The translations under genes and the position numbers were made by a program. This document shows, piece by piece, positions 1 to 64,000 of a stretch of 64,000 nucleotides of DNA (positions are counted from its first letter, which is position 1; each line of letters begins with the position of its first letter). The stretch spans positions 3,213,732 through 3,277,731 of the forward strand of contig NC_016894.1 in assembly GCF_000247605.1 (NCBI RefSeq), in the 5' to 3' direction. Under the pieces are notes generated by a model. It did no database searches and was not told the origin of the DNA. It saw nothing but the letters and a program-made list of their open reading frames with translations. This DNA is from Acetobacterium woodii DSM 1030 (GTDB lineage: Bacteria; Bacillota; Clostridia; Eubacteriales; Eubacteriaceae).

Positions 1-721
1 CAAAAGCACCAAAATCGTCGGCAGCGCTAATTATTTTTTTGGCCCCAACAACCGCCGAGAACCCAATCGATGCTAGGTGACTTCGGGCTACAAATATTTT
101 TTGGATATCTTCAATTCGCCAGATCGCCCGGGAACCGACAAAGGCATCCCGGGAAATCACGGCATCAATTAACGCAATATCTTTTAGTTGTTGATTATGA
201 TATATTTCAATAACCTTATCTCTTTTAGCATAGTTGTTTTTATCAAATTTGTTCGATGCTACAACCGCTGCAGCAATGCCAGCAATCGTGCCTTCAATCA
301 TATCCGGATAAACATTATTAGTTCCCGTGGAAATGGCAATCAACGGTGTCTCCTTAATTTTTTTTGCAACAGCCCGGTTTGTGCCATCACCGCCTAATGA
401 GATAATACAACCGACTTTTTTTTCATTCATTAATTGGACGGCTTGATAGGTATCTTCAACGCCATTAACCTTGAAAAAGTCAAACACTTCAATCTCACAT
501 TTTAATTCTCCCGATGTTTCCAGTTTATCGATCACCCGATATCCCATATTGTAGGGGTCCGGCATAATATAGACTTTATCGACCCCATTTTGCTGGGCGC
601 CCAAAATAATACGTTCGACGATATTAAATTTTTCATTATTATCAATAACTGTCGCATGAGAAACCAGCCGTCTGATATCTTTTCCCGATGCCGGATTGGC
701 AATTATTCCAATTGAATTCAT
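1..721 (-). CDS. AcoX-like ATP-NAD kinase family protein (partial)
   Basis: The reading frame runs off the left edge, so only the first 240 residues are visible. It starts at ATG 721, seven bases after AAGGTGG. Residues 8-18 read ANPASGKDIRR and residues 110-114 are GGDGT, followed by STGTNNVYP near 131-139. This is the pattern of the ATP-NAD kinase/AcoX family found in acetoin-type operons. The exact substrate of AcoX proteins is not settled. The Lin0512 gene lies 120 bases upstream on the same strand, and a sigma-54 promoter precedes both, which fits an acetoin-type catabolic operon. That role is an inference. Confidence 0.8.
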   Translation of the reverse strand, partial: MNSIGIIANPASGKDIRRLVSHATVIDNNEKFNIVERIILGAQQNGVDKVYIMPDPYNMGYRVIDKLETSGELKCEIEVFDFFKVNGVEDTYQAVQLMNEKKVGCIISLGGDGTNRAVAKKIKETPLIAISTGTNNVYPDMIEGTIAGIAAAVVASNKFDKNNYAKRDKVIEIYHNQQLKDIALIDAVISRDAFVGSRAIWRIEDIQKIFVARSHLASIGFSAVVGAKKIISAADDFGAF

Positions 722-841
722 AAATTAACCACCTTTTCTATTTAAAACAATTATTCACCGCTTTGATATTTCATTATTTTTTAACCAATTGTTTCTGTTT
801 ACGTTCCCATTTTTTTGTGCCTGCGGGCCGTCGTTGCAAAT

Positions 842-1201
842 TTATACACTGACTGTCACAGCCACAATTGCCGCTTCAATGGTATCCACGGTATCGCCAA
901 ACCCGGGAAAGAAAAGGCCCGCTGTCGTTAAGCCGCCTTTTTGGGCATTAATTGTTACTGTTCCGACCGGGAATAGTTTTTTTAACGCTTCAATATCTAA
1001 ATTTTCCGGTTTTGACACCCCAATAGTTGCTTCGATCATCATTTTTTCATTAATGTTTTCTTCGGTTAGACCATAAATCTCGTTCAAGCCAATCAGACAA
1101 CTTCGGGATATGGCATCCTTAATTGCCTTTCCGGCGGCAGCATTAACATCCTGTCCATGAAAATCCATTCCCATACCAAATTCAATAATAAACTTTTTCA
1201 T
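842..1201 (-). CDS. Lin0512 family protein
   Basis: A small protein of 119 residues beginning MKKFIIEFGMGMD, with a start at ATG 1201 preceded by AGGAAGGTGA. The reading frame is open 14 codons further upstream, but no ribosome site supports that. The sequence matches the conserved Lin0512 family (TIGR02058), with the GMD.HGQD segment near the N-terminus and a glycine-rich C-terminal half. Its biochemical function is unknown. Family members are often found beside AcoX-like kinases, as here, and it is the first gene after a sigma-54 promoter. Confidence 0.8.
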   Translation of the reverse strand: MKKFIIEFGMGMDFHGQDVNAAAGKAIKDAISRSCLIGLNEIYGLTEENINEKMMIEATIGVSKPENLDIEALKKLFPVGTVTINAQKGGLTTAGLFFPGFGDTVDTIEAAIVAVTVSV

Positions 1202-1277
1202 CTTTGTCACCTTCCTATTTATACAGATTTTGAACCGTCGCATATTTTCCGAACCTAAGTCCGTGCTTTTAAATAAA

Positions 1278-1293
1278 GCAAAATCCGTGCCAC
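1278..1293 (-). promoter_or_regulatory. Sigma-54 (-24/-12) promoter for Lin0512-AcoX operon
   Basis: On the minus strand the sequence reads GTGGCACGGATTTTGC followed by TTT. This matches the consensus TGGCAC-N5-TTGCW exactly. The -12 element lies about 77 bases upstream of the Lin0512 start codon. Acetoin (aco) operons are commonly driven by sigma-54 with an AcoR-type activator. That activator is not in the window. Confidence 0.8.
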
Positions 1294-1383
1294 AGGTGAT
1301 TATCGTTTTATTTTTCTAAAGCACTTATTGAAACCAATCAGCGACATATTTTTCTCCGAACCCAATATTTTTTTCGGTAAGCC

Positions 1384-1446
1384 GTCTCATAAATAAGAAA
1401 ATTGTCTCATAAATAAGAAAAAACAGTCTCATTTTTGAGACTGTTT
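1384..1446 (-). repeat. Three ATGAGAC repeats; possible activator sites plus terminator hairpin
   Basis: On the minus strand two nearly identical 20-base units, each containing TTATTTATGAGAC, lie in tandem (1384-1423). They follow a hairpin with AAACAGTCTCA-type arms at 1421-1446, whose 3' side continues into TTTTTTC. The hairpin looks like a Rho-independent terminator for the transporter operon upstream. The 20-base spacing of the ATGAGAC units, about 95-155 bases upstream of the -24/-12 element, is where a sigma-54 activator would bind. The enhancer role is an inference. Confidence 0.45.
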
Positions 1447-1648
1447 CAGACTGTCAAAAAAGATAACATCGTACCGACAATTGTTCGATCATGTTGTGTG
1501 CCTCAAGGCGAACAGTTGCCCCGAAAAGACTTTCTTTAGTCAAAGCTTTAATTGCAACTATACGAATTGCGTGCATACAACAGATTAACCATTGATCGGT
1601 ACGGTCATTTATCAACAACCTCAAACAGTCCCATTTTTAAGACTGTTT
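1447..1648. repeat. Family B palindromic element, copy 1
   Basis: The core runs from CAGACTGTCAAAAAAG near 1447 to ATCAACAACCTC at 1622 and folds as a long imperfect palindrome. The left arm has CGTACCGACAATTGTTCG and the right arm GATCGGTACGG. The right boundary (1623-1648) is a 26-base hairpin with AAACAGTC and GACTGTTT arms. It differs at only two positions from the hairpin on the left boundary (1421-1446). A second copy with a different boundary hairpin is at 20700-20927. It fills the gap between thiZ and the Lin0512 gene. Confidence 0.75.
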
Positions 1649-1669
1649 AACTACGTTTACCATTGTTAT

Positions 1670-2422
1670 TTATAGTAATTTAAGAATCTGATTACGTAAC
1701 GGACTTAGTTCTCCGGAAAGGATATCTTCCTGAGAACTTATCTGCTTTCGGGGAATCTGGAGCTCTTCAACTATATGCGCCGGAGCGCCGGTAATCACAT
1801 AGATACGGTCAGAGAGAAAAATCGCTTCGTCGATATCGTGGGTAATAAAAAGAACCGAACCCTTTATTTTTTTTAATATGTCTAATAAATAAGTCTGCAT
1901 TTTCAACCGGGTGATGGCATCCAATCCGCCAAAAGGTTCATCCAAAAGCATAATCTCTTTTGAAAACATATAGGTACGCAAAAGCGAAACCCGTTGTTTC
2001 ATCCCCCCCGACAATTGATCGGGATATTTCTCCCCATCTTCTGCCAGTTCAAAAATTGGCAACATATCCATTACCATTTGCCGGGCTTGATCTTTTTTCA
2101 TGCCTTTTATTTCAAGCGGTAAAATGCCATTGTCAATCACATTTCGCCACGGTAACAAAAGATCTTTCTGATACATATAACTGACAATCCCAGTTTTTCC
2201 GGTAACATCATTTTCGTTAACCCATACCTTCCCTTGTTCGGGTTTTAATAAACCGGCAATAACATTAAATAAGGTACTTTTGCCACAACCACTTGGTCCC
2301 AAAATAGTCACAAATTCGCCCTGATTTAAATAAATATCAATGTCTTCAATAATATTTTTATGATTATATTCCTTGGTGACTTTTTCAACCTTTAGTACTT
2401 TTTTATTGTGGTAGATATTCAT
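1670..2422 (-). CDS. ABC transporter ATP-binding protein, ThiZ-like
   Basis: This 250-residue ATPase has a Walker A motif (GPSGCGKST, residues 42-50), a signature LSGGMKQR and a Walker B with LLDEPFGG. It belongs to the nitrate/sulfonate/taurine/thiamine-precursor group. I chose ATG 2422 because GAGG lies nine bases upstream. It overlaps the end of the binding-protein gene by 20 bases, so the two are translationally coupled. With the permease and ThiY-like protein it would energise uptake of a thiamine precursor. The substrate assignment rests on the binding protein and the MTH1187 neighbour, and no TPP riboswitch was seen. Confidence 0.85.
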   Translation of the reverse strand: MNIYHNKKVLKVEKVTKEYNHKNIIEDIDIYLNQGEFVTILGPSGCGKSTLFNVIAGLLKPEQGKVWVNENDVTGKTGIVSYMYQKDLLLPWRNVIDNGILPLEIKGMKKDQARQMVMDMLPIFELAEDGEKYPDQLSGGMKQRVSLLRTYMFSKEIMLLDEPFGGLDAITRLKMQTYLLDILKKIKGSVLFITHDIDEAIFLSDRIYVITGAPAHIVEELQIPRKQISSQEDILSGELSPLRNQILKLL

Positions 2423-3377
2423 TGGTAAACGCCTCGTCGGCATTTAACTGATTTTCCAGCAAGCCGTGATCATACATCCAGGTTCCATAATTATTCCAGA
2501 TTTTGCTATTCATGACCCCCCATTGTTCGGCATCACTCTGATATTCACCCGCCAGATATTTTTGTGAAGCAATAGCCAGATCACGATCAATTTCGGGATT
2601 TTCGACTAACAATAAATCGGCCGCCGCTTCGGGATTTTCAATCGCATATTGATACCCTTTGGCAACCGCCCGCAAAAACTTTTTAGTCGTTTCGGGATGA
2701 TCTTTCAAATAGGTTTCATTGGCAATGATAACCGGGGTATAATAATCAAGATTTTGATCAATATCCTGAAGTTTGATAAAATTGATCGGGTAATTCTGTT
2801 GTTCGGCCGAGATTCCATCCCAACCATAAAAAATCCAGGTAAAATCGACATGCTCTTTAACCGCGGTAAAAAAATCAAGTGATCCGACATCAACAATTTC
2901 TAATTGATTAAAATCAGCGTTATCCGCTTCCATCAATCCCTTTAAGGTGGCAACTTCCATTGGTGAACCCCAACCGCCATATTTTTTGCCCTCAAAATCT
3001 TTAGGAGTCACAATATTTCGATCCACCGGTGAAGCAAAACCAGAGGTGTTATGCTGGATAATTGCCGCAATGGCCTTAATTGGCAAAGGATTGGCGGCGG
3101 TTCTGGCATAGGTCACCTGTTCCTGATAGCTGACCCCAAATTCTCCTTGTCCGGCGGCAATCAGATCAGCACTCCCGCCTTCGGAGGGTTGAACGATATC
3201 AACGTTTAAACCCTCATCTTTAAAATAACCAAGTTCTTGGGCAACATAAATGCCGGTGTGATTTGTGTTTGGCACCCAATCCAGTACCACTGTTATTTTT
3301 TCATCACTTTTGGGGCTGCATCCGGTCAGCCCCAGCAGTAAAACGCCTACCGCTAATACCATTAATTTCTTTTTCAT
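2403..3377 (-). CDS. ABC transporter substrate-binding lipoprotein, ThiY/NMT1-like
   Basis: A 324-residue lipoprotein with a signal peptide ending in LTGC, lipidated cysteine at residue 20. The mature part starts with DWVPNTNHTGIYVA and contains FGVSYQEQ, typical of the NMT1/THI5-like family that binds pyrimidine precursors of thiamine (HMP or formylaminopyrimidine). The start is ATG 3377, overlapping the permease stop as ATGA and preceded by GGAGGAAGAGG. It would sit on the outer face of the membrane and feed the permease. Riboflavin or another heterocycle cannot be excluded. Confidence 0.85.
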   Translation of the reverse strand: MKKKLMVLAVGVLLLGLTGCSPKSDEKITVVLDWVPNTNHTGIYVAQELGYFKDEGLNVDIVQPSEGGSADLIAAGQGEFGVSYQEQVTYARTAANPLPIKAIAAIIQHNTSGFASPVDRNIVTPKDFEGKKYGGWGSPMEVATLKGLMEADNADFNQLEIVDVGSLDFFTAVKEHVDFTWIFYGWDGISAEQQNYPINFIKLQDIDQNLDYYTPVIIANETYLKDHPETTKKFLRAVAKGYQYAIENPEAAADLLLVENPEIDRDLAIASQKYLAGEYQSDAEQWGVMNSKIWNNYGTWMYDHGLLENQLNADEAFTNEYLPQ

Positions 3378-4147
3378 TCCTCTTCCTCCTTTAATTTTTC
3401 CCAGGGCATTACCAGCCGCTGAACCACCGTTATACTGTAAAAAAGGGCGATTGAAACCATTACAATTACCACAATCGCGGCAAACACCAGATCCAGCGCA
3501 AAAGCATGCCGGGCTCGCAGCATATAAACCCCCAGCCCGGATTTTCCGCCCAACCATTCGCCGATTACCGCTCCCATAATGCTATAAGTCGCCGCCATTT
3601 TAAGACCTGAAAAAAAATAAGGCAAAGCACTGGGAAACTTGATTTTAGTAAAAATCTGGCTTTTGCTCGCGCCCATTGATCGCACCAGATTAATCAGTTC
3701 GCCATCCACCCCTTGTAACCCTTCAATCAGGTTAACCGTGATGGGAAAAAAACAAACCAGAACCACCACAAATATTTTAGGGGCAATTCCAAAACCAAAC
3801 CACATCGCCAGCAATGGCGCAATGACAATAATCGGAACCGTCTGCGACATGACCAGTACCGGATAAATGGCTTTTTTGACAACTGGAAATAAATCCATCA
3901 CAACCGCCATAACCAGCGATAAAATAATTGCCACTCCCAGACCGGACAGACCTTCAAAAAAAGTTACCGCCGTATGGTTAATCAGATCAGAGCTATTTGT
4001 GATTAAGGCGGCGATGATGTCCGTGGGTGCTGGTAAAATATAGCGTTCCACCAAACCCAGGTTAACAATCAGCTCCCACAAAATGAGCACCGCCAAAACA
4101 AAAATAAAAGGGATTAATCGGTCACTGATATTTTGATACTTTCTCAT
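3374..4147 (-). CDS. ABC transporter permease, ThiX-like
   Basis: A 257-residue membrane protein with about six hydrophobic segments. It has the binding-protein-dependent permease signature around GASKSQIFTKIKFPSALPYF, the loop that contacts the ATPase. I chose ATG 4147 (MRKYQNISDRLIPF), which overlaps the end of the MTH1187-type gene by 26 bases. The frame extends ten codons further without a better ribosome site. It belongs to the SsuC/TauC/ThiX group. In this operon it should form the channel for a thiamine precursor. Confidence 0.85.
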   Translation of the reverse strand: MRKYQNISDRLIPFIFVLAVLILWELIVNLGLVERYILPAPTDIIAALITNSSDLINHTAVTFFEGLSGLGVAIILSLVMAVVMDLFPVVKKAIYPVLVMSQTVPIIVIAPLLAMWFGFGIAPKIFVVVLVCFFPITVNLIEGLQGVDGELINLVRSMGASKSQIFTKIKFPSALPYFFSGLKMAATYSIMGAVIGEWLGGKSGLGVYMLRARHAFALDLVFAAIVVIVMVSIALFYSITVVQRLVMPWEKLKEEEE

Positions 4148-4409
4148 GAATTGTGACGCCTTCCTCCTTATAATCAATTTTTACAATTGAGACCACTCGT
4201 TCCGCGCCATGTTTGATGCAGATAGTCTGGGCTTTTTTAACGATGTCCAACAATTCATCCAATTCCCCTTCAATGGATGTCTCAAAAGGACCCACGACGT
4301 ATTCCAGACCGGTTTTTTTGATCATCTCAATCACCTGATCCACCACATAATAAATTTCACTGTCGGGCACCACGGGTAACACCTGTAAGCTTAAATTTAC
4401 TTTTGCCAT
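4122..4409 (-). CDS. MTH1187/YkoF-type thiamine-binding family protein
   Basis: A 95-residue protein starting at ATG 4409, with TTGGAGGTG just upstream. It matches the MTH1187/YkoF family, small ferredoxin-like-fold proteins that bind thiamine or its hydroxymethylpyrimidine part. Visible family features are VVGPFETSIEGELDEL and the central KIDYK strand. It is the first gene of the transporter operon and overlaps the permease gene. A family A element lies 29 bases upstream, between this start and any promoter. The reading frame continues back into that element, but those codons are not likely to be translated. Confidence 0.8.
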   Translation of the reverse strand: MAKVNLSLQVLPVVPDSEIYYVVDQVIEMIKKTGLEYVVGPFETSIEGELDELLDIVKKAQTICIKHGAERVVSIVKIDYKEEGVTIHEKVSKYQ

Positions 4410-4438
4410 AAAATTCACCTCCAATTTTTCGTTTCTAT

Positions 4439-4609
4439 TAGGCAATTGCGAAAATACCGTGAGCTTTGGGCCCAGTTTCTCACGAAACAATTTCTACACG
4501 GTACGGCGGACAGTTCGATGAACGGTTCGCCTACACGTTACAAAATTGTTTGTGAAAACTGCACCCAAAGCAACCGTTGTTCGATGTTTTTTAATTTTGC
4601 AATTACCTA
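4439..4609 (-). mobile_element. Family A palindromic element (MITE-like), copy 1
   Basis: A 171-base element with inverted ends TAGGCAATTGCGAAA and TTTTGCAATTACCTA. It is flanked by an 11-base direct duplication, TTCGTTTCTAT (4428-4438 and 4610-4620). The whole element is an imperfect palindrome: GCTTTGGGCCCAGTTT pairs with AACTGCACCCAAAGC, and GGCGGACAGTTC pairs with GAACGGTTCGCC at the centre. No protein is encoded. It lies 29 bases upstream of the MTH1187-type start codon, in the leader. Confidence 0.85.
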
Positions 4610-4645
4610 TTCGTTTCTATGGTCTTATTGTAGCATTTTTTATGC

Positions 4646-4688
4646 CAAAAAAGACCTTCCGAAAAAATATTTGAATTTTTTCAGAAGG
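4646..4688 (-). terminator. Rho-independent terminator after the metallophosphoesterase gene
   Basis: On the minus strand CCTTCTGAAAAAAT pairs with ATTTTTTCGGAAGG, followed by TCTTTTTTGG. It lies about 50 bases after the stop of the phosphoesterase gene and insulates the transporter operon from it. Confidence 0.75.
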
Positions 4689-4739
4689 CTCTGTCATAAA
4701 ATCTTTATTAAGCCATTTAATTATTTTAACGGGATTGTT

Positions 4740-6284
4740 TTATTTATTTAAGGATTCCAACCTATTTTTTAGTTTTTCCGCCATTTCCTCCGTTAGCGGA
4801 AAAATTAACTCCCCATTATAAGAACCACTGGGCAATAATTCAGTCCGACCCTTAAAAGTTTGTTGGGCCGCCACTGAATAGGAACGGGCAATGCTTGCAA
4901 ATGATCCTTCCTTGACGGTAGGACTGATATTTTTAGTCAGGATTGATAGGGTTTGATCGCTATTTAACACTATTTCGAAGGTTCTGAAATTTTGCGGAAA
5001 ATCCCGAAGTGATGCCGTCTCAACCATCCAAAACCCAAGCTCCGGCTGGGCTGGCTCCGGGGATTTTATCGCCATTACGGTATTTCGATGGCGATGACCG
5101 GCAATATATAACATCAAATTAGGATATGTCTGCAGTTTTTCAATTAGTTCGTGTTCTCCCACCTCGGCAATGGTACTCCATGACATAAATGGCTGCGTTA
5201 AGGGTTCCTGATAACTGACGCCAACGGGAATGTGGGCAGCAATAATCATTAGTTTTTGCTCCGCCTGGCCCTGGTCCAGTTCTCTTACCAACCAGTCAAA
5301 ACGTTCCCGATCCAGCGATCCATGTGCATAACCCATTTCATTGGGATCATCATCCGGTTGGGTATTATCCAAAACAATCACCTTAATCGGAACGGTTGCT
5401 TTCGGTTCAAATGTATAACAGGCAAAACCGGTTTCCAAACTGGTTTTGGTAAAGCCATGGCCAATCGGTTCGCTGGTGGTCTTGAAAAATTCGTGCATCC
5501 AATCAAACCTGGATAAAAATCGCCGTTCAGGATCGTCGGAGAGTATAGGGGGCTTTTTATTGGGCCAGATATGATCATGATTTCCAATCACCTGATACCA
5601 GGGGATTTGCCGATTCAAACCAATTGCCGTAAATTCATCATAAAAGTTTTTCCGCGGTCCGATTCGCGGGTTCTCATTAATCTTAAAATCAAGGTTGATG
5701 TCATTGCCGTCAAAGACATCAATTGACCAGCGCAGTTCATTATATTGGGCATTATTAGCGTTATCGCCAAGTGATAAACCAAAATCCAGCGGATGCTCGT
5801 GATGAATCAGATTAACCGAATGAATTGCGCCATCTAAAACATGGGTAGTGTAGAACATCATCTCCGAATACACCGAAACAATTCCGCCGCCATATTTTGA
5901 AAAAATCCCATGGCCCGGATATTCCCCATCAATAATATGAATATCTGATATTGCGAAAAAATGTAACATTGTTGTTGATTGCTTAATCAAAGGCCGGATG
6001 TCGTTATCCGGCATCAGATCAAAGCGTTTTTGACTTTCCTGATTATCCGCCGTTATTGTCCAACCGCCATATCCCTCGCTGGCTGCTTTTAAAATGCTTG
6101 TCGCATCGACCTGTGGCGCCGTCGCAATTACCGGGTCCAAAAAAAATTGATAACTTTCCCGTTCCGAATAAAAATCCTGATTTTTATCAATCACGGGGAT
6201 CGTCACCGGAATGATGGCATGTTCGATTTCTTTTAACAATTTTGTCGTTCGATTATGCGTTTTTTTTGATCGTTTATTTCCCAT
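4740..6284 (-). CDS. Metallophosphoesterase, TIGR03768-like family
   Basis: A 514-residue protein of the calcineurin-like phosphoesterase superfamily. Metal-ligand motifs are visible in order: SDIHIIDGE, GDNANNAQ, GNHDHIW and AGHRHRNTV. There is no signal peptide. It resembles a long family (TIGR03768, RPA4764 type) whose natural substrate is not known. ATG 6284 follows GAGG by seven bases. The upstream AmrS gene ends nine bases before it, so the two are co-transcribed. The pairing does not reveal a pathway. Confidence 0.8.
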   Translation of the reverse strand: MGNKRSKKTHNRTTKLLKEIEHAIIPVTIPVIDKNQDFYSERESYQFFLDPVIATAPQVDATSILKAASEGYGGWTITADNQESQKRFDLMPDNDIRPLIKQSTTMLHFFAISDIHIIDGEYPGHGIFSKYGGGIVSVYSEMMFYTTHVLDGAIHSVNLIHHEHPLDFGLSLGDNANNAQYNELRWSIDVFDGNDINLDFKINENPRIGPRKNFYDEFTAIGLNRQIPWYQVIGNHDHIWPNKKPPILSDDPERRFLSRFDWMHEFFKTTSEPIGHGFTKTSLETGFACYTFEPKATVPIKVIVLDNTQPDDDPNEMGYAHGSLDRERFDWLVRELDQGQAEQKLMIIAAHIPVGVSYQEPLTQPFMSWSTIAEVGEHELIEKLQTYPNLMLYIAGHRHRNTVMAIKSPEPAQPELGFWMVETASLRDFPQNFRTFEIVLNSDQTLSILTKNISPTVKEGSFASIARSYSVAAQQTFKGRTELLPSGSYNGELIFPLTEEMAEKLKNRLESLNK

Positions 6285-6293
6285 CCGATGGCC

Positions 6294-7124
6294 TCAACAA
6301 TTTCCCACATAAACAAATTCTAAGACTTCTCGGGCCACATCGGCCAGATGATAAACTTTGGCAACGTCAGTAGCTTTCTGATCGAGCATCTTGTAGCTCG
6401 GAAAGAAACGGGTGATATGCAAAGGAATATTTTTCCCAACCCTACTTAGCCATTGTGATAAAGCCCTCATTTCTTCTTCGCTATCATTTTCGCCGGGAAT
6501 GATCAGCGTTGTCACTTCGACATGACAGTTTTCATTAGCAATTTTAATTGTCTGCTTAACCGTCTCCAGATCACCATTAATTTTTTGATAAAATTTTTCA
6601 TTAAATGCTTTTAAATCGATATTCAAGGCATCGATATTCGTCAATATTTCTCGCACCGTCGTTTCGCAAAAGCAGCCATTTGTAACCAATACATTTTTCA
6701 TGCCATTTTTTTTAACCTCTTTAGCACAATCTCTGACAAATTCGTAACCAACTAACGGTTCATTATACGTATAGGCCAGTCCAATATTACCTTCCCCAAC
6801 CAGTCTCATGGCATTACTTGCCAGACCTTGCGGTGTCATTTGGCGACCTTGCGCCTGATCGGCACCAACCATCGATATTTCGTAGTTTTGACAAAATTGA
6901 CATCTTAAATTGCAGCCATAACTTCCCACCGACAAAATTTTACTTCCCGGAAAAAAATGACGTAATGGTTTTTTTTCAATGGGATCTAATGCAATGGCTG
7001 TTACCATTCCATAGTTTAGATCAATAATTTGATCTGCTTTATTCATTCTGGCACGACAAAACCCAATCTCGTCCAAATCAAGTTGACAATGATGCGGACA
7101 AAGCTGACATGGTATTCTACTCAC
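6294..7124 (-). CDS. amrS: AmmeMemoRadiSam-type radical SAM enzyme (AmrS)
   Basis: A radical SAM protein related to pyruvate formate-lyase activase. The cluster motif CNLRCQFC (cysteines 71, 75, 78) is intact and binds the 4Fe-4S cluster that cleaves S-adenosylmethionine. An N-terminal cysteine set (6, 9, 13, 23) is typical of the AmrS branch. I chose a GTG start at 7124 because AAGGGTGG stands seven bases before it, giving 276 residues. The longer frame from 7190 adds 22 poorly conserved residues. The AMMECR1 and Memo partners are not in this window, and the reaction is unknown. Confidence 0.8.
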   Translation of the reverse strand: MSRIPCQLCPHHCQLDLDEIGFCRARMNKADQIIDLNYGMVTAIALDPIEKKPLRHFFPGSKILSVGSYGCNLRCQFCQNYEISMVGADQAQGRQMTPQGLASNAMRLVGEGNIGLAYTYNEPLVGYEFVRDCAKEVKKNGMKNVLVTNGCFCETTVREILTNIDALNIDLKAFNEKFYQKINGDLETVKQTIKIANENCHVEVTTLIIPGENDSEEEMRALSQWLSRVGKNIPLHITRFFPSYKMLDQKATDVAKVYHLADVAREVLEFVYVGNC

Positions 7125-7283
7125 AATTTTTCCACCCTTCGTTGATTTAGAAAAAATCCTAAATCGCATCATCCGATCGGATGATAGCAATTTTCACAAC
7201 TCAAGAAAAAAAGGAAATCACGCTGCGATCCCCCTTTCTTCTGGCGTTGCTCATAGTATATACCCACATATCATGCTTAAAAA

Positions 7284-7802
7284 TCACTCTCCCATAATTA
7301 AATAACCTTTTTCTTTTAATCTTTTTTCGATCGTTTCAAGGATGCTATCCGCCGCTGCTTCAACGGTATGATAATGGTAACGATCGGTCAGTTTCATCAG
7401 CGGACTGGTTTTCTTTTTTTCCAATCCCATCACAAAAGCATCCACATCGGCACGGGTTGCCAAAAATAAATCAACTTGAATTTTTCCATAAATATCATGG
7501 ATAATAAAAACATCTTTAACCATACCGCCACTATCAACAATGGTATACAATTCATCGCCAATTTCTTCATGGCTGTGATAAACTTTAAAAACCTTTGTTC
7601 GAGGAGGGGGTTCCACCAGGATATACCCCTTATTCGTGGAGATAATATTGTAACTCGATTCTGATGCCTTTAGAAGTGCAATATCCTGAACAATACTTTG
7701 CCGACTGACATTGTACATTGTCGACAAAGCCGTTCCGGAAATTGGTTCGCGGGAAGAACGCAACGTCTTGATAATATCCGCTTGTCTTTGTTTTTTTTTC
7801 AC
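7284..7802 (-). CDS. niaR: Transcriptional repressor NiaR
   Basis: This 172-residue protein has an N-terminal winged helix (residues 5-55) and a C-terminal 3H domain. The characteristic histidines occur at YHSH (76, 78), IHD (102) and YHYH (143, 145) and bind a metal. NiaR represses NAD synthesis and niacin uptake when nicotinic acid is present. The start is GTG 7802, eight bases after AAGGAG. An earlier GTG at 7811 is too close to that site. It stands directly downstream of nadABC, its expected targets, with a family A element in its leader. Confidence 0.9.
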   Translation of the reverse strand: MKKKQRQADIIKTLRSSREPISGTALSTMYNVSRQSIVQDIALLKASESSYNIISTNKGYILVEPPPRTKVFKVYHSHEEIGDELYTIVDSGGMVKDVFIIHDIYGKIQVDLFLATRADVDAFVMGLEKKKTSPLMKLTDRYHYHTVEAAADSILETIEKRLKEKGYLIMGE

Positions 7803-7830
7803 GACGCACACTCCTTTTTTAATTTTTTTA

Positions 7831-8001
7831 TAGGTAATTGCGAAAATGCCGTGAGCTTTGGGCCCAGTTTTGCACGAAACAATTTCTACACTGTACGGCG
7901 GACAGTTCGATGAACTGTTCGCCTACACGTTACAAAATTGTTTGTGAAAACTGCACCCAAAGCAACCATTGTTCGATGTTTTTTAATTTCGCAATTGCCT
8001 A
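7831..8001 (-). mobile_element. Family A palindromic element, copy 2
   Basis: A 171-base copy with TAGGTAATTGCGAAA and TTTCGCAATTGCCTA ends and an 11-base duplication TAATTTTTTTA (7820-7830 and 8002-8012). It separates nadC from niaR and ends 28 bases upstream of the niaR start codon. Orientation towards the downstream gene is the same as in copy 1. Confidence 0.87.
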
Positions 8002-8044
8002 TAATTTTTTTATCTTTTAATCACTTTTACATTGTTTAACCGTG

Positions 8045-8899
8045 TTATAAAATGCACAGATTTTTCATCGACAAATCAAGAATCGGCGACGAGTGCGTCA
8101 GAGCTCCGCAAGAGATAAAATCAACTCCGATATCGCCCAATTCCTGAAGCCGTTTTTCTGTTACATTCCCGGAACATTCCGTAACCGCTTTGCCCGCGAT
8201 CATATTTATCGCTTTTTTCATCGTATCGGTATCCATATTATCCAGCATAATAATATCAGCTCCAGCGTCAAGCGCTTCGCTCACCATCTCCAGATTTTCG
8301 ACTTCGACTTCAATTTTTCGTACAAAGGGGGCATATTTTTGCGCAGCCAAAATGGCTTCTTTAACCCCGCCTGCGGCATTGATATGGTTATCTTTGAGTA
8401 AAATCCCGTCGGATAAATTGTAGCGATGGTTATTCCCGCCGCCGACAGTAACGGCATATTTTTCAAAGATTCGCATATTAGGTGTTGTTTTTCGCGTATC
8501 CAATAATTTAGTTTTAGTTCCTTCGAGACATTTTACCACTTTTTGTGTATGGGTGGCAATCCCGCTCATCCGTTGTAAGTAATTCAGGGCGGTCCGTTCG
8601 CCAGTTAATAAGGTTCGGGCTTCGGCTTCAACTTCGGCAATGATCTCTCCCGGTTTAACAAGATCGCCATCGTTTTTATATTTTCTCATTACCACGGCAT
8701 CATCCAACAATTCAAATACCCGTTGAAAAACTGCAAGCCCGGCAATCATCCCCGCTGCTTTAGCAATCAGTTGTACCTGCCCCCTGACCCCTGCTTGAAT
8801 TACCGCGTTGGTCGTGATATCTTCACTGGTAATATCCTCTTTGAGGGCCAATAAGATCAGGGGATCCATATTAAGCTTTTTTGTGATCGATTCGTTCAA
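8045..8899 (-). CDS. nadC: Nicotinate-nucleotide pyrophosphorylase (carboxylating)
   Basis: NadC converts quinolinate and PRPP to nicotinate mononucleotide and CO2, the third step of de novo NAD synthesis. Family motifs include DTRKTTPNMR, a KYAV.VGGG.NHR stretch and the barrel strands ADIIMLDNMD and ISCGALTHS. I favour a TTG start at 8899, eight bases after GAGAGGAG, which gives 284 residues, normal for the family. The internal ATG 8869 has no ribosome site. The TTG start makes nadC overlap nadB by 29 bases, consistent with translational coupling. Confidence 0.92.
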   Translation of the reverse strand: MNESITKKLNMDPLILLALKEDITSEDITTNAVIQAGVRGQVQLIAKAAGMIAGLAVFQRVFELLDDAVVMRKYKNDGDLVKPGEIIAEVEAEARTLLTGERTALNYLQRMSGIATHTQKVVKCLEGTKTKLLDTRKTTPNMRIFEKYAVTVGGGNNHRYNLSDGILLKDNHINAAGGVKEAILAAQKYAPFVRKIEVEVENLEMVSEALDAGADIIMLDNMDTDTMKKAINMIAGKAVTECSGNVTEKRLQELGDIGVDFISCGALTHSSPILDLSMKNLCIL

Positions 8900-10175
8900 T
8901 GACTTTACTCCTCTCGATTTCGTCCAGAATGCTTGTTTTATAATCAAATTTTAGCTGCTCCAAATCTTGATAGTCGGCAAAATCAATCATCGGTTGATCG
9001 CCACGCGCTGTTTCATAATATTTAATTGTATCATTGGCTGCCCGTTTCGCAAATACCAAACTTTCAAGCAGTGAGTTGCTGGCCAGTCGATTGGCGCCAT
9101 GGACCCGATTGCAGCTAATTTCACCAACGGCATACAGGTGTTCCATCGAGGTTCGGCTTTCTAAATTCACTTTCACTCCACCCATAAAATAATGTTGTGC
9201 CGGCGTCACCGGAATACATTCCCTGGTAATATCATACCCTTCTTCCAAACAATGCTGATAAATATTAGGGAAACGCACTTTAATCACATCACTGCCCATT
9301 TTTTGCATCGATAACCAGACAAAATCACTTTCGTCCTGCGCCATTTGCTCTTGAATCGCCTTAGTCAGCAGATCTCTCGGCAACAACTCATCAACAAAGC
9401 GCTGCATCTTGCGATTATATAACACGGCACCTTCGCCCCGAACCGATTCTGAAATTAAAAAACGCCGACCCGGTTTTTGTGAATACAACGTTGTCGGATG
9501 AATTTGAATATAACTGATATTCTCCAGTGCGATTGCTCTTTTTAAAGCAATCGCGATAGCATCCCCGGTCAGATGTTGTAAATTGGTTGAACTATGAAAT
9601 AAACCTCCCAATCCGCCCGTTGCTAAAACCACATAATCCGCATTAAACAAATGAATCTGACCGTTTTTATCATTGGCAACAACGCCGGAGCAACGATTTT
9701 GTTGACAAATTAAATCGATCATTGCCATATTTTCGATGATCGTAATATTTTTTCGTTTTCTGACCTGAGCCAGTAGTTTACTGGTAATTTCTTTTCCGGT
9801 CAGATCTTCATGATATAGAATTCGCGGTTTTGAATGCGCACCTTCCTTGGTATAAGCCAATTCGCCATTGCGCGTTTCAAATTCGACTCCCAACCGCAAC
9901 AAATCCGCGATAATTTCCGGTGAGGTTCGAATCATCACTTCCACCGAATCGGGATCATTTTCATAATGACCGGCTTTTAAGGTATCTTCAAAAAAACTGT
10001 CATAATCATCTTCATTTCTTAATACACAAATTCCCCCTTGCGCCAGATATGAATCACTTTCATCAACCGCTGTTTTAGTGATCATCTGGACATGTTTGTT
10101 GGCGGGAATATTGAGGGCATAAAATAGACCGGATGCACCGGTTCCAACAACAATAATATCAGTTTTCCCGTTCAC
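8871..10175 (-). CDS. nadB: L-aspartate oxidase
   Basis: NadB oxidises L-aspartate to iminoaspartate with FAD and is the first enzyme of de novo NAD synthesis. The FAD-binding motif VGTGASGLFYAL is at the N-terminus. HPTT, the substrate-loop RGEGA and the C-terminal GE.SCNRVHGANRLASNSLLE block are all present. A GTG start at 10175 lies eight bases after GGAG, giving 434 residues. This is somewhat short, because the C-terminal helical domain is trimmed to about 60 residues. It starts 13 bases after the nadA stop. Confidence 0.92.
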   Translation of the reverse strand: MNGKTDIIVVGTGASGLFYALNIPANKHVQMITKTAVDESDSYLAQGGICVLRNEDDYDSFFEDTLKAGHYENDPDSVEVMIRTSPEIIADLLRLGVEFETRNGELAYTKEGAHSKPRILYHEDLTGKEITSKLLAQVRKRKNITIIENMAMIDLICQQNRCSGVVANDKNGQIHLFNADYVVLATGGLGGLFHSSTNLQHLTGDAIAIALKRAIALENISYIQIHPTTLYSQKPGRRFLISESVRGEGAVLYNRKMQRFVDELLPRDLLTKAIQEQMAQDESDFVWLSMQKMGSDVIKVRFPNIYQHCLEEGYDITRECIPVTPAQHYFMGGVKVNLESRTSMEHLYAVGEISCNRVHGANRLASNSLLESLVFAKRAANDTIKYYETARGDQPMIDFADYQDLEQLKFDYKTSILDEIERSKVIERIDHKKA

Positions 10176-10188
10176 TTTATAATCTCCA

Positions 10189-11097
10189 TCATTTTGCCAG
10201 CTCAAGCATTTTTTCGAGCGACAAAATTGCTTTTTCACGGGTTTCCAGATCAACTTCAACCTGATTGATCCCATTTTCCAAGGCGTAAAGGACCTTCGCC
10301 AAATTAATTTTTTTCATGTTAGGGCAAATCTGATTTTTATTAACACAATAGAATTTTTTTGAAGGATTATTTTTTTTCAATTGATACAAAATTCCGATTT
10401 CGGTACAAATGATAAATTCCTCCGCTTCACTGGTGGTGGCGTAGTCAATAATTCCGGAAGTGCTTCCCACATAATCGGCTGCGGCAATGACCGCCATCGT
10501 ACATTCAGGATGCACCAGAACCTTTGCTCCCGGGTGAGCGCGCAAAGCATCTTCGACTTCATCGATCATGATTTCATCGTGAACATGACAATAACCATTA
10601 TTGAAAATGAAGTTTTTTTCCGGAAGTTTACTGGCAATATATCTGCCGAGGTTTTCATCCGGAACAAAATAGATATTTTTTTGCGGTAAGGCCTGAACAA
10701 TCTTTAAGGCATTCGATGAGGTCACGCAAACATCAACATATTTTTTTATTTCGGCGGTTGAATTAATATAACAAACAACTGCCAAATCCTGATATTGTTC
10801 CTTAACGGCTTTTATTTTTTCAACTGAAGCCATGTGCGCCATCGGACAGTCAGCATTGGCATCCGGCATAATTACCGACTTTTCAGGATTCAGAATCTTG
10901 GCACTTTCACCCATAAAAGTAACGCCGCAAAAGATAATCACATCTTGCGGAACGGTAACCGCAATTTTACTCAGATAATAGGAATCCCCGACATAATCAG
11001 CAATTTCCTGCAATTCATCATTGACATAATAATGCGCTAAAATAACCGCATTTTTTTGTTTTTTCAATTCATTTATTTTTAACAAGATCTCTTCCAT
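10189..11097 (-). CDS. nadA: Quinolinate synthase A
   Basis: NadA condenses iminoaspartate with dihydroxyacetone phosphate to quinolinate, using a 4Fe-4S cluster. The 302-residue protein has the NAVILAHYYV start, and the three ligand cysteines fall at 84 (DCPMAHM), 170 (GYCHVH) and 258 (ICPNMK). It is the first gene of nadABC, with ATG 11097 after a GGAGG site. The sensitive iron-sulfur cluster suits a strict anaerobe. Expression is probably controlled by NiaR at the promoter near 11310-11350. Confidence 0.95.
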   Translation of the reverse strand: MEEILLKINELKKQKNAVILAHYYVNDELQEIADYVGDSYYLSKIAVTVPQDVIIFCGVTFMGESAKILNPEKSVIMPDANADCPMAHMASVEKIKAVKEQYQDLAVVCYINSTAEIKKYVDVCVTSSNALKIVQALPQKNIYFVPDENLGRYIASKLPEKNFIFNNGYCHVHDEIMIDEVEDALRAHPGAKVLVHPECTMAVIAAADYVGSTSGIIDYATTSEAEEFIICTEIGILYQLKKNNPSKKFYCVNKNQICPNMKKINLAKVLYALENGINQVEVDLETREKAILSLEKMLELAK

Positions 11098-11309
11098 TTT
11101 TGCCTCCTACTTAAAAACAGGGGTTTTCTTAAAACAACTACCATAGTTCGATCATGCAAAAATCCGTTATTTTCAATAATTTATTTAGCCTGCCGCCTCG
11201 AAACAACTTATTCAAAGGCCATTTCGTGACTTATTAAACAAGACTACAACACCGGAATTTTTTATTTGGGCAAACTTCGTAATGATCTCAAGAATTTTTC
11301 TTGATTAAA

Positions 11310-11350
11310 AGTATAGCACTTATATTTACACATGACAAGTCTACTGTAAA
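11310..11350 (-). promoter_or_regulatory. nadA promoter with putative NiaR operator
   Basis: On the minus strand TTGTCA (11338-11333) and TATACT (11315-11310) are separated by 17 bases, a good sigma-A promoter. A dyad, TTTACA and TGTAAA with 14 bases between (11325-11350), covers the -35 box. With niaR downstream of nadABC, this dyad is the best candidate NiaR site. The 5' leader to nadA is then about 200 bases (11098-11303), and no known riboswitch class was recognised in it. Confidence 0.6.
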
Positions 11351-11420
11351 GTTTTATGGTCAAGGTCTTCGTTTTATTTATTGTAATGTCATCAGTCTTA
11401 CTGCCAAACGTAAGGCTTGG

Positions 11421-12380
11421 TTAGGCAATAAACTTTTTAATTTTTTGATTTCCGCGCATTGACTGCCAGCCGACAATCATTCCCGCTTCATAATAAAGTT
11501 GCGGATCGTCACTTGCGGCAATTAATTGTTCCAACAAGTCTTTATTGGCAAAAACATCATGCACATAACCCAAATCATCTTGCATTTTTTCGAATTTCTT
11601 AATTGATTTTCGAGTCTTGCGATCAAGAACCGCCGTTAATTCTCCAATCACGTAACGTAACTTTTTACTCTTAATCCGAACCTGATGAATCTCCTGCTGC
11701 TGCCGGATATCTAAATGATTGATTTGTTTATCAATTTTTTTAATCCAAACAGCCATTTGTTTTTTAGTGTATTCTGCTAAGGACCTATCCAACACAGACG
11801 ATTTTTCAACCCATGGTTCATTAAGCTTCCAAATCCAAATGTCTAATAATTCCCGCGCAAACTGATTTGTTTTCAGATCATCGTCTAAAGTTTGAAACGC
11901 TTTTTTCCGTTTTTGGGCCAGATATAATTTTATCTGTTTAAATTCGCTAATAGCAATCCGATTGTCTTTTTCGATCATTTCAACTTCTTCGATCAGCACA
12001 TCCAATTGCCGAACTTCACCAAACTGCTGTCCTAAGTCTTTTAAAACCTGTTGCTGTTTCTGATATTTTTGTTTTTCAAATAACGGCTTGAAAAAAGCCA
12101 ATAATGCCCGGAATTTTCTGATTCGAACCCGAACCTGATGAACCCCTTCCTGATCGTTGGGATTTTCAAAAAAATAATCATAAGCATCAATTATTTGGTT
12201 CAAACCACTTTTCATAATGATTTCAACCGCCGCTTTGACATTCTTTTTGGCTTTTATATCCAAGCCGACCGGATTAACAATTTTTACCGATTTAATCGGC
12301 GGTATTTGTGGTAACAATAAGTTTTTATCATATTGTTCTTGCTGTTCCATCAATAACTTCGCTAATTTTTCCATCATCAT
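11421..12380 (-). CDS. CHAD domain-containing protein
   Basis: A 319-residue, highly charged, alpha-helical protein. The CHAD signature appears twice as histidine-centred helices: EGVHQVRVRIRKFRALL in the first half and IHQVRIKSKKLRYVIGEL in the second. CHAD domains bind polyphosphate and are often found beside CYTH domains or polyphosphate granules. No CYTH partner is present here. The start is ATG 12380, nine bases after AAAGGGGG, and two more ATG codons follow directly. It stands alone between nadA and the mod operon terminator. Confidence 0.85.
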   Translation of the reverse strand: MMMEKLAKLLMEQQEQYDKNLLLPQIPPIKSVKIVNPVGLDIKAKKNVKAAVEIIMKSGLNQIIDAYDYFFENPNDQEGVHQVRVRIRKFRALLAFFKPLFEKQKYQKQQQVLKDLGQQFGEVRQLDVLIEEVEMIEKDNRIAISEFKQIKLYLAQKRKKAFQTLDDDLKTNQFARELLDIWIWKLNEPWVEKSSVLDRSLAEYTKKQMAVWIKKIDKQINHLDIRQQQEIHQVRIKSKKLRYVIGELTAVLDRKTRKSIKKFEKMQDDLGYVHDVFANKDLLEQLIAASDDPQLYYEAGMIVGWQSMRGNQKIKKFIA

Positions 12381-12492
12381 TACTCTTTTCCCCCTTTCCA
12401 ACTTGATCTGGACGTTATTTTATTTATATACCCATCTTCCTCTTAAAGCAATGGCTTTTATCAATTGAATGCCTAAATCTTTAACCTTTAAA

Positions 12493-12532
12493 TAAAAAAC
12501 AGGAAACCAGCGCGATAAACCGGTTTCCTGCT
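12493..12532 (-). terminator. Terminator of the mod operon
   Basis: On the minus strand CAGGAAACC and GGTTTCCTG form a perfect 9-bp stem followed by TTTTTTATT, 27 bases after the modC stop. Confidence 0.85.
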
Positions 12533-12558
12533 TTTGTTATAAGACAATTATAACCCAA

Positions 12559-13632
12559 TTAATGGGTTACAAAAAAAACATACTCGGGATTAACATAAAT
12601 TACAAAAGGTTCTGAAACATTTAATAATTGGTTACGTTCTTCTCTGCTAATTTCACATTGAATATGAACGTCATCAAGGCTTTGGGGTGGTGAACCAATT
12701 TTTAAATAGAGTGACGTTCGAAAAGGACCATCACTTTCATCGGCAATCCAAACCTTAAAACAGTTTTCAGTCTGGCAGTCCAATTCATCAACAATTTTAA
12801 TCTGGTTGGCTCTGATTCCCATAAAACCGGACGCTGTTTTAACCGCCATCACGGTTCTCACCCTAACGCCCCATTCGGGGATCTCCAGCAGATTTTCGGA
12901 AATGCGCACAGCGCTGACCAGATTTTTACAGCCGGTTATTTTCGCCGTTTCCAACGACGCCGGTTGTTTAAAAACAATATCTTTTTGTCCAAATACTTCC
13001 ACCGCCCCCGTATTAAAAACGGCGATATATTCAGAAAGGCGATACGCTTCCTCACGATTATGAGTCACAAAAAGCGTCATTCCCTTAAAATCCTTTAGTG
13101 ATTCTGACATTTCCTTCATCATGTGGTTCCGAAGATGGACATCCAGAGCTGAAAAAGGTTCATCCAATAATAATATCTCCGGTTCAACGGCAACCGCTCT
13201 GGCCAGCGCCACCCGCTGTTGCTGCCCTCCCGATATTTGCATGGGATAACGTTTCCCAATATCACCTAAATTATATTTCCCTAAAAGTTCTTTGACGCGA
13301 TCGGCTTTTTCCGGTTTCGATAATTTATCAAGTCCAAACGCGATGTTTTCCTCGATCGTCATATTCGGGAAAAGCGCATAATTCTGAAAAAGAAATCCTA
13401 CTTTTCGTTCTCGCATTGAAAGATTGATTTTTTTTTCAGAATCAAAAAAAGTTTTCCCATTGATAATAATCTTTCCTTCATCCGGTTTTACCAATCCGGC
13501 AATACACCGAAGCAACATGCTTTTTCCTGAACCGGAAGCCCCTAAAATCCCAATGATATCTTCGGTCGATTGAAGTTTTACGGCCAGTTGAAATTCATAT
13601 AGTTTCTTTTTAATATCGATAAAAAACTCCAT
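12559..13632 (-). CDS. modC: Molybdate ABC transporter ATP-binding protein
   Basis: A 357-residue ATPase with Walker A GASGSGKS, signature ISGGQQQRVALARA and Walker B LLLDEPFSALD, followed by about 120 residues that should form the TOBE/Mop-like regulatory domain. It energises molybdate (or tungstate) import. The start ATG 13632 follows GGAGGGTGACC, three bases after the modB stop. ModA and ModB upstream complete the transporter. The C-terminal domain is divergent, so tungstate preference is possible. Confidence 0.9.
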   Translation of the reverse strand: MEFFIDIKKKLYEFQLAVKLQSTEDIIGILGASGSGKSMLLRCIAGLVKPDEGKIIINGKTFFDSEKKINLSMRERKVGFLFQNYALFPNMTIEENIAFGLDKLSKPEKADRVKELLGKYNLGDIGKRYPMQISGGQQQRVALARAVAVEPEILLLDEPFSALDVHLRNHMMKEMSESLKDFKGMTLFVTHNREEAYRLSEYIAVFNTGAVEVFGQKDIVFKQPASLETAKITGCKNLVSAVRISENLLEIPEWGVRVRTVMAVKTASGFMGIRANQIKIVDELDCQTENCFKVWIADESDGPFRTSLYLKIGSPPQSLDDVHIQCEISREERNQLLNVSEPFVIYVNPEYVFFVTH

Positions 13633-13635
13633 CGG

Positions 13636-14328
13636 TCACCCTCCAAATCCCCGCTGCTGATTTTTCTTATAACTTTCCCAATAGTTATTAATCACCAGAA
13701 CGGTCAGCGAAATTGCGAAAATAATCATCACCCAGATCAGGGCAATTTGCATTTCGCCACTTTGGGTGGCAAAATAGATAGCCACGGGAATCGTTTCGGT
13801 TTTTCCGGGAATACTTCCGGCAACCATCAGGGTTGCTCCAAACTCACCTAAACAGCGTGCAAAAGTTAATGCCGTTGCCGCTGCAATACCCGGCCTGGCG
13901 ACCGGCACGGCGACCCGCCAAAAAACTTTTTTTTCCGAAGCCCCCAGCGTCCTCGCCGCACTAAGAATATTGGGATCGATTTGTTCAAAGGCGCCCATCG
14001 TCGTTTTATACATCAGCGGAAATGCTACCACAATAGCTGCTACTACTGCAGCATACCAGGAAAAAATAATATTGACGCCAAATATTGATAAAAAATTACC
14101 TACCGGACCATTTTTACCAATCAAAAGAAGGATTGCAAAACCGGCTACTGTTGGCGGTAAAACCAGCGGAAGGGTTAGAATCCCATCAATTAGGCCTCTC
14201 CATTTTCCTTTATAATTTGTCATCAACCAGGCAACTGTAATCCCCAGGAAAAAATTAATTGTTGTTGCCGTTAATGTGACTTTAATTGAAATCAAAGCCG
14301 GCGAAAAATCAAAATTGATACGCAGCAC
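13636..14328 (-). CDS. modB: Molybdate ABC transporter permease
   Basis: The integral membrane subunit of ModABC. The frame shows five or six hydrophobic segments and the EAA-type loop ARTLGASEKKVFWRVAVPVARPG. The start is uncertain: GAAGGGAG is directly followed by GTG at 14328, with CTG three bases later, and no ATG is well placed. The true start may be a rare codon just downstream. A hybrid A/B repeat lies 19 bases upstream, and the frame reads back into it. Insertion there may have replaced the original leader between modA and modB. Confidence 0.85.
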   Translation of the reverse strand: MLRINFDFSPALISIKVTLTATTINFFLGITVAWLMTNYKGKWRGLIDGILTLPLVLPPTVAGFAILLLIGKNGPVGNFLSIFGVNIIFSWYAAVVAAIVVAFPLMYKTTMGAFEQIDPNILSAARTLGASEKKVFWRVAVPVARPGIAAATALTFARCLGEFGATLMVAGSIPGKTETIPVAIYFATQSGEMQIALIWVMIIFAISLTVLVINNYWESYKKNQQRGFGG

Positions 14329-14347
14329 TCCCTTCTTTATTTTGATA

Positions 14348-14533
14348 TAGGTAATTGCGAAAATGCCGTGAGCTTTGGGCCCAGTTTCGCACAAAACAAT
14401 TTATTTCTACACAGTACGGCGAACAGTTCATCGAACTGTTCGCCTTGAGTCACGCAACCTGATCGAACAATTGTCGGTCCGACGTTATCTTTTTTGACAG
14501 TCTGAGATGAACCATTTAAGAAACGGTTCGTCT
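14348..14533 (-). repeat. Hybrid family A / family B element
   Basis: Bases 14348-14445 are the left half of family A, from TAGGTAATTGCGAAA to the central GAACTGTTCGCC. From there to 14502 the sequence is the reverse complement of the left half of family B, ending TTATCTTTTTTGACAGT. The junction falls in CTGTTCGCC, which both families share at their centres. A hairpin, AGATGAACC and GGTTCGTCT (14505-14533), follows, as at other B ends. No target duplication was found. Confidence 0.75.
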
Positions 14534-14653
14534 GTATCCCTTTAAAAATATCGATGCCCAACGGCTTTCAAATTTGAAACCCCGTTCGCAATTGACCATA
14601 ATTGTATTCTGATTAAAATAAGCGTTCCCCATTATCCGTTTTAAACGAATAAA

Positions 14654-15436
14654 CTATAGCGTTTTAAATCCATATTTTACAAAAACTTCTTTAGCCGCAT
14701 CAGTACTTAAAAAATCAATAAATGCTTGCGCTGCTTCAGGATTTTTACTGGCCTTAATTACTGCCGTCGGGTAAATGATTGCTTTATGTGATTCATCCGA
14801 AGCCACCGCAATGGTCTTAACTGAATCGGAAACTTCCGCATCGGTTGAATAAACAACACCAGCATCGACATTTCCCGTTTCCACCCAGGTTAATACTTCT
14901 TTAACATCTTTACCATAAACAAGTTTATCGGCAATTTGATCCATCACATTATAATAAGTAAAGACATCAACAGCATATTGACCGGCTGGTACTGTTGATG
15001 GTTCGCCAATAGCAATTTTTTTAATTGACGGATCTGTCACTTGAGCAAAATCAGTAATTGTTGTGGTTGAATCTTTAGGGACAATCAAAACAACATCATT
15101 ACCAAGTAATTCTTTGATCGTATCATTATTTAGTAAGTCGGCATCTTTTAAGTTATTCATATATTTTGTTGATGCTGATAAAAAAACATCGACATCGGCA
15201 CCTTGTTGAATTTGTTCTGCCAATGATCCCGAACTTCCAAAAGTAACCGTCAATGTCGTATTCGGTTGCTCCTTAGCATATAAATCCTGAATTTCTGTCA
15301 TCGCATCTTTTAAACTTGCCGCTGCTGAAATCGTTAATGCGACTGGCTCTGACTTCGTCGTGGTCTGACAACCCGCCAGCGCAAATACCATTGATAATAA
15401 TGCGACCAATACAACTCCTCTTTTTAACACCTTCAT
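14654..15436 (-). CDS. modA: Molybdate-binding lipoprotein ModA
   Basis: A periplasmic-type binding protein anchored as a lipoprotein (LAGC lipobox near residue 22). The mature N-terminus has the ModA hallmark LTISAAASLKDAM, then FGSSGSLAEQI and DVFLSAS, residues that bind the tetrahedral oxyanion. It delivers molybdate to ModBC. Two adjacent ATG codons (15439 and 15436) follow AAAGGAGAG, and the second has the better spacing. modB lies about 325 bases downstream, separated by the hybrid repeat, so the operon has been split by that element. Confidence 0.92.
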   Translation of the reverse strand: MKVLKRGVVLVALLSMVFALAGCQTTTKSEPVALTISAAASLKDAMTEIQDLYAKEQPNTTLTVTFGSSGSLAEQIQQGADVDVFLSASTKYMNNLKDADLLNNDTIKELLGNDVVLIVPKDSTTTITDFAQVTDPSIKKIAIGEPSTVPAGQYAVDVFTYYNVMDQIADKLVYGKDVKEVLTWVETGNVDAGVVYSTDAEVSDSVKTIAVASDESHKAIIYPTAVIKASKNPEAAQAFIDFLSTDAAKEVFVKYGFKTL

Positions 15437-15663
15437 CATTTCTCTCCTTTTTCTTTCTTCGTTATGTTTTGTTGTGTTTTATTGTTTTTCATTATACAAA
15501 ACCTGCTTGTTAAAGTCAAACCATTCTCTATTTTTTATTTAAAATTTTTACTCTCTTTGATATTCGATTAACCTTTATAAATCAACAAACTTTATTTTAT
15601 TTCTTTGTATATTGATCAAATATTGTATATAATATAAGCAATAATCAAAAGGAGGCAATCATA

Positions 15664-16185
15664 ATGAATGACGAAATTTTATATACTCCCGAAGAGATCA
15701 GTCAAAAACTTAAAATAACCAAAAATACGGTCTATGAGATGATCAAACGTGGAGATCTTGAAGCCCATCGCTTAGGTAAACATTTGCGCATTTCGCAATC
15801 TCAATTTGAAACTTATCTATTAAAATCAAAAGGATCGTCAAATCATTATCTGGGTACGGTCATTTCCGAAAGTGATGAAAAATTTGTTAAAATCGATAAT
15901 GTTCTCATTCATGTTCATACTGATTTAACCGGAGAAGTGAAACTGTCTATTCGACCAGAAGATATCATTCTTAGTCTTGAGCCGTTTACCAGCAGCGCCC
16001 GGAATATTTTTAAAGGTACCGTAGTCGACCTCATCTCCAATGATGATGGCGTTAAGGTCATTCTTGATATCGGAATTCCAATTATGTCACTGATTACAAA
16101 AAAATCTCTGAACAGTATGAGCATCAGCAAAGATACTGTTCTTTATACTGTTTTTAAAACCATGTCAATCAATGTTTATAAGTAA
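15664..16185 (+). CDS. HTH-TOBE molybdate-responsive regulator
   Basis: A 173-residue protein with an excisionase/MerR-like helix-turn-helix (residues 6-55, ISQKLKITKNTVYEMIKRG) and a C-terminal TOBE/Mop-type domain (about 100-173) of the kind that binds molybdate. It is divergent from modA across 224 bases, so it very probably senses molybdate and controls the mod operon, filling the role of ModE. Ribosome site AAAGGAGG precedes ATG 15664. A promoter with TTGTAT, 17 bases and TATAAT lies at about 15606-15634. Confidence 0.8.
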   Translation: MNDEILYTPEEISQKLKITKNTVYEMIKRGDLEAHRLGKHLRISQSQFETYLLKSKGSSNHYLGTVISESDEKFVKIDNVLIHVHTDLTGEVKLSIRPEDIILSLEPFTSSARNIFKGTVVDLISNDDGVKVILDIGIPIMSLITKKSLNSMSISKDTVLYTVFKTMSINVYK

Positions 16186-16338
16186 AACCATCATGACCAA
16201 TTAAAATAAGCGGCAATCTCTATCGTGTATCGTTTCATTATATAACGTATCAAGTTGTTTCGCACGTTTTTCGTAAATTGTTTTTTATTCATTATTGTTA
16301 GGTTTAGTCTGGTCATCAATAAATAACATGTTCCAAAT

Positions 16339-16367
16339 TTGCCAATCGTGATGAAACGTGATATAAT
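16339..16367 (+). promoter_or_regulatory. Promoter of the second HTH regulator
   Basis: TTGCCA (16339-16344), a 17-base spacer and TATAAT (16362-16367) precede the start codon by about 34 bases. About 100 bases upstream, CGTTTCATTATATAACG has CGTT/AACG ends resembling a ModE-type site, but this is only a weak match. Confidence 0.6.
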
Positions 16368-16401
16368 TACATTTAACTATTACTGAATTTTGGAGATAAT
16401 G

Positions 16402-17355
16402 ATGGAAACTAATACTGCTTTAACGGCACAAGATGTTGCCGATATACTTAAGATTGCTAAAAATACGGTTTATGAACTGATTAAACGCGGAGAACTAAAC
16501 TCCTATAAAGTGGGCCGGAAAGTTCGCTTTACGCTCAGTGACGTGGAAGAATACATTGCCAATTCCAAATGTATTCAAAAACCACTTTCCGGCCGAATTG
16601 CAAGCCTTGAACCGGCCCCCTTGACATCCCCGACCCCAATGGTTTCCCGCAATGATTTTATTATTTGCGGGCAGGATTTGATGCTTGATGTTTTATCCAG
16701 CCAGATTGAAAAACTAGCACCGGCTACTCGAACCTTGCGTTCTTATATTGGCAGTTATAATAGCCTGGTTGCTTTGTATCAGGGGCATGTTCAGGTTGCC
16801 ACCGCGCATCTCTGGGATGGTGATACAGGCGATTATAATATTCCCTATGTCCGCAGACTTCTCCCCGGAATTGCAACTGTCATCATTCACCTGACCTGCC
16901 GTATTCAAGGTTTTTATGTTCCCAAGGGCAATCCCAAACAAATCTATACTTGGTCAGATTTAAGCCGCCCCGACCTTAATATTATCAATCGTGAAAAAGG
17001 CTCCGGATCACGAATCCTGTTAGATGAAAACCTGCGTCTGCTTGGCCAAAGCGGTCAATCGATTAATGGTTATCGACGTGAAAGCCAATCTCATTTTGCT
17101 GTTGCCAGCACCGTTGGACGTGGCGGAGCCGATGTCGGAATCGGTCAGGAAAAAGTCGCCCATCAGGTTAAAGGCGTCGACTTTATCCCGCTTCAAAAAG
17201 AGCGTTATGAATTGGTCGTCAAAAAAGAAGATTTCAATTCCACCCCGGTTCAGACGATCCTGGAGATTCTCCGCTCCGAAGAATTCCGACTGGAATTTGA
17301 AGGAATCAACGGCTATTACATCGAGGAAATGGGCAATATTATTGCCGAAATATAA
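16402..17355 (+). CDS. HTH regulator with periplasmic-binding-like domain (COG1910 type)
   Basis: A 317-residue protein combining an excisionase-type helix-turn-helix (residues 7-55, ADILKIAKNTVYELIKRG) with a substrate-binding domain of the COG1910/PBP-like group (about 90-317). The latter includes HLWDGDTGDYNIPYVRRLL and NREKGSGSR. Such proteins are thought to sense molybdate or tungstate, or a related ligand, and regulate transport or molybdoenzyme genes. Its HTH is clearly related to that of the neighbour at 15664. The start ATG 16402 is six bases after TGGAG. The target genes are not evident. Confidence 0.8.
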   Translation: METNTALTAQDVADILKIAKNTVYELIKRGELNSYKVGRKVRFTLSDVEEYIANSKCIQKPLSGRIASLEPAPLTSPTPMVSRNDFIICGQDLMLDVLSSQIEKLAPATRTLRSYIGSYNSLVALYQGHVQVATAHLWDGDTGDYNIPYVRRLLPGIATVIIHLTCRIQGFYVPKGNPKQIYTWSDLSRPDLNIINREKGSGSRILLDENLRLLGQSGQSINGYRRESQSHFAVASTVGRGGADVGIGQEKVAHQVKGVDFIPLQKERYELVVKKEDFNSTPVQTILEILRSEEFRLEFEGINGYYIEEMGNIIAEI

Positions 17356-17383
17356 AAACCGATAGTGCTGCCATTTCAGCTTG

Positions 17384-17520
17384 CCGATAAAAAACGATGT
17401 TGTCCGGGTTCAGACATTTGTTAATCGTTTGTGTGCTGCAGAATTAACTGGGCCGAAGCCACATCCGCGCTGATGCAAACAACCTGATTATCAAGTGTCT
17501 GACCGGAAGTAAAGATCTGA
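17384..17520 (-). repeat. Degenerate palindrome related to the 51.4 kb element
   Basis: Left-arm pieces CAGACATTTGTTAATCG and GTTTGTGTGC pair with GCAAACAACCTGATTATCAAG and TGTCTGACC on the right. The inner part resembles, with inverted orientation, the core at about 51450-51530. The shared blocks are TTAATCGTTTGT, GCTGCAGAAT and GATGCAAACAACCTGATTA. No flanking hairpin duplication is seen. Confidence 0.5.
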
Positions 17521-17555
17521 ATCGCAACCGTTTTTAGTAATTCTTTATTCCGCAT
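17421..17555 (-). CDS. Possible 44-residue peptide within the palindrome
   Basis: An open frame from ATG 17555 to a TAA at 17421 encodes a 44-residue peptide starting MRNKELLKTVAIQIF. The corresponding stretch in the related repeat at 51.4 kb is interrupted by a stop codon, so this may be chance or the remnant of a gene. No family was recognised and the ribosome site is poor. Confidence 0.2.
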   Translation of the reverse strand: MRNKELLKTVAIQIFTSGQTLDNQVVCISADVASAQLILQHTND

Positions 17556-17583
17556 CATCTCTTATTTGAAAATATGTTTTTCG

Positions 17584-20328
17584 TTAATCTTTTTCTTGTG
17601 AAATCATCTGAAATGCTGACTGGCTAACGGTTTTTGCCATCAGCTTTTCAAATTCATCAACCGACAGGGGTTTATAAAAATAATATCCCTGAATTACCCG
17701 GCAGTTGTTTTCTTTCAAAAACAACAATTGTTCAGCCGTTTCCACCCCTTCGGCAATAACCTTTAAATCCATTTGTTCTGCCAAATTGATCATCATTTTA
17801 GCAATGTTGCCATTATCCTTTTCGGGATAGTCTTTAATAAATTCCCGGTCAATTTTCAACTTGTCAAAATTAAGATTGCGCAGATATTTTAATGACGAAT
17901 ACCCCATTCCGAAATCATCAATCGCCACCTTCACTCCCAGCGTTTTTATTTTCTCCAGTTGACTGCTGATTCCCTCCATATTGTCCACTAAAATACCTTC
18001 TGTTATTTCAATTTCCAATAATTCTGCTGGCATCTCATATTTTTTTAGAAGTTCAGCTATCATTTGAGGGAGATCTGTTTTTTTTAATTGAATGGGCGAT
18101 AAGTTAACAGAAACAGCCAATGGGTGTCTGCTTATCGACTGCCATTTTTTATTTTGTTTAATGGCTTCTTCCAAGACCCAATTTCCAATGGGGATAATTA
18201 AATCCGTTCTTTCTGCCACCGGTATAAATTGATCGGGATTTACTTTCCCTAATTCGGCATTATTCCATCGTAACAAGGCCTCAGTGGCGATAATTTCTGC
18301 GGTATCAATTTCCACTTGCGGTTGATAGTTTAAACTCAGCTCGTTTTTCTCAAGCGCGCTTCTTAGTTCTGTTTCAAGTTTTAAATTACTGAGGTAATTC
18401 GCTTTGATTTCTTTCTCATAAAAAACATAGGTATTATCGCCAGCTTGATGGGCATAGTTTTTGGCAATATTACCGTATTCGATCAGTTTTTCGAGATCAG
18501 CGCTGTCCTCCTGAAAAAGCGCAATCCCAATCGACACATTTAAGTAAACCTTCTCGTTTTCAACTTCAATTGGTTCTCTTAAATCGGTTATCATTTTATT
18601 CATTAAATGTCCTATTTTCAATTTATCAGCACTGTTAATCCGGGCAAAAACGAATTGATCTTTCAAAATGGAACCCAAATAATCCGCTCCGCTTAATAAT
18701 GCCTGAATCCGTCGCGATGCTTCTTTCATTAAAATATTCCCCGATTTTTTTCCTAAATTATCATAAAGACTATTAAAATTAGTAATCTGCAAAACAACGA
18801 TGGCTAGCTGATCATATTGTTTCATAACTTCGTGGATCTTTTTTTCAAAAAGAACCTGTGTTGGCAAACCCGTGACTTCATCATAATGTTTGATTATATT
18901 AATAGCTTCTTCAGTCTTTTTAATACTGGTTAGATCTTCAAAAACTTCAAGATAATTGCTTAATGCATCACTTTTACTATCAAATATTTGGGAGATGGTG
19001 ATGTATTTGGGATATTGAGTGCCGTCTTTTTTTTCATCGATGATTTCACCCTGCCAATTACCTTCCTCATTGACCATTTCCCATATCCCTTTGTAAACAG
19101 CTTTCAGGTTTTCACTCACTTTTAAATCAATCGGTTTTTTCCCCATGACTTCATCTTCCTGATATCCGGTTATGGTTAAAAAAGCCTTATTAATGTAAAT
19201 AATCTGCATTTTGGCATCCATGATCATGATGCCTTCTTTTGAATTCTTAAAAATTCGGTCCGTTATTTTTTCCCGGGAGTTTGCTTCTTTTTTTATCAAC
19301 AACAACCAAGATCCAACCAGGCCAATGATTGCAATCATAAAAATTAACAAAGCTGCGATAAAAACGATGGTCCGGTTGTCCTCGTTAGTAAAAAGACCTA
19401 AGCTCTCTAAAGAAGTGGCACTCACCAAGATCCAATGCAGATTTTGATAACCTTCAAAGGGATAAATCGAAGTATAATAGTAGAGTTCTTTTCCATCATC
19501 AAAATTTCCCAGCCCATTTTTTAAAATCGCCTGCCAAATTTCCGGTTTATCCTGACTAAATGATCCCACTTTGCCATCTTCATCCATGAATAAATAGTCT
19601 TTATTGCTATTTTCATTTAGCAAATAATGACCGTTTTCATTTAATAACATAATTTTCGTATCAATATCGTTTTTTGAATCACTTTCAATTTGATTTAACA
19701 TATTTTGAGCCAGATAATTTAAAACCAAGATTCCCACTTTTTCATTTTTTTCATTAAAAATGGGGCTAACCACGCGGATCACCGGTTTAATTGGAATTTC
19801 AGGATGCTCATTATCAACCATCAAATCCATCGGCGCAATATAAATTTCTCCCGAATTAAGCTTTATGCCTTCCTGAAAATAGTCGTAATCACCCTTATAA
19901 TCTAATGCATTATCCGGAATGGCGAAGGTTCCGTTAGTTGTTGCATTGACCCGGATCTGTTCGTAACCATCGTTCCCGATAAAACGAATTGAATCATATA
20001 TTTTTTTATTAGCCATCATATTTGAAAAAATTCGTTTTAATTCGTCACTGTTCGTTGCTTTTACCGAATTGCCAACATAATCTTTCATTTCGCTGGAATT
20101 CAAAATAATGTTACCGTCTGAATTGATGTCCTCAAAAATCGAATTGACATTGACGCTTACGATCGCTCCGCTATTTGATTGTCTTATTTTTATAATGTTT
20201 TTATTATTGTCAATATTGATATTAATAAAGCCAACTGCAAAAAGCACCACAATAAGTAATCCCGGTACAAATATCATGATAAAATATTCCAACCTTTGCT
20301 TTGTTTGCTTATTTTTAATCTCCATCAT
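17584..20328 (-). CDS. Membrane sensor with PAS, degenerate GGDEF and EAL domains
   Basis: A 914-residue protein. Two membrane segments (about 15-36 and 322-346) bracket an extracytoplasmic dCache-like sensor. A PAS domain follows (about 355-475), then a GGDEF domain in which the catalytic motif reads LKDQF, so cyclase activity is unlikely. The C-terminal EAL domain keeps EALLRW, NLSP, EITE, DDFGMGYSS, AEGVET and QGYYF, as expected of an active c-di-GMP phosphodiesterase. The start ATG 20328 follows AAAGGGTG. A family A element lies 27 bases upstream. The sensed signal is unknown. Confidence 0.9.
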   Translation of the reverse strand: MMEIKNKQTKQRLEYFIMIFVPGLLIVVLFAVGFININIDNNKNIIKIRQSNSGAIVSVNVNSIFEDINSDGNIILNSSEMKDYVGNSVKATNSDELKRIFSNMMANKKIYDSIRFIGNDGYEQIRVNATTNGTFAIPDNALDYKGDYDYFQEGIKLNSGEIYIAPMDLMVDNEHPEIPIKPVIRVVSPIFNEKNEKVGILVLNYLAQNMLNQIESDSKNDIDTKIMLLNENGHYLLNENSNKDYLFMDEDGKVGSFSQDKPEIWQAILKNGLGNFDDGKELYYYTSIYPFEGYQNLHWILVSATSLESLGLFTNEDNRTIVFIAALLIFMIAIIGLVGSWLLLIKKEANSREKITDRIFKNSKEGIMIMDAKMQIIYINKAFLTITGYQEDEVMGKKPIDLKVSENLKAVYKGIWEMVNEEGNWQGEIIDEKKDGTQYPKYITISQIFDSKSDALSNYLEVFEDLTSIKKTEEAINIIKHYDEVTGLPTQVLFEKKIHEVMKQYDQLAIVVLQITNFNSLYDNLGKKSGNILMKEASRRIQALLSGADYLGSILKDQFVFARINSADKLKIGHLMNKMITDLREPIEVENEKVYLNVSIGIALFQEDSADLEKLIEYGNIAKNYAHQAGDNTYVFYEKEIKANYLSNLKLETELRSALEKNELSLNYQPQVEIDTAEIIATEALLRWNNAELGKVNPDQFIPVAERTDLIIPIGNWVLEEAIKQNKKWQSISRHPLAVSVNLSPIQLKKTDLPQMIAELLKKYEMPAELLEIEITEGILVDNMEGISSQLEKIKTLGVKVAIDDFGMGYSSLKYLRNLNFDKLKIDREFIKDYPEKDNGNIAKMMINLAEQMDLKVIAEGVETAEQLLFLKENNCRVIQGYYFYKPLSVDEFEKLMAKTVSQSAFQMISQEKD

Positions 20329-20355
20329 AACGCACCCTTTCTACTTATTTATTAT

Positions 20356-20526
20356 TAGGTAATTGCGAAACTGCCATGAGCTTTGGGCCCAGTTTCGCAC
20401 GAAACAATTTCTACACGGTACGGCGGACAGTTCGATGAACGGCTCGCCTACACGTTACGAAATCGTTTGTGGAAACTGCACCTAAAGCAACCGTTGTTCG
20501 ATGTTTTTTAATTTCGCAAACGCCTA
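20356..20526 (-). mobile_element. Family A palindromic element, copy 3
   Basis: A 171-base copy between TAGGTAATTGCGAAA and a diverged right end CGCAAACGCCTA. Its direct duplication is TATTTATTAT (20346-20355 and 20527-20536). It lies 27 bases before the start codon of the EAL protein, in the same orientation as the other copies. Confidence 0.85.
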
Positions 20527-20699
20527 TATTTATTATACTCGACCTACAAAAGTGTTACAATCACATTAGCCTTGCTTAACTATTCAATTTAATTATAACC
20601 CTAACGACTTTTATATCATAACTGTTAACGCATTTTCTTAAACGTCATCCTTCTCTTATTAATTGTAAAAACTAACCTTGGTGTTTACAAACAAAAAAA

Positions 20700-20927
20700 A
20701 TTAAGAAAATTATCGTTTTCTTAATCAAACTGTCAAAAAAGATAACATCGTACCGACAATTGTTCGATCATGTTGTATGCCTCAAGACGAACAGTTGCCG
20801 CGAAAAGGCTATCTTTAGCCAAATCTTTGCTTGCAACTGTCCGAATTGCGTGCATACAACAGATTAACAATTGGTCGGTACGGTCTTTTATCGACAACCT
20901 CATTAAGAAAATTGTTGTTTTCTTAAT
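20700..20927. repeat. Family B palindromic element, copy 2, with duplicated hairpins
   Basis: The core (20726-20901) is closely similar to copy 1 at 1447-1622. The boundary hairpins are 26 bases each: 20700-20725 and 20902-20927. Both have ATTAAGAAAA and TTTTCTTAAT arms and differ only at two loop positions. They are unrelated to the hairpins around copy 1. The rest of the 20527-21076 gap shows no recognisable gene. Confidence 0.78.
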
Positions 20928-21076
20928 TTCGTTGATAAAAATTTTTCGGGATAAAAAACATTTAAACCATCAGATGAAATAATGCCCCCCAGTGGAAAAC
21001 GTTGTTGATGGCTATCTAAAATCCCGTGCTTGTTTTTGAAAATCAATCTAACTTAATAAAGCTACCTACTTTAGCC

Positions 21077-21475
21077 TCACGGTTGAAGCAGTGCATTTTC
21101 CACGGCTTTTTTTATAACTCGGCTTGAATTGGTCGCTCCCGAGATGGTATTCACATTAATTTTTTGTTCTTTAACAATGTTATCGGCAATCACCTCGGCC
21201 GAAGAACCCTGCTCATTTTTATGTTCAACCAGTTTAATATTTTGAATGATACCATTCGAAACGGTAACCCTAACCTTCGCTGCAATAAATCCGACATTAT
21301 ATGAACCATCGTAAACACCATCCGGGATTTTGGAAAGATCAACCTCAGCAATCGTAATATTAGCAACCGCTTTTTTATAGTTGTTTACATCACTAAGGTA
21401 ACATGCCCCAAAAAAGATTCCGATAATAAAAATAGCACTGACTAATGGTAACACTATCGTTTTTTGCTTATTCAT
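21077..21475 (-). CDS. FMN-binding domain protein, membrane-anchored
   Basis: A 132-residue protein with one N-terminal membrane segment (about 7-27) followed by an FMN_bind domain. The motif SGATNSS near residue 113 is the site where a threonine carries covalently linked FMN in this family. DGVYDGSYNVGF marks the domain start. It probably takes part in extracytoplasmic electron transfer. Its ATG overlaps the end of the TetR gene by eight bases, so expression follows that regulator. No ApbE flavin transferase is in the window. Confidence 0.85.
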   Translation of the reverse strand: MNKQKTIVLPLVSAIFIIGIFFGACYLSDVNNYKKAVANITIAEVDLSKIPDGVYDGSYNVGFIAAKVRVTVSNGIIQNIKLVEHKNEQGSSAEVIADNIVKEQKINVNTISGATNSSRVIKKAVENALLQP

Positions 21476-22112
21476 AATTTTTCTCTTTCAAAATTGAATT
21501 CAACAGGGTATCAAAACTATAGGTCAAAAAATCCGCTTTTGTCGTTTCCATCGTTTGTTCAATATATTGCTGTTTGTTCCAGGCCATCAAAATAATCCCT
21601 GACAGACTGGCCCAGAAAATAAACACGGTTTCGGGAATTTTAAGATCCGCGCGAAAAACCCCATCTTTAATCCCAGCTTTAAAAAACGCCCCGATTAAAT
21701 CATTGATTTGCTCTCCCAACTCAAATATTTCCCGAAAGACTGGCGGTGTCGCTTGATTATTGACGTCGACATTGATTTCCTGAAGTATCGTTTGAAAATA
21801 TAACGGATATTCATCACAATAAGCCGTTAATTCATTGCAGATGCCATAATACCTGCTCAGTAGGTCGTTCCCTGTTTGCGTTGCCGTGTCGATGCGATCA
21901 TAAAGCATTTTCATACTTTTTAAGATAATACAATTAACAATTTCCTCTTTATTTTCAAAATACACATATAAAGTCGCTTTACTGTATTCTGCTGCTTTGG
22001 CAATATCGTTCATGGTTGTATTTTCAACGCCGTTTTTTGCGAAAAGTGTTTCCGCAATTTTGATGATGCTGTCCCGGTTAAATTCTGTTAATTCTTTTTT
22101 TCGCCTGCCCAT
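21468..22112 (-). CDS. TetR/AcrR family regulator
   Basis: A 214-residue regulator with an N-terminal DNA-binding domain (residues 10-58: RDSIIKIAETLFAKNGVENTTMNDIAKAAEYSKATLYVYF) and a divergent ligand-binding half. It is the first gene of a two-gene unit with the FMN-binding protein. ATG 22112 follows GAGG by seven bases. A dyad just upstream, over the promoter, suggests self-repression. The ligand is unknown. Confidence 0.88.
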   Translation of the reverse strand: MGRRKKELTEFNRDSIIKIAETLFAKNGVENTTMNDIAKAAEYSKATLYVYFENKEEIVNCIILKSMKMLYDRIDTATQTGNDLLSRYYGICNELTAYCDEYPLYFQTILQEINVDVNNQATPPVFREIFELGEQINDLIGAFFKAGIKDGVFRADLKIPETVFIFWASLSGIILMAWNKQQYIEQTMETTKADFLTYSFDTLLNSILKEKNYE

Positions 22113-22130
22113 ATTATACCCTCATTTCAT

Positions 22131-22178
22131 TAACTAAACTCTGGGTTTAATTATATCGGTTTTGTGATTAAATATCAA
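22131..22178 (-). promoter_or_regulatory. Promoter and putative operator of the TetR-FMN unit
   Basis: On the minus strand TTGATA (22178-22173), 17 bases and TATAAT (22155-22150). A dyad, TAACTAAAC and GTTTAATTA with a few bases between (22131-22153), overlaps the -10 box and start point, as expected for TetR autorepression. Confidence 0.55.
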
Positions 22179-22205
22179 GCCCTTTAACTCAAAACATTTT
22201 GAAAC

Positions 22206-22233
22206 TAAAAAATCCCCAGGTAATCTGGGGATT
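22206..22233 (-). terminator. Terminator of the amino-acid permease gene
   Basis: On the minus strand AATCCCCAGA and CCTGGGGATT form a stem with a three-to-four-base loop, followed by TTTTAG, 56 bases after the permease stop. Confidence 0.85.
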
Positions 22234-22288
22234 CAAGGTTGTCACGATGATAACTGCGTGTTTTATTTATTGCAATCGGTAAACACGA

Positions 22289-23704
22289 TTAAGCCAGAGA
22301 TGGATCAATAATCCTGATTGACTGTTCCGCTTCTTCTGATTGCAGATTCAATTCGTTGATGTCGGCGGTTTTAAACATCGGCATCTTTTTAATAAATTTA
22401 ACCCAGCCCACCGCATAAACGATTAAAGCAGCAAATAAACCAAAGAATATTTTATAAATCAGAATTCTAGCGTCACCTTCGGCAATATGCCAGATCATAA
22501 AAACATCACCAACAATACAGATAATTTGGGGAATACCAAAGAACACAAGTTTTTTATTTCGCCCTTTAGCATCAGGATAGCGCTTCCTGAGAATCAGCAC
22601 CGTAATATTGACAAGGATATACGAGGTCAACCAGAAACAAGATGCGGCCAGGAGCATATTAGCGAGTCCAGAACTTTCCGTAAAACCGGTTACCAGCAGC
22701 ACGAAGTTTCCGATGAAAATTAATACCAACCCGGCTACCGGGGTATTGTTTTTATTTTTTTTCGCAAAAATCTTCGGCATCATTTCATCCTGAGCCATCC
22801 CGCATAATATTCTGGTAACACTGCCTAAAACTGTATTAGCGGTGCTGATTCCCGCCAGCAGCGTGACGATTCCCATCCAGTACATCCCAAAATCGCCCAG
22901 TAAATTTTCGGCAAACAACATATGCGGAAGTGGTACACTGGCGAGTTGTTCCAAGGTAACATAATGAGTCATGCCGACTCCCAGCAATGATTGCACCACA
23001 AATAAAATAACCAGACCCAGAACCATTGCCAACGTCACATCTCTTTTAGGGTTTTTTAAATCTTTGGCAATCGGAATCACGAATTCAATTCCGATAAACA
23101 ACCAGAATGCCAAAGCGGAAAGTGAAACAATGCCATTGATTCCTGAAACAGCCGGTGCTGTTTGTTGTGCTGCAGTAATCACCTCACCGGTTCCAAGATT
23201 AAAGAAACTGATAATACCAAGCAAAATCAGCGATGCCATTAGTAACACCACAACCGTCGTTTGAACTTTAGCAAATAGATCGACGCCATGATAGTTAATG
23301 ATAAAAAGTCCACTTAATAAAATTACACTGATAACCGGCGAAGGAATCATCGGTAAAAACAATTGATTCAAAACCATCCCACACATTGCCATTTCAACCG
23401 AACAGGCTAAAATGGTGGTAATCACATACGCAGAGATGTTTGATATAATCGAAGCAACTGGCCCAAGTCCCACTAATGTGTATTGTCCCAAGCCACCTTC
23501 CACTTTCGGCATAATCGCATGCAGTTCTCCAAAAGTCAAAGCCAACATGATATTTAAAAATACCACAACCGCCAGACAAATAACAAACTCGCCACCAGCC
23601 AGTCCCATTCCCTGGCCCAACATCAATAAACAACTTGTTGCCACAATTAAACCAATACACACGGAAATGGCGCTCATTAATCCCAATTTTTTTGTAGTTT
23701 TCAT
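22289..23704 (-). CDS. APC family amino-acid permease
   Basis: A 471-residue protein with about twelve membrane segments. The N-terminus MKTTKKLGLMSAISVCIGLIV carries the glycine-rich helix-1 region of APC transporters, and the helix-2/3 region has FGELHAIMPKVEGGLGQY. ATG 23704 is supported by GAGGGAG upstream, while the frame runs 30 codons further back without such a site. It lies between the AraC regulator and the opine-oxidase-like gene set, so it may import the amino acid oxidised there. That link is inferred from position. Confidence 0.85.
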   Translation of the reverse strand: MKTTKKLGLMSAISVCIGLIVATSCLLMLGQGMGLAGGEFVICLAVVVFLNIMLALTFGELHAIMPKVEGGLGQYTLVGLGPVASIISNISAYVITTILACSVEMAMCGMVLNQLFLPMIPSPVISVILLSGLFIINYHGVDLFAKVQTTVVVLLMASLILLGIISFFNLGTGEVITAAQQTAPAVSGINGIVSLSALAFWLFIGIEFVIPIAKDLKNPKRDVTLAMVLGLVILFVVQSLLGVGMTHYVTLEQLASVPLPHMLFAENLLGDFGMYWMGIVTLLAGISTANTVLGSVTRILCGMAQDEMMPKIFAKKNKNNTPVAGLVLIFIGNFVLLVTGFTESSGLANMLLAASCFWLTSYILVNITVLILRKRYPDAKGRNKKLVFFGIPQIICIVGDVFMIWHIAEGDARILIYKIFFGLFAALIVYAVGWVKFIKKMPMFKTADINELNLQSEEAEQSIRIIDPSLA

Positions 23705-23754
23705 TTTAAACTCCCTCTTAATCTTTACATCTTTTTTCAACATTGCCGGATACG

Positions 23755-23796
23755 AAAAAAGATGCTCAACGATCAACAAGTGATCGTTGAGCATCT
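23755..23796 (-). terminator. Terminator after the AraC-type regulator gene
   Basis: A perfect 16-bp stem, AAGATGCTCAACGATC and its complement, with a seven-base loop, followed on the minus strand by TTTTTTC. It stands 17 bases after the regulator stop. Confidence 0.9.
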
Positions 23797-23812
23797 TCGC
23801 TCGAGTTCTTTT

Positions 23813-24655
23813 TTATAATACGATTAATCGTTTATTGTACTCTTTTTCTTTTAACGAGTGGATATATTTGCCCGGGGTCGTATTGGTCAATTCATAAAAG
23901 TCCCGAATCATGTGGGATTGATCATAATAACCCAGTTCAATTGAAAGTTGCGCCAGATTCGCATCAAAAATATTTTTATCAAAATTATTTAAATTACTCA
24001 GCAAATACTGAAAACGCATCAATTTACAAAAAACTTTTGGTGGTAATCCAAATTCTTTAGTAAATACCTTATTAATATAACGGACCGAATAACCCGCCTG
24101 TTCTGCCAATTCATTCACTTTAATCTGTCCAGCTGTTTCGTTTATTCTTTTTAGCATGAAATTTTTCAAATCCAGATGTTTATCACTAGCCAGCGATTTT
24201 TGATATAAAACCATATACATCTTCATAAATTCCTGAATTTGATAATTAAAATCTCGGCTGGTGGTGATTTTTTCAAATAATTCCTGATCTTCAATCACTT
24301 CCAGAAAGGGAATTTCATTTTCGACAAAATCTGACATCACCGTTTGCTTGGCAGTTAGCGTCAGCCCCGGTAAAAAGCGAATTCCGAAATAATAATTGCG
24401 TTTATTGGGGATCACTCTGGGCTGAAGAACGGTGCCGCAAATATTTGCGTACGGTTCTTTCTCATCACAACAAAATAAAATATCAATACACCCATCCGGT
24501 ACTGCAATCATCGAATTGCCAATTATATCATTGTTAAAACAATAAAAATGAGAAATGCCATAGTTCATGACCACCGCTTTGTAATAACGGGAGGTTGCCA
24601 TCACAAAATAAGGTTGCTTTGGACTAACAATAAAATTATTCTGATTTGAGTTCAT
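23813..24655 (-). CDS. AraC family transcriptional regulator
   Basis: A 280-residue regulator. The C-terminal third (about 170-275) has two helix-turn-helix units, including VNELAEQAGYSVRYINKVFTKEFG and the AraC signature around LAQLSIELGYYDQSHMIRDFYELTNTTPGKY. The N-terminal domain resembles the DUF6597-type sensor. I chose ATG 24655, seven bases after GGAGG. It lies between the permease and RidA genes on the same strand and probably controls amino-acid use here. Confidence 0.88.
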   Translation of the reverse strand: MNSNQNNFIVSPKQPYFVMATSRYYKAVVMNYGISHFYCFNNDIIGNSMIAVPDGCIDILFCCDEKEPYANICGTVLQPRVIPNKRNYYFGIRFLPGLTLTAKQTVMSDFVENEIPFLEVIEDQELFEKITTSRDFNYQIQEFMKMYMVLYQKSLASDKHLDLKNFMLKRINETAGQIKVNELAEQAGYSVRYINKVFTKEFGLPPKVFCKLMRFQYLLSNLNNFDKNIFDANLAQLSIELGYYDQSHMIRDFYELTNTTPGKYIHSLKEKEYNKRLIVL

Positions 24656-24770
24656 CGGCACTCCTCCGTACAATTATTTCCATTAAATATAAGATTATTA
24701 TAACATACGAATATTTCATGAAATAGCTTTTTTTGAGACGTTTTTTCTGCTATTAAACCTAAATAAGTGA

Positions 24771-25181
24771 TTATTCTGCGACTAAAGTGGTTCCCATAAC
24801 CGCATCAGTTTCAATTTCCACTAACTGCGTCGGACGATTCAACATCGGCGTTCCGACCATGGTAAAAAGTGGTTTTATGAATTTGAAAATTTCGGTATAA
24901 GCCTTTGCAATCGCTTGTCCATATTTCATATCAGTGGTATAAACTTTGATCCGGATCACATCTTCTTTTTGAGCGCCCGCCCGTTTAAGCAAATCGACAT
25001 GTTTTTCCAGAACATATTTTGTTTGGGCATAAGGATCATTTTCACCATACACACTCCCATCCGGCTGCACCGAAGTTGTTCCGCCAATATAGATAAATGG
25101 TCCGACTTTAACCATTCGGGAATAACCTGCTTTTTCTTCCAACGGCGCTCCCGAAGCATAGTTTATTCGTTCTAATTCCAT
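24771..25181 (-). CDS. RidA family protein (enamine/imine deaminase)
   Basis: A 136-residue member of the RidA/YjgF family, which hydrolyses reactive enamines and imines to ketones and ammonia. Visible features are the GPFIYIGGT strand, PYAQTKYVLE helix and the C-terminal PTQLVEIETDAV.G segment. The family arginine is replaced in sequence context (LNRPTQLVEIE), so this is a non-archetypal Rid subgroup. It begins 11 bases after the amino-acid oxidase gene. A role in disposing of the imine made by that oxidase is likely. Confidence 0.87.
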   Translation of the reverse strand: MELERINYASGAPLEEKAGYSRMVKVGPFIYIGGTTSVQPDGSVYGENDPYAQTKYVLEKHVDLLKRAGAQKEDVIRIKVYTTDMKYGQAIAKAYTEIFKFIKPLFTMVGTPMLNRPTQLVEIETDAVMGTTLVAE

Positions 25182-25191
25182 CTGCTACTCC

Positions 25192-26319
25192 TTAAATTTT
25201 TGCTTTAAAACGATCATATCGAAAAGCGCTCATGTCAAGCGTTGTCGTTTTGTCGGTAGCCATTTCCGCTAACATCAACCCCACCGTTGGCGAGATGCCA
25301 AAACCATGACCTGAAAAAGCGGCTCCAATAATCAGTCCGGGGACTTCTTCAACAGGACTGATGACCGGTACCAGATCGGCACAAACATCCATCCACCCGG
25401 CCCAGGTTCTGACAATCTTGACATCTTCAAGAATTGGAAAATATTTCATAATTCCACGACAGATACAAGGTGCGGTAATACTCGAGTTAGACGGTGTCCC
25501 ATTGTCCTTGTTGACCCCTTCAAATCCCGATGAACCACCAAAAACAAATGAACCATGGGTGCTTTGGTGACCATAAAAATCGGCCGCGGCGGTGCCCAGC
25601 ATCTGATAAAACATCGGTGGCTGGGCTTCCGTTACCAGTGTTTCCAGCAACGCCTGAGTCATCGGAATATCAATCCCCAATTGCGATGCCAACACCCGGC
25701 TGTTATATCCGGCCGTCAGAATAATCGTTTCTCCTTCGTAACAATTGTTTTCAGTAATCACTTGTCGGGCTTTGCCTCGAATTTTTTTAATTTCCACCAC
25801 CGCTTCACCGGTAATAAAACGAACCCCTAATTGTCGGGCTTTCCGGTAATAAGCCAAGGTTGTCAGCATCGGATTGGCGTGACCGTCAGTTGGACACCAA
25901 CTGGCCCCATTAACTTCTTCCGAAAGATACGGGCAAATGTCCCGGGCTTCATTGCCCGATATCATTTTTACATCCAACCCGCCCGCGACAGCACTATTCG
26001 TCAGACCCGTTAAAACCTTTAAATGAGCGTCGGTTTTACCTAGTCGTAAATTTCCTTCCTGATAATATTCAACATCCATACCCAGTTCTTCCGACAGCGT
26101 CGGCCAGATATTTTTAATGCCATACATCGCCAACGGCAATTCGCGTTTATCCCGACCCGATTGTCTGACCCCGCCACCATTTCTGGATGAACCGCCGTTT
26201 CCAATACTATCACTTTTTTCCAGGACAATAACCGAACAGCCTTTTTTAGCAAGATAATAGGCGGTCGCATTGCCAATCACCCCACTACCAATAATAATTA
26301 CGTCAGCATTATTTTTCAT
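25192..26319 (-). CDS. FAD-dependent oxidoreductase, DAO family (opine/D-amino-acid oxidase beta-like)
   Basis: A 375-residue flavoprotein with N-terminal dinucleotide fold ADVIIIGSGVIGNATAYYLA and the DAO-family C-terminal block GLIIGAAFSGHGFGISPTVG. It resembles the catalytic subunit of sarcosine, proline or opine oxidases (SoxB, HcnC, OoxB). I chose ATG 26319, seven bases after GAGGA, and the frame could start at 26343. The BFD, pyridine-nucleotide-type and 2Fe-2S genes just upstream give the rest of a heteromeric dehydrogenase. The amino or imino acid substrate cannot be named from sequence. Confidence 0.87.
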   Translation of the reverse strand: MKNNADVIIIGSGVIGNATAYYLAKKGCSVIVLEKSDSIGNGGSSRNGGGVRQSGRDKRELPLAMYGIKNIWPTLSEELGMDVEYYQEGNLRLGKTDAHLKVLTGLTNSAVAGGLDVKMISGNEARDICPYLSEEVNGASWCPTDGHANPMLTTLAYYRKARQLGVRFITGEAVVEIKKIRGKARQVITENNCYEGETIILTAGYNSRVLASQLGIDIPMTQALLETLVTEAQPPMFYQMLGTAAADFYGHQSTHGSFVFGGSSGFEGVNKDNGTPSNSSITAPCICRGIMKYFPILEDVKIVRTWAGWMDVCADLVPVISPVEEVPGLIIGAAFSGHGFGISPTVGLMLAEMATDKTTTLDMSAFRYDRFKAKI

Positions 26320-26329
26320 GTTATTTTCC

Positions 26330-26650
26330 TCATCCTTTTTCATTCCCCAGAATCTTCATTTCAAGCGGTCTCATCGGGGCCCGGGACATCGCCGGTTCCA
26401 GTTCCAGCGGTGATATCTTCAGTTCCTTCGCCACAATTCCTTTGATCAAACGTCCGCATGTCTGGCCCTGACAGAGACCCATGCCGGTTCTTAAATAACG
26501 TCTGATTTCCGTTAATGTAAACATCCCTTCATGAACAGCTTTTCTTATTTCACCTTTTGTAATTTCTTCACAGCGACAGATAATCTGGTTGTCATCCTTC
26601 ATGGGAAGGTACTCGCCGATATCCCGCGATCGATCATTTAGTTTAGTCAT
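26330..26650 (-). CDS. (2Fe-2S)-binding BFD-like small subunit
   Basis: A 106-residue protein with the BFD-like cluster pattern: CRC at about residues 25-27 and GLCQGQTCG at about 58-66, together four cysteines for a 2Fe-2S cluster. In opine and hydroxyproline dehydrogenases this domain is either separate, as here, or the end of the alpha subunit. ATG 26650 follows GGAGGAG. It lies between the two flavoprotein genes and is probably an electron-transfer subunit of their complex. Confidence 0.85.
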   Translation of the reverse strand: MTKLNDRSRDIGEYLPMKDDNQIICRCEEITKGEIRKAVHEGMFTLTEIRRYLRTGMGLCQGQTCGRLIKGIVAKELKISPLELEPAMSRAPMRPLEMKILGNEKG

Positions 26651-26661
26651 TGTTTCTCCTC

Positions 26662-28239
26662 CTACACTTGTTTGAAAAAACGAGCCTTCATGCTCATTTC
26701 CAGAGGAACCTTCATTGTCAGCAAACTGGTGTGATCAAAAGCTGTCACATTTTTTAACTCGATCACTTCTGCTTCGCATATCTGTTTCCCGCTGCGATCC
26801 AAAGCAATCCCCTTCAGGCCTTTTTCCGGCAATGGATAAAATTCATAAGGAATCGTCACTGCTGCTGTTCCATCTGCCTGATCTTCATTAACCAGAAAGA
26901 TCGATTGACCCGAACAAGCGGCCACGCATAGACCGCAACCAGTGCAGCTTTTATCTTCGGCTACTACCGGCAGTGCGGTAATCTTATCCCCGATGGTGAT
27001 ACATTTTTTAGGACAAGCATCCTGACAGGGATTACAAGGAATGTTTTGAGAGCACTCAATCACCGGATGAACCCCGGTCTTTTGGGTCACCCCCGGATAA
27101 GTTAACACTTCTTCGTTGGTTAAATAACCTTTGGTCAACAAATTAGTTGAAACCCGATAACCTTCTTCCGTTTCATTGACTTCTTTACCTTTATTTTCAG
27201 GACTAAACATCCCCGCGCGCAAACTCATTAAAGCCTGCTCCAGCGCTTGCGATTTCTCGACCAGTTCGGGTTGCTCAATATAACCAAGATGATGAGCTGC
27301 CGCTACTCCGGCTATTCGCCCTTCAATCATCGCCGAGCTGGCTTCTTCAATCCCGGACACGTCTCCGGCCACAAAAACACCCGGAATCGATGTCTCGCCG
27401 TAATGATCGCAAATTGGCACATACCCGCCTTTAGCAGGATTCTCAGCCATTTCGCAACCGGCCATTTTTAGCAGTTGCGACATCGGTGACAACCCTACCG
27501 CCAAACAGATTGTATCAACCTCAAAATCTTTTTCTGAACCGGGAACAATATTCCAATTGCCATCAACCTGACCAATAGTTACTCCGGTGACACAATCGCT
27601 GCCATGAGCCTTGATGATGGTATGGGATAAATAAAAAGGGACCCCGCAGCGGGCAACCTTAGCCGCATGAACGCCATAACCGCCAATTCTAGGCGCGGCA
27701 TCAACTAATGCCACCACGTCACACCCTGCTTGCATAAGCTGATAACTTACTACCAAACCAACATTCCCAGTCCCCAGCATCAAAACTTTTTTCCCCGGTT
27801 TGATGCTATGCAGATTCATCAAAGTCTGGGCAGCACCGGCGCCAATAACCCCCGGTAAGGTCCACCCTTCAAAGGTGATCATGTTTTCCGAAGCACCGGT
27901 GGCGACAATAATCACATCCCCTTTATAATGAACCACCGCATCGTTATTTTGTACCAAAACCTCTTTGTCCAGATACAAACCCACCACGGCGGCATTAAGC
28001 ACAACTTCGACCCCGGCCGCTTCGGCTTCATTTAGCAACTCTTCACCTATTTTAAAACCCCGGATTTTGGCTTTATGTTCTTTTGATCCGAAAAATTTAT
28101 GGATCTGCTTAAATAATTGTCCTCCGGGTTTGGCATTTTCGTCAAAAACAATAACTTTGAGTCCTCTTTTAGCCGCTTCAATTGCGGCTGATAGTCCGGC
28201 CGGACCGGCACCGACTACTATTACATCATATCTTTTCAT
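26662..28239 (-). CDS. NAD(P)/FAD-dependent oxidoreductase with two ferredoxin motifs (opine/proline dehydrogenase alpha-like)
   Basis: A 525-residue protein with two nucleotide folds: VVGAGPAGLSAAIEAAKRG near the N-terminus and MLGTGNVGLVVSYQLMQAGC near residue 170. Near the C-terminus are cysteine clusters, CNPCQDACPKKC and CTGCGLCVAAC, typical of 4Fe-4S ferredoxins. It resembles the alpha subunit of opine, cyanide-forming and proline dehydrogenases (OoxA, HcnB, PDH1), extended by the ferredoxin part. The extension would let electrons leave to an anaerobic carrier. ATG 28239 is favoured over the longer frame at 28269. Confidence 0.87.
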   Translation of the reverse strand: MKRYDVIVVGAGPAGLSAAIEAAKRGLKVIVFDENAKPGGQLFKQIHKFFGSKEHKAKIRGFKIGEELLNEAEAAGVEVVLNAAVVGLYLDKEVLVQNNDAVVHYKGDVIIVATGASENMITFEGWTLPGVIGAGAAQTLMNLHSIKPGKKVLMLGTGNVGLVVSYQLMQAGCDVVALVDAAPRIGGYGVHAAKVARCGVPFYLSHTIIKAHGSDCVTGVTIGQVDGNWNIVPGSEKDFEVDTICLAVGLSPMSQLLKMAGCEMAENPAKGGYVPICDHYGETSIPGVFVAGDVSGIEEASSAMIEGRIAGVAAAHHLGYIEQPELVEKSQALEQALMSLRAGMFSPENKGKEVNETEEGYRVSTNLLTKGYLTNEEVLTYPGVTQKTGVHPVIECSQNIPCNPCQDACPKKCITIGDKITALPVVAEDKSCTGCGLCVAACSGQSIFLVNEDQADGTAAVTIPYEFYPLPEKGLKGIALDRSGKQICEAEVIELKNVTAFDHTSLLTMKVPLEMSMKARFFKQV

Positions 28240-28280
28240 ACTCTTACCAATCCTTTTTAATGTCCTCAAAACACGTCTTT

Positions 28281-28589
28281 TTACTGTTTTGCTGATACTC
28301 CATATTGGGTTTGAACTTTCATCCCCGCAACCAATGGTGTGACGCAGGTTCGCACATTCGCCTTGCCATCAACCACCATCACACAATCGGTGCATCTTCC
28401 AATCGCACAAAATATCCCGCGCGGCGCATCAGTTTTTTGCGTATGCCGATGAACCATCACCCCAGCCGCTCTTAACGCCACCGCAATCGGTTCAGATTCA
28501 TAACCTTCCATTGGTTTTCCATCAAAGTAGAACGTAACCAATTGACCTTTATGACTTTCACCCAAAATCGGGTGTTCTTTAATTCGCAT
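28281..28589 (-). CDS. (2Fe-2S)-binding protein, HcnA/SoxA N-terminus-like
   Basis: A 102-residue protein of the Fer2_4 type. It has FYFDGKPMEGYESEPIAVALRAAG, then the cluster cysteines in CAIGRCTDC and a final RTC. Such small proteins are the gamma subunit of sarcosine, proline and opine dehydrogenases. Two ATG codons (28592 and 28589) follow GGAGGA, and the second is better spaced. It completes a four-subunit iron-sulfur flavoenzyme with the next three genes. Confidence 0.85.
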   Translation of the reverse strand: MRIKEHPILGESHKGQLVTFYFDGKPMEGYESEPIAVALRAAGVMVHRHTQKTDAPRGIFCAIGRCTDCVMVVDGKANVRTCVTPLVAGMKVQTQYGVSAKQ

Positions 28590-28618
28590 CATTTTCCTCC
28601 TCTAAACTATAACGCTCT

Positions 28619-28662
28619 GCGGCAATTGCCATAACTATTCCTCGTTCGCAATTGCCGCAACC
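28619..28662. repeat. Hairpin with GCGGCAATTGC arms
   Basis: GCGGCAATTGC and GCAATTGCCGC, 11 bp perfect, with an 18-base loop, between the cyclodeaminase and 2Fe-2S genes. There is no T-run, so it is not a standard terminator. The GGCAATTGC block is reminiscent of family A ends. Confidence 0.5.
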
Positions 28663-28665
28663 AAC

Positions 28666-29799
28666 TTACGCCAGATAAGGTGTATCCCATAAGTTGAGTT
28701 TAGTTCCAATGCCTTTTTCCAGCGCATTGCGGTACAACTTGGTTCCCCAGGCTATATCTTCTACCGGCATTCCGCCCACCGTGTATAAAATAATTTCATC
28801 GTCCGATTTTCGAGCTGGTGTTCGGCCTGCGATAATATCACCCAGATCATCGATATCTTCACGTTTCATGATTCCTTTTTCAATCAAATCCATGTAATGT
28901 ACAGCCAATAATCCGACAATTTCATAACGCGGTGCTGGTAGCTCTTCACTCCATGCTTCATATAATTTGATGTTATCAACAACATGACGCGCCCGATTTA
29001 ACAAAAAATCATCGTCAAATCGAATATTGGCCGGCATACAGAACAACGCCCCGGGTTTAATCCATTCTTCTTTAATATGGGGGTAAGACTCCACACCTAC
29101 TGATCCCGAAGTTGCCACACTGACAATATCCGCACCGCTAACCGCCGCTTCCATACTATCCACAATTTCAATGTTGGTAATCTGCGGGAATTCAGTTTTT
29201 ACATAGTCGGCAAATGCTTCGGATGTCACTTTTCGACGTCCACAGATTTTGATCGTATCAATATTCGGGCAGGTCACCATAAATGAAGCTAAAGCCGTTT
29301 TGTTCATTACCCCAGGACCGATAATCCCGACAACCCGCGAATCTTTTTTAGCTAAATATTTAGCGCCCACTCCTGGGATAGCGCCGGTCCGAATCGCACT
29401 TAAAACATTAGCTGACATTAACGCCATTGGTGCACCGGTTTCTTTTTCATTTAACATCACCGTAAGAATCGAACGCGGCAGGCCTTTTTCTTTATTGGCG
29501 GCATTCGACCCATACCACTTCATGCCGGCCATATCGAATTCGCCGCCCAGATATGCGGGCATCGCCATATAACGCCGATCCGGTCCGTTCAAAGGCATAT
29601 TGGGAAATGGCGATGTTTCCGGAAATGACAACATAATACCATGAGAATTCTGATTTGCTCCGCCCATAATATAATCGCCGTCACTCATTAATTTAAACAT
29701 TTCAATCATGGTATCAACACATTCTGCCATGTTTAAAACACCTGCTTCAATCATATCCGGTTCACTTAAATATAAAAAATCAATCTTTGCGTCTTTCAT
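28666..29799 (-). CDS. Ornithine cyclodeaminase/mu-crystallin family protein (TyoB-like)
   Basis: A 377-residue member of the OCD/mu-crystallin family with MKWYGSNAANKEKGLPR, the NAD-binding VVGIIGPGVMNKTAL and TSGSVGVES. Characterised relatives include ornithine cyclodeaminase, imine reductases and proteins annotated as tyramine oxidase subunit B. It opens the operon, with ATG 29799 after AAGGAG, and a family A element lies 26 bases upstream. Cyclodeaminases accompany opine oxidases in opine catabolism, which fits the rest of this operon. The true substrate is unknown. Confidence 0.8.
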   Translation of the reverse strand: MKDAKIDFLYLSEPDMIEAGVLNMAECVDTMIEMFKLMSDGDYIMGGANQNSHGIMLSFPETSPFPNMPLNGPDRRYMAMPAYLGGEFDMAGMKWYGSNAANKEKGLPRSILTVMLNEKETGAPMALMSANVLSAIRTGAIPGVGAKYLAKKDSRVVGIIGPGVMNKTALASFMVTCPNIDTIKICGRRKVTSEAFADYVKTEFPQITNIEIVDSMEAAVSGADIVSVATSGSVGVESYPHIKEEWIKPGALFCMPANIRFDDDFLLNRARHVVDNIKLYEAWSEELPAPRYEIVGLLAVHYMDLIEKGIMKREDIDDLGDIIAGRTPARKSDDEIILYTVGGMPVEDIAWGTKLYRNALEKGIGTKLNLWDTPYLA

Positions 29800-29825
29800 T
29801 ATTCTTCTCCTTATTTCTTGATTAA

Positions 29826-30003
29826 TAGGTAATTGCGAAAATGCTGTGAGCTGTGGGCTGTGGGCCCAGTTTCGCACGAAACAATTTCTACACGGTACGG
29901 CGGACAGTTCGATGAACTGTTCGCCTACACGTTACGAAATTGTTTGTGAAAACTGCACCCAAAGCAACCGTTGTTTGATATTTTTTAATTTCGCAATTAT
30001 CTA
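29826..30003 (-). mobile_element. Family A palindromic element, copy 4
   Basis: 178 bases, longer than the others because GCTGTGGGCTGTGGGCCC replaces GCTTTGGGCCC in one arm. The flanking direct repeat is TCTTGATTAA (29816-29825) against TCTTGATTTA (30004-30013). It lies 26 bases upstream of the cyclodeaminase start codon. A separate hairpin with CGCGAAATAC arms stands just beyond it (30013-30039). Confidence 0.85.
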
Positions 30004-30091
30004 TCTTGATTTACCGCGAAATACGAAATCCGTATTTCGCGTGATTTCCAGAAAATCCCAGCCACACGTCAACTGGTGATTTACCGTCAAA

Positions 30092-30147
30092 ATAAAAAAG
30101 ACAAAGCAATCCATTTCCCTATGGGAAATGAGACAACTTTGTCTTTC
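30092..30147 (-). terminator. Terminator after the lipoprotein gene
   Basis: AAGACAAAG and CTTTGTCTT close a stem that contains a second inner hairpin (CATTTCCC and GGGAAATG), followed on the minus strand by TTTTTAT. It lies 70 bases after the stop. Confidence 0.75.
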
Positions 30148-30214
30148 TCGCTTAGTTTATCCGATTTAACAATTATAATATTGTATAAATCGGAACTGTT
30201 TAAGAAATTCAAGC

Positions 30215-30742
30215 TTATTTTATTGGTAGGGAAATTTGTGCAATGTTTCTTTTCCCTCTGACAAATATTACCGTAAGTCTGTCACTATTGGTTTTTAAAG
30301 CATAAGCAATGCTGGCTGAACAACTATCACCGATAGGGGTTTCTTTGATCATGCGGTTGGGATCTTTTAAATTGTATGTTGACACTATATTTCCTTCTTC
30401 ATCAACCACCTTAAAATCGCCCGGAGCTAAAAAAAAGTCCATATTGAATCGCGTTTTATAGCTGATATTATCATAGCTATAATCCAAAAATACAACATTC
30501 ATTGGTTGCGCTGATTCATTTTGATTACGCTCGGAAGTTTTTCGCAAGCCATTGATCGTCAAATTATAATCACCATTTGTCGTTGTTACCAAAAAAGGCT
30601 CGTTTACGACTAAATCAAATACTTTGTTTTCTGCCAGCGCGGCCAGACCGTTTTGTCCATTGCTATTATTTTCCCGGCTGCATCCGGTCAGGCTCATTAA
30701 TATGATCATCCCGATGACAATAATTATTCTTATTTTCTTCAT
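30215..30742 (-). CDS. Predicted lipoprotein of unknown function
   Basis: A 175-residue protein with a signal peptide ending LTGC (lipidated cysteine near residue 21). A short asparagine/glycine-rich linker follows, then a beta-rich domain that resembles DUF4352-type immunoglobulin-like modules. No catalytic motif is visible. ATG 30742 follows GGAGG by six bases. It stands alone, separated by a terminator from the cyclodeaminase operon and by about 190 bases from the CobW gene. Function unknown. Confidence 0.7.
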   Translation of the reverse strand: MKKIRIIIVIGMIILMSLTGCSRENNSNGQNGLAALAENKVFDLVVNEPFLVTTTNGDYNLTINGLRKTSERNQNESAQPMNVVFLDYSYDNISYKTRFNMDFFLAPGDFKVVDEEGNIVSTYNLKDPNRMIKETPIGDSCSASIAYALKTNSDRLTVIFVRGKRNIAQISLPIK

Positions 30743-30932
30743 CAGCACCCTCCCGCTTGATTAAATTATATCCTCATTGATAATGGAAGGCAAGAATAAT
30801 TCCTTATCGAATCAATAATCCAAAAGAAATGTCACTGATGACATCTGGCCACATGAATCATTAGAAACAGTGTTGATGACTCGGGTTTTCTCAGTTTAAC
30901 ATTTTAATTATTTTTAGCTGGTGCTGTTGGAT

Positions 30933-31850
30933 TTAAATACTAATCGGGATGTCGTCAAAATACTTTTTCCATATTTTGAGTAAATCACTAATCATTCGAA
31001 TCCCCACCGAAGAAATTAAGACGATTTCTGTTTTTTCAATAGGTTCATTCCATGGATTCAGCACCACAAAATCATTGACACTGCTCACTTCAAAAACCCC
31101 CTGATTGGTTTGTACAAACCCTTTAATACGATAGGTTGATCGTTTTATTTCATTTAGAAAATTTTTGAATGTTTGATAATCAAATACTTCTTTCGTTTTG
31201 ATGACCTTCGTATTCGGCCGAGTTTCCCAAGTGTTTCCTGATACCATAGCCATTCGTTTGACAACAGTCAACTTTGATATCATTGCTCTTAGCGGAATTT
31301 CGCAAAAAGATGCCCGCACAATTCCTGCCTCGGGATTAATTTCTTTAATCTTCGCTTCAATGACTTCCAGTTCTTTGGGAATCTGAAGATCTGCTTTATT
31401 GATAATCACTTCATTAGCATAAAATATCTGCTTTTTCAGGGCCGAAATCACTTCAAACTGTTTAAGAAAATAAAGTCCATCTACGATACAGATCGAACCG
31501 GCGTAATCGTAGTTTTTGCCTGAAATTTTTAAAACCATTTCAAGAATGGTTTCCATATTTGACGGATCTGCCACTCCCGATGACTCCACAAAAACAATTT
31601 CCAGATTGTGATTCAAAAACTCAGCCAGACCTGTAATGAAATGCTCTTTTAAACAGGCGCAAAAAATAGATCCGTTGGTGAGTTCGATCAAATCAAAATC
31701 GTTACCTAATATCAATCGACCATCAATACTTGTTTCTCCGAATTCATTCATCATCACCCCAATTTTCTTCGTTTTATATGCGTTTAAGAGCTTTTTTAGC
31801 AAGGTTGTTTTTCCTGCTCCCAAAAATCCGGTCAGTAAAATAAGCTTCAT
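30933..31850 (-). CDS. CobW/G3E family GTPase
   Basis: A 305-residue GTPase of the CobW/UreG/HypB group. It has Walker A GFLGAGKTT (residues 8-16), switch motif VESSGVADP and NKAD for guanine recognition. The metal-binding stretch reads FCACL in place of the usual CxCC. Such proteins insert metals or help load cofactors. It closes the corrinoid methyltransferase locus, so a role in cobalt or corrinoid handling is likely but inferred. A hairpin terminator separates it from the UroD-type gene. Confidence 0.85.
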   Translation of the reverse strand: MKLILLTGFLGAGKTTLLKKLLNAYKTKKIGVMMNEFGETSIDGRLILGNDFDLIELTNGSIFCACLKEHFITGLAEFLNHNLEIVFVESSGVADPSNMETILEMVLKISGKNYDYAGSICIVDGLYFLKQFEVISALKKQIFYANEVIINKADLQIPKELEVIEAKIKEINPEAGIVRASFCEIPLRAMISKLTVVKRMAMVSGNTWETRPNTKVIKTKEVFDYQTFKNFLNEIKRSTYRIKGFVQTNQGVFEVSSVNDFVVLNPWNEPIEKTEIVLISSVGIRMISDLLKIWKKYFDDIPISI

Positions 31851-31870
31851 TTATTTCTCCTCAAATTTCA

Positions 31871-31898
31871 AAAAAGGAAGCAAATGATGCTTCCTTTT
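31871..31898 (-). terminator. Terminator between the UroD-type and CobW genes
   Basis: On the minus strand AAAAGGAAGC and GCTTCCTTTT pair across a seven-base loop, followed by TTG. It stands 13 bases after the UroD-type stop and should reduce readthrough into the CobW gene. Confidence 0.75.
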
Positions 31899-31910
31899 AA
31901 AACCTTTCAT

Positions 31911-33260
31911 TTATAAATATTTGCTGACCACATCAATCAATTCCTGTTTACTCGGTATAATTGAAGACCACTTGAGTTCACCATTGATATACGTAGATGG
32001 TAAATGTTGGACCCCCATTTTTTTCGTCCGGGCAATATCTACTTTATTGGTGTATTTATACTCTTTAATCTCAACCTTTTCTCCATATTCTTCATCTGCC
32101 TGCATGATGCCCTTAACCATATAGGTACAAGCGGCACAAGTAGCGGCATCTAGCGTAAAAATTTCTATCAGCGGTTTTTCTAAATTTTCATAATCCGGCA
32201 AATCCACTGGTATCTTTTCGTCGATCGCCTCATAATTTTCAATCATTTTACGAACAGTTTCAGTTTGTTTAATCGCCTGGACAGTGGCAACCGTATTATC
32301 AATGGGAACATTATAGGGCATATCGCATCCCGGACTAACAATTAAATTATGATGGTCAATATTATCCAGCATCTCCACAATAAATTTCATATTGTCCTGC
32401 TGATTGCCAAAAAGCAGAGTGGTTGTCAGGGGTATATTTCCCCCAATGGCAATATTGTACTGATCGGTGATTTTTTTTGCTTCATAAATATTGACATTCT
32501 CATCGATGGATATCCCATCAGGATGGGTTCGGCACATTACATCCATTTGTATTGTTGCATCTCCACAGACAAAGAAACAACTTAACGCACCTTTACTCTT
32601 AATAAAATCAAAGGCCGCTTGGAAGGATTCCATGAATAAACCCTCAATTGATTTTGGAGAAATTTGACTGATCAGTGGATCGACCAAAGCGATGATATCC
32701 ATACCAGCTTCGATATAGTAAGATGACATCGCATTACACACCTCCACGCAGAATCCTATCAGTTCCTTAACATACTCCGGATACATGATAATATCCATAA
32801 AGAATTGGCTCCCACGAAGATGAGATGCCAAAGTTACCGGTCCACAAATCAAACCGTATAAGGCGGTATCCTCTCCAACTACCGCTTTAATCCGTTTCAT
32901 TACATCCAAAACCATTGGAATACGTCCATCAGTTATCTTTGGAATCTTACATTTACAAGGAACAGTCAATTCGCCCGCATAGGGATGACTCATCACTGAA
33001 GGTGGATTATCCTCTGCCCATAACAGCTCACATCCTAAAATTTCCGCTTCAATTTGAAGATCGAAAATTACCGGCATGCCATCAGGCGTATAAAGTTTAT
33101 GAACTTCTATCAGTGAATCAAATAACTTGTCTCCGTCAGTTAACACATCTCTTGCCGAATATCCTTTTAAAAAACCAGCGTGGACACCGCTAAATGGTAC
33201 CCATGGCACCTCGTCTACGTTTCCATGTCTTAATGTCTTTAAAATTAAATCTTTTCCCAT
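31911..33260 (-). CDS. UroD-family methyltransferase fused to a thioredoxin-like domain
   Basis: A 449-residue fusion. Residues 1-345 are a uroporphyrinogen-decarboxylase-like barrel of the MtaA/MtbA/CmuA branch, which moves methyl groups from a corrinoid protein to a thiol or pterin. The usual His-x-Cys zinc motif reads FVCGD here, so the histidine is replaced by phenylalanine, while VSPGCDMP keeps the second cysteine. From about 365 a thioredoxin/glutaredoxin-like domain follows, with CAAC (375-378) and a cis-proline site in HLPSTY. ATG 33260 is supported by MGKDLILKTL. It is the likely second methyltransferase, with an unknown acceptor. Confidence 0.85.
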   Translation of the reverse strand: MGKDLILKTLRHGNVDEVPWVPFSGVHAGFLKGYSARDVLTDGDKLFDSLIEVHKLYTPDGMPVIFDLQIEAEILGCELLWAEDNPPSVMSHPYAGELTVPCKCKIPKITDGRIPMVLDVMKRIKAVVGEDTALYGLICGPVTLASHLRGSQFFMDIIMYPEYVKELIGFCVEVCNAMSSYYIEAGMDIIALVDPLISQISPKSIEGLFMESFQAAFDFIKSKGALSCFFVCGDATIQMDVMCRTHPDGISIDENVNIYEAKKITDQYNIAIGGNIPLTTTLLFGNQQDNMKFIVEMLDNIDHHNLIVSPGCDMPYNVPIDNTVATVQAIKQTETVRKMIENYEAIDEKIPVDLPDYENLEKPLIEIFTLDAATCAACTYMVKGIMQADEEYGEKVEIKEYKYTNKVDIARTKKMGVQHLPSTYINGELKWSSIIPSKQELIDVVSKYL

Positions 33261-33399
33261 TTTTTTCCCTCTTATATTATAATTTTTTTCTAAACTATTT
33301 GTCATTGCCTTTGATTGAAGCGATCTCGATTAAAATTATTAAGACGCTTATTTAAAATACTGCAAATGTTTCCCTAAATGATGTTAAAAGACAAACCGG

Positions 33400-34278
33400 C
33401 TACTCTAAAATAATGTCAATATCCGATGTCCGACTGACAAGAATCACCGAAACCAGCATAAGTAACGCTCCAAAAACTGTGTTTCCATTCCATGGTTCAC
33501 CATACAGAACAATTCCCAATACAAGGGTTACTACTGCCTCAAATGCGATAATTAATGAGGTTTGTGTTGATCCAATTTTTTTTATGGCATAAGTCACCAT
33601 CTTTAATACAAAAATTGTAATCAATCCCAGTGCTACTGTAAAAAATACGCCTTTAACAGGTAGTCTCAAAAATTCCGGATTGCCTGATACTAAACACCCT
33701 TGGAGACCAAATATGACAGCACTGATCCCTCCCAGATAAAAAATAATCACTGGATCTTTTAGTTTTTGCAACACGCTTTTTTGAAGACTGACCAAATAGA
33801 TACCATATGCCAATCCCGATCCCATCGCCAAAATGCTTCCAAAATTCACTAGCTGAAAATCAAAGTTGATAAGAAATATAATTCCCAATATGGCAATTCC
33901 CAAAGCAATGATTTTCGTCCGATTAGGTTTTTCTTTAAAAACCACACGCATGATCAGAACAACAAAAAAAGGATAGGAAAAGTAAAGCATGGTTGCCAAC
34001 CCCATAGGCATAAAATTAAATGCCTGAGCTAATAAAAAAGTCGCACCACCATAACCAAATACAGAAAAAATACACAGTCCAAATACTTGTCTTATTGATA
34101 ATTTGATATTCTCCTTTTTAACAATAAATGTTATTCCCAGAACAACGAATACAACCACATACCGATAAAATAAAATTGTGGTAGCACTTAGACCATCCAG
34201 CATTAACGCCTTCGTTAACACTGGAATAAGACCTGCTGCCAAAGCAGCTGCAATAGCAGCAAAGATTCCAATTGACAT
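33400..34278 (-). CDS. EamA/DMT family transporter
   Basis: A 292-residue protein with ten predicted membrane helices in two EamA repeats, including the end-of-repeat motifs FLLAQAFNFMPMGLATMLYFSYPFFVVLIM and TYAIKKIGSTQTSLIIAFEAVVTLVLG in longer form. ATG 34278 follows AAGAGGAG. It lies in the methyltransferase locus, after the corrinoid protein gene and a terminator-like hairpin. It could export the demethylated product or import a precursor. The substrate is unknown. Confidence 0.85.
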   Translation of the reverse strand: MSIGIFAAIAAALAAGLIPVLTKALMLDGLSATTILFYRYVVVFVVLGITFIVKKENIKLSIRQVFGLCIFSVFGYGGATFLLAQAFNFMPMGLATMLYFSYPFFVVLIMRVVFKEKPNRTKIIALGIAILGIIFLINFDFQLVNFGSILAMGSGLAYGIYLVSLQKSVLQKLKDPVIIFYLGGISAVIFGLQGCLVSGNPEFLRLPVKGVFFTVALGLITIFVLKMVTYAIKKIGSTQTSLIIAFEAVVTLVLGIVLYGEPWNGNTVFGALLMLVSVILVSRTSDIDIILE

Positions 34279-34296
34279 TATTCTCCTCTTATTTTG

Positions 34297-34323
34297 AAAA
34301 AAGCACTCCATATTCGGAGTGCT
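34297..34323 (-). terminator. Terminator after the corrinoid protein gene
   Basis: AGCACTCC and GGAGTGCT pair across a six-base loop, followed on the minus strand by TTTTTTC. It lies between the corrinoid protein stop and the DMT transporter start and probably lowers transporter expression. Confidence 0.8.
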
Positions 34324-34365
34324 GATACTGTCATTATCTTTAATGTCGATATCTATCATAAAGCT

Positions 34366-34992
34366 TTAGCTTGCTGCTAACTCTTTTGCGGTATCCACAG
34401 CTCCGGAAGCATCCGCTGCATAGACTGCACCTATTTTTTTGCTATAGACCGGGGATAATGGGGCCCCACCAACAAGATATTGAACATTCAACCCTTCGTT
34501 TTCACAAGCATTGATGATTTCCTGCATGTAGGTCATGGTAGTGGTAAGCATCGCTGACATCCCCACAATATCGGCGTTATTTTCTTTTACTGCTGCTATA
34601 AATTGTTCCACCTTTGTATCGACACCAAGATCCACAACTTTAAAACCTGCGCTTTCGAGCATCATCACAACCAGATTTTTACCGATGTCATGCAGATCCC
34701 CTTTAACGGTTCCAATAACAATGGTTCCCAGAGTCGGCATGTCTTTATCAGCTATCAACGGTTTAACAATGTCCATTCCCGCATTCATCGCCCGAGCTGC
34801 CATCAATACTTCCGGCACAAACATTTCGCCATTTTTGAATTTTTCACCAACAACGTTCATTCCACTTAGCAAACCATCGTTGATGATTACAATAGGGTCT
34901 GCCTGTGCTGCAATTAAAAGATTAACATTTTCAATAATCCCTAATTCGTTTCCATCGATTATGAATTGTCCTAAATCCACTATATTTAACAT
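34366..34992 (-). CDS. Corrinoid (B12-binding) methyl carrier protein, MttC-like
   Basis: A 208-residue corrinoid protein with an N-terminal helical cap (about 1-85) and a B12-binding domain. Its DxHxxG motif is at 99-104 (DLHDIG), and MSAMLTTTM and VGGAPLS complete the cobalamin site. It carries the methyl group from an MttB-type enzyme to the second methyltransferase. It begins 22 bases after the panB stop, in one operon with the octopine-dehydrogenase-family gene. The corrinoid reactivating enzyme (RamA type) is not in this window. Confidence 0.93.
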   Translation of the reverse strand: MLNIVDLGQFIIDGNELGIIENVNLLIAAQADPIVIINDGLLSGMNVVGEKFKNGEMFVPEVLMAARAMNAGMDIVKPLIADKDMPTLGTIVIGTVKGDLHDIGKNLVVMMLESAGFKVVDLGVDTKVEQFIAAVKENNADIVGMSAMLTTTMTYMQEIINACENEGLNVQYLVGGAPLSPVYSKKIGAVYAADASGAVDTAKELAAS

Positions 34993-35014
34993 TTATTGTC
35001 TCCCTTTTTTCTAT

Positions 35015-35869
35015 CTATTTAATTTCAGCTAAAATTTTTTCGAGTTCATCAGCTTCTTCATCTGCAATTACATAGGTATGAACGCCATCATCCGGAAATG
35101 TCCCATTTCGTACTTCATCACAAAATGCAGTAAATCCTTTTAATAGTTCTGCCCCGACGTTAGCATATCTTTTAACGAATTTTGGTGTAAAGTCATCATA
35201 ATAGCCCACCATATCTGCATAAATAAGGAGCTGTCCATCAGTATAGGAACCAGCGCCGATTCCTAAAACTGGAATACTCAATCTTTCTGTTATGGCTTTA
35301 CCAACAACTGCCGGAACACCTTCAACCAAAATAAATGATGCTCCCGCCGCTTCAATCGCAAGCGCTTGTCTTAGCAACTCCATCGCTGCTGTGGCACTTT
35401 TACCTTGAGCTTTGTATCCCCCCATTTGCGCTGCAAATTGTGGCGTTAAACCAATATGACCCATAACCAGAATACCAACATCGGAAATGGCTTTAATCCG
35501 TTCACAAACCGATTCGGTTCCACCTTCCAACTTAATGGCATCGACTAACGATTCTTTGGTAAAACGACCGGCATTAAAAACTGCCTCCTGATTGGAAATC
35601 TGATAGGACATATAAGGCATATCTCCTACAATGAACGTATTGGGAGCGCCTCTGTGCACTGCCGATGAATGGGCAATCATATCATCCATAGTTACCGGAA
35701 AGGTTGTTTCATAACCTAATGTTACCATTCCCAACGAATCCCCAACCAGAATCATGTCAACGCCTGCGCGTTCTTCATATTTAGCTGTTAAATAATCATA
35801 ACCGGTGATATATACAATTTTCTCTTTCTTTTCAACCATTTCTCTAAAATTAATAATACTTTTTTTCAT
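35015..35869 (-). CDS. panB: 3-methyl-2-oxobutanoate hydroxymethyltransferase (PanB)
   Basis: A 284-residue barrel enzyme with VGDSLGMVTLGYETTFPVTMDDM, GDMPYMSY, the metal and substrate residues in KLEGG and GHIGLTPQ, and VLGIGAG. PanB joins a hydroxymethyl group from 5,10-methylene-tetrahydrofolate to 2-oxoisovalerate. The reaction is reversible. There is no panC or panD nearby. It is embedded in a sigma-54-controlled methyltransferase operon, so a catabolic role that releases methylene-tetrahydrofolate is possible. The ATG 35869 has an AAGGAG site. Confidence 0.88.
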   Translation of the reverse strand: MKKSIINFREMVEKKEKIVYITGYDYLTAKYEERAGVDMILVGDSLGMVTLGYETTFPVTMDDMIAHSSAVHRGAPNTFIVGDMPYMSYQISNQEAVFNAGRFTKESLVDAIKLEGGTESVCERIKAISDVGILVMGHIGLTPQFAAQMGGYKAQGKSATAAMELLRQALAIEAAGASFILVEGVPAVVGKAITERLSIPVLGIGAGSYTDGQLLIYADMVGYYDDFTPKFVKRYANVGAELLKGFTAFCDEVRNGTFPDDGVHTYVIADEEADELEKILAEIK

Positions 35870-35936
35870 TATACTCTCCTTATTATTCTTCCTTATTTTC
35901 ATCTTCAGGTTAGCCTTCTCCAAAGACCATCCATCA

Positions 35937-35959
35937 TCACACGCTTTATAAGCGTGTGA
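35937..35959. repeat. Hairpin between the octopine-dehydrogenase-family gene and panB
   Basis: TCACACGCTT and AAGCGTGTGA form a perfect 10-bp stem with a three-base loop. There is no T-run, so it may be a processing or stability hairpin within the operon mRNA rather than a terminator. Confidence 0.6.
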
Positions 35960-35991
35960 GAGATTGAGGGTCTTGATCTTAGGATGGTTAA

Positions 35992-37209
35992 TTATTTGAT
36001 TTTTCCGGTTCGCAAATAGTCGTTTAATTCTTCTTTATTCATATTATCGATTCCAATGTATTCCAATGTATAACCGTTAGCAGTTAAATCTCTGCCCAGG
36101 ATTGCACAGGCCAAACTGATCATGGCGTCTACAACCGGTGTGTTAACACCATAAACATCACCTAATTGTTGATATACATAACAACCTACTGGGATATCTT
36201 CGGTGATGTATCGATTTTCCATGGTAAATGGACCGGTGCCATATTGAATAGGGTCCTGCTTATCAAAAGGAATCAGGTAATCTAAACCCATGTATTCCTG
36301 CCCTAATACATTTTCTCGCGAAAAAAAATGTTCCTTTTGATAAGGTTGAATGCCAACGCCAATTGTATCTGCTAGGGCACATTCTTCCTGATAGAAGGTG
36401 TATTGTACTTGAGAAATAGAAGGGCAATAAGCGTGGGAGTAAATAGAAAATTTAAATTTATCTTCGCCAAAAATGGTACCAAAGTTTTCCATGGTTGAAA
36501 CACCAAGAATCGCGCCAGGACAGTGAAGAACAGGATTAACATTAGAAAACCCGGTATCTAAAACGGTATCCCCGGCAACAGCGCCTTCACCTTGAGTAAC
36601 TGCATCCATAGAGGGTAAATATTTTGAGCTTTCAATAAATGCTTTGGTATCCGTCGCTGGCATTGCCGCACCACGAAGCGTAATCGCCCGATAGTACACT
36701 CTGATTTTATGGGTAATTACACCACCCGGCATATCAACACGACTACCGTAGGTTGAGCTTGACCATCCACCAACGATAACATTTTTTGTACATCCTGCTT
36801 CTCGCATCATCTTACGAAGAATCAACGTACCAAAATTATCCGGAAAAATATGAATAACCTGACCATCTTCCAAACATGGAATCAATTTTTCAAAAAATGG
36901 TTTGTGTCCAAAGGTCGGTGTTGCAATAACAATAATCCCAGCCCCTTTCACCGCTTCAGCTACATCGGTTGTAACCCTATCCATTTTTGCAAAACCTTCC
37001 CGTTCAAAACCGTAAAGATTGACCTGGTCCCCATAAAATTTAATACCAACTTTTTCGATATTTTTTAATGTTTTTTCTGCAAACGGTTCAAAATCGCAAA
37101 TTCGAACCTTGGCGCCTCCTAAAGCACAATCTCCGGCAATTGCCTTTCCAACTGCGCCAGCCCCTAACACTGCTATCGGCTTGTCTTTTAAATAACTCAT
37201 GTCTGTCAT
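35992..37209 (-). CDS. NAD/NADP octopine/nopaline dehydrogenase family protein
   Basis: A 405-residue protein with an N-terminal dinucleotide fold (IAVLGAGAVGKAIAGDCALGG, residues 12-32 in shorter reading) and the octopine-dehydrogenase helical domain, including FSNVNPVLHCPG. This fold is shared by opine dehydrogenases and ketopantoate-reductase-like enzymes. It is the first gene after the sigma-54 promoter at about 37284 and precedes panB. It may therefore reduce or oxidise the 2-oxo acid handled by PanB, or an N-substituted amino acid. ATG 37209 follows AAAGGAG. Confidence 0.82.
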   Translation of the reverse strand: MTDMSYLKDKPIAVLGAGAVGKAIAGDCALGGAKVRICDFEPFAEKTLKNIEKVGIKFYGDQVNLYGFEREGFAKMDRVTTDVAEAVKGAGIIVIATPTFGHKPFFEKLIPCLEDGQVIHIFPDNFGTLILRKMMREAGCTKNVIVGGWSSSTYGSRVDMPGGVITHKIRVYYRAITLRGAAMPATDTKAFIESSKYLPSMDAVTQGEGAVAGDTVLDTGFSNVNPVLHCPGAILGVSTMENFGTIFGEDKFKFSIYSHAYCPSISQVQYTFYQEECALADTIGVGIQPYQKEHFFSRENVLGQEYMGLDYLIPFDKQDPIQYGTGPFTMENRYITEDIPVGCYVYQQLGDVYGVNTPVVDAMISLACAILGRDLTANGYTLEYIGIDNMNKEELNDYLRTGKIK

Positions 37210-37275
37210 ATTTTTTCTCCTTTAATCATCTTGATTTAGAATAATTGAATTATCAATATCTCATTCTTGTTTAAA

Positions 37276-37291
37276 GCAAGTTCTATGCCAA
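37276..37291 (-). promoter_or_regulatory. Sigma-54 promoter for the octopine-dehydrogenase/panB/corrinoid operon
   Basis: The minus strand reads TTGGCATAGAACTTGC followed by TTT, a TGGCAT-N5-TTGCT match with one change (T for C) in the -24 box. The start codon is 67 bases from the -12 element. It sits in the 378-base gap after the BCCT transporter terminator, so this operon is expressed separately. Confidence 0.72.
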
Positions 37292-37537
37292 AAATTAAAT
37301 ATTATTGAATCATCACAAATTTCAGATATTTAATCGCTTTACATCCAGAATCTATTATTTTGCCAAGATTTTTGATGCAAAATTTTGTTACACAATTGAG
37401 TATAACCATCGAAATATTTTTATATTTAGCATTTAATTGGCATTGTAATACCATTTTTTAAATATGTATTATTTTTTTGCACCAACCAAATTTTTGCAGG
37501 TTATTAATAACCTGCAGCCGTTATTTGACTGGAATTT

Positions 37538-37575
37538 AAAAAAGAGTATGGCAATTTTTCTTGACATACTCTTTT
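37538..37575 (-). terminator. Terminator of the BCCT transporter gene
   Basis: On the minus strand AAAGAGTATG and CATACTCTTT pair across about 14 bases, followed by TTTAAA, 13 bases after the stop. A second palindrome, GCAGGTTATTAATAACCTGC, lies at about 37496-37515 further along. Confidence 0.8.
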
Positions 37576-37587
37576 ATACTAAAATTT

Positions 37588-39219
37588 TTATTTTTTATCC
37601 AAGTTAAACCATTTTTTATGAATTTGGGGATCCGCCGCTTCTTCCGATTCTTCAGCTACAATATCTAATGCTTCGGTTCCCAGGAATTCTGCATATTCTA
37701 TTTCATCCCGTTTGTGTTTTCCTGAAAAAAGATGATACAAGAACCCCAGAATCATCGCTAATTCAATAAAGAGAATAGGGAATCCGGCAATTGTTTTGAC
37801 AATTTTTATCCCGTCAATACCACCGCTGATAACAAATACCAGAGAAATTAAGCCAATAAAAATTCCCCAGAATACTTTAATCGGTAATGGTGCTTCTTTT
37901 ACGCCTTTGGATTGTTTCAAAGACATGGTTGCAATGGTTGAAGTCATGGAATCTGCCAGCGTAACAAACGATAATCCAACCGTTATCAACATGATAATTC
38001 GGATCAAATCTGTAAATGGCAGGAATTGGAAAATATACATCATAAACGCCTGCGCCCCATTGTCTGTTAAAAATCCTGCCATATCAGCTACCCCACGTAG
38101 TTGAAGATCTAATGCAAATCCGCCAAAAATACTGAACCATAAAATTCCGAACATCGCTGGTAGAATAACATTAACGGTAATAAATTCTCTGATGGTTCGA
38201 CCATAGGATAGTTTTACCAGGAACAAACCAACAATTGGGCCAAATGACAACCAGTCAACCATCCAGTACATATCCCACCATTGAGGCCATAAATCGCTAC
38301 CAATTAGAGGTTGGGTAAAGAGGCTTAAATCGATAAAATTATTAACAAAATAGCCAAATGATTGGGTAAATAAATTAAAGATATATGCTGTTGGACCACA
38401 GATCAATACAAAAATCATCAATGCGATAAAAATCCAGGCATTTTTGTCACTTAACCAGGCAATCCCTTTATCCAAACCGGTAGCACTGGAAATAGTATAG
38501 GAGGTAATGATAACCATCGCAATGGCCGCCCATACAAATGGTCCCGGTTCAATTCCAAATACAAAGTTAAGCCCACTTCCGATTTGAAGCAATCCATAAC
38601 CCAAGGAACCGGCAACACCTCCACAAATGGCAAATAGGATAATCCCATCAACGATTGTGTTGATTTTGGAATTAAGTTCCTTACCATTGTTTAAAAAAAC
38701 CAGACCTGAACTGGCAGTGTAGCTTTTGTTCATATTATAATAAGCATAACCGATCGTAATCCCTGCCACTGCATATATGGAATAAGGCGAAAATGACCAA
38801 TGCAGGAATGATTTACTCATTCCCCAAATAATTGAATCCAGACTCCCGGGATCCAAACCAACCGATGGTGGTGGGGTAAATGTATGCATCAGTGGTTCGG
38901 TAGCCCCCCAGAACACAATCCCAGTTCCGATTCCGGCGCAAAGGGATATTGCCCACCAAATCCAGGTTTTATACTTTGGCATAGCATTTTGTCCGCCAAA
39001 TTTAATACTCCCGAAAGGATGTACAAACAACAAAACCATACAACAAACAAAAATTAAAACACCCAGAGAAACCATCCATCCGGCGTTTTCCATTAAACTA
39101 ATAAAGAAATTAGTCATAATGGTTGTAAATTGTGCGGGTGCAATGAATCCAATAATGAGGATAATCCCCATTAATACAATTGGAATCGCAACTGGAACAA
39201 TACGTATTCTTTTTAACAT
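37588..39219 (-). CDS. BCCT family betaine/carnitine/choline transporter
   Basis: A 543-residue protein with about twelve membrane segments and a charged C-terminal tail. The BCCT signature is visible in SLCAGIGTGIVFWGATEP and in the helix-8/9 segment with VDWLSFGP and LSYGRTIREF. Members take up quaternary amines such as glycine betaine, carnitine or proline betaine. It stands at the head of the methyltransferase locus behind its own sigma-54 promoter, so it probably imports the substrate that the divergent MttB proteins demethylate. A family A element lies 30 bases before its start. Confidence 0.92.
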   Translation of the reverse strand: MLKRIRIVPVAIPIVLMGIILIIGFIAPAQFTTIMTNFFISLMENAGWMVSLGVLIFVCCMVLLFVHPFGSIKFGGQNAMPKYKTWIWWAISLCAGIGTGIVFWGATEPLMHTFTPPPSVGLDPGSLDSIIWGMSKSFLHWSFSPYSIYAVAGITIGYAYYNMNKSYTASSGLVFLNNGKELNSKINTIVDGIILFAICGGVAGSLGYGLLQIGSGLNFVFGIEPGPFVWAAIAMVIITSYTISSATGLDKGIAWLSDKNAWIFIALMIFVLICGPTAYIFNLFTQSFGYFVNNFIDLSLFTQPLIGSDLWPQWWDMYWMVDWLSFGPIVGLFLVKLSYGRTIREFITVNVILPAMFGILWFSIFGGFALDLQLRGVADMAGFLTDNGAQAFMMYIFQFLPFTDLIRIIMLITVGLSFVTLADSMTSTIATMSLKQSKGVKEAPLPIKVFWGIFIGLISLVFVISGGIDGIKIVKTIAGFPILFIELAMILGFLYHLFSGKHKRDEIEYAEFLGTEALDIVAEESEEAADPQIHKKWFNLDKK

Positions 39220-39249
39220 AAATTCTCTCCTCCTAATTTTTTACCCTGT

Positions 39250-39420
39250 TAGGTAATTGCGAAAATGCCGTGAGCTTTAGGCCCAGTTTCGCACGAAACA
39301 ATTTCTACACTGTACAGCGGACAGTTCGATGAACTGTTCGCCTACACGTTACAAAATTGTTTGTGGAAACTGCACCCAAAGCAACCGTTGTTCGATGTTT
39401 TTTAATTTCGCAATTACCTA
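39250..39420 (-). mobile_element. Family A palindromic element, copy 5
   Basis: A 171-base copy with a perfect 11-base duplication, TTTTACCCTGT (39239-39249 and 39421-39431). It lies between the sigma-54 promoter near 39565 and the BCCT start codon, so it must be transcribed as part of the leader. The rest of the 39432-40061 gap holds two divergent sigma-54 promoters and AT-rich sequence without a convincing gene. Confidence 0.88.
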
Positions 39421-39556
39421 TTTTACCCTGTCTTTAAATCTGTACGTACCTAAGAATAATAATTTCATCAAAATTCATAATCTACCATTAAACATTTACT
39501 CTAATTGACCTCCTTCACACTCAATTTACCAATTTATTTATTACTGGATAACTAGA

Positions 39557-39572
39557 GCAAAATTCGTGCCAA
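39557..39572 (-). promoter_or_regulatory. Sigma-54 promoter for the BCCT transporter
   Basis: The minus strand reads TTGGCACGAATTTTGC followed by TCT, an exact match to TGGCAC-N5-TTGCW. The transcript would carry a leader of about 325 bases that contains family A copy 5. Confidence 0.82.
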
Positions 39573-39984
39573 TTCGTAAAATAAATATTTTTTATAAAAA
39601 CTATGTTGTAAAGCCTTTTTTAAGGAGCACTTTTAGTAAAAGTCAAATCTTCCTGCAAAACTTTGGGCACCTGCTTGATTTAATTATTGAAATCCATTAC
39701 ATAAACGCTATTACACAGGGCTTTATGATTAGTAACTTCTTTTTTTTGCATGGAATTCTTTTTTGCACCTTTTTATTCTTGCTTTGAATTTAAAAATAAC
39801 TGTTCCTCTTTTTTATGTTTTCTATTTATTTACAATTGGCTCCCCTTCTATTATAATGTGAATTTATTATATTCTGCCTAATGCATTGCAAACATATGGT
39901 CATTAACTTTCTTCCGATTAAAGGCCTGCTCTGATCAATTTGGAGTAAATACTATCTTTATATTTCATTCTCCTATCCTGAGTC

Positions 39985-40000
39985 TTGGCACAAAACTTGC
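39985..40000 (+). promoter_or_regulatory. Sigma-54 promoter for the racemase-family/mttB operon
   Basis: TTGGCACAAAACTTGC followed by TT is an exact -24/-12 match, 61 bases before the start codon at 40062. It diverges from the BCCT promoter 413 bases away. Activator sites are presumably between the two promoters, but I could not identify a convincing motif. Confidence 0.85.
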
Positions 40001-40061
40001 TTAATATCTATCTGCAAAGACTAAAATAAATAAATTTAAATTAACCCTTTAGGAGGAAGTA

Positions 40062-40841
40062 ATGCAAAGAGATTTAGAAATTAATTACATGACAACCCGA
40101 AAAAACCATACCTGTTATGGTATGGGTATGGGTATTATGGTATTGGATGATGCTTACCCCGGTTTTCCCGGCGATGTTCGTAATGCCAGTGCCTGGGGAT
40201 TTCCAATTCAATATGAAATCGCTAAAGGCGTCGATAATTACACCCTGGTATGGGAACAGGATAAAACACCTTGTCGCGCCCCAATTATTCAAGCGGCTAA
40301 AAACCTGGAAAGTATGGGGTGCAAGGCCATCGCAGCTGAATGCGGCTATTTTGCTTATTTTCAACAAGATGTTGCGGCAGCCGTTGATATTCCTGTTTTT
40401 ATGTCAAGTCTACTCCAAGTTCCATTTATTCAACAAACCATCGGACCCACTAATACCGTCGGCATTATCTGTGCGCAAAAACGATTTTTAACCGACACCC
40501 ACCTGGAAAGGGTCGGCATTGATCTAAACAGTAATTTCTACATCGCCGGTGCCCAGGATGAATATGGCTGTCCTCAGTTTGACACCCTTTGGGATCATGA
40601 AAAACGTCCTGAAATTCCTGAAAGTTATTATGATGAATCTGAAAAAGATATGATTCGCATCACGAAAGAATTCATCGCAAAACACCCGGACATTAAAGCG
40701 ATTATGTTAGAATGTACCGGCATGCAACCATTTGCCCGGGCTATCCAGCGTGCCGTTGATTTACCGGTATTCAGTTGGGGAACTTTGCTTGACTACGCAT
40801 ACTCCTGTATTTCTCATCGAGATTACTACGGCCATATCTAA
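40062..40841 (+). CDS. Aspartate/glutamate racemase family protein
   Basis: A 259-residue protein of the Asp/Glu/hydantoin racemase superfamily, with the two catalytic-type cysteines in AAECGYF (near residue 105) and LECTGM (near 222). Members racemise amino acids, isomerise maleate or decarboxylate malonates. It is the first gene of the sigma-54 operon and precedes two MttB genes, so it may convert a chiral substrate or product of the demethylation pathway. AGGAGGAAGT precedes ATG 40062. Confidence 0.82.
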   Translation: MQRDLEINYMTTRKNHTCYGMGMGIMVLDDAYPGFPGDVRNASAWGFPIQYEIAKGVDNYTLVWEQDKTPCRAPIIQAAKNLESMGCKAIAAECGYFAYFQQDVAAAVDIPVFMSSLLQVPFIQQTIGPTNTVGIICAQKRFLTDTHLERVGIDLNSNFYIAGAQDEYGCPQFDTLWDHEKRPEIPESYYDESEKDMIRITKEFIAKHPDIKAIMLECTGMQPFARAIQRAVDLPVFSWGTLLDYAYSCISHRDYYGHI

Positions 40842-40901
40842 ATTTTTGTGATAGACTTTTATTACCAATATTCAATATACTTAAAAAAGGGGATTAAAAC
40901 A

Positions 40902-42332
40902 ATGAAACCATATGAAAATTATGTATCAAAACAAGATATTCAAATAATCCATGAAGAATCACTCAAAATTCTTAACGAGATCGGAGTTAAATTCGAACAC
41001 CCAGAAATACTGGAAATTTTCAAAACCCACGGTGCACGCATTGATGGGAATACTGTCTTCATGGATGAAAAAATGGTAATGAATGCCATTTCAACCATTC
41101 CTGAAACATTTACGATCGAAAACTCTAAGGGTAATCATACGCTTGGGGGAGGAAGCCTGATTTTAATGCCGGGAGTTGGAAATATTTTCCGGTTGGATAA
41201 TGGTCATCTCCATAAAATGACCAATAATGACACCGTGGATCAGTTTAAATTATCGGATACCAGCGATGTCATTGACTGTAACTATTTCAATATCTTTCTT
41301 GATGATAAAGGTTTGTCAATCGATGAACGAGTATTCAGTCCGATCGCCATGATCTTGAAATATTCCAATAAAACAGCCTTGCATTTACAGGCCAACACTT
41401 TTCCTTTGAAATCCGGTATGAGCGAAAGCTTTAAAAAAGGTTTGGAACTCATTGAAAAATTTGAAGGACGCAGTGGAGTTTATAATAATATTGTTCATAT
41501 GAATTCCTTGTCACCCTTGTGTTTTGATCATGATCCGCTGGAAAAATTCCTAATCGCCGCTGAAATGAATCAGCCTGTCTGGTTTAGCCCCTGTTCCATG
41601 CCTGTTCTCACCGGTCCGCCTTCTGTAGCGGGACTCATTGCCATGACAAATGCTGAAGTTGTGTCAGGTATGGTTTTGTCCCAACTGGTCAAACCCGGAC
41701 TTCCCGTTGTGTATGGACAGACCTCTGCCTCTACCAACCTTAGAACGGTACAGCTGAGCATCGGCGCACCTGAAACGGCTTTGATATCCTACGCAACCCG
41801 GGGACTGGCAGATTTTTACAAGCTCCCATGTCGCACCGGCGGCGGTTTAAGTGACGCCAAAGACTTTGATATGCAAGCGGGTATTGAATCGGATATGATG
41901 ATTCGTTCAACCCTTGAGGCGGCACCGGATTTAGTTCTCCATGCCTGTGGCATATTGGGAAGCTTTAACATCCTGAGTTTTGAAAAATTTCTGATGGATG
42001 AAGACACCTATCGCATGAATCGACGTCTCTTAAAAGGCATTAATACTGAAGAAACCCACCTGTGTCATGATCTGATTGCAAAAATCGGTCCCCGGGGTAA
42101 CTTTTTGCAGGGGCGAACCCCTAAAATGTTCAAAGAAGAATTCTTTATTCCCAAATATTTCAACAAAGAAGACCCCAACCAATGGCAGGAAAATGGCAAC
42201 GAGCCAGTTCTACGCAGCGTTCAGTCTGCCGTTAAAGAACGTTTAGCTTCCTACACTCCACCGAATATTACCAAAGAACAATCCAATTTACTGAATAAAT
42301 ACATCCCTGCCTGCTACCGGGAACGAATTTAA
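40902..42332 (+). CDS. MttB family (non-pyrrolysine) methyltransferase, first paralogue
   Basis: A 476-residue member of the trimethylamine methyltransferase MttB superfamily. There is no in-frame amber codon, and the region where pyrrolysine occurs in true MttB reads RTGGGLSDAKDFDMQAG. Non-pyrrolysine relatives (MtgB, MtpB, MtcB) demethylate glycine betaine, proline betaine or carnitine to a corrinoid protein. ATG 40902 follows AAAAGGGG. The frame extends 18 codons upstream without support. The substrate is unknown. The MttC-like partner is at 34366-34992. Confidence 0.93.
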   Translation: MKPYENYVSKQDIQIIHEESLKILNEIGVKFEHPEILEIFKTHGARIDGNTVFMDEKMVMNAISTIPETFTIENSKGNHTLGGGSLILMPGVGNIFRLDNGHLHKMTNNDTVDQFKLSDTSDVIDCNYFNIFLDDKGLSIDERVFSPIAMILKYSNKTALHLQANTFPLKSGMSESFKKGLELIEKFEGRSGVYNNIVHMNSLSPLCFDHDPLEKFLIAAEMNQPVWFSPCSMPVLTGPPSVAGLIAMTNAEVVSGMVLSQLVKPGLPVVYGQTSASTNLRTVQLSIGAPETALISYATRGLADFYKLPCRTGGGLSDAKDFDMQAGIESDMMIRSTLEAAPDLVLHACGILGSFNILSFEKFLMDEDTYRMNRRLLKGINTEETHLCHDLIAKIGPRGNFLQGRTPKMFKEEFFIPKYFNKEDPNQWQENGNEPVLRSVQSAVKERLASYTPPNITKEQSNLLNKYIPACYRERI

Positions 42333-42363
42333 TTCCAATTATATAGAGCCCTAAGGAGAAACT

Positions 42364-43779
42364 ATGGAAACCATACAAAGAAATATAGAATTTAACGTTT
42401 TAAATAAGAATAAAATCGAGACAATTCATGAAAAAAGCATCGATCTGCTGGAAAACTTCGGCATGCGCGTTGTTGGCAAACGAACCATTGATTTGTTAAA
42501 AAAATATGGTTGCACCGTTGACGGTGAACTGGTTAAATTTCCAAAATCGGTTGTTGATAAAGCTCTGAACACCATTCCAAAAGAACTGACCCTTTATACC
42601 CGGGATGGCAAACCAAACATGGTGATTAACAGCAAAAACAATGTCTATTTCGGAACTCATTCTGATCAGCTGGAAATTCTTGATCACAAAACCAATATGG
42701 CCCGACCATACCTGAAATCAGACATCAAAAATATGTGTACCCTGGGTAGCTACTTATCCAACATCAGTTTTATTTTATCCGTTGGTATGTGCGCTGATGT
42801 GAATCCACTGGTCCAATCTCAGGTTACCTTTATTGAAACTCTTAAAAACTTCGACAAAACTATTAATTTTTCCACCAATGACATTGAATCCCTTCAGGAA
42901 ATCATTGACATCGCTGCCGTTGTAGCCGGCGGACATAAAGAATTAGCTGAAAAACCTTTTATTTTCAACTATTGCGAACCCATCCCACCGCTTACTCACC
43001 CGGTGGAAAGCACTGAAAAACTATTCATCAGTGCAACCAATAAAATTCCAGTAGTATACATGCCTTATAGCATGATGGGCGGCACCTCCCCGATTACCAT
43101 CGCCGGTGCCTTGACCCAGAATAATGCTGAAATTTTAGCCGGTGTGGTTATTACCCAGGCGGTCAACGAAGGTGCTCCCTTGATCTACGGATCCATGCCA
43201 ACTGTATTTGACATGCAAACCACCGTCGGTTCGTATGGTGCTCCTGAATTCCATAAATCCGTTGCTGCCGCTTCTGAGTTGGCAAACTATTATCATCTGC
43301 CTTTTTATGGAACGGCCGGCTGCAGCGATGCTAAAACCATTGATCCTCAATCGGTTGCTGAAGTACAAATGGAGCTCTTCTCTTCCATTTTAAGTAAAGC
43401 AAATATTGTCCATGATATCGGTGTATTGGATCATTGTAACTCGGTAGCTCCTGCTATGGTTGTTCTGGCCAATGAAATGATCAATCAGCTTTCGGCCTAC
43501 TCCAGCGGCGTTGAAGTCAATGACGAAACGTTAGCCATAGATGTCATCAAAAGTGTTGGCCACGGTGGTCACTACCTAAACGAAATACACACCCTCAGCA
43601 ATTTTAAAAGTGTCTGGTATCCAGAATTCTTTAAACGCCGAATGGTCAATCCTGATCAATCTGATATTTTAGAAATCGTCAATGCTAAAATTGATACCAT
43701 TCTTGGAACCCATGAAGTCCCGGCGCTGGAGGCTTCAATCCTAGCTGAAATCGAAAAAATCGAAAAAAATTATCAGTGA
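42364..43779 (+). CDS. MttB family (non-pyrrolysine) methyltransferase, second paralogue
   Basis: A 471-residue MttB-superfamily protein beginning 32 bases after its paralogue, with a ribosome site AAGGAG. The segment equivalent to the pyrrolysine site reads FYGTAGCSDAKTIDPQS. The two paralogues differ widely (for example MGGTSPITIAGALTQNNAEILAG here against TGPPSVAGLIAMTNAEVVSG there), so they probably act on different substrates or on successive methyl groups. A terminator follows the gene. Confidence 0.93.
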   Translation: METIQRNIEFNVLNKNKIETIHEKSIDLLENFGMRVVGKRTIDLLKKYGCTVDGELVKFPKSVVDKALNTIPKELTLYTRDGKPNMVINSKNNVYFGTHSDQLEILDHKTNMARPYLKSDIKNMCTLGSYLSNISFILSVGMCADVNPLVQSQVTFIETLKNFDKTINFSTNDIESLQEIIDIAAVVAGGHKELAEKPFIFNYCEPIPPLTHPVESTEKLFISATNKIPVVYMPYSMMGGTSPITIAGALTQNNAEILAGVVITQAVNEGAPLIYGSMPTVFDMQTTVGSYGAPEFHKSVAAASELANYYHLPFYGTAGCSDAKTIDPQSVAEVQMELFSSILSKANIVHDIGVLDHCNSVAPAMVVLANEMINQLSAYSSGVEVNDETLAIDVIKSVGHGGHYLNEIHTLSNFKSVWYPEFFKRRMVNPDQSDILEIVNAKIDTILGTHEVPALEASILAEIEKIEKNYQ

Positions 43780-43809
43780 TCTGTTGTTGAATCCCCTTTA
43801 TCAATCAGA

Positions 43810-43848
43810 CAGACAACCCTTCTTCCCGGGTTGTCTCTATGATTTTTG
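43810..43848 (+). terminator. Terminator after the second mttB gene
   Basis: AGACAACCC and GGGTTGTCT pair across a short loop, followed after six bases by TTTTTGG. An outer pairing, AATCCCC with GGGGATT, encloses it. Confidence 0.65.
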
Positions 43849-43904
43849 GGGATTTCATGTTATCATACTGTTTTAATCAGTAAACCCGAAACGGAGAATC
43901 AAAA

Positions 43905-45359
43905 GTGAAAGTAAAAGAAAAAATCATTTTGGAAGCTTTTGGCGAAAATTCTTTCCCTATTCAGGATGTTGAACGAATCGAAGATGTGTGCATTCATGTT
44001 GTCAATGCCAATGGAAAAATAATCTGCTACTCCAGAGGTTGTGAAATCATCGAAAATATGAATCATGAAGACGTTATTGGCAAAAACATGTCGGATATTT
44101 ATGATTATCTTGAAAACGAATCCATGGAATCCCTTGTTTTGAAGACCGGTAAAAAAGTCCAAGATGTCCATGTTAAATATACATCTCCTTCTGGAAAGGT
44201 AGCGGATGTCATCAGTAGTACTTATCCGATTTTTTCAAAAAATAATCCCAAAATAGTCGAGGCTGCCATCTGTATCTACCGCGATATTTCTGATTATATT
44301 CACATGGCCAACACTATTAATAAACTTCAAAATGACTTGAAATCCCAGCAGTTGAAAAATAACGGAACACAATTTACATTTAAAGATATTATTGGCACTA
44401 GTGCTACTATGACGGAGTGCATTCAACATGCTGAGATTGCTGCTCAGACCACCGCTCCCATCCTGATTGCCGGCCCCACCGGTACAGGAAAAGAAGTTTT
44501 TGCCCAAAGCATCCATAATGCCAGTCCACAGGCAAACAAACTTTTTGTCGCCATTAATTGCAGTGCTATTCCTGAAAACCTCTTGGAAAGCACCCTTTTT
44601 GGCACCGTTAAAGGATCATTCACTGGAGCGATTGATTCCGTTGGGCTCTTGGAAACCGCTGAAGGTGGCACTATTTTTTTGGACGAAATTAATTCGATGA
44701 ACCTGGGACTTCAGTCAAAACTCCTGAGAGTACTGGAAACCGGCAAATATCGAAAGGTTGGTGGTCATAAAGAAATCACATCAAATATTCGATTGCTCAG
44801 TGCCCTCAATCAGGATCCGCTAAAGGCCATCGAAGACAAACGCCTGCGATCAGATTTATATTATCGCCTAGCGGTCTTCTCCATTCACTTGCCGCCGCTT
44901 AAAGACCGTAAACAAGATATTTTGGATCTGGTCCCTTCATTCCTTTCCACCGAAGGATCTGCCATGGGAAAACAGCTATTTAAGATCTCTGATGAAGCTC
45001 AGGAAATTCTTCTTAATCATGATTGGCCGGGAAATATCCGCGAATTAAAACACGCCATTACCCACGCCATTTACATTGCCCAACACTATGATACCATTCT
45101 AACCGCTGACTTACTTCCTGCCTATCTAAGAAAGAATTCTTCCGATAAAAAAATTTATGAAAAATATCTGTCTGCCAGCATAGATGACAAGAATTTAAAA
45201 AATACTCTGAATAAGATTGAGAAACAAATGATTATTGACGTTTTACAGGCTAACGATCATAACATCTCAAAAAGCTCCAGAGATCTAGGCATATCACGAC
45301 AGAATTTACAATATAAAATACGACTGCATGGCATTAAAGATTCCGATAATGACCTCTGA
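43905..45359 (+). CDS. Sigma-54-dependent activator with PAS domain
   Basis: A 484-residue enhancer-binding protein. A PAS-like sensor occupies about residues 15-130. The AAA+ domain (about 160-390) has Walker A GPTGTGKE (near 188), a sigma-54 contact loop GSFTGA (near 237, serine for the usual alanine) and Walker B IFLDEIN (near 258). A Fis-type HTH ends the protein (NISKSSRDLGISRQNLQYKIRLHG). It lies directly after the mttB genes and is the obvious candidate to activate the three sigma-54 promoters of the locus in response to substrate. Confidence 0.93.
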   Translation: MKVKEKIILEAFGENSFPIQDVERIEDVCIHVVNANGKIICYSRGCEIIENMNHEDVIGKNMSDIYDYLENESMESLVLKTGKKVQDVHVKYTSPSGKVADVISSTYPIFSKNNPKIVEAAICIYRDISDYIHMANTINKLQNDLKSQQLKNNGTQFTFKDIIGTSATMTECIQHAEIAAQTTAPILIAGPTGTGKEVFAQSIHNASPQANKLFVAINCSAIPENLLESTLFGTVKGSFTGAIDSVGLLETAEGGTIFLDEINSMNLGLQSKLLRVLETGKYRKVGGHKEITSNIRLLSALNQDPLKAIEDKRLRSDLYYRLAVFSIHLPPLKDRKQDILDLVPSFLSTEGSAMGKQLFKISDEAQEILLNHDWPGNIRELKHAITHAIYIAQHYDTILTADLLPAYLRKNSSDKKIYEKYLSASIDDKNLKNTLNKIEKQMIIDVLQANDHNISKSSRDLGISRQNLQYKIRLHGIKDSDNDL

Positions 45360-45398
45360 AAAAAGGTTTTCATCCGAAATTCGATGGAAACCTTTTTT
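45360..45398. terminator. Bidirectional terminator between activator and hydrolase genes
   Basis: AAAAGGTTTTCATC pairs with GATGGAAACCTTTT, giving T-runs in both directions between convergent genes. Confidence 0.85.
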
Positions 45399-45450
45399 GC
45401 TAATTTAATGCCAGCTATTATCATAACTTCAGTAAATTATACACTTCAAC

Positions 45451-46374
45451 TCAAGACTTTAAATTTATTCTGATAAACTGACAAACTTCTTCCAATGCCG
45501 CAGTTGCTTCTGGAAACATTGGTGCCAACAAAGGAAAACAATGAAACATCCCGTTCCAGACTTTAATCTGAACTTCACCACCAGCTTCTTTTGCCTTTTG
45601 GGCAAAACGGGTTGAATCGTCTCGCAACGTTTCATTATTACCAACCTGAATAATCATTGGTGGTAAACCGGTTAAATCGCCAAACAAAGGTGAGGTATAG
45701 GGATGTTGGGGATCACCATTACCGATATAATAGCCAAGATAAGTTTCGGTTGATCCTTTAGGTGTACAGGGATCTGCCTTGACTCTCGTTTTATGGGATT
45801 CTCCTGATATCGTCATATCAGTACAGGGTGAAAATACAGCACAAACTGCCGGCAACGGGATGCCATCGTCCTTACATTTTAAAAGCGTCGCCAAAGCGAT
45901 TCCACCACCCGCCGAGTCTCCCGCAAAAATAATGTTGTTGGGCAAATAACCTTGCTTAAGCAACCAGTTGTAAATGTCTACTGAATCATAAACCGCTGCC
46001 GGTGCCGGATGCTCCGGAGCCAACCGATAATTAAAGACCAATGCCTTAATCCCCAGCCGTTTCACGAAATTACTGACAATATTTCGATGTGATATGGCAT
46101 TACCCATAATAAAGCCACCACCATGAAAATACAAGACAACCTTGTCTTGTGACGCATTTTCAAGTTCTACCCATTCAGCATACAGTTCTTCATAATCTGC
46201 CGTTATATATTTAATGCCTGCCACCGGTTTAAAAAAACGCGCCGCCGCATCGTCGCAATCCTGGCGCAATTTTACAACTGAAGTATTTTCGTCAATGACT
46301 TCCCGACGTAATTTCCCTTTAAAAAGATGACGATATTTCATCATCAAATGCATCATTTTGGCTTTGCTACTCAT
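45451..46374 (-). CDS. Alpha/beta hydrolase, hormone-sensitive-lipase-like
   Basis: A 307-residue esterase-type protein with the oxyanion motif HGGGF (84-88), nucleophile GDSAGG (serine 154) and a C-terminal GMFHCFP with the catalytic histidine. It belongs to the HSL/family IV carboxylesterases and acts in the cytoplasm on short acyl esters. It lies 38 bases after a TetR gene that probably controls it. Whether it processes an acyl or ester precursor for the nearby methyltransferase pathway cannot be decided. Confidence 0.87.
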   Translation of the reverse strand: MSSKAKMMHLMMKYRHLFKGKLRREVIDENTSVVKLRQDCDDAAARFFKPVAGIKYITADYEELYAEWVELENASQDKVVLYFHGGGFIMGNAISHRNIVSNFVKRLGIKALVFNYRLAPEHPAPAAVYDSVDIYNWLLKQGYLPNNIIFAGDSAGGGIALATLLKCKDDGIPLPAVCAVFSPCTDMTISGESHKTRVKADPCTPKGSTETYLGYYIGNGDPQHPYTSPLFGDLTGLPPMIIQVGNNETLRDDSTRFAQKAKEAGGEVQIKVWNGMFHCFPLLAPMFPEATAALEEVCQFIRINLKS

Positions 46375-46412
46375 TTGTTATTGTTACTCCTTCTTGTTTT
46401 TCCTTTCTTATT

Positions 46413-47018
46413 TTATTTTTGCATTAAAAACATCGATGCGAGCACACGATAATCCAGTTTCAGATCGTTTTTTTTATTGGTTGAATAATATATCGCCAAG
46501 CCATTGATACTGGTCCAAAAAAGCACCGCCAACATTTTAGGATCGCCAGAAATGATTACCCCTGTCGTTTGTCCAGCTTTCATAATTTCTTCAATCACCT
46601 GATAAGGCACTTCTCTTTTCTCCTGAATAAGCTTCTGGGCCGCTAATGGAATCGCAGTGGAATTTGTCGCCTGAGCAATTAAATTGCAAGTATCTTTAAA
46701 CGTTTGACTGGTTTCGATTGTTTCCACCAGTTTAGATAAAGCAAAACAAATTTTTTCTCCCGGATCGGCTTCCATATCTCTGACCATATAAGCTGCCTCA
46801 ATTGTTTTGTCTAAAGCAGCATTAATAAGATCCACAAAAATCTCATCTTTTGAAGCATAATAATGGTATAAAAGCCCCTGAGCAATTTCAGCTTCTGTCG
46901 CAATATCCTTAATCCGGGTCGCAAATAAACCTTGTTTAACAAACTGACGCAACGCAGCGTTGCGGATTTTTGCTTTTCGTATTTCTCGAATTTTTTCATT
47001 TTGTTCTTTTGTTCGCAG
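46413..47018 (-). CDS. TetR family regulator with a probable CTG start
   Basis: The conserved part has a TetR DNA-binding domain (ATRIKDIATEAEIAQGLLYHYY) and a ligand-binding half. Starting at the TTG codon 46952 would remove the first helix. In the same frame a CTG at 47018, six bases after AAGGGGGG, gives the normal start MRTKEQNEKIREIRKAKIRN (201 residues). A stop lies just upstream, so no earlier ATG exists. The strong ribosome site lies inside a 62-base palindrome, suggesting self-control by the protein or by RNA structure. Confidence 0.75.
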   Translation of the reverse strand: MRTKEQNEKIREIRKAKIRNAALRQFVKQGLFATRIKDIATEAEIAQGLLYHYYASKDEIFVDLINAALDKTIEAAYMVRDMEADPGEKICFALSKLVETIETSQTFKDTCNLIAQATNSTAIPLAAQKLIQEKREVPYQVIEEIMKAGQTTGVIISGDPKMLAVLFWTSINGLAIYYSTNKKNDLKLDYRVLASMFLMQK

Positions 47019-47080
47019 AGAAAGCCCCCCTTAATGATATATTGAATTTTAATTCAACATATCATTAAGGGGGGCTTTCT
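47019..47080. promoter_or_regulatory. 62-base palindrome over the TetR gene ribosome site
   Basis: Two 30-base arms with one mismatch and a two-base centre, with TTGAATT/AATTCAA as the core and GAAAGCCCCCC/GGGGGGCTTTC outermost. It abuts the CTG start of the TetR gene and contains its AAGGGGGG ribosome site. It could be a TetR operator, an RBS-hiding hairpin, or both. Confidence 0.7.
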
Positions 47081-47313
47081 GTCAATAATAAAACAAATTT
47101 TTTATCGTTCAAAATAAATTTTGCGTTTCCCATTAATGCAAATGCGTATTATTTTATAAGTTTCTTAAGGAATCGATTATTTACCGTTTTATGTGGTATG
47201 ATTATAAGAGTGCATATCGAACACCCTTTATCCTCAAATATATTTAAAAAATTGAATAAATTGTTTGTCTTGTAAAGAGCTTGTTCTTGCCAACGAAAGG
47301 AGTTTTAAACTCT

Positions 47314-48390
47314 ATGAAAGAAAAAGCTTTACTCTACTGTGAAGGTCAATTTGGTGAATCCGATGGAAAAACAGCGAATGGTTTAATCCGGCGTTCTCAA
47401 AAATACCACATCACATGTGTAATAGACAGCACAAAAGCAGGCATGGATGCGGGAAAAGTTCTCCAGGGAATTGAAAATGGGATCCCGATCTATCGTGATA
47501 TCACCGCGGCCCTCGACCAATTGACCGAGGTTCCTAAATATTTTATTTACGGAATCGCTCCCAAAGATGCGATTTTATCTACTAAAGAAAGACGTATTTT
47601 TTTGCAGGCGATGTCATTGGGAATGGACATTGTCAATGGTCTTCATGAATTTATTTCTGAAGATGCCGAATTTAAACAACAAGCCAAGCGTTATCGGGTT
47701 AAACTTTTTGATATTCGAAAACCCCTTGCCAATCGTTATCTTCATCTTTTTACCGGGGACATTTTAAAAGTTAAAACCCCGACAATCGCCATCCTTGGTA
47801 CCGATTGTGCCGTCGGTAAGCGAACCACCGCAATGTTACTGATTACCGCCTTAAAAGAGCGTGGACTCCGGGCCAGCTTTATCGGCACCGGTCAAACTTC
47901 TTTGATTCAAGGTGAAAAATACGGTATTGCGCTCGATGCGATCCCCTCTGAATTTATGACCGGTGAATTGGAAAATGCAGTTGTTGAAGCCGATGTTCAC
48001 GAAAAGCCCGACGTTATTATTCTGGAAGGCCAAGGCGCTCTCAGCCATCCAGCCTTTATCAGCTCCTGTGCAATTATTCGTGGTGGAAAACCAGATGCGA
48101 TCATTGTCCAACATCCTCCCAAACGAAAACGTCGAGTCGATTTCGACTATCTTCAAATGCCAACTCTCTCCAGTGAAATTGAACTTCTCGAACAGTTCTC
48201 GCAAGCAAAAGTGATCGCAGTCACGCTTAATCATGACCAAATGACCGAAATTGAAATCAAAGACACGATCAAAACCTATGAACAAAAATACCATCTACCC
48301 ACTACCGATCCCCTGTTTTATGGTTGCAACAAGCTGGTTAAGACTATCATAAAAACCTTTCCTGAATTAAAAGAAAAAATAACACATTAA
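47314..48390 (+). CDS. DUF1611 family protein (P-loop, DgcN-like)
   Basis: A 358-residue protein of the DUF1611 family: an N-terminal Rossmann-like domain, then a P-loop NTPase-like domain with GTDCAVGKRTTA (near residue 165) and LEGQGALSHPAF. Homologues called DgcN are linked to D-glutamate breakdown by N-acetylation, with a racemase DgcA as partner. No dgcA is visible here. ATG 47314 follows AAAGGAG by 11 bases. The frame opens earlier at a TTG codon without support. The substrate is uncertain. Confidence 0.8.
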   Translation: MKEKALLYCEGQFGESDGKTANGLIRRSQKYHITCVIDSTKAGMDAGKVLQGIENGIPIYRDITAALDQLTEVPKYFIYGIAPKDAILSTKERRIFLQAMSLGMDIVNGLHEFISEDAEFKQQAKRYRVKLFDIRKPLANRYLHLFTGDILKVKTPTIAILGTDCAVGKRTTAMLLITALKERGLRASFIGTGQTSLIQGEKYGIALDAIPSEFMTGELENAVVEADVHEKPDVIILEGQGALSHPAFISSCAIIRGGKPDAIIVQHPPKRKRRVDFDYLQMPTLSSEIELLEQFSQAKVIAVTLNHDQMTEIEIKDTIKTYEQKYHLPTTDPLFYGCNKLVKTIIKTFPELKEKITH

Positions 48391-48474
48391 AAAAGCCCGG
48401 CTTTTTTTACAAGGCTTGAGCATTTAATATTATCATCCCATTATCGCAATTAAAACTGATCATACCACAATTTA

Positions 48475-48511
48475 ATCGAATTGATAATCATAAACTGATT
48501 ATCAATTCGAT
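48475..48511. repeat. Perfect 16-bp hairpin of unknown role
   Basis: ATCGAATTGATAATCA and its exact complement flank a five-base loop. There is no T-run on either strand, so it is not a typical terminator. The TGATAATCA core resembles metal-regulator boxes only loosely. Confidence 0.55.
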
Positions 48512-48520
48512 ATTACCACC

Positions 48521-48571
48521 CGCTAAATAAAAAAAAGCTATGCCGTTTTGCATAGCTTTTTTTATTTAGCG
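48521..48571. terminator. Bidirectional terminator between DUF1611 and flavoreductase genes
   Basis: A long stem (CGCTAAATAAAAAAAAGC arm, then CTATGC, six-base loop, GCATAG) with A/T runs inside gives T-runs in both directions. It includes the stop codon of the flavoreductase gene. Confidence 0.9.
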
Positions 48572-49423
48572 GGTGGCGTGATAATAAGCGTAGGTCATGG
48601 GTTCTTCTTTGCTAAAGCCATCACCATCGACAACTTTCCCAATAAACATATAATGGGTTCCCAAATCAATAGTTTGTTCCACTTCACATTCAATAAAACA
48701 TAAGGTTTCCAATAAACCAGGGCAACCTGTTTTTTCTCCGGTAACATAGCTGAGGGTTTTGAACTTATCAACGTCCCGTCCGCTTTGATAGCCAAAATGT
48801 TTGATCAGATCATGGTTATCTTTGCCCAGAATTGAAACCCCGAAGACTCCTGATTTTTTCACATATTCTGCTGTCAAGGTGCCTTTTCCCAGGCAGACAC
48901 TGGCTTTTAAGGGCGTACTGGTAATCTGAATAAACGTATTCGATACCATACCATTGAGTTTTTCATCATTCACGGATGAAATAATATATAACCCATAACT
49001 GACATTAAATAATAAGGTCTGGAGAGCATCTCTTTTTTTATCGGTTAAACCGTCATCCGCTTCTTCAACCAGAACAAATTTTTCCGGTCCTACTCCGCAA
49101 ATGGGACAGACATCCGGTGGGGTATCACCAACGTGGATATAATTACAAACGGTACAACGCCATTTTTTTTCTTTAATGACTTCCGTATCTTCAACTAAAA
49201 CAAACTTATCTGGTCCCACTCCGCAAACTGGGCATTTTTCCGGTGGGGTATCGCCCACATGTATATAATTACAAACGGTACAACGCCATTTTTTTTCTTT
49301 AATGACTTCCGTATCTTCAATTAAAACAAACTTATCTGGTCCCACTCCACAAATAGGGCATTTTTCTGGTGGGGTATTGCCTTCATGAACATAATTGCAT
49401 ACCGTGCAGCGCCATTTTTTCAT
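48566..49423 (-). CDS. Triple rubredoxin-like/flavin reductase fusion protein
   Basis: A 285-residue protein. Three tandem rubredoxin-like domains of 42 residues each (about 1-125) carry CTVCNY and CPICG or CPVCG cysteine pairs, four cysteines per domain, and units two and three are nearly identical. A flavin-reductase-like FMN-binding domain follows (about 135-285, [13 protein letters not shown] and [12 protein letters not shown]). Proteins joining rubredoxin and flavin reductase in acetogens feed electrons to oxygen- or NO-reducing flavodiiron proteins. Three rubredoxin units at the N-terminus is unusual. The ATG 49423 start is followed by KKWRCTVC. Confidence 0.9.
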
Positions 49424-49644
49424 TTTATTCACCACTTTCTTAGAATTACTTCTTACTTTATAATAATTATAATTTATCTGCGAATTGAAGTCAAAAGAAT
49501 AAACCCACATTTTGATACTTATTATAACCCTTTTTTACCTGGATTCCTATAAAAAATGTATTTTTTTATAAAACTAACAATTATCTTAGGTTATAATTAT
49601 TCAGTATAACCTTTAAAAATTGATAATGATAAACAGGGTGGAAT

Positions 49645-51360
49645 ATGAATAAATATCAAAAATTTCTCAAACAGAATATTGCTGTATCCGGTGGTTTTGA
49701 AAAAGCCGATTTGGTACTAAAAAACGCCAGAATTGTGAATGTCTTCGCTGAAGACATTACGATTGCTGATCTGGCTATAACCAATGGCATCATTGCCGGG
49801 ATTGGCTCTTACGAGGGGATCAAAGAAGTGGATCTCAAGGGCAACTATATCGTTCCGGGTTTTATTGATGCACACATGCATATCGAGTCTTCTATGGTCA
49901 CACCGTTCGAATTGGCCAGAGCGATCGTTCCTGCCGGCACCACCACAATTATTGCCGATCCCCATGAAATTGTTAACGTCGCCGGCTCTGTCGGACTGGA
50001 CTACATCCTAACTGCCACTGAGGATCTGCCCTTAAATGTTTATGTGATGCTGCCGTCTTCGGTCCCTGCTACCCCTTATGAAACAAATGGCGCAACAGCT
50101 TTTTTAGCTGCTGATATGTCTGCTTATCTGGATCATCCCCGCATTCTTGGTCTGGGTGAAGTGATGTGTTTTCCTGATGTTATCCGCGGTGACATGGTAA
50201 TTCTTGACAAGCTGGCCCTTTGTCGGCACAAAAACTGCGATGGCCACGCGCCGGCACTTTCAGGAAAAGCCCTTCAAGCCTATGCCTGCGCCGGTATTAA
50301 CAGTGAACACGAATCCACTTACTTTGAAGAAGCACTGGAAAAATTACGGGCCGGATTTTATATTCTGATTCGTGAAGGCTCTGCGGCCAAAAACCTGACT
50401 GCTCTGGTCGCAGGTTTGCTAAACCATCAGCCCCCACTGGATCGCTTTCTTTTTTGCACCGATGACAAACACCTGGACGATATTCATCGCGAGGGACATA
50501 TCTGTTTTAATATCCGACGCGCAATCGAACTCGGAGTCGCTCCGATCAAAGCCATCAAAATGGCCACCATTAACACGGCTCAAGCTTACAATCTAAAACG
50601 ACTGGGGGCCATCGCACCGGGTTATAAAGCGGATCTGGTTGTTCTCTCCGATCTGGAAACCATCAATATCAAACAAGTTTATAAAGATGGCCAGCTGGTC
50701 GGCCCGCCTCTTTGGGATCAACACATTGATCGGGAGATTGATTCCCGACTCCTTAATTCGGTTCATCTTCCGGTACTCTTACCAGAAAATTTGCAACTGC
50801 CGCTTAACGAAAAGGATCATGTCATTGAAATTATCGCAAATCAGATTGAAACCCGCCATCTGTTTGAAGCTTTACCCGGTGAAAAAGGTTTTTTTAGCCC
50901 TAATGCAAGTTACAATAAACTTTGTGTGATTGAGCGGCATCATTTAAGCGGCAATATCGGGGTGGCGGCCATCAAGGGTTTTGGTCTCCAAAACGGTGCC
51001 ATTGCTACCACGGTTGCCCATGATTCCCACAATATTATTGCCGTTGGCGATAATGATAAAGACATTATTATCGCCGTCAATCGACTCTTTGAAATTGGCG
51101 GTGGTTATGTCGTGGTTGGCAATCATCAAATAATTGGTTCTCTTCCCTTAACCCTGGCTGGTCTGATCAGCCTTGAGACCGGCGTTGTGGTTCAGGAAAA
51201 AGTAACTTCACTAATCACCGCGGCCCATAAATTAGGTGTTTTACCGGGGGTTGACCCTTTTCTCACATTATCTTTTATGGCCTTGCCGGTGATCCCAGCC
51301 CTTAGGCTGACCGACATGGGACTGTTTGATGTGACCAAATTCCAATTACTTAAAGACTAA
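49645..51360 (+). CDS. ade: Adenine deaminase
   Basis: A 571-residue amidohydrolase of the bacterial adenine deaminase type. It has the metal motif DAHMHIESS, then GTTTIIADPHEIVNV, DGHAPAL and DDKHLDDI, and the C-terminal domain with AHDSHNIIAVG. It converts adenine to hypoxanthine and ammonia with metal ions in the cytoplasm. ATG 49645 follows AGGGTGG. No purine riboswitch was recognised upstream. The gene stands alone and ends next to a family B element. Confidence 0.95.
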   Translation: MNKYQKFLKQNIAVSGGFEKADLVLKNARIVNVFAEDITIADLAITNGIIAGIGSYEGIKEVDLKGNYIVPGFIDAHMHIESSMVTPFELARAIVPAGTTTIIADPHEIVNVAGSVGLDYILTATEDLPLNVYVMLPSSVPATPYETNGATAFLAADMSAYLDHPRILGLGEVMCFPDVIRGDMVILDKLALCRHKNCDGHAPALSGKALQAYACAGINSEHESTYFEEALEKLRAGFYILIREGSAAKNLTALVAGLLNHQPPLDRFLFCTDDKHLDDIHREGHICFNIRRAIELGVAPIKAIKMATINTAQAYNLKRLGAIAPGYKADLVVLSDLETINIKQVYKDGQLVGPPLWDQHIDREIDSRLLNSVHLPVLLPENLQLPLNEKDHVIEIIANQIETRHLFEALPGEKGFFSPNASYNKLCVIERHHLSGNIGVAAIKGFGLQNGAIATTVAHDSHNIIAVGDNDKDIIIAVNRLFEIGGGYVVVGNHQIIGSLPLTLAGLISLETGVVVQEKVTSLITAAHKLGVLPGVDPFLTLSFMALPVIPALRLTDMGLFDVTKFQLLKD

Positions 51361-51374
51361 TATCGCAATCTAAA

Positions 51375-51582
51375 AAAGACAGTTACGCCTGTCTTTCAAA
51401 CTGTAAAAATAACCTGCCATACCAATAATGACCTAAGGGACAACCTCTTATTAATCAGGTTGTTTGCATCTGAGCGGACACGGCTTTAGCCTGTCCGATT
51501 CTGCAGCAAACAAACGATTAATAAGGGGTTGCCCCTGTCAGTACGGGTCTGTTATCAACCGCAAAGACCGTTCCCTGTCTTT
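51375..51582. repeat. Family B-related element, copy 3, with duplicated hairpins
   Basis: Ends resemble family B (CAAACTGTAAAAATAACCTG on the left, GTACGGGTCTGTTATCAACC on the right) but the core differs. The core is a long stem in which CTTATTAATC and TTGTTTGC pair with GCAAACAA and GATTAATAAG, around an inner hairpin GGACACGGC/GCCTGTCC. Boundary hairpins AAAGACAG/CTGTCTTT (51375-51396) and AAAGAC/GTCTTT (51563-51582) are again near copies of each other. They probably terminate ade and metH. Confidence 0.7.
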
Positions 51583-53964
51583 TTAGACCAATCTTATTGA
51601 TTGAAAAACTTTTTGGGCAATGCCGGCGCCTTCCCGGGCATCTTTACCATAATAATCGGCGCCGATAGTCTCAGCATATTCGGGATTTAAAACCGCCCCG
51701 CCAACCATAATCGTGGTTTGGGGACAGTTTGTTTTAATTTCTTTAATAATTTTTTCCATGTTTTTAACGGTTGTCGTCATCAAAGCACTAAGACCCACTA
51801 ACTGGATTTGTTCTGCTTTGATCGACTGAATAATGGTTTCGGCTTTAACATCTTTCCCCAGATCCAGAATTGCGTAACCGTAGTTTTCCAGAATCACCTT
51901 GAGAATGTTCTTGCCGATATCATGAACATCACCTTCAACGGTAGCCAGAATAATTGTTCCTTTAGCGACCTGTGCCTGACCGGTTTGCTGCATCGTTTCT
52001 TTGATCACCTCAAAGGCTTTTTGAGCGGTCTCGGCCGCAAAAATCAAATGCGGCAGGAAACATTCGCCCGTTTCAAAAGCATCCCCGACGGCATCAAGAG
52101 CGGGAACAATCTCATTGTTAACAATGTCCAGCGGTTCGCGTGTTTCTAACAGTAGCCGAGTCGCGGCGGCGGCCTGATCGCTCAGCCCTTCTTCAATAAT
52201 TTCTTTTAAGCCTAATAATTTTTTATCGGCAGCGCTTTTAGACTCTCCAAAACTGCTTTCTTTATACCGATTGGCATAAGCAATACACTGACCGTCCAAT
52301 CCCCATAACGCCCGAAACGCATTAATGGTATCCATCATCTCTTTGTCGCCGGGGTTCATAATTGGGGTTGTCAGCCCGGCTTCCAGCGCCATCCCTAGAA
52401 AAGTCCGATTCAATAATTCGCGGTTTGGCAGTCCAAAAGAGATATTAGACACGCCCAGCACCGTTGGTACCCCCAACGCTTCGCGCAGTTGCGCTAACGT
52501 TTTTAGGGTTTCCCGGACTTCTGCCTGTTGCGCCGATGCCGTTAACACCAGCGCATCAATCAGGATGTTTTTCTGACTGATCCCGTAACTTTCCCCCACT
52601 GCCATAATCTTTTTAGCGATTGCAAAACGATCTTCGGCCAGACTTGGAATTCCGGTTTCGTCCATCGTCAGGCCCAGTACCAGGGCCCCATATTTTTGGG
52701 CAATCGGAAAAATTTTTGCCATTGCCGATTTTTTGCCATTAACCGAATTAATAATCGCCTTACCCGGATAACCTCGTAAAACTGCTTCGATCACTTCCGG
52801 ATTGGATGAATCAATCTGTAACGGGCAATCCACTAACCGACTAACGGTATCAACAGCTTCGGTCATCATTTTCAGCTCATCAATGTCGGGCAATCCCAAA
52901 TTTATATCCAATACGTGGGCCCCATCTTTTTTCTGTTCGACCGCCAGTTGTGACACCACCGTTAAATCACCTTGGCGAAGCGAAGCTTTAAGAATCGGAT
53001 TGGTCGTGGGGTTGATACATTCTCCAATAATATGGATATCATCACCTAAAATAATCGTTTTTGTACTGGAGGACACCGCTGTATACCATTTTTCATTGAC
53101 CGCATAAAGTGGCAAATCTTTTGTTGCCGCAATCATTTTTTTAATGTAGCTTGGTGTTGTTCCGCAACAGCCGCCTAAAATCAAGGCTCCCATTTCAGCA
53201 ATTTGAACCATATATTGGGTAAACTCATCAATGGAAATATTATAAACGGTTTTTCCATCGACCATCTGCGGCAACCCGGCGTTGGGTTCCACCATGATCG
53301 GAACGCTGGCATATTCAATCAGGTCCTCAATAATCGGTACCATTCCATCCGGTCCGGTCGAACAATTGATGCCAATGGCGTCGGCTCCCAGCGCTTCTAA
53401 AATATTTACAACGGTTAAAGCATCGCTTCCGGTTAAGGTCCGCTTATTATCTTCATAGGTCATCGAAACAATGACCGGTAAATCAGACACCTCTTTCGCC
53501 GCAATGAGTGCCGCCCGTGCTTCACAAATGTCCGTCATTGTTTCAATCACAATCAGGTCGGCACCGGCTTCATCACCCGCTTCAACAACTTCTTTAAAAT
53601 AATCTAAGGCCTGCTCAAAACTGACCTCTCCCAAAGCCCCAATCAAGGTTCCCAGCGGTCCCACATCCAGCGCCACATAATCCGGTTTGAGGGATTTTGC
53701 ATTTTTTACCCCGGCCGTAACGAGTTGATCCACGGAATAAGTCGTATTTTTCAGTTTATAGCCATTCACGCCAAAGGTATTCGCCAAAATGATATTCGCC
53801 CCAGCATTGATGTACTGCTGATGAATTTCTTTAATCAATTCCGGCTGGGTCAGATTCAGGACCTCTGGAACCGGTCCAATTTCGTCCAGCTTATCCTGCA
53901 GTAAACTGCCCATTGCACCATCCAGATAAAGACGTTTCTTTTTGAGCAACTCTTTTATATTCAC
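51583..53964 (-). CDS. metH: Cobalamin-dependent methionine synthase, without reactivation domain
   Basis: A 793-residue protein with three modules: homocysteine-binding (about 1-290, zinc cysteines in GGCCGTTP), pterin-binding (about 300-560, VLDINLGLPDIDEL, DSSNPEVIEAVL) and cobalamin-binding (about 590-793, DxHxxG in GDVHDIGKN). The SAM-binding reactivation domain of E. coli MetH is missing, as is usual in anaerobes. It transfers the methyl group of methyl-tetrahydrofolate, an intermediate of the acetogenic pathway, to homocysteine. An S-box riboswitch in the leader controls it. Confidence 0.94.
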   Translation of the reverse strand: MNIKELLKKKRLYLDGAMGSLLQDKLDEIGPVPEVLNLTQPELIKEIHQQYINAGANIILANTFGVNGYKLKNTTYSVDQLVTAGVKNAKSLKPDYVALDVGPLGTLIGALGEVSFEQALDYFKEVVEAGDEAGADLIVIETMTDICEARAALIAAKEVSDLPVIVSMTYEDNKRTLTGSDALTVVNILEALGADAIGINCSTGPDGMVPIIEDLIEYASVPIMVEPNAGLPQMVDGKTVYNISIDEFTQYMVQIAEMGALILGGCCGTTPSYIKKMIAATKDLPLYAVNEKWYTAVSSSTKTIILGDDIHIIGECINPTTNPILKASLRQGDLTVVSQLAVEQKKDGAHVLDINLGLPDIDELKMMTEAVDTVSRLVDCPLQIDSSNPEVIEAVLRGYPGKAIINSVNGKKSAMAKIFPIAQKYGALVLGLTMDETGIPSLAEDRFAIAKKIMAVGESYGISQKNILIDALVLTASAQQAEVRETLKTLAQLREALGVPTVLGVSNISFGLPNRELLNRTFLGMALEAGLTTPIMNPGDKEMMDTINAFRALWGLDGQCIAYANRYKESSFGESKSAADKKLLGLKEIIEEGLSDQAAAATRLLLETREPLDIVNNEIVPALDAVGDAFETGECFLPHLIFAAETAQKAFEVIKETMQQTGQAQVAKGTIILATVEGDVHDIGKNILKVILENYGYAILDLGKDVKAETIIQSIKAEQIQLVGLSALMTTTVKNMEKIIKEIKTNCPQTTIMVGGAVLNPEYAETIGADYYGKDAREGAGIAQKVFQSIRLV

Positions 53965-54126
53965 TCCAATTCTCCTTTACTCATATAAATAATCGACCAC
54001 GACAATGGCGTCATAAACGGATAACAACGGTCACAAAAGATTCACTATTGTCGATCACTGGTATTATTTACTTACCCAATTAACTGAAAATATCCTCACA
54101 ATTACCACAATTCTCAAACAAACAAG

Positions 54127-54265
54127 AAAAACCTCGTCTTCGACGAGGTTAATGTTTGCCATTAAATCCCATCATTGCAAAAAATTTGCTGGTAGTGGCA
54201 CCATACTTACGCTGGTTGCCGGGTTTCATCGGGCCTGTCCCTCCACCGCTCTGGATAGGTAACTA
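54127..54265 (-). ncRNA. SAM-I (S-box) riboswitch with terminator upstream of metH
   Basis: On the minus strand the conserved S-box core is plain: CAGAGCGGTGGAGGGAC, GGCCCGATGAAACCCGGC and AACC, followed by P3/P4 sequence with GGTGCCA. A terminator, AACCTCGTC/GACGAGGTT then TTTTC (54127-54150), stops transcription when SAM is bound. The metH start codon is about 160 bases further on. Confidence 0.95.
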
Positions 54266-54283
54266 TTTAAATTGCTTTTGGAA

Positions 54284-54312
54284 ATAATACCCTGGGATGT
54301 TTTTATTGTCAA
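54284..54312 (-). promoter_or_regulatory. Promoter of the S-box/metH transcript
   Basis: TTGACA (54312-54307), a 17-base spacer and TATTAT (54289-54284), about 20 bases before the aptamer. Confidence 0.8.
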
Positions 54313-54351
54313 TGTCTTAGTGAATTTTTTTGCCCGTCGTCTTAATGCCAT

Positions 54352-55083
54352 CTAGCATAATACGATTTGCCCCCAAGCGCCTAATTGATCGTCAATAATA
54401 ATCAGGGCTCCCAGTATCCCGGGGATGGTTTTTATCCAATCAAGTCCATTTTGAACATCGCTGCTTTTTTTTATCCGGTTACCGAGAGCAGTCGCGGCTG
54501 CATCGGCCAAGGGGATATTTTCACTAAGAATCGTCACTGCATCGGCCTTGCCAAAACTTAGTGAATGTCCCATTGTTCCGGAAGACGTACAAATCCCCAG
54601 CGGTTGTTCACGGCCGGTTATTTTAAGCCCCAGATCGACGAAATGGGGATTGCCGGTATGGAGCGCAATCCGGCGTTCTTTTTTTGTTTTGACCAACAAG
54701 TCGCCGCCGTTTTCGATCACAATTTCATTGGCGTACCCGGCTAACAGCTTACCAATGTATTTTGATATCGCTCCGGCCACTGCCGCCATTGGCCCAACGC
54801 CAGCCGTTATTCCCGCTTCTTGCATATCGCGGATAATTGGATTAGCCGCTAAATCGATCGTCATCGGTGTCAGGGTTTTAAAAAACACTGGGTGAATTTG
54901 ATTATAGTCAATCATGATTTGGCGCAGTTTTTTTAGTTCTACCTCCACCACTTTAATAAGCGCTTGTGATTCAAGCGCCTGATCAACCCCAATCAAAAGA
55001 TCGGATTCAAATTCAAGGATCTGAAAATACTCCAGATCCTCCGCTTTTATTTGCTTTCGATAGGTTCTGGCCTGATAGCTCAT
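54352..55083 (-). CDS. UPF0280 family protein (homocysteine synthesis, COG2122)
   Basis: A 243-residue protein of the UPF0280/COG2122 family, distantly related to ApbE. It has ITAGVGPMAAVAGAISKYIG, IVIENGGDL and ICTSSGTMGHSLSFGKADAV. In Methanosarcina this family was linked, with COG1900 and NIL-ferredoxin proteins, to homocysteine synthesis from aspartate semialdehyde. It is the last gene of that three-gene operon here, three bases after the NIL-ferredoxin stop. Confidence 0.85.
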   Translation of the reverse strand: MSYQARTYRKQIKAEDLEYFQILEFESDLLIGVDQALESQALIKVVEVELKKLRQIMIDYNQIHPVFFKTLTPMTIDLAANPIIRDMQEAGITAGVGPMAAVAGAISKYIGKLLAGYANEIVIENGGDLLVKTKKERRIALHTGNPHFVDLGLKITGREQPLGICTSSGTMGHSLSFGKADAVTILSENIPLADAAATALGNRIKKSSDVQNGLDWIKTIPGILGALIIIDDQLGAWGQIVLC

Positions 55084-55086
55084 TGC

Positions 55087-55491
55087 CTAGATAATCGCAT
55101 GAATTGCCCGCATCGGACAGGCTTTAACGCATAATAAACACTCCAGACATTTATCATCATGATGAACAAGCGACCAGTTTTCATCCATTTCCAGCGCACC
55201 AACAGCACAAACAGCGGTGCAAGCGCCACAAGAAACACATTTATCCTGATCAACTTCAACGATTGATTGAATATCCTTGACCCCAATCTGGTTTTGTCTT
55301 AAAAACACAATTCCATCTTCAATATCCTGTTCTTCGCCTTTAATTTCCAAAAGCAAGGTTCCTTTGATATTGTCATCGATCAGTGCCTTAAGGATACTAA
55401 AATCCAAATGATAGGTTTTTATTAATTCCATTGCCATCGGCTGACCAGCCGATTTTTGTGGGAAGGATAAGAGTATTTTTTTGGTAATCAT
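55087..55491 (-). CDS. NIL domain-ferredoxin protein (homocysteine synthesis)
   Basis: A 134-residue protein with an N-terminal NIL domain (about 1-75) and two 4Fe-4S motifs, CVSCGACTAVC and CLECLLCVKAC. Homologues pair with COG1900 proteins in anaerobes that form homocysteine directly from aspartate semialdehyde and sulfide. They probably supply electrons for the sulfur transfer. Its ATG overlaps the stop of the COG1900 gene as ATGA. Confidence 0.88.
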   Translation of the reverse strand: MITKKILLSFPQKSAGQPMAMELIKTYHLDFSILKALIDDNIKGTLLLEIKGEEQDIEDGIVFLRQNQIGVKDIQSIVEVDQDKCVSCGACTAVCAVGALEMDENWSLVHHDDKCLECLLCVKACPMRAIHAII

Positions 55492-56654
55492 CGGGATTCT
55501 CCTTCCTTAATTTCAAGACCTTTGATGGTATTTCCGTCAGGAAAATGCTGAATCGGTTCCTGCAGAAAAAATTCACCTTTTTTAATCCAACTGCTTAATT
55601 CGGCAGCAATTTCGCGGGCCATTTTCAAACTTGAAAGGGGTGACGTTTTAATGGCTTTGCCATTAATATCGACCGAACCGCTGCGGAGTTCCGCATAGCT
55701 GACTTTTTTCAAACTGGGTTTGGCTTTTTTAGGAACGCTGTAGTCAATCACATTGGTATATAAATCTTTATTTTCAACCGCTACAAACGCCATCATTTCC
55801 TCGTTTAAAATAGGAATCGGAATGCCCACCCCAACAAACATTGAGGTGCCGTACCCTTCATAAACAGCACCGCGAATATATTTAGGATTCATTTCTTTCA
55901 TATTTCCGATTAACGCCAAAGTTGCCCCCGGTGTTAACGGGAATCCTTTTTCATCGCGAGCACAAGCGGTATTAAATTGTGTTCCCATCCAAGCGACATG
56001 TCCTTGGGCCCCACCAAAAAAGATGCGTGTCCCCATCCCAATGGTTTTAAGTAAAGGATCATTAAGGAGCGGACTTAATTCGCCCGAGGTACTGTAAGTA
56101 ATGTTTCCCATATGCGGCTGTAAAATCCCCATATAGGTATAGATTCGCTGACTTGACGTATTAATCGCGGCGTTATAATTCTGGTATACATTTCTGGGAT
56201 TAAACAAATAAGCTTCGTTTAAATCTTCTAATTTTACCCAGGTATCCAGTTCCGTTCGAGGATAACAATCCGTTCCGGTCGATGTTGCCACCAGATGTAC
56301 TTCTTGCCCTGCAATCAGATCATGAATAACGTGAGCCCCTCCATATTCAATCCCTCGATCACCAGAAGGTTGAGTTGCCCCAAGATAGGTATCTACGGCC
56401 GCTAAACCACCATAGGCTTCAACCCCATTAATGGTAATCTCGCCCATCCGGATCGGCGGATCAGAATGTCCAAAATTAAGAAACGCCCCTGATGAACACA
56501 TTGGCCCAAAGGTTGCGGTGGTAACGACATCCACGTATTCGGCGGCCTCTTTAATGCCTCTTTGTTTTACAATCTCAATGACTTCTTCGGCGGTGACAAC
56601 TACCGCCTCGCCGCTGGCGATTTTTTCATTAATTTCCTGATAGGTTTTTGCCAT
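55488..56654 (-). CDS. L-aspartate semialdehyde sulfurtransferase (DUF39/COG1900)
   Basis: A 388-residue DUF39 protein. Cysteines 53 (FGPMCSSGAF) and 130 (GTDCYPRT) fit the positions of the essential cysteines reported for the Methanosarcina enzyme MA1821. It makes homocysteine from aspartate semialdehyde and a sulfur donor without O-acyl-homoserine intermediates. ATG 56654 follows GGAGGGAAAG, and the frame extends five codons further. With the NIL-ferredoxin and UPF0280 genes and the metH gene, it forms a complete route to methionine. Confidence 0.9.
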   Translation of the reverse strand: MAKTYQEINEKIASGEAVVVTAEEVIEIVKQRGIKEAAEYVDVVTTATFGPMCSSGAFLNFGHSDPPIRMGEITINGVEAYGGLAAVDTYLGATQPSGDRGIEYGGAHVIHDLIAGQEVHLVATSTGTDCYPRTELDTWVKLEDLNEAYLFNPRNVYQNYNAAINTSSQRIYTYMGILQPHMGNITYSTSGELSPLLNDPLLKTIGMGTRIFFGGAQGHVAWMGTQFNTACARDEKGFPLTPGATLALIGNMKEMNPKYIRGAVYEGYGTSMFVGVGIPIPILNEEMMAFVAVENKDLYTNVIDYSVPKKAKPSLKKVSYAELRSGSVDINGKAIKTSPLSSLKMAREIAAELSSWIKKGEFFLQEPIQHFPDGNTIKGLEIKEGESR

Positions 56655-56765
56655 CTTTCCCTCCAACAATTCTTGTAATTTAAAGTATTGCGCAACTAAT
56701 CACAATACCGATAAGGTTTCCATTCTTATTTTTTTCATTAAGCTCAAATGCTTGCGGTTTCTCCC

Positions 56766-57858
56766 TTACACCATGGTATTGAGATAAGCATTCATAAAAC
56801 CATCCAGATCACCATCCATGACACTGGCCACATTACCCACTTCGACATTCGTCCGATGGTCTTTGACCATCGTGTAAGGATGGAAAACATAGGAACGAAT
56901 TTGGCTGCCCCAGGCAATCTGACTGTAGTCGCCTTTGATATCTTCGATATGGTCCATTTTTTCCTGTTCCATGATTTCAACCAGCTTCCCTTTAAGCATT
57001 CCCATAGCCACCTCTTTGTTCTGATGCTGCGATCGTTCATTCTGACATTGCACCACAATACCGGTTTTTAAATGGGTAATCCGGATTGCTGAATCCGTTG
57101 TGTTAACGTGCTGGCCACCAGCCCCACTGGAGCGGAAGGTATCAATCCGAATATCTTCCGGCAGAATTTCAATTTCAACAGATTCATCGACTTCGGGCAT
57201 AACATCCAATGACGCAAATGAGGTATGGCGACGGCCGGAAGAATCAAATGGTGAAATTCGCACCAAACGATGGACGCCCCGCTCGGTTTTTAAGTAACCG
57301 TAAGCGTTGATCCCTTCAATTAACAAGGTGACACTTTTTATCCCGGCCACATCCCCGGGTTGCAGATCCAGAGTTTTGACCTTGTATTTCTTTTTTTCGG
57401 CCCAGCGGGTATACATCCGTAAAAGCATTTCGGCCCAATCCTGTGATTCTGTTCCGCCCGCTCCGGGATGTAACGAAATAATGGCATTATTGCTATCATA
57501 TTCACCTGAAAGTAAGGTCTCAATGCGAAAATTATCGAGATTAACATCAAGCTCTTTAATAGCGGCACTAAACCCTTCCACGATTTCACCCTCTTCGGCC
57601 AATTCCAACATCACCATAATATCATCCAGAGCCTCGGCCAGCTCATTATAGTGATCAACTTTTATTTTTGTGATTTTTAATTCTTTTAAAACAATCTGAG
57701 CACTCTTTTGGTCATTCCAGAATTCAGGGTCTTCGGTTTTTTTTTCTAGTTCGTCAATTTCTTTGACCAGTCGCGCCAAGTCAAAGTGAAGCCCCCATTT
57801 CTTTCAGTTTAATTTCCATTGCATTGATGATTTGTTTTTCGTCATACAAATCCATCAT
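56766..57858 (-). CDS. prfB: Peptide chain release factor 2, programmed frameshift
   Basis: Encoded in two frames: 57858-57784 (25 codons starting MMDLYDEKQI), then, after skipping one base, 57782-56766, giving 363 residues. This is the usual RF2 length. GGQ is present in SSGAGGQHVN, and the stop-codon recognition tripeptide SPF in ISPFDSSGR identifies RF2. It terminates translation at UGA and UAA. The start ATG 57858 is ten bases after GAAGGGG. It follows secA, as in many Firmicutes. Confidence 0.96.
57777..57791 (-). other. prfB +1 programmed frameshift site
   Basis: The sequence GGGGGCTTCACTTTGAC has the classic CUU-UGA-C slip site. The in-frame UGA at 57783-57781 is bypassed by a +1 shift at CUU, helped by the upstream GGGGG as an internal Shine-Dalgarno. 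Low RF2 therefore raises RF2 synthesis. Confidence 0.96.
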
Positions 57859-57922
57859 TACGATCACACCCCTTCAATTTTTATGGTTTTAATTCTTAAC
57901 GTTACTTTGTTGCTATGATGAC

Positions 57923-60442
57923 TTAAGCACCACAACACTTTTTGTATTTTTTACCGCTGCCGCAAGGACAAGGATCATTTCGGCCCACCTTATTATGTGA
58001 AGTCGCAGGACCGGATGGTTTTCCTTCAATTTCATTTTCATTTGTTTTCATTTGGCTGAAATCGACAACTTTCGCTTTCTCTTCGGCCTCCGGAACAACC
58101 TGAATATTTAAATTAAACAGATATTTTACCGTATCTTCCTGAATTCGCATAATCATATCATCAAAAAGGTCAAACCCTTCTTTGGTATATTCCTTAACCG
58201 GATCATTTTGTCCATAAGCCCGAAGTCCAATCCCTTGTTTAAGCTGTTCCATGTTATCAATATGTTCCATCCAGGCGGCATCAACACTTCTTAACAAAAT
58301 CATTCGTTCAATATTTTGTAATTGTTCCAAACCCAGTTTTTCTTTTTTATCGTCTAGCACCTTTCGGCATTCTGCCAAAATTGCTTCGACCAGCATTTCC
58401 CGGCTTTCCGGTTTTTCCGGAAGAGTTAAGACATCTTTGGGCAGAACATTTGATTCGAGATGGTTACGCAAACCGTCCATATCCCAATCATCATAATATT
58501 GGCCATCTCCGGTATACATATTCACATAGGCATTAATTAAGGTTTCCGTCATACTCCAGATTTCATTTTCCATATCTTTGCCATCAATAACCTGTTGTCG
58601 TTGTTCGTAGATTATTTCCCGTTGACGGTTCATGACATTGTCGTATTGGAGGACATGTTTCCGAATATCAAAGTTGCGGCCTTCAACCCGTTTCTGAGAA
58701 TTTTCGATTCCTTTGGTCAACATTTTATTTTCGATTGGCGTTTCTTCATCCAGGCCAATCGTTTCGACCAAACCTTGAATTTTTTCAGATCCGAAAACGC
58801 GCATCAGATCATCTTCCAGCGAAACAAAAAACTGTGATGAGCCGGGATCGCCCTGACGACCGGCACGACCTCGTAACTGATTATCAATTCGCCGACTCTC
58901 ATGCCGTTCGGTGCCTAAAATATGAAGTCCGCCTAGTTCTACGACTCCTTCCCCAAGCACAATATCGGTTCCTCGACCAGCCATATTGGTCGAAATGGTT
59001 ACGGCATTTTTTTGACCGGCGTTAGCGACAATTTCAGCTTCTTTTTCGAGAAACTTAGCATTCAAGACATTATGTTTGACGCCTGATCGTTTCAGATAAC
59101 CGCTAAGCAGTTCGGATTTTTCAATTGAAATGGTCCCAATCAAAATTGGCTGACCGGTTTCATGACGTCGTTTTACCTCTTCGGTAACGGCCAGAAATTT
59201 TCCTTGTTCACTTTTATAAATCAGATCATTCAGATCTTCACGAATTAACGGCTTATTAGTCGGAATCGTAATGACGTTGAGATTGTAAATCGTCTGAAAT
59301 TCATCTTCTTCGGTTTTAGCTGTCCCGGTCATCCCGGATAATTTATTAAACATTCTAAAATAATTCTGGAAGGTGACGGTTGCCAACGTTTTAGATTCGC
59401 GGTTAACTTTAACATTTTCTTTTGCTTCAATCGCCTGATGAAGGCCGTTAGAATAACGCCGACCCGGCATTAAACGTCCGGTAAACTCGTCAACAATAAG
59501 AATCTCGCCATCTTTGATAACGTAATCGCGATCTTTAAACATCAAGGTATTGGCATGGAGGGCCTGATTAATATGATGTGAGATTTCCATGTTTTCCATA
59601 TCAGCCAAATTCGTCAAGTTAAAATATTTTTCTGCCTTGATAACGCCCTCATCCGATAACATCACCGATTTTGCTTTTTCATCTTTAACATAATCGTCAT
59701 CTTTCAGGGTTTTGGCAAAACTGTTGGCCAAAGCATACAGTTTGGTACTTTTATCACCGCTACCGGAAATAATCAGCGGGGTTCTGGCTTCATCGACCAA
59801 AACACTATCCACTTCATCAATGATCGCATAATTCAATTCTCGTTGTACCTGCTGAACTTTGGCCGAGGCCATATTGTCCCTCAGGTAATCAAAACCAAAT
59901 TCATTGTTGGTTCCATAAATAATATCACTGGCATAAGCAGCCTGTTTTTCCTGGAAAGACAGGCCATGAACAACCAGTCCCACCTTTAAACCAAGAAATT
60001 CATGAATTTTTCCCATCCACTCACTATCACGTTTAGCCAGATAATCATTAACCGTGACAATATAAACACCATGTCCATCCAGTGCATTTAAGTAAGCCGG
60101 CAGTGTTGATACCAGGGTTTTTCCTTCCCCAGTTTTCATTTCAGCAATATTCCCTTCGTGAAGGGCCATTCCCCCCAGCAATTGAACCGGAAAATGTTTC
60201 ATTCCCAAGACCCGGGCGCCAGTTTCGCGAACCGTCGCAAATGCTTCCACCAATAAATCATCAAGGGTTTCTCCTTGCGCTAATCGTTCTTTAAACAACA
60301 GCGTTTGGCCTTTTAATTCATCATCGCTCATGGCCGCAAAACGGCTGTCAAGCTCCAAAATCTTCTCTGCTTGCTTTTGCATGCGCTTTAATTCTTTTCT
60401 ATTGCTATCAAAAATTTGATCTAAAATTCCCAATATCTTCAC
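57923..60442 (-). CDS. secA: Preprotein translocase ATPase SecA
   Basis: An 839-residue SecA with [11 protein letters not shown] (Walker A), [19 protein letters not shown] (Walker B and following), [10 protein letters not shown] and the C-terminal zinc-binding motif [13 protein letters not shown]. It drives protein export through SecYEG. The start ATG 60442 precedes [20 protein letters not shown] short, degenerate family A element lies 18 bases upstream. The prfB gene follows 64 bases downstream on the same strand. Confidence 0.97.
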
Positions 60443-60460
60443 TCCTTCATAACTTTTTCA

Positions 60461-60557
60461 TAGGTAATCGTAAAACTTCCGTGGACTTGGCAGTTGTTTT
60501 TAAAAGCCGACAATCAAGCCGCTTTTATTATTTTATTTTATATTTCACTTTTACCTA
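60461..60557 (-). mobile_element. Shortened, degenerate family A element, copy 6
   Basis: 97 bases from TAGGTAATCGTAAAACTTCC to CACTTTTACCTA. The left part (CCGTGGACTTGGCAGTT) aligns with the family A left arm. The centre is mostly lost. The flanks are AACTTTTTCA (60451-60460) and AAATTTTTCA (60558-60567), a ten-base duplication with one change. It lies 18 bases before the secA start. Confidence 0.65.
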
Positions 60558-60628
60558 AAATTTTTCATTGTAATTATCTCACAAATTTTATTATAACATA
60601 ATCCCTTTAATGATACTTTATATAATTT

Positions 60629-60664
60629 AAAAGGGACTGTATTTTTTTATACAGTCCCTTTTAT
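60629..60664 (-). terminator. Terminator of the DUF5317 gene
   Basis: AAAAGGGACTGTAT and ATACAGTCCCTTTT pair with a short loop, 12 bases after the stop codon on the minus strand, ending in TTTTAAATT. Confidence 0.85.
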
Positions 60665-60675
60665 TATTCATTTTA

Positions 60676-62370
60676 TTACTTTTTCTTTCTCCAAAAAGCC
60701 ACGTCTTTGCCATCAAGTTTTAGCTCAACCAACTCATATCCGGCCCGTTTTCTTTCGTCAACGGTGGTTTGAAAAGTTTTTCGCTCTTCATCGCTCATAT
60801 TTTCCAACATTTTTTCTTTATCCGCACTGGTGCTTTCATATACCCGGCCAACCTCAGTTTCGGTGACTTCTTCAATTTCTTTTAAGGAAACCCCACTCTC
60901 ATCGCGTGCCGAGCTGCTCATCAGCGTTTCCGCCTCTTTACTTGTTTCTTTCATTAGTTGCTTACGTCGATCCGCTTTGCGCTTTTCATCTTCTTTATTC
61001 AGTCGTTGCCAGACGGTTAGCATTTCATCTTCTGAATAATCCTCATCTTCATCTTTACTTCTGGCACCACTCTCGTAGCTATTATTTTCACTCCGCAATA
61101 CAAACGGTTGGTCAAGATCGGTTAATTTAAAACTTTCCACAATTCTTAAATCAGATTCAGGAACCGGATGTGGTTCGCCATTTGGATCACTGAGCGATTT
61201 AGCCACTTTGTTTAGTTCCATTTCCCGCATTTGCAGAATCAGGCGTTCTTTTTCAACTGCCAGTTTTTCTTCATAATATTTTTTGGTAAAAAATCCCGCA
61301 TCGTCACTGTTAAGGATTTCTTCCATATCTGCTGCTTCTAACTCTTTTTCATCTTTACCTTTAACATAAGTGCCGACTTCCTGAATATTGCTGATGATCT
61401 TGGTGCTACCATCGTCGATTGCTTCCATCACCCGCGTTTCTTCATTATTGTTATCACTTTTGCTAATAATAATTTCTTCGGTTTCCGTGCCAATTTCCGA
61501 GTCAACCCCATCCAATGCTGCGGGAATCATCTTTGTTAGCTCGCTATTTGGGTCGCCAACATTTTCAATAAGTTTGGTCCCATCTTCGGGCAGCTCGATC
61601 GTCGCATTTTCATCACGATCACCTCGAATTCCTCCGGTGGCGGCCATGTCCCGATAGAAGTCATCAATATCTTCAGGTTCATCATAACCTTCCTGATAAT
61701 CATTTTGAGTGGATACCCGATCAAACTCATATCCGTCATCATCACCAAAAATACCTTCGTCTTCGCCAGAATCCAATCGCTCATCGCTCATAATCGAAAC
61801 TTTTTTATTCATTACATATTGAATAAATCCGATTAAACCAATCAGCGTAACAATACTCCCGCCGGTTATCCCGGCTACTGACCCATAGAGGCTCATAACC
61901 ATCGGAACAAAGGGAACGGGAATAGGCAAATTAACCCCCAGGAACCATAACAACGTGTTTGGTTGAATCAAGGCATATAAGGGGTTCAAGCCTTGGGTGA
62001 TCTGCTCCCCGAAAGCGGCCGGCAAGATATCAATAATGCTTTGAGCCACCGGCATATGTCCACCATTGATAAAAATAACCACAAAATTCGCAGTAATCCC
62101 AATCGCCATTAAAATAACCCAAAAATCATCCAGATTAAAGACAAGCATCACTAATACCAGAATATAACTCGCAAAATTTACAATCTCCAGATAAGGTTCA
62201 ATAATTGTAATGCCTCCGGTATACATGTAAAAATGCAAAGCCATCTGTAACACCAACCCTAAAATCCCAATCGGTAACAAGGAAATTTTTCTGACTTTGA
62301 AACCATGAAGACTTCCTCTTCTAATTTTTCCAATTAAAAGACCTAAAATAATTGCAATTAGTATTAACAT
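60676..62370 (-). CDS. DUF5317 membrane protein with long acidic C-terminal tail
   Basis: A 564-residue protein. The first 190 residues have five or six membrane segments and fit DUF5317 (GLLIGKIRRGSLHGF, INGGHMPVA, LWFLGVNLPIPVPFVPMVMS in shorter form). The remaining 370 residues are cytoplasmic, rich in glutamate, aspartate and lysine, and probably partly coiled-coil (KYYEEKLAVEKERLILQMREMEL). Most DUF5317 proteins stop after the membrane part, so the tail is unusual. Function unknown. It lies between secA and hpf on the same strand. Confidence 0.75.
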   Translation of the reverse strand: MLILIAIILGLLIGKIRRGSLHGFKVRKISLLPIGILGLVLQMALHFYMYTGGITIIEPYLEIVNFASYILVLVMLVFNLDDFWVILMAIGITANFVVIFINGGHMPVAQSIIDILPAAFGEQITQGLNPLYALIQPNTLLWFLGVNLPIPVPFVPMVMSLYGSVAGITGGSIVTLIGLIGFIQYVMNKKVSIMSDERLDSGEDEGIFGDDDGYEFDRVSTQNDYQEGYDEPEDIDDFYRDMAATGGIRGDRDENATIELPEDGTKLIENVGDPNSELTKMIPAALDGVDSEIGTETEEIIISKSDNNNEETRVMEAIDDGSTKIISNIQEVGTYVKGKDEKELEAADMEEILNSDDAGFFTKKYYEEKLAVEKERLILQMREMELNKVAKSLSDPNGEPHPVPESDLRIVESFKLTDLDQPFVLRSENNSYESGARSKDEDEDYSEDEMLTVWQRLNKEDEKRKADRRKQLMKETSKEAETLMSSSARDESGVSLKEIEEVTETEVGRVYESTSADKEKMLENMSDEERKTFQTTVDERKRAGYELVELKLDGKDVAFWRKKK

Positions 62371-62566
62371 ATTTGTTTTAACCCCACTATTTATTTATAA
62401 TCATTTCACTTAATCTTATAAGGTGTCCTTATCTGTATCGATGCTGAGATAAATAAACCTGAATGCATATAGATCTATTTTAAAACAAAAGAAAAGTTCT
62501 GTCAAAACTTTATGCCTAAATAATACATAAATTCGAAAATAAATTTAATTTATAAATTAACATCAT

Positions 62567-62603
62567 CAAAAACACCCCTTTAAACGACTGTTCAAGGGGT
62601 GTT
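62567..62603 (-). terminator. Terminator of the hpf gene
   Basis: ACACCCCTT and AAGGGGTGT pair across about 12 bases, and the minus strand continues TTTTTGATG, about 35 bases after the hpf stop. Confidence 0.8.
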
Positions 62604-62637
62604 TGACATTTATTACAATTTTTTTCTTAAGAAAGTT

Positions 62638-63171
62638 TTAGAAAGTCGGCTCAATCAAGCCATAATTTCCATCTTTCCTCATGTAAACAACATTGACATC
62701 ATCGGTATCTCCATTAAGAAATACAAAAAAATTGTGTCCCAGCAGCTCCATTTGTAATGTTGCTTCATCAACGTTCATTGGTTTTACCGCAAATTTCTTG
62801 GTTCGCACTACTTTGGGTTGGAATCCATCAGCTTCTGCGCTGCTTTCGATTCCTTCCAGATTAAATTTATTTGCTTCATCCTGATTACGTTTCTGTAACT
62901 TTGTTTTATGTTTTCTGAGCTGACCTTCCAGTTTATTAATAACATTCTCAATTGATGTCACCATATCCTCAGATCTTTCTTCCGCTCTTAAAATGGTCTT
63001 TCCAACCGGTATGGTTACTTCCAGCATCTGATAATTTTTTTCTTTACTGAAGGTCGCATACACTTCTGTTTCCTGACTGAAATATCGTTCAAATTTGCCA
63101 AGTTTCTTTTTTAACGTTTCTTTTAAACCTTCTGATACATGCATATTTTTTCCGTAAATTGTGAATCTCAT
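62638..63171 (-). CDS. hpf: Ribosome hibernation-promoting factor, long form
   Basis: A 177-residue HPF of the long type. The N-terminal S30AE domain (about 1-100, MRFTIYGKNMHVSEGLKE) binds the decoding region of the small subunit. The C-terminal domain (about 120-177, VVRTKKFAVKPMNVDEATLQMELLGH in shorter form) joins two ribosomes into 100S dimers. ATG 63171 follows AAAGGAG, and six more open codons precede it. It has its own promoter at 63245-63274, downstream of a raiA-type RNA. Confidence 0.95.
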   Translation of the reverse strand: MRFTIYGKNMHVSEGLKETLKKKLGKFERYFSQETEVYATFSKEKNYQMLEVTIPVGKTILRAEERSEDMVTSIENVINKLEGQLRKHKTKLQKRNQDEANKFNLEGIESSAEADGFQPKVVRTKKFAVKPMNVDEATLQMELLGHNFFVFLNGDTDDVNVVYMRKDGNYGLIEPTF

Positions 63172-63244
63172 AACGACAACTCCTTTCAAAAGGTTAACCT
63201 CACTCGTTTACATTGATAATGATTATGCTTTCGAGTGTGTTCTT

Positions 63245-63274
63245 ATTATACCCAATTCGCGACCCTTTAGTCAA
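63245..63274 (-). promoter_or_regulatory. hpf promoter
   Basis: TTGACT (63274-63269), 18 bases and TATAAT (63250-63245). It lies between the raiA-type RNA and the hpf start codon. Confidence 0.8.
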
Positions 63275-63330
63275 AATCATTTGTGTCAAATTCTTGTCAC
63301 AAAATATCGTCTAAATATCAATCTTTATTT

Positions 63331-63540
63331 TTGCAAAGCTGTCTCAGTTGACCTGGTCTTTTCCCCCACACTCGCCAGCTGGAAGTTTAGCTCAGTGTTC
63401 GCATCACAACTCCTTCTCTCGGTAAAACCGGCTGGACTTACTTCTAAGACGCACCATGATCAACAATTCTCTATTGAATTATCTTACGTGGATCGCTTCG
63501 CCTGCATCTGGCATCGACTTTCAACCACAAACCTGAGACA
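63331..63540 (-). ncRNA. raiA-motif structured ncRNA
   Basis: A GC-richer block of about 210 bases directly upstream of hpf (also called raiA), with no sensible reading frame. Its ends pair (GTTGTCTCAG near 63540 with CTGAGACAG near 63340). Inner helices such as AATTC/GAATT and GAGCT/AGCT are visible. It has its own consensus promoter. The raiA RNA motif occurs in this position in Clostridia. I recognise it by position, size and structure, not by alignment to a model. Confidence 0.7.
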
Positions 63541-63546
63541 ACGTCT

Positions 63547-63576
63547 ATTATAAGTTTATCATCTGGCGGATGTCAA
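63547..63576 (-). promoter_or_regulatory. Consensus promoter of the raiA-type RNA
   Basis: TTGACA (63576-63571), 18 bases and TATAAT (63552-63547), a full match in both boxes, starting transcription at about 63540. This implies a highly expressed RNA. Confidence 0.85.
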
Positions 63577-63661
63577 GAGAAATCCAACTTATCACCGCTT
63601 TAGCTATTCCTCAATGCAACTTTCATGCTATAATAGACAAAATATCTATTAGGAGGTTTTT

Positions 63662-64000
63662 ATGTTTTTGGGTATTACCGCAACCTTAACCGCACTTTTT
63701 TTTATTGTCAATATTCCCTTGACCTTTACCATTATTTTTCTGGAACGGAAAAACCCTCAAAGCACCTATGCCTGGTTATTATTCCTGTGGATGGTCCCCC
63801 TTTTGGGCTTTCTTTTTTATATCTTTTTTTCGCAAAATTTGACCAAACGAAAAATTTTTAAATACAATACGCCCGAAAATTTTCAGTATCAACATCTATT
63901 GCGCCAGCAAAAACGATCGCTCTCACGGATTATCTCCATTGATCCTGACAGTCCCATTGAACGCTATCGCCACTCGATTGAATTTCATTTAAATGTCAGT
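63662..64000 (+). CDS. cls: Cardiolipin synthase (N-terminal part, cut by window edge)
   Basis: The frame starts at ATG 63662 after AGGAGG and runs to the right edge, giving 113 residues. Two membrane segments (about 5-25 and 38-58) are followed by a charged stretch. ERKNPQSTYAWLLFLWM and LLGFLFYIFFSQN are typical of the PLDNc region of cardiolipin synthases. The HKD catalytic motifs lie outside the window. A -10 box TATAAT is at 63629-63634. Confidence 0.85.
   Translation, partial: MFLGITATLTALFFIVNIPLTFTIIFLERKNPQSTYAWLLFLWMVPLLGFLFYIFFSQNLTKRKIFKYNTPENFQYQHLLRQQKRSLSRIISIDPDSPIERYRHSIEFHLNVS

Follow-up and report, generated by a model that had tools for sequence, protein, structure and literature searches.

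The UroD-type methyltransferase encoded in the analysed stretch of Acetobacterium woodii DNA is fused to a thioredoxin domain, and in all 80 of the 80 fusion members compared the His-x-Cys...Cys zinc site of MtaA and MtbA is replaced by Phe-Val-Cys...Cys. Corrinoid-protein-dependent methyl transfer is the best supported function. As a tentative reading, with a probability of roughly 0.4, we propose that the fusion protein is an MT2-like corrinoid-to-thiol methyltransferase of the UroD type of MtaA/MtbA, with a built-in dithiol partner. This reading is favoured because of the MtaA-type fold, the retention of two zinc cysteines, the range of methyl-loading enzymes that accompany the gene and the lack of MtrH in many carrier genomes.

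Reading frame and domain composition

The gene is located in a window of 64,000 nucleotides, which is the whole stretch of DNA analysed (Table 1). Its open reading frame extends over positions 31911–33305 of the reverse strand and spans 464 amino acids; the residue numbers given here (His42, Phe245, Cys247, Cys327, Cys390, Cys393, Pro436) follow this frame. Translation most likely starts at Met16 (position 33260), since relatives align from there and the fusion gene of A. wieringae has stop codons directly upstream. The A. wieringae fusion protein is 449 amino acids long, and we do not equate it with a URO-D protein of 461 amino acids known from proteomics of that species (PMC10134865).

The URO-D domain (PF01208) covers residues 18–347 and thereby the whole barrel (166.7 bits, cut-off 23.9, E 9e-49), followed by a Thioredoxin_3 domain (PF13192) at residues 388–460 (29.1 bits, cut-off 24.8, E 1e-6). 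Reading frame and Pfam analysis bear out the architecture given in the original prediction, namely a UroD barrel with Phe-Val-Cys and a thioredoxin domain with CAAC. Against the MtaA/CmuA family model TIGR01463, the protein scores 139.3 bits and does not reach the curated cut-off of 235.4. A paralogous fusion copy with 67% identity was found at 633.5 kb of the same genome, while relatives with 86–90% identity belong mostly to named Acetobacterium species.

Table 1 Features of the fusion gene locus (window coordinates)
Feature	Position	Strand	Remarks
COG0523/CobW-type GTPase, partner gene	30933..31850	(-)	Pfam cobW E 1.2e-36; Cys motif GSIFCAC instead of GCxCC
UroD-thioredoxin fusion methyltransferase	31911..33260	(-)	449 aa when counted from Met16
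EamA-type transporter between corrinoid and fusion genes	33400..34359	(-)	conserved in Acetobacterium loci
Methyltransferase corrinoid protein (MtgC/MtbC-like)	34366..34992	(-)	B12-binding and B12-binding_2
PanB-type ketopantoate hydroxymethyltransferase, same gene run	35015..35923	(-)	TIGR00222 309.7 bits, above cut-off
Octopine/nopaline dehydrogenase-type oxidoreductase, same gene run	35992..37209	(-)	PF02317 E 5e-29
BCCT-type betaine/carnitine/choline transporter	37588..39219	(-)	PF02028 E 3e-121
MttB-family methyltransferase, ORF without in-frame stop, candidate methyl-loading enzyme	40848..42332	(+)	PF06253 E 6e-87
Second MttB-family methyltransferase	42364..43779	(+)	PF06253 E 1e-79

Fold and thioredoxin domain

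An AlphaFold2 model of the fusion protein, computed with 53 family sequences, has a mean pLDDT of 93.1 and a pTM of 0.88 and matches UroD/MtaA structures. The nearest solved structure is MtaA (4ay8; Z 41.6, rmsd 1.8 Å over 326 residues, 25% identity), in agreement with the fold originally predicted. MtaA of entries 4ay7 and 4ay8 is a methylcobalamin:CoM methyltransferase. None of the PDB matches listed contains both domains, the structure alignments covering essentially model residues 1–338.

In the thioredoxin domain, which matches 1nho in a profile comparison (E 7e-8), the motif Cys390-Ala-Ala-Cys393 (model residues 375–378) stands at the start of helix 376–395, the first helix after a strand. 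Pro436 (model Pro421) of the L-P-S motif occupies the cis-Pro position and is invariant in the family. With the CxxC placed as in thioredoxins and the invariant proline, the modelled domain looks redox-competent. Tandem-thioredoxin fusion proteins are encoded at loci L102 and L103, the second thioredoxin domain lacking a CxxC in the sequence. A link to selenium was considered and discarded: the HUIPC thioredoxin selenoprotein and CobW-related selenoprotein families gave only weak matches far below the cut-off, and all 80 members carry Cys.

Distribution and conservation of the family

The family was sampled by a scan of GTDB genomes, yielding 53 loci, and by a search of 391 class members, yielding 39 carrier genomes. 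The resulting alignment set comprises 80 non-redundant full-length proteins from Clostridia and Anaerolineae, so that the family search suggested with the original prediction did recover the same fusion in distinct relatives. All 80 carry the thioredoxin fusion, and residues F245, V246, C247, G248, G326, C327, D328, C390 and C393 are 100% conserved among them. This invariance indicates that neither the Phe substitution nor the fusion is due to chance or sequencing error. The family is widespread in gut and sediment anaerobes and not limited to one genome. It is apparently undescribed: a search of mainly openly accessible literature found no paper naming a UroD-thioredoxin fusion.

Putative metal site of the barrel

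In the family profile alignment, Phe245 aligns with the His of the LHICG motif of Methanosarcina mazei MtaA (4ay7), and Cys247 and Cys327 align with both zinc cysteines. The predicted loss of the zinc histidine was thus confirmed, with Phe in 80/80 members. Ten other UroD-family proteins from the same loci have H-x-C in nine cases (in one of these an alignment gap displaces the motif) and H-x-D in one.

A replacement ligand may be provided by the barrel itself. His42 is present in 79/80 fusion members and in none of the ten UroD relatives (one gapped there), and the position is Glu in MtaA. It is located where barrel strand 1 ends and the next helix begins, in a region that in human UROD lines the active site (R37/R41). 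Being family-specific, nearly invariant and so placed, His42 is a better candidate for the replacement metal ligand than the fused domain, as far as we infer from the sequence. His162 is a second candidate; it is likewise family-specific (80/80, Asp in MtaA).

The idea that the fused domain supplies the third ligand, through one CxxC cysteine in place of the lost His, is accordingly weakened, and we regard it as very unlikely. In its favour, every one of the 80 full-length members carries the fused domain with an intact CxxC. However, the domain retains both of these cysteines together with the cis-Pro position, as redox-active thioredoxins do, and His42 is the closer candidate. Furthermore, a Phe-Val-Cys relative without a thioredoxin domain (L049, positions 8324–9379) adjoins a fused copy and keeps His42 and both barrel cysteines.

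Gene neighbourhood in Acetobacterium

Within the window, genes for a BCCT transporter, an octopine-type dehydrogenase, PanB, the corrinoid protein, an EamA transporter, the fusion protein and the GTPase form a run on the same strand. A divergent operon codes for an Asp/Glu racemase-like protein, two MttB proteins and a regulator resembling PAS/sigma-54 activators in sequence.

The statement that the locus lacks a pterin-type methyltransferase held only in part. No stand-alone MtrH gene is present at the locus, but a MetH with pterin domain is encoded at positions 51583–53964, sister Acetobacterium species keep an MtrH gene inside the same cluster (with a second corrinoid gene in some), and an MtrH with 84% identity is encoded at 1.849 Mb of the A. 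woodii genome (L106), in the closest corrinoid-MtrH pair. The MetH of the window comprises 793 amino acids and appears to lack a C-terminal activation domain.

The genes for the PanB-type hydroxymethyltransferase and the octopine-type dehydrogenase (35015–37209) are conserved beside the corrinoid gene in Acetobacterium, and a PanE-like gene (L106, positions 5464–6378) adjoins the relocated corrinoid-MtrH pair. These neighbours suggest a C1-linked degradation route for some substrate. Elsewhere in the window, a single run (24771–29877) codes for RidA-like, FAD-dependent oxidase-type and small iron-sulfur proteins and contains an ornithine-cyclodeaminase-like gene; judged by sequence, its make-up is reminiscent of imino acid oxidation.

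The COG0523 partner GTPase

A COG0523 GTPase gene was found within 6 kb of the fusion gene in 74/79 family loci and in 56/80 it is the immediate neighbour on that strand. In the class-wide search, 22/39 carriers and 8/352 other genomes gave a strong hit to the partner GTPase (E ≤ 1e-40; p 4e-19, kinship ignored). Its cysteine motif reads GSxFCxC in 61/71 cases (including one variant, GSILCSC) and CFCC in nine, whereas five other COG0523 copies of the A. woodii genome have GC[IV]CC. Four of these five adjoin corrinoid, UroD or MtrH genes. As far as the literature was searchable, the pairing of an altered GTPase motif with an altered enzyme site has no earlier description. The co-divergence of fusion protein and GTPase (distance correlation 0.75, 71 pairs) was disregarded as evidence, because shared ancestry is enough to produce values of this size.

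At L119, L095, L046 and L090, an NMT1/SsuA-like ABC transporter and/or a radical SAM protein is linked to the fusion-GTPase pair. A BioB-like radical SAM neighbour was considered as a maker of a thiol cofactor and rejected: only the three cysteines of CxxxCxxC are conserved and none for a second cluster, leaving sulfur insertion unsupported.

Corrinoid link and pathway context of carrier genomes

The carrier sets include draft genomes, and counts refer to 38 or 39 carriers and 352 non-carriers. The predicted corrinoid linkage is well reflected at the genome level: corrinoid proteins are encoded in 37/38 carriers and a RACo-type activase in 36/39, compared to 132/352 other class members (Fisher p 1.4e-11, kinship ignored). 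A corrinoid gene lies within 6 kb of the fusion gene in only 35/79 loci. MttB was found in 11/38 carrier genomes.

Acetyl-CoA synthase is present in 6/38 carriers and absent in 32/38. A stand-alone MtrH-like frame was not found in 20/38, where the single query used on these partly draft genomes returned MetH-size frames, other long frames or nothing. Based on these absences, the fusion system is mostly not acetogenic and no speciality of acetogens. The suggestion that acetogens circumvent the pterin methyltransferase with this enzyme consequently lost ground, all the more as MtrH is merely relocated in Acetobacterium. Carrier genomes have 2–46 URO-D family matches each, which rules out the fusion as their sole UroD-type enzyme.

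Loading enzymes at other loci

In genome G368, which has 29 MttB matches, the fusion gene closes a complete monomethylamine/pyrrolysine operon (MtmC, MtmB with in-frame TAG, RamA, PylSc, PylB, PylC, PylD, PylSn, fusion) and is followed by the CobW-type GTPase and an ammonium transporter. At L019 it occurs with an MtmB lacking an in-frame stop, and at L086, L092, L097 and L012 with MttB.

RACo-domain corrinoid activases (RamA) fused C-terminally to an MtaA-like UroD domain with H-x-C and the second Cys were observed at L089 (positions 1767–4490, G368) and L112 (positions 8918–11692, G330). These RamA-UroD fusions belong to the Pyl operon of G368 and the MtmB(TAG) cluster of G330, and their canonical His-x-Cys domain could be the MT2 of both clusters. 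Owing to its presence in the same operon, the thioredoxin fusion of G368 cannot simply be claimed as the only second-stage enzyme. A hydantoinase A/MutL-like ATPase, a possible corrinoid reactivase, recurs just 5' of the fusion gene, often after MttB (L086, positions 7500–9503; L092, L011, L012).

Proposed function and alternatives

The domains, their conservation, the fold, the pairing with the GTPase gene and the genome-level association with corrinoid proteins and activases are observations; for the MT2-like reading we infer the metal, the direction of transfer, the acceptor and the roles of the thioredoxin domain and the GTPase. The corrinoid protein would be methylated by various first-stage enzymes (MttB types, MtmB types, UroD-type demethylases), and the fusion protein would take the methyl group from it and transfer it onto a thiol bound to zinc. 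This zinc site would be a rebuilt one, with Cys247 and Cys327 kept, the His gone and His42 probably in its place, the metal probably being inserted by the adjoining COG0523 GTPase. As dithiol partner, the thioredoxin domain with its CxxC and Pro436 would maintain both zinc-site cysteines or the accepting thiol in reduced form, or hand over the acceptor thiol; it may thus shield or restore thiols, supply a thiol, or itself accept the methyl group. Cysteine-containing zinc sites in the UroD-type superfamily favour S or Se substrates (PMC10418091). A broader claim is that many bacteria without CoM and without a pterin-type methyltransferase use the fusion to transfer methyl groups from corrinoid to a thiol carrier, either the thioredoxin domain or a small thiol delivered by it, as a bacterial counterpart of the CoM methyltransferases. 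We judge this generalisation to be rather unlikely. To our knowledge, the bacterial hosts of the fusion lack CoM.

Several observations count against the MT2-like reading, namely the TIGR01463 score, the distance of many fusion genes from a corrinoid gene and the fact that the UroD-type methyltransferase CdmB needs no zinc (PMC13222342). Moreover, since an MtrH gene is present in the cluster of five sister Acetobacterium loci and of L103, the role of second methyltransferase need not fall to the fusion. The main rival, somewhat doubtful in our view, is a first-stage (MT1) demethylase that transfers the methyl group of a specific S-, Se- or N-methyl compound to the corrinoid protein, from where MtrH or MetH would pass it to tetrahydrofolate or homocysteine, with the thioredoxin domain reducing or binding the thiol product. 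In line with this, the sister Acetobacterium run consists of transporter, corrinoid protein (two in some), fusion and MtrH with no other methyltransferase on that strand, a run in G237 (RamA, corrinoid protein, fusion, DUF1638) likewise has no other methyltransferase, and 12/24 long corrinoid-bearing loci lack MttB, MtmB and MtrH within 6 kb. However, the fusion is accompanied by several classes of loading enzyme (MttB, MtmB, Pyl-MtmB), which makes it unlikely that one substrate of its own serves all loci, and the divergent operon of the window contributes two MttB genes. An accessory or maturation factor that handles metal or repairs thiols of corrinoid proteins or other UroD enzymes, together with the GTPase and the thioredoxin domain and without methyl turnover in the pathway, is unlikely. 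Its constant partner would indeed be a metal-chaperone-type GTPase rather than a methyl-transfer enzyme, and the many URO-D proteins of carriers would be potential clients, but a pure chaperone would not need invariant barrel residues including the MtaA-like cysteines.

Comparison with known systems

With its altered zinc site, obligate redox domain and dedicated metal-chaperone-type GTPase, this family from common gut Clostridia would reveal the fate of methyl groups derived from methylamines, betaines and methoxy compounds in bacteria devoid of both CoM and the acetogenic pathway. The rewiring of a methyltransferase zinc site could be studied in it as a test system, and it is a candidate client protein of a COG0523 GTPase.

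Compared to MtaA/MtbA, the soluble methylcobamide:CoM methyltransferases, the fusion has the fold, the two zinc cysteines and the corrinoid context in common, but differs in the Phe at the zinc His position, the added thioredoxin domain, the bacterial hosts and scores under the curated cut-offs. It may act like an MtaA/MtbA enzyme but is not classed as one, given the absent zinc His and the unmatched curated score. The type 1 mlp systems resemble the fusion system in hosts and gene content; they comprise bacterial SCMT relatives accompanied by a corrinoid protein and Ram/RACE and often lack a tetrahydrofolate methyltransferase (PMC10418091). Their Mlps have His-Cys-Cys sites with few exceptions, no thioredoxin fusion being described (Kountz and Balskus, PMC10418091). 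A type 1 mlp gene cluster (MGC) requires at least one Mlp2 and one Mlp3 with His-Cys-Cys sites in one cluster (PMC10418091), whereas the window locus has one UroD gene, with Phe-Cys-Cys. The UroD-type O-demethylases and the chloromethane methyltransferase CdmB (PMC13222342) share the UroD fold, a corrinoid partner and the occurrence in Acetobacterium, but have an MT1 function and no reported thioredoxin domain, CdmB requiring no zinc. GTPases of COG0523 subfamily 13 are likewise of the metal-chaperone type and are encoded beside corrinoid methyltransferases (Haas et al. 2009, PMC2770081), the partner GTPases of the fusion being set apart by the GSxFCxC motif of 61/71.
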